Of a stretch of DNA of 37,533 nucleotides, positions 1 to 37,533 are shown piece by piece. How positions within the stretch are numbered: position 1 is the first letter of the stretch; the number at the start of each line of letters is the position of its first letter. The notes beneath the pieces were generated by a model. The model had not been told where the DNA came from, did not search any database, and was given only the letters and a program-made list of their open reading frames with translations. Made by a program: the position numbers and the translations under genes. The DNA comes from Thermoflexus hugenholtzii JAD2 (GTDB lineage Bacteria > Chloroflexota > Chloroflexia > Chloroflexales > Roseiflexaceae): assembly GCA_945881915.1 (NCBI GenBank), contig CAMCVW010000034.1, forward strand, positions 1-37,533, written 5' to 3'.

Positions 1-1008
1 GTCATTATGCAAAACGGTGCTGCCAAGGCTGATCTCGACGCCGTGTTGGCGCGGGTCGAAGGATTCAAGCTACGCGGCAGTGTGACCGTCGGTGAATCGC
101 AGAATATCATCGGCATCGTCGGTACCCCCATTCCACCGCAACTCCAAGAGATGCTCGAGAGCATGTCGGGCGTGCGCGAAGTCGTCCGCATCTCGCGCCC
201 GTACAAGCTCGCCACCCGTGAGTTCCACCCGCGCGACACCATTGTCGACGTCGGTGGTGTGCAGGTGGGCGGTGGATCTGCCGTCGTCATGGCCGGACCC
301 TGTGCCGTCGAATCCGAGACACAGATTATGACGGTGGCCCATGCCATCAAAAAAGCCGGCGCACACATGTTGCGCGGTGGGGCATTCAAACCACGGTCGT
401 CGCCGTATAGCTTCCGTGGCATGGGGGAAGAAGCCCTCAAATTGATGGCCAAAGCCCGCACCGAGACCGGCTTGCCCATCGTCACCGAGGTCATGACCCC
501 CACCGATGTGGCCCTCGTGGCCGAGTACGCTGACCTCCTGCAAATCGGTGCCCGCAACATGCAAAACTACCAATTGCTGGAGGAAGTGGGCCGATCACAC
601 CGGCCGGTTTTGCTCAAACGCGGTCTGTCTGCGACGTTCGAGGAATGGATGTTGTCAGCCGAGTACATCATGAACCAGGGCAATCACAATATCATTTTGT
701 GCGAGCGCGGCATCCGTACGTTCGAGACGGCCACCCGCAACACGATGGACCTCAACGCCGTCGCACTGGGCAAAAAGCGCACCCACCTGCCCATCATCGT
801 CGACCCGTCGCACGGCACCGGTAAATGGTACTTGGTCGCACCGTTGGCGCTGGCTGGCCTCGCCGCGGGTGCCGATGGTCTGATGATCGAAGTTCACCCC
901 GATCCCGATAAGGCCACCTCGGACGGTCCACAATCGCTGACCCTCGAGAACTTCGCAACCCTGATGCCACGTATCAATGCACTGGCCGGGGTATTGCATT
1001 CGGTCTAA
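1..1008 (+). CDS. aroF: 3-deoxy-7-phosphoheptulonate (DAHP) synthase, Thermotoga-like class; 5' end cut by window
   Basis: Condenses phosphoenolpyruvate with erythrose 4-phosphate, the first step of the shikimate pathway, in the cytoplasm. Counting from the ATG at 7, the barrel carries [22 protein letters not shown] and DPSHGTG. C99, H269, E295 and D306 have the same spacing as the metal ligands I recall for Thermotoga maritima DAHP synthase. The first 65 or so residues form the small ferredoxin-like domain that mediates aromatic amino-acid feedback in that class. Codons 1-6 (Val-Ile) are in frame before the ATG, and family members begin like M-x-V-V-L-K-P-G. The true start is therefore probably two or three codons upstream of the window. 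Two hairpins follow the stop. The class assignment is firm; the allosteric effector is not visible. Confidence 0.95.
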
Positions 1009-1028
1009 TTTCTACCCATAGGCCCACG

Positions 1029-1054
1029 GCCTGCCCCCCGTTCCGGGGGCAGGC
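1029..1054 (+). terminator. GC-rich hairpin after aroF
   Basis: A perfect 10-bp stem (GCCTGCCCCC with GGGGGCAGGC) encloses a 6-nt loop, 20 bp after the aroF stop. No T-run follows, so it may only pause polymerase or protect the mRNA end. It lies just before a second palindrome. Confidence 0.5.
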
Positions 1055-1066
1055 TGGGGCTATGGG

Positions 1067-1092
1067 GCGGGGCTTATTGCAATAAGCCCCGC
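1067..1092. repeat. 26-bp perfect palindrome, GGGGCTTATTG family, copy 1
   Basis: The arms GCGGGGCTTATTG and CAATAAGCCCCGC are perfectly complementary with no loop. Closely similar arms recur at 19106-19158 behind another gene, so this is a dispersed palindromic element. Here it sits between aroF and the prfB -10 box and could act as part of the aroF terminator. Confidence 0.75.
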
Positions 1093-1102
1093 TCAATTTC
1101 TC

Positions 1103-1108
1103 TATAAT
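1103..1108 (+). promoter_or_regulatory. Candidate -10 box for prfB
   Basis: A consensus TATAAT lies 26 bp before the prfB ATG. A TTGCAA inside the preceding palindrome is 20 bp upstream, which is longer than ideal, so the -35 assignment is unsure. AAAGGA at 1122-1127 is a good ribosome binding site, 7 nt from the ATG at 1135. Confidence 0.45.
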
Positions 1109-1134
1109 AAACACAATATCGAAAGGAACAGCTC

Positions 1135-2233
1135 ATGGCTATTACCCTCGCAGAAGTGGAGACCCTACGGCAACGCTTTGACGGCGTCCGTGGGCGGCTT
1201 TGACCTCGCTACAAAACAAACACAACTCGATGCCCTCGAACAGCAAGCAGCCGACCCCGACATCTGGAACAACCCCACCAACGCCCAACTGGTGATGCAG
1301 CGCATGACGCGCATTAAAAACGAATTGAATCGCTGGGCGTCCGTCGATGCACGACTGCAATCCACTGCAGAATTCGCCGAACTGGGCGATGATTCGCTCG
1401 CCAGTGAAGTCGACAGCGAATATGCGGCATTGCTCACCCTCATAGACGCACTCGAAATCGAAGTCTTGCTCAGCGGTCCCTACGACGACCGCGACGCATT
1501 CCTATCCATCAAAGCCGGCATGGGCGGTACTGACGCCGCCGATTGGGCCGAGATGCTGTTGCGTACCTACACGCGCTGGGCCGAAAAAAGGAACTTCACT
1601 TGCCACCTCGTGGACCAGACCATGGGCGAAGAAGCAGGCATCAAAAGCGCCACCCTCGAAATCCGCGGCGACTATGCCTATGGCCTCTGCAAAGCCGAAG
1701 CCGGCGTCCATCGCCTGATCCGTCTGTCACCCTTTAACTCGGCCAATACGCGCCAGACATCCTTTGCCCTCATCGAAGTCCTGCCCGAAGTCGACGACGC
1801 GCCGGAGCTCAGCCTCAAACCCGAAGACATCCGCGTCGACGTCTACCGCGCCGGTGGCCATGGCGGCCAAGGCGTCAACACGACCGACTCGGCGGTGCGC
1901 CTGACCTACAAACCAGGCACACCCGAGCAGATCGTCGTCACCTGCCAGAACGAACGCTCGCAGATCCAAAACAAAGAAACCGCCATGAAGGTCTTGCGCG
2001 GACGTCTGCTCGAGCGTGAGCTTGTGCGCCTGCGTGAGGAACGCGATCGTCTGAAGGGTGCCTTCCAAAAAGCCGACTTCGGCAGTCAGATGCGCAGCTT
2101 CTACCTGCACCCGTATACCCTGGTCAAAGACCATCGCACCGACCACGAGACCTCGAATGTGCAAGGGGTGCTGGACGGTGATTTGGACCCGTTCATCGAT
2201 GCGTATTTGCGCTGGAATGTCGGGAGAGAATGA
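1135..2233 (+). CDS. prfB: Peptide chain release factor 2, expressed by programmed +1 frameshift
   Basis: RF2 recognises UGA and UAA stop codons and triggers peptide release on the ribosome. Translation starts at ATG 1135 and reads 22 codons to CTT 1198-1200, followed by an in-frame TGA at 1201-1203. A +1 slip then continues at GAC 1202, giving 365 residues, the same length as E. coli RF2. The second part carries the SPF codon-recognition tripeptide (RLSPFNSANTRQTSF) and the catalytic GGQ loop (GGHGGQGVN). The ATG at 1178 in the second frame would remove the RF2 N-terminus and is not the start. Frameshifting here is the known autoregulation: scarce RF2 slows TGA decoding and favours the shift. 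Confidence 0.97.
1190..1204 (+). promoter_or_regulatory. prfB +1 frameshift site
   Basis: The slippery CTT-TGA-C is preceded, three nucleotides upstream, by G-rich GTGGG. This occupies the place of the internal Shine-Dalgarno stimulator (AGGGGG) of the E. coli site. The stimulator is therefore present but weaker than the textbook version. Confidence 0.92.
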
Positions 2234-2325
2234 GCAATGAGTAGTTAGTAATGAGTAGTTATCAGTTATCAGTGGTTGAGTATTGTATTATTTCTGGGCA
2301 CTGGCCCGCGAGAGATAAAGAAAGT

Positions 2326-2355
2326 ACACGCCGGCGAGCTTGGCTCCCGGCGTGT
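2326..2355. terminator. Hairpin between prfB and the heptamer array
   Basis: Arms ACACGCCGG and CCGGCGTGT are extended inward by GAGC/GCTC with one bulged C and a 3-nt loop. On the minus strand the stem is followed by a pyrimidine-rich ACTTTCTTT. It could end transcription from either side, about 90 bp beyond prfB. Confidence 0.5.
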
Positions 2356-2371
2356 TCTCGTGTATGCCTCA

Positions 2372-2572
<201 letters not shown>

Positions 2573-2588
<16 letters not shown>

Positions 2589-2644
2589 TAGTCTGGGTTC
2601 ATCCAGTACGGTTCCCACTGGTGACCAGCGAGGTCAATCGGCAT
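2573..2644 (-). CDS. Possible 23-residue ORF ending inside the heptamer array
   Basis: The ATG at 2644 (minus strand) has a strong GGAGG ribosome binding site 6 nt upstream. The product is rich in Trp, Tyr and Pro (it contains HQWEPYWMNPDY). The last codons and the TGA stop come from the degenerate edge of the heptamer array, so this looks like the start of a longer gene cut off by the array, or a short leader-type peptide. I recognise no family. The good ribosome binding site is the only real evidence for translation. Confidence 0.3.
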
Positions 2645-2746
2645 CGCACACCTCCATAAAAGCGCGATATGTAGCATTTTGAGATTTAGTTGACGAATCC
2701 AAAACCTACCAGTACTAAGTCCTATTTGTATTGAACGGGAGTCACG

Positions 2747-3172
2747 ATGTTTGACTTTTCTGCTATCCCCTGGTTGGGCGTGTTGCTGTGCATGATTGTC
2801 GCGATTGTGAGCGGGTCGATTTGGTATGGCCCCAAGACGTTCTTCCCGGTCTGGTGGACGGGCATCGGCAAAACCGGCGCACAGATCCCCGGCGGCGGCC
2901 AAAACATGGGGATGGTCTTTGGGTTGACCTTCGTGGCCTGTTTTTTTCAGGCGCTGATGATGTCGGTCGTCCTGCACGCGCTCCATCCCGACGGCTACAC
3001 GTGGTCAGTAGGCGCGCAAGCCGGTATCCTCTTTTGGCTGGCCTTTGTGATGCCGACATACCTGGTCAACAAGCTGTTTGCTGGGCATCCGTTGTATGTC
3101 TGGGGCATCGAAATCGGCAATCACCTGGTGAACTTCGTGCTGTTCGGTATCATTTTGTCGTTTTTTGCGTAG
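2747..3172 (+). CDS. DUF1761-family integral membrane protein
   Basis: A 141-residue hydrophobic protein of unknown function. Four membrane segments are apparent (about residues 6-27, 52-76, 86-106 and 118-140). The WYGPKTFFPVWW segment after the first helix, followed by a Gly-rich loop, is the pattern of DUF1761 proteins. GGGAG at 2737-2741 is a good ribosome binding site 5 nt from the ATG. It stands alone: the gene-poor array region lies upstream and a strong terminator downstream. No function should be inferred beyond membrane location. Confidence 0.8.
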   Translation: MFDFSAIPWLGVLLCMIVAIVSGSIWYGPKTFFPVWWTGIGKTGAQIPGGGQNMGMVFGLTFVACFFQALMMSVVLHALHPDGYTWSVGAQAGILFWLAFVMPTYLVNKLFAGHPLYVWGIEIGNHLVNFVLFGIILSFFA

Positions 3173-3189
3173 AAAACACGCATCGTGCT

Positions 3190-3221
3190 GCGGGGCGACG
3201 TCGTCGCCCCGCGGTTTTTTT
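3190..3221 (+). terminator. Rho-independent terminator after the DUF1761 gene (dispersed repeat copy 1)
   Basis: GCGGGGCGA pairs with TCGCCCCGC around a CGTCG loop, followed by GG and seven T. Positions 3189-3218 are identical to 5254-5283, so the whole 30-bp terminator is a repeated cassette. Confidence 0.9.
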
Positions 3222-3336
3222 GCACTGGCGACAATCATGCGGTACCACTGGAGTGCTGCAGGGGCACAGAAAACTGCGGCACCGCGATGCCCGTTTGCTA
3301 TGTATACACGCATGTGCTGCTCTGATTGTTGAAACA

Positions 3337-3369
3337 TAAATATATTATTAATTTTAACCATGATATACT
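3337..3369 (+). promoter_or_regulatory. AT-rich promoter region of the pentapeptide-repeat gene
   Basis: TGATATACT at 3361-3369 fits an extended -10 box. The upstream 13-mer TAAATATATTATT (3337-3349) occurs identically at 5385-5397 before the next secreted-protein gene. No good -35 is visible. Confidence 0.45.
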
Positions 3370-3423
3370 CCCATTCAGAGAATTATTTGTCAGAAACATC
3401 ATTTCAACAAAGAAAGTACAGCG

Positions 3424-5223
3424 ATGCGACGGTATATACAAATCTCAATTCTGTGTTGTGCGCTTATTTTGGGAGGACTGCGTACGTCGCTCCCGCAGGT
3501 GTACGGCTCCGGGGGTGATTGTAGCGCCCGAGGGCCTGGGGTCGATTTATCGGATTGTGTTTTGTCGGGGCTGGATCTGCGTGGAGTTGATTTTACCGGA
3601 GCAGATTTTACGTCTGCGATTCTGTCGCGCACCGATTTTACTGGTGCAACGCTCACCGATGCAGATTTTTCGGATGCAAACATGGATAGTGTGCGCTTGA
3701 CCGGTACCAATCTGGCAGGAGCCAATCTGGATCCGCAATTCCTCTTTGGGATTTCGTCGGGAGGCATTCGCGGCGTCCCACGCAACATGCCAAGCGCCTA
3801 TCGACTCATCCTCGGCCATATTGTGGGTCGCAGAGCCAATCTCGACAATGCGGATTTGATGGGTGCTGATCTCTCATCGTTGTCTCTGTACGGAGTGAGC
3901 CTCACAGGCGCCAATTTGACAGCAACGAATCTGAGCGGATCCGACCTTGGATATGCAAATCTGACGGGAGCGATTCTGACGTCCACAAATCTGAGCGGAG
4001 CGGACCTTTCGTATGCAAATCTGTCGGAAGCGATTCTGACCTCCACAAACCTGACGGGAGCGACGACCAACTCCACAAAGTTCAAGGGAGCAAAGTTTAC
4101 GCGCCCGTTGCTGGGTGTATCGACATTCGCAGGCCTCGACTGTACCAATGCGGTATTCCATGATGTGGATTTGGATGGCATCAGCCTCGCCACTGCGACG
4201 CTGACGAATGTGGCCAGCAAAAACATTACAGGGAGCCCGATTCTCCCCGTTGGGTGTTCAGTCGTCCAAGGCTACCTGGTCGGACCCACCGCCAACCTCG
4301 CCGGTGCACAGTTACGCGGGAGTAACTTGACCGATGTCAATTTGGGGTTTGTCACCCTGACAGGTGCCGATCTGACGCAGGCAAACCTTACCCGAACTAA
4401 CCTCAGCAATGCAATCCTGGTGGCGACAAATCTGACGTCGGTCAATGCAGCACAGGCGAACTTCACCCACGCGACGATTGCCTACAGCACCCTTTCGGGT
4501 GCAGTACTTGCCAACAGCACCATGACGGGGCTGTCTGCGCGCGGCAACACCGGCACGCCTGCCAGCCTGCCGAGTAGTTGGACCCTCGTATCGGGCTATC
4601 TGCTTGGACCAACGGCATTTTTGCCGGGCGCATCCTTCGCAGCGGGGACCAATCTGAGCGGCCTCGACCTGCGTAATGCATACCTCACAGCGGGAACATT
4701 TGCCGCAGTGAATCTGAGCGGTGCAACTCTCGCAGGTGCACATTTGAGCGGGTCAGACCTGAGCGGGGCAACACTGACCAATGCCAATCTCGGTGGAGCA
4801 ATTCTCACTGCCGGTACGTATAATCGCGCGTCTTTTCGGGGCGCAAACCTGACGTACGCAAACCTCAGCGATGCGACGTTTGTCGATGCCGATTTGACCG
4901 GTGCAGTGCTGAATGATGCAATCTGGACAAACGCCTCCTGCCCCGATGGCAGCGCCAGCACCACGCACGGCGCGAGCTGTGTGGGCTTCTTGACGACCCG
5001 CACGCCGACAGCCACCGCAACGTTGACCGTATCTGCGACGCCAATCCGGACTGTCAGCGCCACCCGAGTAACCACACCCAGCAAAACACTAATCAAAGCA
5101 CCCAGCAAATCACCCACCCGCTCCAGAACGTCTACCCGCACCCGTACCCCTACCAAAAAAGCCGGTGGACGAGGTGTTCCCACCGTCACACGAACCCGCA
5201 GTATTCCCACTGCCACGCGCTGA
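3424..5223 (+). CDS. Secreted pentapeptide-repeat protein with basic Thr-rich C-terminal tail
   Basis: A 599-residue protein with an N-terminal signal-like segment (about residues 1-29) and long runs of A(D/N)Lxx pentapeptides, which fold into a right-handed quadrilateral beta-helix. The repeats are interrupted three times by a related insert containing an LP...GyL.GPtA-like segment, near residues 120-140, 280-295 and 378-400, so the protein has about four helical blocks. The last 80 or so residues are a Thr/Ser/Pro/Arg/Lys-rich tail (TPTATATLT...TRTRTPTKK) like the linkers of the two secreted proteins at 9596-11591. It is probably extracellular or surface-bound; the ligand is unknown. AAAG 10 nt before the ATG is only a weak ribosome binding site. 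An identical-class terminator follows the gene. Confidence 0.85.
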   Translation: MRRYIQISILCCALILGGLRTSLPQVYGSGGDCSARGPGVDLSDCVLSGLDLRGVDFTGADFTSAILSRTDFTGATLTDADFSDANMDSVRLTGTNLAGANLDPQFLFGISSGGIRGVPRNMPSAYRLILGHIVGRRANLDNADLMGADLSSLSLYGVSLTGANLTATNLSGSDLGYANLTGAILTSTNLSGADLSYANLSEAILTSTNLTGATTNSTKFKGAKFTRPLLGVSTFAGLDCTNAVFHDVDLDGISLATATLTNVASKNITGSPILPVGCSVVQGYLVGPTANLAGAQLRGSNLTDVNLGFVTLTGADLTQANLTRTNLSNAILVATNLTSVNAAQANFTHATIAYSTLSGAVLANSTMTGLSARGNTGTPASLPSSWTLVSGYLLGPTAFLPGASFAAGTNLSGLDLRNAYLTAGTFAAVNLSGATLAGAHLSGSDLSGATLTNANLGGAILTAGTYNRASFRGANLTYANLSDATFVDADLTGAVLNDAIWTNASCPDGSASTTHGASCVGFLTTRTPTATATLTVSATPIRTVSATRVTTPSKTLIKAPSKSPTRSRTSTRTRTPTKKAGGRGVPTVTRTRSIPTATR

Positions 5224-5254
5224 ATCTTGGGGCAGGTGGAAACACCCCATTCTT

Positions 5255-5283
5255 GCGGGGCGACGTCGTCGCCCCGCGGTTTT
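5255..5283 (+). terminator. Rho-independent terminator after the pentapeptide-repeat gene (dispersed repeat copy 2)
   Basis: The same GCGGGGCGA...TCGCCCCGC hairpin with CGTCG loop as at 3190, followed by GGTTTTGTT. The T-run is shorter than in copy 1. Confidence 0.87.
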
Positions 5284-5384
5284 GTTGTGCATCCGCGGGA
5301 GTATCCATCGCGCTGGAGGAACGTGACGTCAGAGAGATACTCATTGGGCAGAAGCCTCACTGCGTACAAAATGACGTCAAAATG

Positions 5385-5424
5385 TAAATATATTATTTAC
5401 GTAATGCGTATTTGTGGTTAAATA
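5385..5424 (+). promoter_or_regulatory. AT-rich upstream element of the gene at 5451
   Basis: The 13-mer TAAATATATTATT (5385-5397) is identical to that at 3337-3349. TTTACG (5396-5401) and TAAATA (5419-5424) are 17 bp apart and could be weak -35/-10 boxes. AAGGGG ahead of the ATG at 5451 is a good ribosome binding site. Confidence 0.35.
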
Positions 5425-5450
5425 GGGATGTACCGTGAAAGGGGACAGGA

Positions 5451-6470
5451 ATGAAGAAATTTCTCGCTATCGTGTTCGTGGCATTCATGCTTTTGGGCTC
5501 GACGCCCAATCGGCCTGCGCTAGCAGCTGACGGGGAGCGTTGTTTTGGCGAAACAGGATTCTGTATCAGTGGACGTATTCGTCAGTATTGGGAAAACAAT
5601 GGTGGATTGCCAGTCTTTGGCTTCCCCAAGTAAGCCCAGGGCCCGATGGTCATCGAAGGTAAAACATTCGAAGCACAGAATTTCGAGCGGAACCGCCTCG
5701 AACTGCATCCTGAGAATGCCGCACCGTATGACGTGTTGTTGGGTCGACTCGGTGCTTTTGATATGATTGCGACATTTAACGCAGAAACGTCAGATGTAAC
5801 ACAGGCAGTTGACTACAACACTGACAGTTTTAGTGACGGTTCGTTGAAGAAGGATTCCAAGTATTGCAAATGGTTTTCCCAAACAAGACAGTTTGTCTGT
5901 AACGAATTCTTGGATTACTGGAAGTCACACGGCTTGCAACTCGATGGAAAGCCCGGCTACACCGAAGCTGAAAGCTTAGCACTGTTTGGTTTGCCTTTGT
6001 CGTACACAATGACCTGGACACTCGAAGGCACACCTCGGTTTGTACAAATATTTGAACGTGCTCGGTTTGAACTGCACGAAGACAAACCAGAGCCGTATCG
6101 TGTGTTGCTCGGTTTGCTGGGGAATCAATACCTTGGTGCTGGGGTGACGCCACCTGCGATTACCCACGAAATTACTTGGTATCCCAAATTCATCTTTGGT
6201 TCGGATATCACAAAATTTGAAACGTCACTCACGGGACAAAACAAATGGACTACCTATGTGTTTACTGCAAATGCAGATACCAATTTCTCTGCTGCAAATG
6301 GAGTAGAAGCAACAATCAAAGACGACATTTCTGGTGATTCTGCATTTGTTGATATCCGGATCAACGGTTCAGTCATTTGGACGAATGTCGAAATCAAGAA
6401 TAATCGCTTGGTCGTCATGGGGCATGCTGCGTCGCCATATGTTGTTGAGTATCGAGATAATTATCGCTAA
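5451..6470 (+). pseudogene. Secreted two-unit FERNRLELHPEN-type protein, interrupted by an in-frame TAA
   Basis: One frame runs from 5451 to 6470 (339 sense-length positions) but is broken by TAA at 5631-5633 (codon 61). Before it are a signal peptide (MKKFLAIVF... ending ALA-A) and the start of unit 1 (CFGETGFCISGRIRQYW...GLPVFGFP). After it the same frame completes unit 1 (FERNRLELHPEN...YDVLLGRLG). A second unit follows (VCNEFLDYW...FERARFELHEDKPEPYRVLLGLLG), then a C-terminal domain of about 110 residues that I do not recognise. The ATG at 5646 has no convincing ribosome binding site and would lack a signal peptide. A single change (for example CAA to TAA) explains the break, and the rest of the frame is intact. 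Recent inactivation, readthrough or a base-call error are all possible. Confidence 0.75.
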
Positions 6471-6486
6471 TCTCTACCCACTAAAA

Positions 6487-6521
6487 ACGCGGCACGATTG
6501 CAGAGCAATCGTGCCGCGTTT
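6487..6521. terminator. Bidirectional terminator between convergent genes
   Basis: A 14-bp stem (ACGCGGCACGATTG with its complement) and a 5-nt loop lie between the stop at 6470 (+) and glcE (-). The stem is preceded by AAAA and followed by TTT, so it has a T-run on either strand. Confidence 0.9.
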
Positions 6522-6527
6522 TGTATA

Positions 6528-7781
6528 TCAGACCACAAACCGACCCGGATTCAAGCGCCCCTGCGGATCGAACTCCGCTTTGATGCGCTGCATCACGTCG
6601 GCCCCACCGGCTGGCGGATGCCAATAGCGCGCCAGTGTGGTGTCTGTTGTGGCAACGGCAATCACTTCGGGCATGGCTTCGATCCAGGCATTCTGCTGCG
6701 CGCTGCTGAGCCCCGTCAAGCGCACATAGCCGCAACCCACACTGGCGCGCACATGGACGACTGGGTCAACGCCCAGACGTTGGCCACAATCCGCAATCCG
6801 CGCGAGGACGTCACCAACAAACGCCGGAATCGTCGCCCAGCGCAGCAGTAACTCACCCGAGGCCAATGCATCTGTCGTGCGCGCATCGGCAATGACCTGC
6901 CAGAGGGCATCGTGCTCCTGCAAGCGGCGCACGGTGCTACGGGCACCATGGGTTGTGGCCAATGCAACTGCATCGCGGATGTGCCGTTCGACCGATGGCT
7001 CGGGGCCCTCACAGCCGATTGCGACGACCCATTGGGCTTCGAAGCCCACTGCCCGAGCCAGCGTGGCATCCAGCAACTCACACGCCACCGGCGTCAGCTG
7101 CGACTGCATCAGCGTGTCGACAATGGTCAGTGCAGTGTGACGCGTCGCACAGCCAAGCAGAATACTGCCCCGCGCCGGTGGGATGGGGATGAGCTTGAAG
7201 TTGGCCGCGGTGATGAGCGCCAGGGTGCCGTAGCTGCCATGATAGAGCTTCATCATGTCGAAGCCGCTGACGTTTTTGACGACCATCCCGCCCGCGCGCG
7301 ACGGCTGGCCATTCACTTCGACAACGTGGATGCCGATAATCATGTCACGCAGCAAGCCGTATTGGGCGCGGCGCGGGCCATCAGCAGCGGTCGCAATCAT
7401 CCCACCAATCGTCGTGCGCGCAGGCAGGGCGGGATCGATGGGAATCATCTGGCCATGGGTCGCTAAGTATGCGCGTAGGGCACCGGCGGTCATCCCGGCT
7501 TCGACCGATATGGTCAAATCATTCGGCTCGTGCTGAAGCACGCCCGTCAATGCCGCTGTCGATACCACGAGGTCGACGCGGGTCGGTGGCGCACCGATGA
7601 GCTGCTGTGTGCCGCCACCCCAGGGAATGACGGACCAACCCTGCTGGGCAGCGTCGTGCATCACTGCAGATACCTCGGCTTGGCTGCGCGGGATGGCGAC
7701 CCGCTCGGGAATGACCCCGTGAATGGTGTGTGCCGCGAGCGTCGTCGGGTCGGTCGAAAGGACCGGTGTAGGATTGCTCAT
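6528..7781 (-). CDS. glcE: Glycolate oxidase FAD-binding subunit GlcE
   Basis: 417 residues of the FAD-linked oxidase (PCMH-type) fold. GlcE works with GlcD and the iron-sulfur subunit GlcF to oxidise glycolate to glyoxylate, passing electrons to the respiratory chain. Visible FAD-domain features include VIPWGGGTQQ near residue 50, the TIGGMIATAADGPRRAQYG segment near residue 125 and VVKNVSGFDMMKLYHGSYGTL. The protein is shorter than GlcD, as in E. coli. TAGGAG lies 6 nt before the ATG. The gene begins 9 bp after the glcD stop, so the two are co-transcribed. No glcF lies on either side; the next features are a bidirectional terminator and an opposite-strand gene. Confidence 0.9.
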   Translation of the reverse strand: MSNPTPVLSTDPTTLAAHTIHGVIPERVAIPRSQAEVSAVMHDAAQQGWSVIPWGGGTQQLIGAPPTRVDLVVSTAALTGVLQHEPNDLTISVEAGMTAGALRAYLATHGQMIPIDPALPARTTIGGMIATAADGPRRAQYGLLRDMIIGIHVVEVNGQPSRAGGMVVKNVSGFDMMKLYHGSYGTLALITAANFKLIPIPPARGSILLGCATRHTALTIVDTLMQSQLTPVACELLDATLARAVGFEAQWVVAIGCEGPEPSVERHIRDAVALATTHGARSTVRRLQEHDALWQVIADARTTDALASGELLLRWATIPAFVGDVLARIADCGQRLGVDPVVHVRASVGCGYVRLTGLSSAQQNAWIEAMPEVIAVATTDTTLARYWHPPAGGADVMQRIKAEFDPQGRLNPGRFVV

Positions 7782-7790
7782 CAGATGCTC

Positions 7791-9260
7791 CTATACCCAC
7801 GTGCCGGACGGCAGAGCGTCGATGTCGTTGGCCGCAATGGCGTTCTGACGCAGTTCGGCCAGTTCGCCGCAACCCGTCCGTGCGGGGAAGACTTTGCCGG
7901 GGTTGAATAAATCCAACGGGTCAAATGATTTGCGTAAACCCGCCATCGCAGCCAAGTCGGCGGTGCTGAAGAGGATGTCCATGTAATCGCGCTTTTCGAC
8001 CCCAATGCCGTGCTCGCCGCTGACCACGCCGCCCAACCGGACGGATTCCTTGAGGATTTCTGTAGCGGCACCCAAGGCTCGCTCGAGTTGCTTCTTGTCG
8101 CGCCGATCAAACAAAATCAGCGGGTGCAGATTGCCGTCGCCGGCGTGGAAGACATTGGCGATGGGCAGGGAGAAGTCCTTGGCGACGTCACCCACATGCG
8201 CCAGAATCGCCGGCAACTTCGTACGCGGCACGACGGTATCGACCAAGTAATAACTGGGTGATAAGCGGCCCATTGCGCCAAAAGCGTTTTTGCGGGCGGC
8301 CCAGACCTGCGCTTGTTCGGCGGCCGTTGTCGCAGGCCGTACCTCGATGGCGCCGTGCTCACGGCAGATGCCCACCACCTGCGCCAAGAGTTCGTCGAGG
8401 CCATCGCTGACGCCGTCGACTTCGATGAGCAACGCCGAGCCGGCACTGTCGGGCAAGCCCAGTTTATACATGCCGTTGACGGCTTTGATGGCCAGCTTGT
8501 CCATCATCTCGAGGGCAGCCGGCAAAATCCCACGGGCGATGATGGTCGAAACAGTCTGCGAGGCAGATGGGATGTCGGGGAACAAGGCCAATACAACGCG
8601 CAGTGCCTCGGGTAGGCGCGTCATGCGCACCCAGGCCTCGGTGACGATGCCGAACATGCCCTCGGAGCCGGTCATTACCCCGGCCAGGTCGTACCCGACC
8701 GTGTCGATCCGGCCATTACCTGTCCAAATCAAGTCTCCATTCGGAAGCACCGTGCGCAACGCCAACACATGATTGGTCGTCATGCCGTATTTGAGGCAGT
8801 GTGGCCCGCCACTGTTGTTGGCAATGTTGCCGCCGAGTGTACAGGCTTTTTGTGACGACGGATCGGGCATGAATGCATAGCCGTGCGGGGCTAACTGTTG
8901 CGATAACTCCCAGTTGATGACGCCGGGTTGCACGCGCACGCGCCGGTTGGCGGCGTCGACCTCGAGGACCTGCTCCATGCGCGTCATGGCGATGACAATG
9001 CCGCCGTGGATGGGCGTCGCCCCGCCCGACAAACCAGTCCCTGCGCCGCGGGCGACGACGGGGATGCGGGCCTGGTGGGCGATTTTGACAATGGCGGCAG
9101 TCTGCTCGCTGGTCTGCGGCAACACGACGATATTTGGGGCGTGTAGGTCCATCACACAGCCATCGGCTTCGTAGGTCATCAAGGCAGCATCGCCCATCAC
9201 CACACCACGCGTACCGACAACTGCCTGGAGGGCACGGATGAGTTCGCCAGAATAGTGCAT
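7791..9260 (-). CDS. glcD: Glycolate oxidase catalytic subunit GlcD (FAD-linked)
   Basis: 489 residues, close to E. coli GlcD. The FAD site is shown by VVARGAGTGLSGGATP near residue 70 and DPSSQKACTLGGNIANNSGGPHCLKYG near residue 135. The C-terminal FAD-oxidase domain has NVFHAGDGNLHPLILFD, SGEHGIGVEKRDYM and FNPGKVFP, matching GlcD well. D-lactate dehydrogenases of the same family are an alternative, but the adjacent glcE favours glycolate oxidation. The start at 9260 has only a weak AAAGA upstream. TATAAT on the minus strand at 9297-9292 suggests a promoter directly before the gene. Confidence 0.92.
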   Translation of the reverse strand: MHYSGELIRALQAVVGTRGVVMGDAALMTYEADGCVMDLHAPNIVVLPQTSEQTAAIVKIAHQARIPVVARGAGTGLSGGATPIHGGIVIAMTRMEQVLEVDAANRRVRVQPGVINWELSQQLAPHGYAFMPDPSSQKACTLGGNIANNSGGPHCLKYGMTTNHVLALRTVLPNGDLIWTGNGRIDTVGYDLAGVMTGSEGMFGIVTEAWVRMTRLPEALRVVLALFPDIPSASQTVSTIIARGILPAALEMMDKLAIKAVNGMYKLGLPDSAGSALLIEVDGVSDGLDELLAQVVGICREHGAIEVRPATTAAEQAQVWAARKNAFGAMGRLSPSYYLVDTVVPRTKLPAILAHVGDVAKDFSLPIANVFHAGDGNLHPLILFDRRDKKQLERALGAATEILKESVRLGGVVSGEHGIGVEKRDYMDILFSTADLAAMAGLRKSFDPLDLFNPGKVFPARTGCGELAELRQNAIAANDIDALPSGTWV

Positions 9261-9291
9261 CAGGAGGTTCTTTCACTGTATCGGTAGCTGC

Positions 9292-9297
9292 ATTATA
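9292..9297 (-). promoter_or_regulatory. Candidate -10 box for glcDE
   Basis: The minus strand reads TATAAT here, 31 bp before the glcD ATG. No good -35 is seen at the usual distance. Confidence 0.45.
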
Positions 9298-9511
9298 CCC
9301 AAGCCTGAATGCCACACCGAAAAACTGTGTCGAGACACAACCAGCAAGAGCAAAATCACCTCATCCACAAACGGATGCGAAAACACGTGACGGATTATCT
9401 GATTCGTACATCCGCACCATGGTTGTTGGCGGTCGCAGTTGTGCGTGGCAAGCAGTTATATGTAGAAATGGTGCGCTTCTGTGGTGCATATTTGGTGTGG
9501 AAGAACAAAAA

Positions 9512-9542
9512 TTGCTAAATTATTAAAAATATATGCTATAAT
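9512..9542 (+). promoter_or_regulatory. Candidate extended -10 promoter for the gene at 9596
   Basis: TGCTATAAT at 9534-9542 is a consensus extended -10. A possible TTGCTA -35 at 9512-9517 is 19 bp away, which an extended -10 can tolerate. GAGGAG lies 4 nt before the ATG at 9596. Confidence 0.6.
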
Positions 9543-9595
9543 ATCCCCCTACTGTAGATGAAAAAAAAACCTTTTTTAGTTTTACGAGGAGCAGT

Positions 9596-10375
9596 ATGCG
9601 TGCGTTTTCTTTTCGCCAGATAGGTTTTGCTCTTCTCTGTATTTTGATTTCTAGCACAATGCTATTATTATTTTCTCCGGTGTCGGGTCAATCGGGGACA
9701 ATCTCCGGCATTGCCATCAAAACAAAAAAAAATACGCCCACCAAAACCAAAACACGTACGCCCACCAAAACCACAACACGCGCGCCCACCAAAAGCCCAA
9801 CGAGAGTGCGTACATTGACAAAGAGTGCAACGGCAATACCTGCTACGTTGACACGTACCCCAACATCTACCCCAACATCTACCCCAACCCTGACCCCATC
9901 GGCAACACCGAACCCTGATGCTGCCCTAAACACCATCGTGAATGGTGGTTTTGAAACAACCGGCGGTTGGCAGGCAACCCACCCGAGTTTCGCTTTTTCT
10001 ACAGGAAGTGGTGGAGTGTTACCCAATTCAGGGTCGTATATGATGATGACCACCGGTAGGGAATTCGAAATTTATCAGAGTGTCATAGTGCCGCAAAGTG
10101 CGCCTATTCTTCGTTTTTCGTATCGCGTCACAGGGTCAAGTGCGAGCTGTGTTGGCAGTCAAAGTTATATGTATATCTCCATAGATAGATGGTACCCAGA
10201 AAGCTATTGGTATGGCTGCGATACTGCGGGGTGGGAAACGTTCACGTTCGACTTGTCGAGTGAAGCAGGTAATAGCCGAGAACTTGTCATCTATATTGGT
10301 ACCAATGGTACCACCGTCTTCCTCGACAATATCGGGTTTGTGAGTGCGCCGACGCGACTGGTGGATTACTACTAG
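9596..10375 (+). CDS. Secreted protein: Thr/Pro/Lys linker plus jelly-roll-like C-terminal domain (paralogue A)
   Basis: 259 residues in three parts: a signal peptide (about residues 1-38), a low-complexity Thr/Pro/Lys/Arg linker (about 43-105, TKTKTRTPTKTTTRAPTKSPT followed by TPTSTPTSTPT), and a C-terminal domain of about 155 residues. The C-terminal domain runs from NPDAALNTIVNGGFE to FVSAPTRLVDYY. Its NGGFE...GW start and final FLDNIGF strand look like carbohydrate-binding jelly-roll modules, but I cannot assign a ligand. The protein at 10614 shares the whole plan and much of the C-terminal domain, so the two are a tandem duplication. Likely located outside the cell; the linker is a plausible glycosylation target. 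Confidence 0.75.
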   Translation: MRAFSFRQIGFALLCILISSTMLLLFSPVSGQSGTISGIAIKTKKNTPTKTKTRTPTKTTTRAPTKSPTRVRTLTKSATAIPATLTRTPTSTPTSTPTLTPSATPNPDAALNTIVNGGFETTGGWQATHPSFAFSTGSGGVLPNSGSYMMMTTGREFEIYQSVIVPQSAPILRFSYRVTGSSASCVGSQSYMYISIDRWYPESYWYGCDTAGWETFTFDLSSEAGNSRELVIYIGTNGTTVFLDNIGFVSAPTRLVDYY

Positions 10376-10428
10376 GGGTGTATAGGCTTTAAGACGCGCC
10401 GCTACGAAAAGAGGCTACCCGGCATTGA

Positions 10429-10515
10429 ACCCGTATGGGCGATGGAAGCATCGAGCAGTTCGCATGCAACATTCGATTCGTCAGCGAACCGACCCGTGAG
10501 GTTGATTACTATTAG
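10429..10515 (+). pseudogene. Tail of a third copy of the secreted-protein domain
   Basis: In one frame this stretch encodes about 28 residues ending FVSEPTREVDYY and a stop, nearly the same as the ends of the genes at 9596 (FVSAPTRLVDYY) and 10614 (FVSAPTREVDYY). The upstream boundary is an in-frame TGA and no start is present. It is most likely the 3' remnant of a third tandem copy lost by recombination. Confidence 0.75.
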
Positions 10516-10613
10516 GCGATCCAGGCCCAGGATAGTCGAACATCGTTGGTAACGTGTACGAGGGATTGAAACGAGGCTGTATGGGTACACCTTCCTCATA
10601 GCTCACCGGAACA

Positions 10614-11591
10614 GTGCTGCTGTTGATATTGGTAACTTGCTTCCAGTGGCCGGCAGTACCGCATGCGTCAGGCGGATCGGCGGTGTATGCGCGTATTGCG
10701 ACGCTCACCAAAACGAAAACACGCACAAAAACGCGAACTGCAACCCGCACAATACCCAAACCACGCACCAGCACCCGGACAGCAACACGCACAATACCCA
10801 AACCACGCACTACCACGCGGACAGCGACCAAAAGCCCTACCAAAACACGGAGTGCATCACCAATAAAGACTCCCTCAGCAACCGTACGAGCACCATCAGC
10901 GACGGTTACCCAGACTGTCGTGCCAGCGCCATCCGGAACGGCGACTGAGACGGCAACATCAACCGCTACGCCCACGCCCACCTCTACAGCGACGCAAACA
11001 GCATCTGTGACACCGAGTCGCACGAATACTCCGACATATACTGCAAGTCGCACTCCGACACCACCCCCGACCCATACAGCGAGTCCAACAGCATCACGGA
11101 CAGTGACGCCGTCGCCCACGCCAAATCCCGATAAGGCACGAAACACCATTGTGGATGGTGGTTTCGAAACAGGGAGCGGTTGGATGATGGATGCGGTAGC
11201 GTACAACACTGCCTCCGGAAGCGTGACTCCCAAGTCTGGGTTGTACATGTCGGCTACTGTAGGTATGTACGCTATTCTCACTCAGCCGGTTTATATTCCC
11301 ACGACTGCGCCGTATCTGCGTTTTTCGTATCGGATTGTCGGTTCGCGGAGCTGTGCCACCGGCAGTAGCACGGACTATATCTGGGTGTATACCAACGTTG
11401 GTGTATTAGTGTGGTATCTCGATGCATGCAGTACTGCAGGCTGGGTGACTGGTACGTTGGACATGACGAGTGAAGCAGGGGCGACGGCGGAGATTTACTT
11501 CGAAGTAAACACAGATGCGCACGGTGGAACGGTGTATTTCGACGATATTGGGTTCGTCAGCGCACCGACACGCGAGGTTGATTACTATTGA
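10614..11591 (+). CDS. Secreted protein: Thr/Arg-rich linker plus jelly-roll-like C-terminal domain (paralogue B)
   Basis: 325 residues from a GTG start. A short hydrophobic segment (LLLILVTC) stands for the signal peptide, but no basic residues precede it and no convincing ribosome binding site is present. In-frame stops lie just upstream at 10533 and 10599, so the original 5' end may be damaged. The linker (about residues 33-170) is longer than in paralogue A. It contains a 14-residue repeat (TRTIPKPRTSTRTA type) encoded by a 23-bp direct repeat at 10746-10768 and 10788-10810. The C-terminal domain (NPDKARNTIVDGGFE to FVSAPTREVDYY) is clearly homologous to that of the gene at 9596. Function unknown, probably cell-surface. 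Confidence 0.65.
   Translation: MLLLILVTCFQWPAVPHASGGSAVYARIATLTKTKTRTKTRTATRTIPKPRTSTRTATRTIPKPRTTTRTATKSPTKTRSASPIKTPSATVRAPSATVTQTVVPAPSGTATETATSTATPTPTSTATQTASVTPSRTNTPTYTASRTPTPPPTHTASPTASRTVTPSPTPNPDKARNTIVDGGFETGSGWMMDAVAYNTASGSVTPKSGLYMSATVGMYAILTQPVYIPTTAPYLRFSYRIVGSRSCATGSSTDYIWVYTNVGVLVWYLDACSTAGWVTGTLDMTSEAGATAEIYFEVNTDAHGGTVYFDDIGFVSAPTREVDYY
10746..10810 (+). repeat. 23-bp direct repeat within the linker-coding region
   Basis: CGCACAATACCCAAACCACG plus CAC occurs at 10746-10768 and again at 10788-10810, a period of 42 bp (14 codons). It keeps the reading frame and lengthens the Thr/Arg-rich linker. Confidence 0.9.
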
Positions 11592-11620
11592 CTACTATGG
11601 TAAATGTCCGAATGTGACAG

Positions 11621-11653
11621 GAGGCGTCAGTCACTGACGCCTCTTTTTTTTCT
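11621..11653 (+). terminator. Rho-independent terminator after paralogue B
   Basis: GAGGCGTCA pairs with TGACGCCTC around a GTCAC loop, followed directly by a run of T (11644 onward, one C near its end). Confidence 0.93.
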
Positions 11654-11809
11654 CAACGCCTGCCGGATGTCCTCAGATGAACGTCATGCAGTAGAAAACA
11701 TCAATAGAATATGAACTAAAATCATTCTGTTTTGGAACATATTCCATGGAGAAACGTATACAATAATATAGGAATGTAGGCAACAGCTTGTAACTAAAGG
11801 GTAACTGAG

Positions 11810-12610
11810 ATGATTTTGGGTGCAAAACACATGGTGCGGATGGCGTTGGTTTTGGTGGTGATGACGTCCTGTGGAGCTGCTGCACAGCCCGCTGCCGATA
11901 GTGCAGTCGAGGCGCCAGCGAAGCATACTTCAGCGCATTGGACGTACGAGGGCGAAGATGGTCCCGAGAACTGGGGTACATTGGACCCAGCGTACACGCT
12001 GTGTGTGGATGGCAGTGCACAGACGCCGATCAACATCACCGCTTCGGCCGAGAGCGACATCCCCGATCCCATATTTGCCTATGCAGCTGGGAATGCAGAT
12101 TTGGTCAATAACGGCCACACCGTCCAAGCAGTATCTGCCGCAGGCAATACGTTGACGGTCGATGGCACGGTCTATACCCTCAAACAGTTACACTTCCATG
12201 CCCCAAGTGAGCACACGATAGACGGCGTTCAGGCAGCGGCCGAGATGCATTTTGTGCATCAGTCCGAAGCCGGCGTGTTGGCAGTCGTTGGAGTGTTGAT
12301 GATGCAGGGTGAGACTGCCAATGCTGTATGGGAGCAGTACATCCTCGGTACCACGACGCCGAAGGATACCAAAGCACAGACGATGATTGACTGGCCAGCG
12401 CTGTTGCCACAATCGCACATCACGTACCAGTACGAGGGCAGTTTGACGACTCCTCCGTGCTCCGAAGGGGTGAAGTGGATGGTGATGAAGGATTCCGTAT
12501 CACTCAGCGCCGATCAGATTGCCCAACTCAACAAGGCATACACGGGCAACGCACGACCGATCCAGGAACTCGGCGATCGCACGTTGACACTCGACACCGA
12601 GACCAAGTAA
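11810..12610 (+). CDS. Alpha-class carbonic anhydrase, probable lipoprotein
   Basis: 266 residues. It interconverts CO2 and bicarbonate outside the cytoplasm. A hydrophobic segment ending VVMTSC fits a lipobox, though Met at -3 is unusual. The catalytic domain has HWTYEGEDGPENWG, SAQTPINI, QLHFHAPSEH and EMHFVHQSE. H128, H130 and H147 are the expected zinc ligands, with the 2- and 17-residue spacing of bacterial alpha enzymes. SLTTPPCSEGVKWMV near residue 210 is the conserved C-terminal signature. AAAGGG lies about 9 nt before the ATG at 11810; an ATG at 11831 is a possible alternative start. The gene is flanked by terminators on both sides, so it is probably a single-gene unit. Confidence 0.93.
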   Translation: MILGAKHMVRMALVLVVMTSCGAAAQPAADSAVEAPAKHTSAHWTYEGEDGPENWGTLDPAYTLCVDGSAQTPINITASAESDIPDPIFAYAAGNADLVNNGHTVQAVSAAGNTLTVDGTVYTLKQLHFHAPSEHTIDGVQAAAEMHFVHQSEAGVLAVVGVLMMQGETANAVWEQYILGTTTPKDTKAQTMIDWPALLPQSHITYQYEGSLTTPPCSEGVKWMVMKDSVSLSADQIAQLNKAYTGNARPIQELGDRTLTLDTETK

Positions 12611-12620
12611 CGCGCGCTGC

Positions 12621-12661
12621 TCCCGCACCTGTGCGCTGATGCGAACAGGTGCGGGATTTTT
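12621..12661 (+). terminator. Rho-independent terminator of the carbonic anhydrase gene
   Basis: A 12-bp stem (TCCCGCACCTGT with ACAGGTGCGGGA), a 12-nt loop and five T follow the stop by 10 bp. Confidence 0.93.
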
Positions 12662-12942
12662 GTGCCTTCGAGTGGGGGTGGTGTGAACGGAAGAGCGGAT
12701 GCCGAAAACTGTAATACACGAGTAATATGCATAAAAAACTCATTTAACAAAGCAATAGGGCAATACGACCAATGGAAGGGGCGATATTTGTGCATGAGAT
12801 AGACAAAAGTGCACAAAAATTCATTGACGAACCAAGATAAATACTCTAGAATAACGTTCATGCAACTTTCATATATGAAGGGGAACCTTTGTATCCAGGA
12901 ATTGCAAAAGATTTTCCGTTCTCTTCGAAAGGATCAGAACAC
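12662..12942. other. Intergenic leader region of the peptide ABC operon
   Basis: A+T-rich sequence between the carbonic anhydrase terminator and the binding-protein gene. It holds the promoter at 12824-12852 and a leader of roughly 84 nt. No gene was recognised; a frame opening at 12809 lacks support. Confidence 0.7.
12824..12852 (+). promoter_or_regulatory. Sigma-70 promoter of the peptide ABC operon
   Basis: TTGACG (12824-12829) and TAGAAT (12847-12852) are separated by exactly 17 bp. Transcription would start near 12859, leaving a leader of about 84 nt. One of the two best promoter matches in the window. Confidence 0.8.
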
Positions 12943-14763
12943 ATGCGAACGACCTCATCATGGAAGCGCGCAGCTGCCTTGTTGGCAGCAGCATTGTTGC
13001 TTCCGTTGCTGGTAGCTTGTGGCGGCGCTGCTGCCCCAGCTGCAGAGCCAACCGCAGCCGCAGAGGCACCTGCTGCAGAACCAACCGCAGCACCAGCCGA
13101 AGAGCCAGCCGCAGAGCCAACTGCAGAGCCAGCCCCAGTCGCCGAGAATGACACGACCCTTAACATCCTCTACTGGCAGGCACCAACCATCCTGAACCCA
13201 CATTTGGCTTCAGGCACCAAGGACTTCGACGCAGCAGGCGTCATCCTCGAGCCATTGGCACGTTACAACTCGGCTGACGAGTTGGTACCGTACTTGGCCG
13301 AAGAAATCCCAACCTTGGCCAATGGCGGCGTTGCTGCAGACAGCATGAGCGTCACCTGGAAGCTCAAGCAGGGCGTGAAGTGGTCCGACGGCAGTGACTT
13401 CACCGCTGACGACGTCATCTTCACATGGCAGTACGCATCGAACGAGAAGACGCCAGCAACGACGGCTTCGAACTACAACGGTATTGCAAACATCGAAGCA
13501 GTCGATGCAACCACCGTCAAGATCACCTGGAAGGCTGCAAATCCAGATCCATACGTCGCATTCGTCAGCTATTCGGGTCAAGTGATCCAGAAGAAGCAGT
13601 TCGAAAAGTGTGTGGGCGAAGCTGCGATGATCGACGCTGCCTGTCAGGCTGCGAACTTGGCACCAATCGGCACCAACGCCTACATGCTGAAGGAATTCAA
13701 GCCAGGCGACGTGGTCGTATACGTCAAGAACCCAGCATACCGCAACGCCGACAAGACCTACTTCGAGACGGTCGAAATCAAGGGTGGCGGCGACGCTGCT
13801 TCTGCTGCACGTGCAGTGTGTGAGACCGGCGAAGTCGACTACAGCTGGAACTTGCAGGTTCCGAAGGACGCCCTCGAGCCAATCCTTGCCGCTGGCAAGT
13901 GTGAAGCAATCGCTGGCGGTTCATTCGGCGTCGAGCGTATCGTCGTCAACTTCGCAAACCCAGATTCCGCTTTGGGTGCCAAGCGATCAGAGCCAGATCA
14001 GCCTCACCCGTTCTTGACCGACCTCAAGGTTCGTCAGGCAATCAACAAGGCAATCGACCGCCAGGCAATTGCTACCAATCTGTACGGTCCAACGGGCGTT
14101 GCAGGCTGCAACATCTTGGTTGTGCCTTCGGCAGTTGATTCCAAGAACACCACCTGTGAGCGTGACGTCGAAGGCGCCAAGAAGCTGCTCGACGAAGCCG
14201 GCTGGTTGGACGTCGGCGGTGCTCGCACCAAGGACGGCAAGACCATGGCCTTGTACTTCCAGACTTCAATCAATTCTCTTCGCCAAGGCGAACAGGCTAT
14301 CATCAAGGCCAACCTGGCCGAAGTCGGTATCGCTGTCAGCCTGAAGGCTGTCGACGCTGGCGTCTTCTTCTCCGGCGATCCGGGCAATGACGACACCCTG
14401 AACAAGATGTTTGTGGACATCCAGATGTACACCAACGGTCCTTCGGGCACCGATTCACAGTCATACCTCGAAGGCTGGACCTGTGCCAAGGTCAATTCGG
14501 CAGAGGGCAGCTGGAACCAGGGTAACGACGGTCGTTACTGCAACAAGGCATACGACGAACTGTTCGCAACCTACGCTGCTGAAACCGACGTTGCAAAGCG
14601 CACGGAAATGGCAATTCAGTTGAACGACTTCCTCATCAACGACGTTGCGGTCATGCCGTTGATCAACCGCCGCACACCAAATGCCAAGATCATTGGGTTG
14701 AATGGTCCTACCTTCAACACCTTTGACTCGGGCTTGTGGAACATCCACGAGTGGTCCAAGTAA
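12943..14763 (+). CDS. ABC transporter substrate-binding lipoprotein, family 5 (peptide/nickel type)
   Basis: 606 residues from ATG 12943, chosen over the upstream in-frame ATG at 12889. It has GAAAGGA 9 nt upstream and starts a normal lipoprotein signal (MRTTSSWKR, hydrophobic core, LLVAC). After the lipidated Cys comes an Ala/Pro/Glu/Thr spacer of about 40 residues, then the SBP_bac_5 domain: LNILYWQAPTILNPH, a WKLKQGVKWSDGSDFTADDVIF segment typical of the family, and LTDLKVRQAINKAIDRQAIA. It would capture oligopeptides or a similar solute outside the membrane and pass it to the two permeases that follow. The exact solute cannot be read from the sequence. A stable hairpin follows the stop. 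Confidence 0.93.
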   Translation: MRTTSSWKRAAALLAAALLLPLLVACGGAAAPAAEPTAAAEAPAAEPTAAPAEEPAAEPTAEPAPVAENDTTLNILYWQAPTILNPHLASGTKDFDAAGVILEPLARYNSADELVPYLAEEIPTLANGGVAADSMSVTWKLKQGVKWSDGSDFTADDVIFTWQYASNEKTPATTASNYNGIANIEAVDATTVKITWKAANPDPYVAFVSYSGQVIQKKQFEKCVGEAAMIDAACQAANLAPIGTNAYMLKEFKPGDVVVYVKNPAYRNADKTYFETVEIKGGGDAASAARAVCETGEVDYSWNLQVPKDALEPILAAGKCEAIAGGSFGVERIVVNFANPDSALGAKRSEPDQPHPFLTDLKVRQAINKAIDRQAIATNLYGPTGVAGCNILVVPSAVDSKNTTCERDVEGAKKLLDEAGWLDVGGARTKDGKTMALYFQTSINSLRQGEQAIIKANLAEVGIAVSLKAVDAGVFFSGDPGNDDTLNKMFVDIQMYTNGPSGTDSQSYLEGWTCAKVNSAEGSWNQGNDGRYCNKAYDELFATYAAETDVAKRTEMAIQLNDFLINDVAVMPLINRRTPNAKIIGLNGPTFNTFDSGLWNIHEWSK

Positions 14764-14774
14764 GCGAGTCCACC

Positions 14775-14806
14775 ATACGGAGGTTGACCACGGTCAACCT
14801 CCGTAT
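14775..14806 (+). promoter_or_regulatory. Intercistronic hairpin between binding protein and permease genes
   Basis: A perfect 14-bp stem (ATACGGAGGTTGAC and its complement) with a CACG loop starts 12 bp after the stop. No T-run follows, so partial termination or 3'-end stabilisation is more likely than full termination. Such structures often keep binding protein in excess over permeases. Confidence 0.6.
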
Positions 14807-14868
14807 TCATCCCTCCCCACCCCTCTTCTCCCCTATTCTTTCTTACGCATTACGTGGAGAATCACTCC

Positions 14869-15828
14869 ATGACTCAATACATCATTCGGCGTATTTTGGT
14901 AGCAATCCCGACGTTGCTCCTTATAAGTGTCATTATCTTCGGCGTGCTTGCATTGGCACCCGGCGATCCACTTGCGCAATTTGCGCTCAACCCGGCAATT
15001 CCGATGGAAACACGTGCCCGCATCCGTGAGTCATTCGGCCTCGATAAACCGTGGCCAGTGCGGTATGTGCGCTGGATAACCTCGATGGTCAAAGGAGACT
15101 GGGGATTTTCGTTTGCGACGAAGTCGCCGGTCATCGACGTGGTGTTCCAACGTGTGCCTCAAACGTTGCAAGTTGTCGGACTTGCCTATTTAATTGCGAT
15201 ATTCATTGCAATCCCAGTTGGAATCATATCGGCGGTCAAACAATACTCGTTCTTTGACCAAATCACTACCTTCCTGTCGTTTATTGGTGGTGCACTGCCG
15301 TCGTTCTTTACTGGGTTGTCATTCATGTTGATATTTGCTATCAATCTCCAATGGTTCCCGATTGTGTATAGTTCTACGCTCGATTTGACGACGTCTGCGG
15401 GTATCACGCAACAGCTGAAGCAAATGGTGTTGCCAGTGATGGTGTTGGTGGTCCAACAAACCGCTGCACTGACGCGATTTATGCGGTCGTCGATGCTCGA
15501 TAATTTGCCGTTGGACTATGTGCGCACTGCACGTGCCAAAGGATTGAGCGACTGGGCAGTGGTCATCCGGCACGTGGTAATCAATAGCATAATTCCAGTT
15601 GTCACGCTGATTGCACTGGGGATTCCGGCGATTTTTGCAGGTGCCATCATCACCGAAAACTTGTTCCGTGTCAATGGGTTGGGTCAGTTGCTGGTGACAT
15701 CCATCCAGAATTCAGATACCCCGACCGTGATGGCGCTTGCGTTCATCTTTTCGATTTTGGTGGTTGTCTTCAATTTGATAGCTGACCTGTTGTATGGCGT
15801 GCTCGATCCACGAGTCAAATACACATAG
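14869..15828 (+). CDS. ABC transporter permease, DppB/OppB type
   Basis: 319 residues from ATG 14869. GGAG at 14856-14859 serves this ATG and would overlap the GTG start at 14854, so the latter is rejected. The protein begins MTQYIIRRILVAIPTLLLIS and continues APGDP near residue 29, as in DppB/OppB proteins. About six membrane helices are present. The EAA loop (DYVRTARAKGLSDWAVVIRH), which contacts the ATPase, lies near residues 219-240. It ends with YGVLDPRVKY, typical of the family. It pairs with the next gene to form the membrane channel. Confidence 0.93.
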   Translation: MTQYIIRRILVAIPTLLLISVIIFGVLALAPGDPLAQFALNPAIPMETRARIRESFGLDKPWPVRYVRWITSMVKGDWGFSFATKSPVIDVVFQRVPQTLQVVGLAYLIAIFIAIPVGIISAVKQYSFFDQITTFLSFIGGALPSFFTGLSFMLIFAINLQWFPIVYSSTLDLTTSAGITQQLKQMVLPVMVLVVQQTAALTRFMRSSMLDNLPLDYVRTARAKGLSDWAVVIRHVVINSIIPVVTLIALGIPAIFAGAIITENLFRVNGLGQLLVTSIQNSDTPTVMALAFIFSILVVVFNLIADLLYGVLDPRVKYT

Positions 15829-15855
15829 CGTACCAGCCAAGCGAAAGAAAACAGT

Positions 15856-16794
15856 ATGGCAGCGACACCATCGGTGGCTGAGGCAATCGCAGAGGTTGCG
15901 CAGAATACCAACAAAAAAACACGCACGCTGTGGGGCGATGCATGGCGTCGATTCAAGAAGCATCGATTGGCGATGTTTGGTTCAGTCGTCATCATCTTTT
16001 TGATTTTGACCGTGTTGATTGGCCCAAGTGTGTGGACCGTCAACCGCGATGATTTGGACTTTGCCTACACGATGAGTAACCCCATCGCACAACATCCTTT
16101 GGGCACCGATGAACTCGGTCGAGACATGTTGGCACGGGCGTTGTACGGCGGTCGGATTTCGTTGTCGGTCGGTGTCACTGCCATGATTATCGCAATCCTA
16201 CTGGGTTCGGTCATTGGCGCTGTATCGGGCTACTTGGGTGGGTATGTCGACGAAGGCCTGAGCTTCTTGACGAACCTGTTCCTGTCATTGCCGCAATTGC
16301 CACTGTTGCTGCTAACGGTGTATTTGTTCCGTGACTCGGTGACCAAGGTATTGGGACTCGAGTTCGGTATGTTTGTCATTGTGGTGACGATGGTCGGTGT
16401 TTTGGCGTGGATGTCGACGGCACGTATTGTGCGTGCGTCGTTCATCTCGTTGAAGCAAAAGGAATTCGTCGAAGCTGCGATATGTGTCGGCGTGAAGCGT
16501 TCGAACATCATGTTCAAGCACATTTTGCCCAATGCAATGAGCCCGATTATCGTGGCAGCCACGCTCGAAATAGGTAATGCCATTTTGAGTGAATCGACGC
16601 TGTCGTTCTTGGGTATCGGATTCCCGCCTGATACCCCAACATGGGGCCGTTTGGTAACCGACGGCAGCCAGTACTTGCAGGTTGCTCCGCACTTGCCGTT
16701 GATTCCCGCTGCGCTGATTTTCATCACGGTGTTGAGCATCAACTTCATGGGCGACGGTCTGCGCGATGCACTCGACCCACGATCACGCCTCTAG
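15856..16794 (+). CDS. ABC transporter permease, DppC/OppC type
   Basis: 312 residues. It has a cytoplasmic N-terminus with W..A.RRFKKHRLAMFGS before the first helix, then HPLGTDELGRDMLARALYGGRISL near residue 75, the OppC hallmark. The EAA-like loop (EFVEAAICVGVKRSNIMFKHILPNAMSP) is near residues 205-235. Further features are STLSFLGIGFPPDTPTWG and the end GDGLRDALDPRSRL. The gene follows the first permease by 27 bp. The two ATPase genes usual for this transporter are absent here and must lie elsewhere or be shared. Confidence 0.93.
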   Translation: MAATPSVAEAIAEVAQNTNKKTRTLWGDAWRRFKKHRLAMFGSVVIIFLILTVLIGPSVWTVNRDDLDFAYTMSNPIAQHPLGTDELGRDMLARALYGGRISLSVGVTAMIIAILLGSVIGAVSGYLGGYVDEGLSFLTNLFLSLPQLPLLLLTVYLFRDSVTKVLGLEFGMFVIVVTMVGVLAWMSTARIVRASFISLKQKEFVEAAICVGVKRSNIMFKHILPNAMSPIIVAATLEIGNAILSESTLSFLGIGFPPDTPTWGRLVTDGSQYLQVAPHLPLIPAALIFITVLSINFMGDGLRDALDPRSRL

Positions 16795-16801
16795 GAGTGT
16801 G

Positions 16802-17992
16802 ATGGACACACCACACAACATAACCATGATTGCACCCTTCGGCATCCGGCCGAAGGGTACGCTTTTGGCTCGCATGCTCCCCCTCGCCAAAGCATTGACG
16901 CGGGATGGACTGCGGGTTGTCATCGTCGCCCCACCCGTCCACAATCCGCAGGATGCCGGCACGCAGTGTGTATATGACGGCGTCACTGTGATCCACACCG
17001 CAAGCCCGAAGCTTCCCGGCCTGCTCGGCGAGCTCGAACAGGCCCGATTGTTGGTGCAGGCAGTCCTGCACGCCAATCCCAGTTGCATCTATCTCTTTAA
17101 ACCGAAGGGGCATGCGGGATTAGCGGCGCAGTGGGTGCATTGGTGGCACCCGTCCATTCCCTTGGTCATCGATTGCGATGATCGTGAGGGGACGGGCGGC
17201 TGGAACGACATATTGCCCTACCCGCCTGCGACCAAGTGGTTGTTTGATTGGCAAGAACGGACCATGCCGCGCCATGCGGATGCCGTCACCGTGGCGAGCC
17301 GGACGTTGCAGAGTTTGTGTTGGGCGGACGGCTGTAGTGGTGACCGGATTGTGTACGTGCCCAATGCCGCTGATCTGGCTGGCGTAGCGCCGCTGTTGAG
17401 TTCCAAAGACCCCTTCCGACTGGTTTTGTACACGCGGTTTTGGGAGTTTGACTGTGCAACGCTGATTCCGGTGCTGGCACAGGTGTGTGCTGCCGAGGAG
17501 CGTGTGCATGTGGATGTGATTGGCGCTGGCGAAAATGCCGAAGAGCAGACGTTTGCCCGCTTGATTGCAGAGGCAGGATTGACGCAGCGCGTGACGATGC
17601 ATGGCTGGTTGCACCCCGAAGCCATCGCGCCGCTGTTGCAACAGGCGTCGATTGCGTTGGTGCCGGTCGCAGATACGTTGATTAACCGCGCACGCTGCTC
17701 AGCCAAATTGCTGGAGTTATTGGGCGCAGGAATCGTGGTGGTGGGGCATGATGTGGGGGAGATGCGCACGTTTGTCACATCGGCTGTCAATGGCATTTTG
17801 GTGCCTGCAGGTGACACAGATGTCTATGCGGCTACGGTAGTAGGATGTATGCAGGACCATCACGTCCTCGCCGCAATGCAAGAAGCGGCAATAGCCAGCG
17901 CACGCACACATCACTGGGATGCCCGGGTTGCTCCGTGTCGCGCAGCCCTTCAATTGGCGACCGAGCATGCGTTGGAACGCACACGATTGTAG
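16802..17992 (+). CDS. Glycosyltransferase, GT4-like
   Basis: 396 residues from ATG 16802, which has AGGAG 4 nt upstream; the earlier in-frame ATG (16766) lies inside the permease gene and is rejected. The two-domain GT-B layout is visible. The N-terminal half begins ITMIAPFGIRPKGTLLARMLPLAKAL. The C-terminal half has FRLVLYTRFWEFD, VDVIGAGEN, VTMHGWLHPEAIAPLLQQASIALVPV and a C-terminal CSAKLLELLGAGIVVVGHDVGEM segment resembling the donor-nucleotide region of GT4. Sugar and acceptor are unknown. It starts 7 bp after the permease stop and is probably on the same mRNA, an unexpected partner for a peptide transporter. Confidence 0.85.
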   Translation: MDTPHNITMIAPFGIRPKGTLLARMLPLAKALTRDGLRVVIVAPPVHNPQDAGTQCVYDGVTVIHTASPKLPGLLGELEQARLLVQAVLHANPSCIYLFKPKGHAGLAAQWVHWWHPSIPLVIDCDDREGTGGWNDILPYPPATKWLFDWQERTMPRHADAVTVASRTLQSLCWADGCSGDRIVYVPNAADLAGVAPLLSSKDPFRLVLYTRFWEFDCATLIPVLAQVCAAEERVHVDVIGAGENAEEQTFARLIAEAGLTQRVTMHGWLHPEAIAPLLQQASIALVPVADTLINRARCSAKLLELLGAGIVVVGHDVGEMRTFVTSAVNGILVPAGDTDVYAATVVGCMQDHHVLAAMQEAAIASARTHHWDARVAPCRAALQLATEHALERTRL

Positions 17993-18019
17993 AGCCAGCG
18001 ACAATCCAGAAGCAAGCAG

Positions 18020-18045
18020 CGCAGGTGCCGCGGCGCCTGCGTTTT
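18020..18045 (+). terminator. Terminator after the glycosyltransferase gene
   Basis: CGCAGGTGC pairs with GCGCCTGCG (one G-T pair) around a CGCG loop, followed by four T. It lies between convergent genes. Confidence 0.7.
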
Positions 18046-18052
18046 CCCATGA

Positions 18053-18382
18053 CTACAACCCGATGACACGCAGACCGAGTGACAGCGCAATCAGGAAAGC
18101 CGCCACTGCAATGACGATATCGAGGATGTGTGCTTGGATGTCGAGGCGGGTGGGGGGCCCGTTGTGCTTCGTCTCGTAGCGGACGCCGCGCCAATATGTC
18201 ACTTTGCCGGGACGATTGGTGGCGAAGAGTGATTGATAGAGAACGGCGATTTGCGCGCCGGCGATTGCAGCGAACAGCACCGCGCGTATCATAACGGGTA
18301 TGCGCAGATATGCGGAGGCAATGAGCACGATGGCAAACGCGATCGGAATGTACCACTGGCGTGGCGGGAGTGTGAAGCGCAT
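18053..18382 (-). CDS. Small integral membrane protein, unknown family
   Basis: 109 residues with three probable membrane helices (about residues 9-25, 29-49 and 85-106) and a short polar loop (TNRPGKVTYWRGVRYETKHNG) between the second and third. AGAGG lies 5 nt before the ATG. It is transcribed away from the YdcF-like gene at 18436 and convergently with the glycosyltransferase. I recognise no family and can suggest no function beyond membrane insertion. Confidence 0.65.
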   Translation of the reverse strand: MRFTLPPRQWYIPIAFAIVLIASAYLRIPVMIRAVLFAAIAGAQIAVLYQSLFATNRPGKVTYWRGVRYETKHNGPPTRLDIQAHILDIVIAVAAFLIALSLGLRVIGL

Positions 18383-18403
18383 GGAGACCTCTTGTTGTAC
18401 CGG

Positions 18404-18409
18404 TATAAT
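18404..18409 (+). promoter_or_regulatory. Candidate -10 box for the YdcF-like gene
   Basis: TATAAT lies 26 bp before the ATG at 18436, in the 53-bp divergent space. No standard -35 is present at 17 bp, so the start site is uncertain. Confidence 0.45.
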
Positions 18410-18435
18410 GACGACATCATCATACGAGAAAAATC

Positions 18436-19068
18436 ATGAGTGACGCGAATTATTTGATTGCCCGACCCAAACAGCCGCTATTAGTGACCTTCATCCGGGC
18501 AGTGTTTTGGTTGGCATTGGTTGTCGTACTATACTTGGCCGGTGTTGTGGCGCTGGTGAAGGCGCAAAGCCAGATCGATCAGACGCAACCGGTCGATGCT
18601 GCTATCGTACTCGGTGCTGCGGTATGGGCTGGTTCACCGTCGCCGGTGTTGAGTGCACGACTGCAACACGCCCTGGATTTGTTTCAAAAAAAACAAGTGA
18701 ATTATATCATTGTGACCGGTGGGACGGGGACCGGAGATAACTTGTCCGAAGCGGAGGCGGGAGCGCGGTTTTTGACAGAAAATGGGGTGCCTGCGGCGAA
18801 TATTCTGTTGGAGCGTGAGGGTCGCTCGACCTTCCAGAGCCTCCAAGCAGCAGCGTCGTTGTCAGCTCCATTACGCCTCAAACGGGTGCTGTTGGTGAGT
18901 GACCCGTTCCATATGTTGCGGTCGCTCAAGATGGCCCAAGATTTGGGGTTTGAGGCATATGCATCGCCGACGCTCACTTCCCCGATATCGCGGCGACCCA
19001 TCGAAGAATGGCTCTATATGGTGCGTGAAGCGATTGCATATACGTCGTATGTGTTCAGCGGGCAGTGA
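18436..19068 (+). CDS. YdcF/SanA-like DUF218 membrane-anchored protein
   Basis: 210 residues. One N-terminal membrane helix (about residues 19-43) anchors a DUF218 domain with AIVLGAAVWAGSPSPVLSARLQHALDL, YIIVTGGTGTGDNLSEAEAGARFL, GVPAANILLEREGRSTFQSL and VLLVSDPFHMLRS. The last is the conserved S-x-x-xH-x-R-type motif. Relatives (YdcF, SanA, ElyC) are linked to envelope or peptidoglycan-precursor handling, but the biochemical reaction is not settled. The ribosome binding site is weak (GAGAA). Palindromic repeats follow the stop. Confidence 0.85.
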   Translation: MSDANYLIARPKQPLLVTFIRAVFWLALVVVLYLAGVVALVKAQSQIDQTQPVDAAIVLGAAVWAGSPSPVLSARLQHALDLFQKKQVNYIIVTGGTGTGDNLSEAEAGARFLTENGVPAANILLEREGRSTFQSLQAAASLSAPLRLKRVLLVSDPFHMLRSLKMAQDLGFEAYASPTLTSPISRRPIEEWLYMVREAIAYTSYVFSGQ

Positions 19069-19105
19069 CCCAAGCACCTACGTGCATGGGTCTAACGTTT
19101 CTATA

Positions 19106-19158
19106 GCGGGGCTTATTGCAATAAGCCCTGCTCGAAATATTCATGCAATAAGCCCCGC
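19106..19158. repeat. Palindromic element, GGGGCTTATTG family, copies 2 and 3
   Basis: The left arm GCGGGGCTTATTGCA can pair with the adjacent CAATAAGCCCTGC (one mismatch, ending 19131). Alternatively it pairs perfectly over 15 bp with TGCAATAAGCCCCGC at 19144-19158. It lies between convergent genes, where either hairpin could stop transcription. The same arms occur at 1067-1092. Confidence 0.8.
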
Positions 19159-19188
19159 ACGAAAAATACCTCACCCTGACGTCCTGAT

Positions 19189-20163
19189 TTATGGTGCCCG
19201 GAGTTGACGGGCATTGACCACGTGCTTGGGTTGCCCACCGGCGCAGACGCGGGCAATCTCGAGACCAGCGTAATGCTGGAGTCGCACCAGTGAATCCTCC
19301 GAGTACCACGCGATATGGCAGGTGATGATGCAGTTGTCGACGCCGCGGAGTGGATGGAGTGCCGGCATGGGCTCATGCTCGAGGACGTCGAGGGCTGCAC
19401 CGGCGATGCGATGCGACGTGAGCGCGTCGGCGAGGGCTTGGGCGTCGACGATACCGCCGCGGGCGGTGTTGACGATGTAGCTCGTGGGCTTCATTAGGGC
19501 CAAGCGCTCGGCGTTGATAAAGTGTTTGGTGTCGGCATTCAATGGCAGATGGATGCAAACGATGTCAGACTGGCTGAGCACTTCTTGCCAACCAGTCTGC
19601 GTAGCCTGGTGCTGTGCAAAGACCTCGGGGCTGAGGAACGGGTCGTAGGCCAGCACGCGCATGTTGAAAGCTTGGACGCGCTTGTTGACTTCGCGGGCGA
19701 TGTTCCCAAAACCGAGCAGCCCGACGGTTTTGTCGGCCAGACCCATGATGGGATGGAACAGGTTGTCGTTCCAAACCCCAGCGTTGACCGATGCCACGGT
19801 CTGCGGAATTTTGCGGACGATACCGAGCAGCATGGCGAGGGTATGATCGGCGACCTCTTGGACGCCGTAATCGGGGACATTGACGACCATCACGCCATGT
19901 TCGGTGGCAGCTGCCACATCCACGCTGTCATAGCCGACGCCATACCGTACCACCATTTTGAGGTTGGGGAGCGCGGCAAAGACCTCACGCGTCAACGGCG
20001 CGTATTGGTTGAGCAGTGCCTCGGCGTCGGCGCACTGCGCGATAACGTCCGCGGCGGTTTTGCACTGACGGACGGTGAATGTGCAGTCGTATGGAGCCAA
20101 GGCAGCGCGCTCGTAATCGTGGTGGGCATAGGTGGCGTCGGTGACGTAGACGGTGCGGATCAT
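19189..20163 (-). CDS. D-isomer-specific 2-hydroxyacid dehydrogenase, CtBP-like
   Basis: 324 residues. The NAD-binding domain has KTVGLLGFGNIAREVNKR near residue 145. The catalytic triad is visible as Arg in NTARGG, Glu in LEHEP and His in CHIAWYS, in the usual order. The VRYGVGYDSVD and VPDYGVQEVADHTLAMLLG segments and the C-terminal AWYSEDS resemble the CtBP/3-phosphoglycerate-dehydrogenase branch. There is no C-terminal ACT domain, so it is not a long SerA. The substrate cannot be decided. The gene starts 27 bp after the mfd stop and is the last of the co-directional group. Confidence 0.88.
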   Translation of the reverse strand: MIRTVYVTDATYAHHDYERAALAPYDCTFTVRQCKTAADVIAQCADAEALLNQYAPLTREVFAALPNLKMVVRYGVGYDSVDVAAATEHGVMVVNVPDYGVQEVADHTLAMLLGIVRKIPQTVASVNAGVWNDNLFHPIMGLADKTVGLLGFGNIAREVNKRVQAFNMRVLAYDPFLSPEVFAQHQATQTGWQEVLSQSDIVCIHLPLNADTKHFINAERLALMKPTSYIVNTARGGIVDAQALADALTSHRIAGAALDVLEHEPMPALHPLRGVDNCIITCHIAWYSEDSLVRLQHYAGLEIARVCAGGQPKHVVNARQLRAP

Positions 20164-20190
20164 GGCTTGTTCCTTCTGTGTGACGCTGGA

Positions 20191-23100
20191 TTATGCGGGA
20201 ATGGGTTGGAGACATTCGAGGACCGCGATGATGTGTTCGAGCCAGGCAGCCCCGGCTTGGTACCGTGCAATGCGGACGAATTGCGGACCGATTTTGATGT
20301 GGCGATCGCGGATAAAGCGCCGGCTCAGTCGATTGCGCAGTTCGTCGTGGCCATCGGGAAGTTTGATGATGAATTCTTGTTCGGTTGCAACCACTGACGG
20401 CACACCGGCTTGGAGTGCCAGCGTTTTGATGTGCAGCCAGGTGAGCAGGTGTTCGACCGGTTCGGGCGGTTTGCCGAAGCGGTCGCGTAACATGGCGCGT
20501 AATCCTTTGACGGCGACGATGGTCTGCGCCTCGGCCAAATGTTGGTAGGTCGACAAACGCACTTGATCGTCGGGTATGTAGTCGACGGGCAAGAAGGCGT
20601 TGAGAGGCAGGTCGACGGTGACCAGCGGGGTGACCAGCACTTTTTCGTCGACTTTGATGCGCTTGTGTGAGGTTGGTACCGCTTGGGCATCTTCGCTGGG
20701 TTGGGGTTGGGTATTGTCAAAGCGGAACTTCATGGCGCGCACGGCTTGTTCGAGCAGGCGCGAATAGAGGTCGAATCCAACGGCCGAGATGTGCCCGCTC
20801 TGTTCGGCGCCGAGGACGTTACCTGCCCCACGGATTTCGAGGTCGCGCATCGCGATGCGGAATCCTGCCCCCAATTCGGTTGCTTCTTGGATGGCCTGCA
20901 AACGCTGGTGCGCCTCGATGGTAAGCGGGACGCCAGGAGGCAAACAGAGGTAGCAGTAGGCACGCTGGGTGCTGCGGCCGACGCGCCCGCGCAATTGGTA
21001 CAGCTGGGCCAGGCCGTAGTACGGCGCATCGTCGATGATGATGGTGTTGGCGGACGAGACGTCGAGCCCGTTTTCGATAATGGTCGTACACACCAGCACG
21101 TTGGTTTTGCCGGTATAGAAGTCGAGCATGACGCGCTCGAGCTGATGCTCGGGCAACTGCCCGTGACCAATACCGATTCGTGCGCCGGGAACGAGACGAT
21201 GCAGTTGATCTGCGACGTGAAATATCGAATGCACACGGTTGTGGACGACATAGACCTGCCCGTCGCGCTCGAGTTCTCGTTCAATAGCCTCGCGGATTTG
21301 ACGATCGTTGCGTTGAATCAAGTAGGTTTTGACGGGCATGCGCTCTTCGGGCGGTGTCTCGATGACACTCAGGTCACGGATGCCGGCGAGCGACATGTGG
21401 AGCGTCCGCGGAATGGGCGTGGCGGTCAGGGTGAGCACGTCGACGCCGGTTTTGAGTTGCTTGAGGCGTTCTTTGTGTTTGACGCCAAAGCGTTGCTCTT
21501 CGTCGACGATGAGGAGCCCGAGGTCTTTGAATTGGATGTCGTTGGACAAAATCCGGTGCGTGCCGACCAGGATGTCGACCCTGCCGTTGCTCGTGGCTTC
21601 GAGGACGCCGCTCGACTCTTTGGCACTGCGAAAACGGGATATCAGGTCTACTTTGATGGGGAAGGCGGCCATGCGCCGACTGAATGTCTCGAAGTGTTGC
21701 TGCGCCAACACCGTGGTAGGGACGAGGACGGCGACTTGCTTGTGATCTTGGACCGCTTTGAATGCAGCGCGCAGGGCTACTTCGGTTTTGCCGAAGCCGA
21801 CGTCGCCGCAGACGAGGCGGTCCATGGGCTGATCTGATTCCATGTCGTGCTTGACATCGTTGATGGCTTTGAGCTGATCGACCGTCTCGTTATAGGGGAA
21901 GGCTGCTTCGAACTCGCGTTGCCAGTTATTGTCGGGTGCATAGTGAAAGCCCTTGGCGGTGCTCCGTTTTGCATAGATGGCCAGGAGTTCCTCGGTCAAA
22001 TCCTCGACGGATTTGCGGGCTTTGCGTTTGGCGCGTTCCCAGTCCTGGGAGCCGAGGCGGGTCAGCGTCGGCTCGGCATCGCCCGAACCGATATAGCGTG
22101 ACACACGATCGATTTGGTCGACGGGCACATAGAGTTTGTCGCCAGCGGCATAGCGCAGGTTGAGGTATTCGCGTTCGATGTGATCGATGGTGCGGCGAAT
22201 CATGCCGTCGTAGATGGCAATTCCGTGTTCGATGTGCACCACAAAATCGCCCACCTGCAGACCACGCAAAAACGCCGCTCGGTCTTGGGAGGAGCGGTCG
22301 TCGCGTTCGCTGCGCTTGGGTTTGCTGGCGCTGCGGCGTTGCGTCCAGCCGAAGATTTCTGCGTCGGAATAGACGCTGACGCCGAACGACGGTGACGTCC
22401 AGCCACTGTCGATGACGCCGTGCACGAGGTGCAAGTGTGTATCGGGGCCACTCGCTTCGAGGACCATCTCGTGCAGGCGGGCAGCCTGCGGGGTGACCAG
22501 GTAGACGTGTTGCCCGAGGGCCAGTCGTTTGACGACCTCGCTGATGAGCTCTTTGAGGCGCCCGCCGTATAAATCGACTGCGCGGAAGAAGTCATCCGGA
22601 ATTGATTCGATGACCGGCTCGAGCATCAACTCGGTGAATGGCAGATCACTGGTGGCGATGTGCATGACCTGAACGCGCTGCAAAATTGTCCGCCAGGGAT
22701 GGATGACGATGGGGTACCAGCCAGGGAGTTCGCCGCTTTCGACATGCTGGAGTCGACGTGTTTCGTGTTGCATGGCGTATTCGCTGGCAGCCTGCGCGAT
22801 GAGGACCGGTTCGCTGATGAGTAGCGGTGCGTGTGGCGGGAGGTAATCGAGCAAAGAGGCCATCTGCAGATCTGGCGCAAAGAGCGGTGCGATGAGGGCG
22901 CGTGCCTCGAACGGTTCGTCCAAAGCGAAGCGTTCGATGAGTTGCACCCATTCATGGCGTGCCTCGTCACGCAGGCCGCTCAGGTCCTGTGTACGCAACC
23001 ATTCGACCACCGCGTCGCGGCGGGCGTGGTGATATTCGTATGCCGGTCCGATGGTCAACGTTGATAATGTCTCGGTGCTGCGTTGCGTCAGCGGGTCGAA

Positions 23101-23727
23101 GCTGCGGATGGAGTCGATGTCGTCGCCGAAGAACTCGATGCGCACCGGTTGGGCTGCGCCGACCGGAAAAATGTCGATAATCCCGCCGCGCCGATTGACT
23201 TCCCCCGGTTCCGAGACTGCCGCGGTCAAGCGATAGCCAATCTGGGCACAGTGATGAATGAAGTTGAGCGGATCGAGCCTGCTATTGAGGACGACACTGA
23301 GGGTACTATTGGCGAGATCAACGGGGTTGATGGTGGGCTGCAACAGTGCACGGATAGAAGCCACCACAATTGCTGGTTCGTTGCGTTGTAATGCCAGCAA
23401 CGCTTTGATGCGCGCGGCAGTGCTCTCGGTGCTGGCCGACATGGGTTCGTACGGGATGGCGTCGTTGGCGACGAAGTGATAGGTCGGCCGCGAGGGAATC
23501 CACAAGCTCAGGTCTTCGCAGAGGCGAATTGCTTCGTCTGGATGGGCAACGACGACGACCATCGGGCGCGAGTCATGCAGAGCAAGTGCAGCAATCAGCG
23601 GCGCAAGTGCGGCTTTGCGTACCCCGGCGAGGTGCGTCTGACCATCCCCGCGCAGGGCTTCGCACAGCGAGACTATGGACGCACTATCGGCGATGCGGCT
23701 GGTGAGTTGCGCGAGTGTCTGCGACAT
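20191..23727 (-). CDS. mfd: Transcription-repair coupling factor Mfd, full length
   Basis: 1178 residues from ATG 23727, with AAAGGA 6 nt upstream. The frame extends to 23850, but that part overlaps the preceding gene and is unlike Mfd. Mfd removes RNA polymerase stalled at DNA lesions and recruits UvrA. Modules in order: UvrB-like region (GEVNRRGG at 175-182, RIEFFGDDIDSI); D3; the CarD-like RNA-polymerase-interaction domain (VVHIEHG, His501) ending LGSQDWERAKRKARK; a RecG-like motor with Walker A GFGKT (GKT 646-648), DEEQ at 742-745 and GRVGRSTQRAY; and the C-terminal TRCF domain. All expected modules are intact. It lies 28 bp after a shortened paralogue. Confidence 0.97.
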   Translation of the reverse strand: MSQTLAQLTSRIADSASIVSLCEALRGDGQTHLAGVRKAALAPLIAALALHDSRPMVVVVAHPDEAIRLCEDLSLWIPSRPTYHFVANDAIPYEPMSASTESTAARIKALLALQRNEPAIVVASIRALLQPTINPVDLANSTLSVVLNSRLDPLNFIHHCAQIGYRLTAAVSEPGEVNRRGGIIDIFPVGAAQPVRIEFFGDDIDSIRSFDPLTQRSTETLSTLTIGPAYEYHHARRDAVVEWLRTQDLSGLRDEARHEWVQLIERFALDEPFEARALIAPLFAPDLQMASLLDYLPPHAPLLISEPVLIAQAASEYAMQHETRRLQHVESGELPGWYPIVIHPWRTILQRVQVMHIATSDLPFTELMLEPVIESIPDDFFRAVDLYGGRLKELISEVVKRLALGQHVYLVTPQAARLHEMVLEASGPDTHLHLVHGVIDSGWTSPSFGVSVYSDAEIFGWTQRRSASKPKRSERDDRSSQDRAAFLRGLQVGDFVVHIEHGIAIYDGMIRRTIDHIEREYLNLRYAAGDKLYVPVDQIDRVSRYIGSGDAEPTLTRLGSQDWERAKRKARKSVEDLTEELLAIYAKRSTAKGFHYAPDNNWQREFEAAFPYNETVDQLKAINDVKHDMESDQPMDRLVCGDVGFGKTEVALRAAFKAVQDHKQVAVLVPTTVLAQQHFETFSRRMAAFPIKVDLISRFRSAKESSGVLEATSNGRVDILVGTHRILSNDIQFKDLGLLIVDEEQRFGVKHKERLKQLKTGVDVLTLTATPIPRTLHMSLAGIRDLSVIETPPEERMPVKTYLIQRNDRQIREAIERELERDGQVYVVHNRVHSIFHVADQLHRLVPGARIGIGHGQLPEHQLERVMLDFYTGKTNVLVCTTIIENGLDVSSANTIIIDDAPYYGLAQLYQLRGRVGRSTQRAYCYLCLPPGVPLTIEAHQRLQAIQEATELGAGFRIAMRDLEIRGAGNVLGAEQSGHISAVGFDLYSRLLEQAVRAMKFRFDNTQPQPSEDAQAVPTSHKRIKVDEKVLVTPLVTVDLPLNAFLPVDYIPDDQVRLSTYQHLAEAQTIVAVKGLRAMLRDRFGKPPEPVEHLLTWLHIKTLALQAGVPSVVATEQEFIIKLPDGHDELRNRLSRRFIRDRHIKIGPQFVRIARYQAGAAWLEHIIAVLECLQPIPA

Positions 23728-23755
23728 GCCAAATCCTTTGTACAGGGGCTGCGAC

Positions 23756-25180
23756 CTACCAGTCGCGCGTACCCAAAACCGTGAGTGAAGGTGCCGCATT
23801 CGTCGGATCACCGTAGCACGTGACACGATCAAACTGCTGCTCGGGCACATAGAGTCGGTCAGCGCCGGCGTAGCGCAGCTTCAGATATGGCTTGGTGAGT
23901 CCCGCGACGTGTTGCATCACGATGCCTTCGTACAGGGCAATGCCGTGGTCAATGTGGCAGACGAACTGCCCTTCTGCGAAGGGCAAAGACGCTGCCAGGT
24001 TCGGAGTATCGCTGAGGGTGCTGGTGCGCCGCGCACTGGGGAGCGTCATGTGTGTCAGCGCATGCTGCGTCGCATAGTGCTTGGCCGCGATGGGGACGGT
24101 TTCACTGAGCAAGAGCACATGTGTGTGTGCAGTGATGGCACGCGCAGGCACGACCACGTCGGGGTACCAGGCGGGCAGGAGCCCGTGATGGATGAGGCGC
24201 GTGCGCTGCTTTTCGAGCCGGCTGGCGTACTCGGTCATCTGATTCATCAGGGGGTCGGGCTCGACGCACACGAGCAATCCATCTGCAGGCAGTGCGTCGA
24301 TGATGCTGCACGGTGGGGTGTCATTGAGCAGCGGCAGGAGCAACGACATGCCGGGGAATGGGAGATTGTGACTAAACGGATCGAGGAACGCATCCCATTC
24401 GAGCTGCGCTGCCTCACGCATGCCATAGTCGCCTGACGCACGGAGGTGTTCGAGGAGCGCCGGTTGGTTGCTCCAATCGGCTTCGATGCGTAAGCTGATC
24501 GTATAGTCGGGCAAAAACGACATAATCAGTTGACGGCGCATGTCGTAGTGCGAGATGGATTCGATTTCATTCCCGAAGAACTCGACCCGAATGGGGTACG
24601 GTTCACCATCGGGGAACACATCGACCACACCGCCGTGGCGGCGTACTTCGCCGGGCTGGGACAGCGTTTGGACGAGTTGGTACCCCAGTGCCACACACTG
24701 GGCCGTCATCGTGACGGGGTCGAGCGTATCGTCGCAGCGGTAGGTGCGTTGTGATGCCTGATAGACGGCTGGCGCAACGGTCCCTTGGACGATGGCGCGC
24801 CAGGGGACGACGACGATGGTGTCTCGATGGCCAGCGAGCAGATCAGCAAGAACGACCAGACGTTGGCGTACAACGGCAGATTCGTAGCTGCCCGTCTCGT
24901 ACGGATAGACCGCATGGGTGGGGTAGGAGTGCACAACACGGTTCGGGAACGCCCTGCGCAGGGTCGTGCTGAGTCGTTGTGCCTCTGCTTCGCTGTTGAC
25001 GACGATGAGGGTGGCTTTGAGGGCATGGGGCAGCAGGGTGAGGAGAAAAGGGGTTTGACCGCCGGCTGCGACCCCGGTCACCAGCACCGATTGCCCCGCA
25101 GACAATGCGCTGCCCATCGCCGCATGGGTCGCGACACTGGGTTGAGAAAGTTGATTCACGCTGGTTGTCGGTTCCATCAT
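23756..25180 (-). CDS. Motor-less Mfd paralogue (UvrB-like module plus RNA-polymerase-interaction domain only)
   Basis: 474 residues that align with the first half of Mfd. The UvrB-like module carries GEVRRHGG at 177-184 and YPIRVEFFGNEIESI; the matching Gly in full-length Mfd is residue 175. The CarD-like domain has VCHIDHGIALYEG (His412), YLKLRYAGADRLYVPEQQFDRV, and ends at LGTRDW-stop. In Mfd the relay helix and motor follow exactly this Trp. The distance between the two motifs is about 90 residues shorter than in Mfd, matching loss of D3. There is no Walker A or DEAD-type motif. The start is ambiguous between ATG 25180 and ATG 25177, with GAGG just upstream. The two paralogues are strongly diverged, yet 474 codons remain open, which suggests function. 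Inferred role: binding RNA polymerase and/or UvrA without translocation. Confidence 0.88.
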   Translation of the reverse strand: MMEPTTSVNQLSQPSVATHAAMGSALSAGQSVLVTGVAAGGQTPFLLTLLPHALKATLIVVNSEAEAQRLSTTLRRAFPNRVVHSYPTHAVYPYETGSYESAVVRQRLVVLADLLAGHRDTIVVVPWRAIVQGTVAPAVYQASQRTYRCDDTLDPVTMTAQCVALGYQLVQTLSQPGEVRRHGGVVDVFPDGEPYPIRVEFFGNEIESISHYDMRRQLIMSFLPDYTISLRIEADWSNQPALLEHLRASGDYGMREAAQLEWDAFLDPFSHNLPFPGMSLLLPLLNDTPPCSIIDALPADGLLVCVEPDPLMNQMTEYASRLEKQRTRLIHHGLLPAWYPDVVVPARAITAHTHVLLLSETVPIAAKHYATQHALTHMTLPSARRTSTLSDTPNLAASLPFAEGQFVCHIDHGIALYEGIVMQHVAGLTKPYLKLRYAGADRLYVPEQQFDRVTCYGDPTNAAPSLTVLGTRDW

Positions 25181-25208
25181 CCTCAGTGGTCTATGCCCAT
25201 GGCGGCGG

Positions 25209-26129
25209 TCACGGGGTCGGGGGGAGCCGTTTGGACCAGTACCGCGTCAGCCCTTGCAGGCTCATGGTGATGGATGCGCCTTTTTGGTACGCGCTGATGC
25301 CCAATTCGGTTGCTTCGGCGCCCATATCGGCAGTCGCCTGAGCGGTCAACAGCCGGAGTTGCTCGGCAACATCAATGCCGGCAACCATCCACGAGCGCAC
25401 CAGTTCGGCCCAACGCCAATTGGCAGCGTGCAATGCCTGCAGGTGCGCCTCACTGTCGAATACCGCGCCATAGTGCGTCAGGCACATCGCCGTAGGATGG
25501 TGATGGCGCAGGGTTTGCAGCGTCTCGTCCCAGGCTTCGAGGTCGATGTCGGGCGGCGGCGTGGCCGGTCGCACATAGCGATACCCAGGCATGCGGATGC
25601 CCGCCATGTCACCGACAAAAGCTACCCGCGTCGCCGCGTGGATGTAGATGAGGTGGTGAATGGCATGCCCCGGTGCGGCGATGACCGTGAAGTGCTGATC
25701 ACCGATGTGCAGCGGTTCGCCGCCGTTGAGCGACACAATGCGCTCGGCCGGCACCGCCAAAAATTCGCCCCACAGCACATCCATCTGTTCGCCATAGATG
25801 CGGGTGGCGCTGTTGATGAGCTTGGAGGGATCGACCAGATGCGGCACAGCGCGCTCGTGCACATACAGCGTCATCTGCGGGTAGCGCGCCAGCAGTGTGC
25901 CGGCAGCACCGCCGTGGTCGAGGTGGATGTGCGTCAGCATGATGGCGCCAATGTCGGCAAAGGTCAATCCATGCGTCGCCAGTGCCTCGGCCAAAGCCGG
26001 CAACACGACGGTCGGACCGGGATCGATGAGGATGTTGACGCTGCCACGGATGAGGTAGCAGCAGATTATCTCGGCGCGACCGAGGTGCATGGTGTCCAAT
26101 TGGTGTATCGAGGCAGGTAAGCGCTCCAT
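25209..26129 (-). CDS. MBL-fold metallo-hydrolase
   Basis: 306 residues from ATG 26129 (AGGGAG 7 nt upstream), preferred to the in-frame ATG at 26153. The metal site is THIHLDHGG (H67, H69, D71, H72), followed by APGHAIHH, FVGDMAG and CLTHYGA, as expected for the metallo-beta-lactamase fold with two metals. It is close in plan to glyoxalase II-like and other small-molecule MBL hydrolases; the substrate is not evident. It starts 46 bp after the CoxL-like gene and ends 28 bp before the Mfd paralogue, so it is probably co-transcribed with both. Confidence 0.87.
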   Translation of the reverse strand: MERLPASIHQLDTMHLGRAEIICCYLIRGSVNILIDPGPTVVLPALAEALATHGLTFADIGAIMLTHIHLDHGGAAGTLLARYPQMTLYVHERAVPHLVDPSKLINSATRIYGEQMDVLWGEFLAVPAERIVSLNGGEPLHIGDQHFTVIAAPGHAIHHLIYIHAATRVAFVGDMAGIRMPGYRYVRPATPPPDIDLEAWDETLQTLRHHHPTAMCLTHYGAVFDSEAHLQALHAANWRWAELVRSWMVAGIDVAEQLRLLTAQATADMGAEATELGISAYQKGASITMSLQGLTRYWSKRLPPTP

Positions 26130-26175
26130 GGGGTACTCCCTGCCGCGGTGCACCGAGGCACACCGCGGCGGATTT

Positions 26176-28524
26176 TTAGGCGTGTGTTGTCACGCTGTTG
26201 ATGGCATTCCAGACGCGTTCTGGCCGCATCGGGATGTCGATGGCAGTAATCCCCAAGTGCGACAATGCATCGATGACCGCGTTGGCGGTGGCGGGCGTCG
26301 ATCCCACCGTGGCGGCTTCGCCGATACCTTTGACGCCGAGTGGATTGAGCGTGGTGGCCGTTTCGGTTTTGTCCAACGTAAACGTCGGGAAGTTGTCGGC
26401 CCGCGGCAGTGCATAGTCCATCAACGAACCGCTGAGGATCTGGCCGCTGTCGCTGTAGACGATTTCTTCATACAACGCTTGACCAATGCCTTGTGCCAAG
26501 CCGCCGTGGACCTGGCCTGCCACCAACGTGGGGCTGATGCGTGGGCCGCAGTCGTCCACGCTGTAGTATGCGACGACGATGGTTTCGCCGGTTTCGGGCG
26601 TGACTTCGACCACACACAGATGTGCACCGAACGGGTAGAGCAACGCGTTGTCTTTGGCGCGGAAAAACTCGGTCGCCTCGAGCCCAGACGTCGTCTCGCC
26701 TGGCAGTTTATCGCTATAGGCGCGCTTGGCAATCTCGGTCAGGGTCACGCCACTGTCGGGTGCCCCTTTGACCTGGTAGAGCCCCTCGTGATAGACCACA
26801 TCGCTGGGTGACGCTTCGAGCATGTGTGCGGCCACGCGGATGGCTTTTTCGCGGATGACCTCGATGGCCTGCACCAATGCACCGCCACCCATGGCCAAAC
26901 TGCGGCTGCCCATGGTGCCATGCCCCATCGGCGTGGTCGCCGTGTCGCCTGATTTGACGATGACGTTGTTGAAGTCAGCGCCTAATTGGTCCGACACAAT
27001 CTGTGCGAACGTCGTGTACAAGCCTTGCCCGTGGGGCGAGGTACCGGTATAGACCGTGACGGTGCCGGTGGGGTCGACACGCACGGTGGCGCTTTCGAAC
27101 GGACCAAACCCACACATCTCGACATAGACCGCAAACCCAAGCCCGAGCAGCGACGTCGCCTTGCCCGCAGCAAAATCTGCCCGGCGTTGGGCTTGTTGGG
27201 CCAGGAGGCTCTGGTAGTTGCTCACTTCGATCAGCTTGGTCAGTGATTTGTCGTATTCGCCGGTGTCGTAGAGTGGGCCGGTGGGGGTTTTGTAGGGGAA
27301 CGCCGTCGGTGGGATGAAATTCGCCCGGCGCACTGCCGCGGGATCCATCCCCAGCTCATCCGCAATGGCGTCCATCATGCGTTCGATGTAATAGGCTGCT
27401 TCGGGTCGGCCAGCGCCACGGTAGGCTGCCACCGGCGTGGTGTTGGTATAGACCGCTTGTACCGTGCCGTCGATGACGGGGATGTGGTACACGCCCACCG
27501 ACATCATGCCGGTCAGATTGGCCAATCCTGCGGCCACCGGGTAGGCGCCGATGTCGGCCGTGATGTGGAAGCGCAGGCCTTCGACCTTCCCATCCGCACT
27601 CACCGCACAGCTATAGGTAGCAATTTGGCCACGGCCGTGGGTGGTGGCGGTCATGTGTTCGATGCGCCCTTCGATCCACGACAGGGGGATGCGCATATGG
27701 CGTGCCAACGCGGCCAGAGCAGCGTCCTCCGAGAAGACACCGATTTTGACGCCAAAACCACCGCCGACATCGGGTGCGACCACGCGGATGAGGTTTTCGT
27801 CCATACGCAGAATCTCGGCCAGGCTGGTGCGGTTCATGTGGGCAGCCTGCGTGCTGGAGTAGACGCTGATGCCATCGCCCAATGGCTCGGGGAATGCCAC
27901 GACCGCGCGGCCTTCCATCGACACGCCAGCCAAGCGTTGGTTGGCCAGGGTGCGCGTGACGACCGTGTGCGCATTGGCAAAGGTAGCGTTCACGTCGCCG
28001 ACGTTTTTGGTCCAGGTGTGGTGGACGTTGCTGTCCATATCGGCAAAAAGCTTCGGCGCGTCGGGTTTGGCGGCCAGCAGCATGTCGACGGCGGCAGGGA
28101 GTGGTTCGTAATCGACCAAAACGGCACCGACGCCGTCGGCTGCGATGGCCGCGGAGGTGGCAATCACGGCAGCGACAATCTCGCCCACATGGCGGACTGT
28201 CCCGAACGATATCGGGTAATGACTATGTGGACGAATGCTTTCGACCCCGGCCTCGGCTGCGCCTTCGCCGCCGGCACCCAGGGGCATCGGTCCGCACAAT
28301 TTGGCGATGTCTTGACCGGTGATGACGGCAGTCACCCCGGGGATGGCCAGGGCAACGCTGGCGTCGATAATGCCCACTTTGGCATGCGGGTAGGGGCTGC
28401 GCACAAAAGCCACGTGCTGCATGCCGGCGAGCTTCATGTCGCCGACGTATGCGCCGCGCCCGTTGAGTAGCCGTGGGTCTTCTTTGCGTTTGACTTCAGC
28501 GCCGATGAGTTTTGCGTAGGCCAT
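26176..28524 (-). CDS. CoxL-like molybdenum hydroxylase large subunit, form II (AYRGAGR)
   Basis: 782 residues from ATG 28524, which has GGGGGAG 5 nt upstream (in-frame ATG 28542 rejected). It belongs to the xanthine oxidase family that binds the molybdopterin-cytosine cofactor. The motif at 367-373 is AYRGAGR, the form II signature. True CO dehydrogenases (form I) have AYRCSFR with the Cys that holds Cu, so CO oxidation is not supported. KGIGEAATVG contains the expected catalytic Glu (E736). These enzymes normally need a FAD subunit and a 2Fe-2S subunit; neither is adjacent, as the MBL gene follows and a terminator precedes. The true substrate, perhaps an aldehyde or heterocycle, is unknown. 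Confidence 0.87.
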   Translation of the reverse strand: MAYAKLIGAEVKRKEDPRLLNGRGAYVGDMKLAGMQHVAFVRSPYPHAKVGIIDASVALAIPGVTAVITGQDIAKLCGPMPLGAGGEGAAEAGVESIRPHSHYPISFGTVRHVGEIVAAVIATSAAIAADGVGAVLVDYEPLPAAVDMLLAAKPDAPKLFADMDSNVHHTWTKNVGDVNATFANAHTVVTRTLANQRLAGVSMEGRAVVAFPEPLGDGISVYSSTQAAHMNRTSLAEILRMDENLIRVVAPDVGGGFGVKIGVFSEDAALAALARHMRIPLSWIEGRIEHMTATTHGRGQIATYSCAVSADGKVEGLRFHITADIGAYPVAAGLANLTGMMSVGVYHIPVIDGTVQAVYTNTTPVAAYRGAGRPEAAYYIERMMDAIADELGMDPAAVRRANFIPPTAFPYKTPTGPLYDTGEYDKSLTKLIEVSNYQSLLAQQAQRRADFAAGKATSLLGLGFAVYVEMCGFGPFESATVRVDPTGTVTVYTGTSPHGQGLYTTFAQIVSDQLGADFNNVIVKSGDTATTPMGHGTMGSRSLAMGGGALVQAIEVIREKAIRVAAHMLEASPSDVVYHEGLYQVKGAPDSGVTLTEIAKRAYSDKLPGETTSGLEATEFFRAKDNALLYPFGAHLCVVEVTPETGETIVVAYYSVDDCGPRISPTLVAGQVHGGLAQGIGQALYEEIVYSDSGQILSGSLMDYALPRADNFPTFTLDKTETATTLNPLGVKGIGEAATVGSTPATANAVIDALSHLGITAIDIPMRPERVWNAINSVTTHA

Positions 28525-28568
28525 CTGTGCTCCCCCTTGCATGCAGTGTGTGTGTTGGTGATAGGTTC

Positions 28569-28574
28569 ATTATA
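28569..28574 (-). promoter_or_regulatory. Candidate -10 box for the CoxL-to-dehydrogenase gene group
   Basis: The minus strand reads TATAAT, about 45 bp before the CoxL-like ATG. No clear -35; the terminator of the upstream operon begins immediately behind. Confidence 0.4.
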
Positions 28575-28585
28575 GAGCACGATAG

Positions 28586-28617
28586 TGAGAAAACGCAGCA
28601 CCAGTACGGTGCTGCGT
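28586..28617 (-). terminator. Terminator of the restriction operon
   Basis: ACGCAGCACC pairs with GGTGCTGCGT around a 5-nt loop. On the minus strand the stem is followed by TTTCTC. It lies 29 bp after the methyltransferase stop. Confidence 0.8.
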
Positions 28618-28645
28618 GCGGGCGAATATTCATTGAGCAGACGAC

Positions 28646-31600
28646 TCATTCGTCGTCGGCGAAATTGAGCGGGAGGCTCTCCTCGGCGGCGCGCCGCTTG
28701 GGCGTGCCGCTGCTGGTGGTCTGGCCGAACTGCGCTTTCACCGGCTCGCTGCTGGTCTCTGTTCCGTTGGCAAACGCCCCCGGCCAGCCACCGTGGGCAT
28801 CGATGACGACGTCGATCTCGGCCATCAGGCGGATGGTTTGCTGCAGGGCGACAACGATCTTCTGATAATGGGCGATGTCCTCGGCGCTCAGCACTCGCCC
28901 CTTGCGGTCCTTGAGCCACTTCTCGCAGACCTGGTAGCCGCCGATGTGGAAGTTCCAGACCTCCTCGGGTACGCCGGCGAACCCCGTCGTCCCGCGCCCA
29001 TACGCCGCCTTTGTACCCGTGCCGTCGATCCAGACCGTTCCGTCGGCATAGCCTACCTTGCCCACCGTCCAGTTCGTGCCGACGGTGTGGGTAATGGGTG
29101 TTTCGAGCAGCGGCGATTCCATCAGGTGCAGTGCGACCAGTTGCTCGCCGAGGTGCGCCAACGCGCGGAACAGATCGATACTCTCGGTCAATGGGAGGCG
29201 CGGGAAATCTATCTTCAGAAACTCTGCGTAGCGACTCCGGTAGCCGGGACTATGAAATACCGCGTAGATGTAGTGGAAGATGTCTTCGGGCGTCAGGCCG
29301 GTTGGCAGGCCTTCACTTCCAGTTTTTGGAAAACCTAGAGCACTAGTTAAGTCTGACAAAAAAGAGTCCGTAAAATTAGCAATCCTCGTGCTAGGTTTCT
29401 GTTTTTGCCAGAGGTCAGAATCTGAAGGAGCAATGTAAAGAGGGAATATATAAGGAGTTCCCAGGGTGCTATACATACTACGATCTGTCATAGGAGCTGC
29501 AGTCGCCATGACCTCACATTCGTCTTGTACGCCGGCGATCTGTCGCATGGTTGCGAGGGCCACGCTTCCCGCAATAATGCACTCGCTTATCTCTTTTCGT
29601 GGATAGGCGATGAAGCCCTTCGACCTGCCAGTGAAGTAGCTCCAGCGAAAGTCGAATGGACGATACTGGATCGAGATTACGGTTCCATCGTTTCGCAACA
29701 CGTCATCCTTTGCCCACTTTACTGCCCAGTCTCTGCCATCGTCCCCAAGAACGTAGTGCTCGCGTAGCCATGTTGTGTCTCGCTCTCTCAAATCCGACAG
29801 CACTTTTTGAAGATCGCTTCTTGAGTAGTGAATCGTAAGCGAATCTTTCTTCGTCTGGATGCCAGAATTGTAAAAAGGCATCATTGCGGGAACGCTCCAC
29901 CCGCGCTCAAACTCGAGTCGAAATGGGTTAGATGAGACTTTGAAGAAGAAGGCGGGAGCGCTAGGCGTGATCTCAGATGCAGTTTTGAGGAAAGTATTCG
30001 CGCTGTCCAACCGTACATACTTAGATTGACGATCTCCCAAAAAATCTGAAAGAAGCAAAGGACGCTCTCCGCCGACTGCGGTCTTAGCGAAGATTGAAAT
30101 CGAAACCCCCTGTTTGATGTCGAAAACATTCTCGTCATCCTGACCATCTGGGGTCTTCTCTCTTTTTTGGATGCTCCCATGGAGATCTACCACTCGCATT
30201 AAATCAAAGAACTCAACGATCGACTGCCTCATTCTCCGATGCGTGATACCGTCTAAGAAAACGTTATTTGTGATGAAACCAAGAACGCCTACGCGGCTTT
30301 GGTCGAGGACGAACTGTGAAAAGCGCACGAACTTAATGAAGTCATCATCGAGATTGATTTTCCTTTCGTCCAAGCCGCGCTTGTAGTCATCCAGCAAGCC
30401 AGCGATGAACGGGTTCTTGTTGAGCTGTCCGAAATTTGAATACGGCGGGTTGCCGATGACGACGGTGAATCGCTTATACCATTTGATTTTGTTCACGGCG
30501 GCGGCTTCGTGGGCGAGGGCGTTGAAGCCGATTTGCGGAAGCTGTTTGACCTTCGGTTCAAGGGCGTTGGTGAGGTAGATACGGGCGCGTTCCTCGGTGC
30601 CGAAGCGGTAGCCGGTCTCGGCGAGCTTGAGGCCGATTTTCATGTGGGCGATGGCATATGGGGCCATCATCAGCTCGAAAGCGTGAAGGCGTGGGAGAAG
30701 GTTTTGCGGCACATAGTCGTTCCACGCAGCGCGCTGCTGAGCGTCGGTGAGGCGCTGCTGCTTCCACTTGGCCACAAGGGTGCGGTGGATGACGTCGATG
30801 ACTTCAACAAGAAAGGTGCCTGTGCCCGTCGCTGGGTCGAGAATTTGAACGAAAGGTTCACTCTCGGCGAGTAACCGCGGGCGCGAGGGATCATCTGACA
30901 GGTCTGGCAACTTAAGGTCAGGGTGCTTTTGCAGCATCTCGCCCCAAGTCGTCGTATCAGCGAGACCGTCGGTAAGGCCGAACTCCGTTTGGAGCAACTC
31001 ATGCACAGAGCGTACGATATAGCTCACCACCGGGCGCGGGGTATAAAATACGCCTCGTTGCATCCTCTTCTTGGCATCGTACTCTTTCAAAAACAGTTCG
31101 TAGAAGTGAATCACCGGATCTTCGTGAGCATCACGGTTGTTGAAGTCGAGCAGGACCTCGTCCATTTGGGCGGCGTTGAGCAGTTCGATGATTTCGTTGA
31201 TGCCCAACTCGTCGAAGTCGATGCGGCGCAGCTGATCCTTGCCGCCCATTGTCAGGAACGTCTGCATCAGCTCACGCAAGAACGGATTGGTCTGCAGATT
31301 GGCCGCGAAGTCCTCGGTCGATTTCTGCTCCGGGTTGGCAATCCGTGTCGACAACAATCCGTAGGCGATGGTCTGGGCATACATATCTGCGAAGTCGGCC
31401 GGCGTCAGGTCGTGGATCAGTGCTGTCTTGAACGACGCCATCAATTTGGTGAACTGGCCATTCTCGGCTTCGTAGGCCATGACCGTTGTCAGGCGATCGC
31501 GGATGTCGCGCGCCAGCCGGGCCAGGGCGATGGAGAGCTGTTTTGTGGTCTTGATGGTCTCTTTGGGGCGCAGGGTGAACGCAGCACTCCAGTGCTGCGG

Positions 31601-32137
31601 CCAGCTACTGACCGCAGCGGGGCTTTCGGGGAAGGTGAAGTAGCGCCTGAGGCGCTGTTCGACGTCGGCGGTACGCAGTTTGGTGTCGTCACCATCCCAG
31701 CCGAGCACTCGCAGCGTGGGGAGTTGGCTGGAGCCGTCCGGCGCTTCGGCGAAGTGGGCGAAGGTCATGTGCCGGTCGGTGGCGGCACCGTGGCTCGAGA
31801 TAAACAGCAGGTCGTGCATGTTCCAGCGCTGGTGGTCGCTTTTGGTGGCGCGCTGGCGCACAATCAGGGTATTGAGGACACGACGCAGCACGACCACGGG
31901 CAGATTGCCGCCGGCGAACTCGATATAAAAGACGCTCCACGGTTGCCCCGTCACGAAGGGGCGGATGCGCACAATCTGAGTAATATTGACCGCCGCGTCG
32001 CCGGTAATGCCCAGCTCGGCAGGGCGATATTCGAAGGTCATATCCTCGATGTCGTCGGGGCTGACCGGCCACTGCAACGCGTCTCCCAAGTATGTCAGCA
32101 GCGATTCGAACGAACGGACGGTTTGTATCGATGTCAT
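28646..32137 (-). CDS. Large N6-adenine DNA methyltransferase with type ISP-like specificity region
   Basis: 1163 residues from ATG 32137 (GAGGA 5 nt upstream). The N-terminal 300 or so residues are of unclear family. The methyltransferase core starts with RGVFYTPRPVVSYIV, then motif I DPATGTGTF (about 437-445, S-adenosylmethionine binding) and catalytic motif IV NPPY (563-566). The C-terminal half resembles the target-recognition regions of type ISP/IIG enzymes, with IQYRPFDFRWSYFTGRSKGF and a DVWNFHIGGY-like segment (EVWNFHIGGYQVCEKWLKDRKG). Unlike fused ISP enzymes it has no helicase of its own; the helicase is the preceding gene, 22 bp away. About residues 569-936 are encoded by visibly A+T-richer DNA. 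It likely marks host DNA at a specific site. Confidence 0.88.
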   Translation of the reverse strand: MTSIQTVRSFESLLTYLGDALQWPVSPDDIEDMTFEYRPAELGITGDAAVNITQIVRIRPFVTGQPWSVFYIEFAGGNLPVVVLRRVLNTLIVRQRATKSDHQRWNMHDLLFISSHGAATDRHMTFAHFAEAPDGSSQLPTLRVLGWDGDDTKLRTADVEQRLRRYFTFPESPAAVSSWPQHWSAAFTLRPKETIKTTKQLSIALARLARDIRDRLTTVMAYEAENGQFTKLMASFKTALIHDLTPADFADMYAQTIAYGLLSTRIANPEQKSTEDFAANLQTNPFLRELMQTFLTMGGKDQLRRIDFDELGINEIIELLNAAQMDEVLLDFNNRDAHEDPVIHFYELFLKEYDAKKRMQRGVFYTPRPVVSYIVRSVHELLQTEFGLTDGLADTTTWGEMLQKHPDLKLPDLSDDPSRPRLLAESEPFVQILDPATGTGTFLVEVIDVIHRTLVAKWKQQRLTDAQQRAAWNDYVPQNLLPRLHAFELMMAPYAIAHMKIGLKLAETGYRFGTEERARIYLTNALEPKVKQLPQIGFNALAHEAAAVNKIKWYKRFTVVIGNPPYSNFGQLNKNPFIAGLLDDYKRGLDERKINLDDDFIKFVRFSQFVLDQSRVGVLGFITNNVFLDGITHRRMRQSIVEFFDLMRVVDLHGSIQKREKTPDGQDDENVFDIKQGVSISIFAKTAVGGERPLLLSDFLGDRQSKYVRLDSANTFLKTASEITPSAPAFFFKVSSNPFRLEFERGWSVPAMMPFYNSGIQTKKDSLTIHYSRSDLQKVLSDLRERDTTWLREHYVLGDDGRDWAVKWAKDDVLRNDGTVISIQYRPFDFRWSYFTGRSKGFIAYPRKEISECIIAGSVALATMRQIAGVQDECEVMATAAPMTDRSMYSTLGTPYIFPLYIAPSDSDLWQKQKPSTRIANFTDSFLSDLTSALGFPKTGSEGLPTGLTPEDIFHYIYAVFHSPGYRSRYAEFLKIDFPRLPLTESIDLFRALAHLGEQLVALHLMESPLLETPITHTVGTNWTVGKVGYADGTVWIDGTGTKAAYGRGTTGFAGVPEEVWNFHIGGYQVCEKWLKDRKGRVLSAEDIAHYQKIVVALQQTIRLMAEIDVVIDAHGGWPGAFANGTETSSEPVKAQFGQTTSSGTPKRRAAEESLPLNFADDE

Positions 32138-32159
32138 CGTGATCCTCGTGATGTATGTG

Positions 32160-35100
32160 TTACTGCAATGCCATCCAGCAGCGTAGTTTGGCGTTGACCC
32201 CTTGCGGTGCGTCGATTTTGCGCAGGTAGTCGTTCTTGATGTAGGTCAGGACTTTTTTGCGGATGTCGATGACCTGTGATTCACTCAGCGCAAATACTCG
32301 CGGCGTCTTGCGGTCGGCGCGGATGTGCGTGGCGATCTCGGTCGCGGACTCGAGGATCTTCTGGGTCTCGACATCGTACAGATACCAGCGCACAGTGCCG
32401 GCGGCATGGGTGTAATCACCGGTGACGGTGTCGTAGGCCGGGAGTGCATAGCAGAAAAAGATGCCCTTGGTTGTGGTCGTACTGGTTTTGCCGCTGTAGG
32501 TGAGCGGCAGCGCGTTGAGCTCAGCCTCGAGGGTCGGGTAATCGGTGAGGAGTTTTTGGTATTCGAGGCGTAAGGATTCTTCTTCGCTGGTGATGCCATC
32601 GAACCCTGCATTCAGCTCGGCGATAGCGCGGTGTTTGTCTTCCTCGGTGATAAGCTTGCCACCCTCGATGCCGAGGACTTCCGAGATCATGATGGTGCGG
32701 TTGGTGACGCGCTCATACAGACTGAGCAGCTTGTTGAGTTCCTTGGGCGGCAGGAAGTTCCAGTACGTCACGCTACCGCGGAGCGCGGCGACTTCCGGGT
32801 GGTCGGTTTTGAGTGCGTGTTCGACAGCCGGGTTCAAGCGGCGGTCGACGCGGCCGATGCGCTGCATCAGGCGAACGGGGTTCCAGTGGATATCGTAGTT
32901 GATCAAGAACGTCGCATCTTGGAGGTTCAAACCCTCAGAAAGCACATCGGTCGACACCAACACACGGATCGGCGTACGCCCCTTGGCGCGGAGCTGGTTG
33001 CTGCTAGAACGGTTGTAATACGGCGCGAAGCGGGTGATGACGTCGTTGCGGTCGCTGCTCGATGAGCTGTCGATTTGTTCGACGCCGTCGATACCGGCGG
33101 CGATGAGTTGGCGCGCGATGTATTGAGCGGTGTCGGCGAATTCGCTGAAGATGATGACTTTCTGTTTCGCGAGTTTGGTGCTTTTGAGCAGCTCGATGAG
33201 TTTGTTGACCTTGTCGTCGTGGCGGACATCGTAATTGGCGGTTTCTTGCAAGAACGACAACAGCATGTCCATATCGGCGCGGCTGTCCTCGAGCATGGCG
33301 CCGATTTCGTACGCTGCGTCGGAGAACGTCGGCACTTTACCGCGGATTTCGTCCATGATTTTGTCTTCGTCGAGTTCGTCATCGGTGGTAGCGAGCAGCT
33401 CCGTGTGCCGGGCAATGACCGCTGTGATCACCGCGGCGTTCATGGTTTCCCAGCGTTTGTGACGGTCTTGTTGCGGCTTGCTGGTGGCGTGTTTGGTCAC
33501 GAAGGCGCGGAGTTTGAGGAACAGGCGGATAGAGGACATTTCGAAGGCGATAATCGAGCTTTCGAAGCGTTTGAGGAAGCTGGTCCGGATCAAGCCGACC
33601 ACTGCGATGTTACGGTTGGCTTCCCACTCGTCGACTGCGCTTTTGTTGCGGGCGTAGGGTGTCGGGTTGTACATCGCCAGCGTAAAGAGTGGTGGTTTCT
33701 GGGCGGTCTGCGTGGTGGTCTGGAATGCGTTTTCGAACAGCGTAAAGAGCTTGCCGTACGAATCACGGAGCGCATAGTTCTGGACGACCGGGGGTTTGCG
33801 GTTCGGGAACAGCAGGGTATTCTTGTTTTCGGCCATCTGGCTCGCACGGGCATAGGCCCGGCTGCGCTGGACGACGAGTGCTCGGAAGAGTCGATTGCCA
33901 CGGATGAAGGTCGATGCTTCGTCACCGATGTCGGTGGCGTCTTTTTCGCCACGCGCGGCGAGGACATCGCGCAACTCTCGCTCCAACATATTAAACGTCG
34001 TTTTTAAACTATTGACGCCCAGTGTTTTTGCGAAAGCCGTGTCGCTCGGCGTAAAGAGTTCGATGAGGTGACGGAAGTCGCTGATGCTGTTGTTGATCGG
34101 CGTTGCGGTCAACAAATACACCTGTTTTGGTTTGCCGCCGCTCACACCGTCGTTCGTGCGGGTGCTCCCATCGATAAGCTGTTGCAGGCGGTAGTAGCGG
34201 CTGACATCATTATTTTGGTAGTTTGGCACCTGCCCGGTATTGCGGAAGTGATGAGCTTCGTCGACGATGACCACATCTGCCACCGCAGCGGCTTGCTCGA
34301 ACTGGGCGCGTAGGCTGTCGCGGGTCAGGTCGGTGTGGTTGTAGACGGCGAGGTTTGAAAACACCCCGTCGAGCTTCACATGCGGGAGCCAGCGATCGAG
34401 GTCTTTGTCCCAGACGCTTTCGCGAGCTGATTTCGGGGCCAGCAGCACGACGCGCTTTTTTTCGTGGATGACCAAGCGTTCGATGAGCATCAAGCCGACG
34501 TACGTTTTGCCCAGACCGACACCGTCACAGAGGAACGCACCGCTGTGCTGTTGGGCGATTTTGATCATCGACCAATAGGCTTCTTTCTGATACCGATCGA
34601 GCTCTTTGAACATCTTTGATTGGGTCTGTTCCCACTCGTCGGCAGTCAGATTATCTCCGCGGCAATATTCGTGCAGCGCTTTGGCGTACACTTCGAACGG
34701 GGTGTAAAGCCTTATGTGTTTTGTGATGATTTTTAACACATCCTTCGAGACGTCTTTGCCCTTTTCCCAATGATATTCGAACCAGTTTTGCAATTCTTCG
34801 ACATCGTTACCGGTTTGGACGTGGATATTGAGCTCGACGTTATCGGTCAATCCCGGCGCGGTGAAGTTGCTCGAACCGACGAGTGCCTGCGGTCCGAAGA
34901 AGCCGGTGCGTTCGTGGGTGATGTAGCATTTGGCATGAAATTTGCCTTCGTCGAACACCCGCACTTCGATTTTGCCGCGCTCGAGGGCATCGCGAATCGC
35001 CTCGACCCCACTCAGAAGCGGGCGGCTGTCTTTCATTTCTTCGACGCTTAGTTCGAGTTCGCTGTTAAGACGACGTTTGAGAGCTTCGAGTAAGGCATTA

Positions 35101-35321
35101 CGGGTGCGATAGGTAACTTCGTTTCCCATCAAGATGCGGATGTTGTCGATTTTTTGCCATGCGCCATCGAGTTTCAGAAGCGCACCTATTTCGAAGTAGC
35201 CTGTTGCAATATCGAGTTCACCTGTAAATTCAGTCCATTTTCGTAAGTACTCATGGACCTGCCATCCCGAGATAGAGTTGTCGACGATGTAAGGGTTTTT
35301 GTCACGTTTGAATGTTGTCAT
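32160..35321 (-). CDS. PLD-nuclease-like / SNF2-type DEAH helicase of a restriction system
   Basis: 1053 residues from ATG 35321 (GAGGAA 5 nt upstream); the frame continues to 35630 but that part overlaps the preceding gene. The first 190 or so residues form a phospholipase-D-like domain with KFHAKCYI (H129, K131) and VGSSNFT, half of an HKD active site. The superfamily 2 motor follows with Walker A GVGLGKT (GKT 271-273), DEAH 354-357, LLTATPINN, and in the second half VLVSTDVLSEGLNLQ and QRIGRVDRR (from 820). PLD-plus-helicase proteins next to a methyltransferase are typical of restriction or DISARM-like defence; this would be the DNA-attacking part. Whether the single HKD-type half is active, perhaps as a dimer, is not known. 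Confidence 0.88.
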   Translation of the reverse strand: MTTFKRDKNPYIVDNSISGWQVHEYLRKWTEFTGELDIATGYFEIGALLKLDGAWQKIDNIRILMGNEVTYRTRNALLEALKRRLNSELELSVEEMKDSRPLLSGVEAIRDALERGKIEVRVFDEGKFHAKCYITHERTGFFGPQALVGSSNFTAPGLTDNVELNIHVQTGNDVEELQNWFEYHWEKGKDVSKDVLKIITKHIRLYTPFEVYAKALHEYCRGDNLTADEWEQTQSKMFKELDRYQKEAYWSMIKIAQQHSGAFLCDGVGLGKTYVGLMLIERLVIHEKKRVVLLAPKSARESVWDKDLDRWLPHVKLDGVFSNLAVYNHTDLTRDSLRAQFEQAAAVADVVIVDEAHHFRNTGQVPNYQNNDVSRYYRLQQLIDGSTRTNDGVSGGKPKQVYLLTATPINNSISDFRHLIELFTPSDTAFAKTLGVNSLKTTFNMLERELRDVLAARGEKDATDIGDEASTFIRGNRLFRALVVQRSRAYARASQMAENKNTLLFPNRKPPVVQNYALRDSYGKLFTLFENAFQTTTQTAQKPPLFTLAMYNPTPYARNKSAVDEWEANRNIAVVGLIRTSFLKRFESSIIAFEMSSIRLFLKLRAFVTKHATSKPQQDRHKRWETMNAAVITAVIARHTELLATTDDELDEDKIMDEIRGKVPTFSDAAYEIGAMLEDSRADMDMLLSFLQETANYDVRHDDKVNKLIELLKSTKLAKQKVIIFSEFADTAQYIARQLIAAGIDGVEQIDSSSSSDRNDVITRFAPYYNRSSSNQLRAKGRTPIRVLVSTDVLSEGLNLQDATFLINYDIHWNPVRLMQRIGRVDRRLNPAVEHALKTDHPEVAALRGSVTYWNFLPPKELNKLLSLYERVTNRTIMISEVLGIEGGKLITEEDKHRAIAELNAGFDGITSEEESLRLEYQKLLTDYPTLEAELNALPLTYSGKTSTTTTKGIFFCYALPAYDTVTGDYTHAAGTVRWYLYDVETQKILESATEIATHIRADRKTPRVFALSESQVIDIRKKVLTYIKNDYLRKIDAPQGVNAKLRCWMALQ

Positions 35322-35358
35322 GTCTGTTCCTCGCTGATTGAAGAAGCCGTCCGTTTTG

Positions 35359-36030
35359 TTATGCATTAAAACTGCGGATTGCCACGACATAGCCTGCCAA
35401 AACTGCTCTGATGCGTTCTTTGACCGTTTGACCTTTGTACTGTAGCACCCATTTCCCTTCACGCAGGTAGCGCATCTGGAATGGTGCTGGTAATGAGTCG
35501 AGGACATCGCCCACAATGATGCGATGCACACTACTCGGTTGTGTTGACTGATGTGTAGACGCTTTGTAGCCGGCCGAATTGGGGATGGTAATCTCGACGC
35601 CGTAGACATCTTTGATGGCGAGCAGAACACCTTTTATATGTTTGGTGCGGCGACCTTCATACCGTTGCCCCGCAAATTCAAGCCAGTAACGGTTGTTGAC
35701 GTGCCCATACCGGATCGTGTCGTCCATGCTCGACCCAAAGAAGTCGAAGTCATCGGTGTCGTCATCATCATCGGTATCGTCGTCATCATGCCCAACGAGG
35801 ACAGGAACTGGAGGAGGGATCTGCGTGATGTCGGTGTCGTAGACCACCGGTGTCTTGGTCGGTGTCAGTGGCAATCCATGGACGGCCCGCGAGATACTGC
35901 GTGACGTGAGTTCCGTAGTATCATCGCAGTCTTCACTATAACTATGCTCGTAGGAAGTGCCGATTTTTTTGCAGTTCCCGATGTAATAGTCCATTACGGA
36001 GAACGCGAATCCACATCGTCGGCAGTACAT
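35359..36030 (-). CDS. Acidic protein with N-terminal Cys motif, first gene of the restriction operon
   Basis: 223 residues; GAGAGG lies 5 nt before the ATG. Cys3 and Cys6 (YCRRC) with Cys20 and Cys35 could bind a metal. Near residue 80 is a highly acidic stretch (DDDDTDDDDDTDDFDFF). The C-terminal half shows two related segments: WLEFAGQRYEGRRTKHIKG near 125 and WVLQYKGQTVKERIRAVLAG near 197, perhaps repeated small domains. I recognise no family. It ends 37 bp before the helicase start in the same direction and is probably co-transcribed. Possible roles include DNA mimicry by the acidic part, regulation, or sensing; none is demonstrated. Confidence 0.7.
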   Translation of the reverse strand: MYCRRCGFAFSVMDYYIGNCKKIGTSYEHSYSEDCDDTTELTSRSISRAVHGLPLTPTKTPVVYDTDITQIPPPVPVLVGHDDDDTDDDDDTDDFDFFGSSMDDTIRYGHVNNRYWLEFAGQRYEGRRTKHIKGVLLAIKDVYGVEITIPNSAGYKASTHQSTQPSSVHRIIVGDVLDSLPAPFQMRYLREGKWVLQYKGQTVKERIRAVLAGYVVAIRSFNA

Positions 36031-36190
36031 GGGTGCCTCTCTTTCACTGCATTGTGCCTGTGTTAGAAAATCAGTTAGGTGTATGAACCGTCATGTGGGA
36101 TACGTGTTACGTAAGAAATGATGCCCCATTGTATCGCGAAACGGACAAAAGAACGACGCAACCCCGACACACCAAACTCTTGCACCATAA

Positions 36191-36219
36191 TTGACGCAAA
36201 CGGCCTGCAATGGTAGGAT
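36191..36219 (+). promoter_or_regulatory. Sigma-70 promoter of sucC
   Basis: TTGACG (36191-36196) and TAGGAT (36214-36219) are 17 bp apart, predicting a start near 36226 and a leader of about 30 nt. GGAGGG (36242-36247) is the ribosome binding site. Confidence 0.8.
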
Positions 36220-36256
36220 AGCGGCGTTCACGCAAACCTACGGAGGGTCTTGTTTC

Positions 36257-37414
36257 ATGAAGCTTCACGAGTATCAGGCGCGCGATATCTGCGCGCAATA
36301 CGGCATACCAGTCACCGGCGGCGGCGTCGCCACGACCGCAGCCGAGTGCCGCGCCATCGCCGAGAAGATCGGCGCTCCCGTCGTCGTCAAAGCCCAGGTC
36401 TTTGTCGGTGGTCGTGGGAAAGCCGGTGGCGTCAAACTAGCCAGCAACCCCGCCGAAGCAGAACTGCACGGCAAAGCCATCCTCGGTATGGACATCAAAG
36501 GTCTGACCGTCGAGAAGGTGCTCGTCGCCGAAGCAATCACCTACGAGCGCGAAATCTACCTCGGCGTCATCATGGACCGCGCCTCCAAGCGCATCGTCGT
36601 GATGGCCTCGGCCGAAGGCGGCGTCGAAATCGAAGAAGTCGCCAAGACCAACCCCGATGCCATCAAGAAAATCGAAGCACACCCAACCATGGGCTTGCTC
36701 GACTACCAGGCCCGTAATCTGGCCTTCGCCGTCGGCTTCACCGATAGCAAGCAGGTCCGCCAGTTCGCCGGCATCGCCATGGCCTTGTTCAAGGTCTACA
36801 TCGAACAAGACGCCTCATTGGCCGAGATTAACCCCCTCGTCGTCAAGGCAGACGGTAGCCTGCAAGCCCTCGACTCCAAAATCGTCGTCGACGATAGTGC
36901 GTTGTTCCGCCACCCCGAGCTCGAATTGATGCGCGACGCATCCGACGAGCCATTGGCCGAGCAACAGGCCCGCGAAGCCGGCATCACCTTCATCAAGCTC
37001 GATGGTGACATCGGCTGTATGGTCAACGGTGCCGGTCTGGCCATGGCCACCATGGACGTCGTCAATTTGTACGGCGGATCACCAGCCAACTTCCTCGACG
37101 TCGGCGGCGGCGCCGGCAAAGACAAGGTCAAAGCAGCCCTGCAGATTATTTTGTCGGACAAAAACGTCAAAGCCGTGTTGTTCAACATCTTCGGCGGTAT
37201 CACCCGCGTCGACGAAGTCGCCCGCGGCATCATCGCTGCCCTCGCAGAAGTCAACACCGACGTGCCGATGGTCGCCCGCTTGGTGGGTACCAACGAAGTC
37301 GAAGGCCGCAAACTGCTCGAAAACAGCGTCCTCATCCCCGCCTCGACCCTCGGCGAAGGTGCCCAAAAGGCAGTTGCCGCAGCCAAAGAATACGCAGCCC
37401 GCAAAGGGTTGTGA
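36257..37414 (+). CDS. sucC: Succinate-CoA ligase beta subunit
   Basis: 385 residues, the normal length, from ATG 36257 with GGAGGG 9 nt upstream; the in-frame ATG at 36191 lies in the promoter. Together with SucD it converts succinyl-CoA and ADP (or GDP) to succinate and a nucleoside triphosphate in the TCA cycle. It begins [11 protein letters not shown] and has the ATP-grasp features [18 protein letters not shown] near residue 45, AEINPLVV near residue 194 and the C-terminal [18 protein letters not shown]. sucD would be expected downstream, outside the window. A tandem repeat begins directly after the stop. Confidence 0.97.
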
Positions 37415-37415
37415 T

Positions 37416-37533
37416 AGGTTTGAGGTTACAGGTTTGAGGTTACAGGTTTGAGGTTACAGGTTTGAGGTTACAGGTTTGAGGTTACAGGTTTGAGGTTACA
37501 GGTTTGAGGTTACAGGTTTGAGGTTACAGGTTT
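37416..37533. repeat. 14-bp tandem array (AGGTTTG-AGGTTAC), runs off the window
   Basis: Eight full copies and six further bases of AGGTTTGAGGTTAC start 2 bp after the sucC stop. Each 14-mer is two related 7-mers, AGGTTTG and AGGTTAC, so the array has the same heptamer base as that at 2372. Copies appear identical. The far end is not visible. Confidence 0.97.

What the first reader, a model, noticed from the sequence alone, without database searches (positions are those of the whole stretch)
28646..36030. Three-gene split restriction system: Cys/acidic protein, PLD-helicase, ISP-like methyltransferase
A PLD-SNF2 helicase and a large NPPY methyltransferase are separate genes 22 bp apart, not fused as in type ISP enzymes. 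None of the other DISARM genes (drmA, drmB) is present. The first gene encodes an unrecognised protein with a possible metal site, a strongly acidic stretch and two related C-terminal segments. It may be a new accessory factor of a minimal defence system.
Basis: partly seen in the sequence, partly recalled or inferred. Interest (0 to 1): 0.68.

Follow-up and report, generated by a model that had tools for sequence, protein, structure and literature searches.

The report
Two-gene PLD-helicase/methylase restriction system
A bacterium's chromosome carries an inserted block with a two-part restriction system, a DNA-cutting motor protein and a separate DNA-marking protein that appear to dock through a shared domain; the odd small protein in front of them is found in no other genome searched, so it is probably not a core part.

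Summary
The three genes are real. They lie on one 7.65-kb block (28531-36181) that is absent from sister genomes, where only about 126 bp separate the flanking genes. Genes 2 and 3 form a conserved two-gene unit. The PLD-SNF2 helicase clade (tree support 98) is followed by a methyltransferase carrying one particular N-terminal domain (P0003 residues 1-187, here "P3N") in 39 of 40 loci with usable downstream DNA, over about a dozen phyla. None of 36 more distant PLD-helicases has P3N. Searching the other way, 7 of 7 viral-collection P3N loci have the helicase. P3N stays while the methylase/recognition body behind it was exchanged at least three times, and its divergence tracks the helicase's (r=0.82) better than the recognition domain does (r=0.30). 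I read P3N as the docking domain. It is followed by a helical region resembling the Type ISP coupler, then an N6-methylase and a Type ISP recognition domain. The nuclease is the helicase's intact PLD domain. Best reading: a two-subunit, plug-in relative of Type ISP enzymes. The 223-residue protein has no detectable homogue or counterpart in 31 related loci, so the "accessory factor" idea is not supported as a general feature. No function was tested.

The parts
28531..36181 (.). inserted block (about 7.65 kb) between the coxL-like gene and sucC; sister genomes have about 126 bp of unrelated spacer here
   Evidence: blastn of five sister genomes against the window: matches stop at about 28530 and resume at about 36182; no direct or inverted terminal repeat longer than 8 bp
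35359..36030 (-). 223-aa orphan protein: Cys 3/6/20/35, D-rich stretch about 79-105, two weakly similar C-terminal segments; not conserved
32160..35321 (-). PLD nuclease-SNF2 motor protein; PLD H131-x-K133, N154, E165 and helicase motifs invariant or nearly so in 34 proteins (numbering of P0002, which starts two codons before the ATG)
28646..32137 (-). methyltransferase subunit: P3N domain (aa 1-187), ISP-type helical coupler (about 196-345), N6-adenine MTase (DPATGTG 434, NPPY 563), Type ISP C-terminal specificity domain (752-1106)
31577..32137 (-). P3N: conserved N-terminal alpha/beta domain (aa 1-187), proposed docking domain for the helicase; no conserved nuclease motif
28593..28618 (-). 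hairpin (10 bp) plus short T-rich tail after the methyltransferase gene, likely transcription terminator inside the inserted block
   Evidence: z -3.56; the generic scan did not list it

Best explanation
This is a two-subunit ATP-dependent restriction-modification system on a horizontally acquired block. The methyltransferase subunit recognises a short DNA site and methylates adenine there to mark self DNA. Through its N-terminal P3N domain and coupler it holds the PLD-SNF2 subunit. On an unmethylated site, the SNF2 motor starts ATP-driven movement along the DNA and the PLD domain, working as a dimer or when two complexes meet, cuts the DNA. P3N is the constant docking part; the methylase plus recognition body is a replaceable cassette. 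The 223-aa protein is not needed by relatives; at most it is a lineage-specific regulator. Shown here: gene pairing, domain content, intact catalytic motifs, constant P3N with exchanged bodies, co-divergence with the helicase, insertion of the block. Inferred: docking, methylation, translocation, cleavage, defence.
For: Domains. P3N methyltransferase follows the helicase in 39 of 40 loci of the clade and in 0 of 36 outside it. Helicase clade supported. Reverse search 7/7. In 400 Chloroflexota genomes the strong P3N hits are exactly the three genomes that have this helicase. Body exchanges: L033 against its sister L055, L081 against L063, L067/L071 against L065/L084, with Type_ISP_C (or the ISP body by BLAST) present in one sister and absent in the other. 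Co-divergence helicase-P3N 0.82, coupler 0.65, MTase 0.45, recognition domain 0.30; bootstrap interval of the P3N-minus-recognition difference 0.18-0.98, and 0.14-0.80 without the window. Coupler match to LlaBIII Z 9.0 and LlaGI Z 8.1. PLD H, K, N, E invariant and helicase motifs invariant or nearly so in 34 proteins. Empty site in sisters. A solved parallel for a PLD+SF2 translocating nuclease is SauUSI (PMC7913695).
Against: No activity was measured. The relatives were gathered through the helicase, mostly from metagenome assemblies. Z 8-9 for a helical region is only moderate, although the two best hits are the expected ones and stand above the rest. Distance correlation can come from shared history rather than contact; the contrast between domains argues for contact but does not prove it. 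A diverged P3N-like stretch occurs in one methylase without such a helicase nearby (G061, E 2e-7), so the domain has relatives outside the pair. One clade member (L058) lacks the methyltransferase.
Confidence: 0.72

Rival explanations
1. A true three-component system in which the 223-aa protein is an essential accessory factor (metal- or DNA-binding, or an acidic DNA mimic that restrains the nuclease).
For: It is first in the operon, 37 bp before the helicase, and inside the inserted block. It is read as coding. The window's helicase and P3N are both unusually diverged (mean distance 0.79 against 0.60, and 1.10 against 0.82) while its methylase and recognition domains are not. Other HKD-helicase systems carry a fast-evolving, mostly disordered small protein (PMC10853773).
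Against: No homologue in any collection searched. No similar gene upstream in 31 related loci.
Confidence: 0.13
2. The methyltransferase is an ordinary Type IIG/ISP-like modification enzyme that works alone, and the helicase is an independent nuclease that happens to sit next to it.
For: Both protein types occur separately in many genomes; proteins annotated as type ISP or helicase-related are common on plasmids.
Against: Near-absolute pairing of this helicase clade with the P3N type of methyltransferase, kept through body exchanges. P3N shows no conserved nuclease motif, so the methyltransferase alone has no evident cutting activity.
Confidence: 0.1
3. A cut-down DISARM or BREX-related (Type-2 BR) system that has lost its other genes.
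For: Type-2 BR systems also use an HKD nuclease fused to a Swi2/Snf2 helicase with an N6-methylase (PMC12839542). The helicase scores against DrmD, BrxH and DpdE profiles.
Against: No DUF499 in the genome, no DUF1156 in the methyltransferase, no DrmA other than generic helicase hits. Relatives across about a dozen phyla keep the same two-gene order, so this looks like the normal form rather than a remnant; their neighbours were not scanned for DUF499.
Confidence: 0.04

Closest known systems
Type ISP restriction-modification enzymes (LlaGI, LlaBIII)
   Same: Helical coupler, N6-adenine methylase and C-terminal recognition domain in the same order; a motor and a nuclease expected to act with them (PMC4872093)
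   Different: Two polypeptides instead of one; nuclease is PLD, not Mrr; motor is SNF2/RapA-like; an extra N-terminal P3N domain takes the place of the nuclease-motor
SauUSI (Type IV)
   Same: N-terminal PLD nuclease fused to an SF2 motor; dimeric translocating nuclease (PMC7913695)
   Different: SauUSI is one chain that recognises modified DNA with its own SRA domain and has no methyltransferase partner
Type-2 BREX-related (BR) systems
   Same: HKD nuclease fused to a Swi2/Snf2 helicase next to an N6-methylase (PMC12839542)
   Different: Those have a DUF499 ATPase, a DUF1156 methylase and usually DUF3780; none was found here
CglI / NgoAVII
   Same: PLD nuclease and SF2 motor in an ATP-dependent restriction system (PMC7913695)
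   Different: There the PLD nuclease is fused to a B3 recognition domain and the motor is the separate subunit
PADLOC candidate C3a139 (HKD+Snf2)
   Same: Best PADLOC match of the helicase, E 3e-59 over residues 41-834
   Different: A broad candidate family described only by its domains; it says nothing of the P3N methyltransferase partner

Membership tests
Type ISP restriction-modification | nuclease, motor, coupler, methylase and recognition domain in one polypeptide | tested here: not met
   two ORFs 22 bp apart; separate genes in the relatives examined
Type ISP restriction-modification | Mrr-family nuclease | tested here: not met
   PLD-type matches are the only nuclease domains found; no Mrr match
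Type ISP restriction-modification | ISP-type recognition domain (Type_ISP_C) | tested here: met
   E 1.3e-73 over residues 752-1106
Type ISP restriction-modification | all-helical coupler before the methylase | tested here: met
   residues 196-345 align to LlaBIII 714-857, Z 9.0, rmsd 3.7 over 129 residues; LlaGI Z 8.1; moderate for a helical fold
Type ISP restriction-modification | ATP-driven translocation and cleavage between two sites | not testable with these tools
   biochemistry needed; helicase and PLD motifs are intact
DISARM | DrmA | tested here: not met
   genome hits to DrmA are short generic helicase stretches, the best being this helicase itself; the profile also rings in 13 of 14 control genomes
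DISARM | DrmB | tested here: inconclusive
   no DrmB in the PADLOC scans of the three proteins and ten other window ORFs; rest of the genome not searched
Type-2 BREX-related system | HKD nuclease fused to Swi2/Snf2 helicase | tested here: met
   PLDc_2 at 56-187 then SNF2/Helicase_C in P0002
Type-2 BREX-related system | DUF499 ATPase | tested here: not met
   no PF04465 match in the genome
Type-2 BREX-related system | DUF1156 N-terminal domain of the methylase | tested here: not met
   no DUF1156 match to P0003 or to its first 345 residues
Pbe / CxC-ABC ATPase system | ABC ATPase and DndE partner next to the HKD-helicase | tested here: not met
   the inserted block holds only three genes, none an ABC ATPase
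SauUSI-type Type IV enzyme | SRA recognition domain fused to the PLD-helicase, no methyltransferase partner | tested here: not met
   no SRA match in P0002; methyltransferase partner conserved

The most novel reading that the evidence does not exclude
P3N is a docking plug that lets one PLD-SNF2 motor-nuclease work with unrelated methylase/recognition cassettes, and in the window's lineage a third, newly acquired subunit (the 223-aa acidic protein) has joined at the motor-P3N interface, which would explain why just the helicase and P3N have diverged faster there.
Probability: 0.1. Interest if true: 0.72.

Novelty: new variant of a known kind. Interest (0 to 1): 0.52.

Why it matters
If right, this is a restriction system built like a tool with exchangeable heads: a constant motor-nuclease and a constant docking domain, with the methylase/recognition part swapped at least three times in evolution. 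That gives a direct, testable handle on how specificity is exchanged in ATP-dependent restriction systems outside Type I. Since annotation tools name the two halves separately (a 'type ISP' or 'Type IIG' enzyme and a 'helicase-related protein'), the pair is probably overlooked in many genomes. It also removes a false lead: the small acidic protein is not a conserved part.

Tried and rejected
P0001 homologues: class, phylum, phages, plasmids, viral contigs and PDB, all empty beyond itself. Its segments searched alone in Pfam gave nothing significant, and its single-sequence structure model is too poor to search (pLDDT 38). I considered from memory an AP2-like or winged-helix reading of the C-terminal segments, but found no support. 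P3N as a nuclease: the strand order loosely resembles a restriction-enzyme fold, and the whole model aligns loosely with DrdV (Z 6.1 but rmsd 15), but no D or E-x-K position is conserved, so I reject an active nuclease there; its fold stays undecided. Profile search of P3N against PDB sequences gave only a sub-threshold Mfd match (E 0.17). Foldseek alone gave no match with E below 0.001. Target-site duplication or terminal repeats at the insert ends: none found, so no transposase-type mechanism is proposed. Several literature searches for the pair found no description; subscription papers are largely missing from the library.
Full report
WHAT IS THERE. Three minus-strand genes lie at 36030-35359 (223 aa, P0001), 35321-32160 (P0002) and 32137-28646 (P0003), with gaps of 37 and 22 bp and good ribosome sites. 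P0002 has a PLD domain followed by SNF2/Helicase_C. P0003 has an Eco57I/N6 methylase and the Type ISP C-terminal specificity domain. A 10-bp hairpin after P0003 probably ends the operon. P0001 scores as coding in its frame; the acidic run and the four cysteines are as described, while the two 'related segments' are only marginally similar (39 of 2000 shuffles reach the score).

THE BLOCK IS AN INSERT. In same-genus genomes, sucC and the coxL-like gene are direct neighbours with about 126 bp between the parts that match the window. Matches to the window stop at about 28530 and resume at about 36182 in five genomes. All three genes, P0001 included, lie inside the insert. No flanking repeats were found, so the route of entry is open.

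THE CONSERVED UNIT IS TWO GENES. The two closest Chloroflexota relatives (52% and 49% identity) have helicase then methyltransferase and no small gene in front. A scan of 84,980 species genomes gave about 42 further members of the clade at 35-52% identity in about a dozen phyla. In 39 of 40 with DNA beyond the helicase, a methyltransferase with the same N-terminal domain (P3N, P0003 residues 1-187) follows, mostly 11-71 bp downstream; L058 is the exception. None of 36 helicases at 31% identity or less has P3N within its locus. In a maximum-likelihood tree the P3N-paired helicases form one clade (SH-aLRT 98; the one row marked P3N-minus inside it, L069, ends at its contig edge). Reverse tests agree: P3N searched in viral contigs found seven loci, all with this helicase just upstream. 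In 400 Chloroflexota genomes the three strong P3N hits are the three genomes that have the helicase; a fourth, weak and partial hit (E 2e-7) does not.

P3N IS THE CONSTANT PART. In L033, L067/L071, L081, L076 and L079 the P3N domain is joined to methylase bodies without the ISP recognition domain (TaqI_C-like in L076, a DUF7008 type in L081), while sister helicases L055, L065/L084 and L063 have the ISP type. That needs at least three exchanges. Among 17 systems with ISP bodies, pairwise divergence of the helicase correlates with P3N at 0.82, coupler 0.65, methylase 0.45 and recognition domain 0.30; the P3N-minus-recognition difference has a bootstrap interval of 0.18-0.98, and 0.14-0.80 without the window. 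The helicase C-terminal region has the highest single value (0.84). I infer that P3N docks the helicase. This is inference from co-variation, not a demonstrated contact.

ANATOMY OF THE SUBUNITS. The AlphaFold2 model of P0003 1-345 (pLDDT 78.7) has an alpha/beta domain up to about 187 and a helical region whose best structural matches are the couplers of LlaBIII (Z 9.0) and LlaGI (Z 8.1), above all unrelated rows. So P0003 reads P3N - coupler - methylase - recognition domain: a Type ISP enzyme with its nuclease-motor part replaced by P3N. P3N has no conserved nuclease motif; its near-invariant residues are mostly aromatic, leucine, proline and glycine. In P0002 the PLD residues H131, K133, N154 and E165 are invariant and all helicase motifs checked are invariant or nearly so in 34 proteins, so the nuclease and motor look active.

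HOW IT PROBABLY WORKS. P0003 marks adenine at its site. At an unmarked site the docked P0002 is started, moves along DNA with ATP, and its PLD domain cuts, as in SauUSI where PLD dimers do the cutting (PMC7913695). Every step after domain identification is inferred.

THE SMALL PROTEIN. P0001 has no homologue in 158 class genomes, 400 phylum genomes, phages, plasmids, viral contigs or solved structures, and no gene like it stands before the helicase in 31 loci. It is not a general part of the system. Two facts keep a lineage-specific role open: it sits in the operon on the same insert, and the window's helicase and P3N are both unusually diverged while methylase and recognition domain are not (helicase end branch 0.68, against 0.4 or less in the 30-member group around it). 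A small, fast-evolving, mostly disordered protein is also known beside another HKD-helicase system (PMC10853773).

WHAT IT IS AND IS NOT. It works like a Type ISP enzyme but fails two defining features (one chain; Mrr nuclease). It fails DISARM (no DrmA) and Type-2 BR (no DUF499 or DUF1156), see membership table. I call it a new variant of ATP-dependent restriction-modification. The novelty claim is limited by the library: no description of the pair was found in the papers held.

Noticed in passing
window 23756-25180 (-), next to mfd 20191-23850 (-): A 474-aa ORF upstream of mfd is a partial Mfd-like paralogue (UvrB_inter and RID domains, about 35% identical to Mfd over the aligned part, no helicase).
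   Followed up: partly
L078:13210-16703: Four tandem copies of a roughly 265-aa gene (all with MDIRNLNDFAFKQKKY near the start) sit between the helicase and the P3N methyltransferase in a Poribacteria genome.
   Followed up: no
G000 contig C40:10-2712 (locus L166): A second Type ISP-like methyltransferase (about 25% identical to P0003) at a contig start in the same genome, without a P3N match on the part present.
   Followed up: partly
L153 (G061:C135) about 8591-11587 (-): A roughly 1000-aa N6-methylase with a weak P3N-like N-terminus (E 2e-7) and no PLD-helicase nearby, suggesting P3N belongs to a wider domain superfamily.
   Followed up: partly
L044, L042, L092, L090: More distant PLD-SNF2 helicases also sit beside other large Eco57I-type methylases without P3N, so PLD-helicase plus separate methylase may be a wider class with different docking parts.
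   Followed up: partly
L154-L160: Seven IMG/VR viral contigs (18-119 kb) carry the complete or cut pair, so it may travel on prophages or phage-like elements.
   Followed up: no
window 3424-5223 (+): 599-aa protein made largely of pentapeptide repeats.
   Followed up: no
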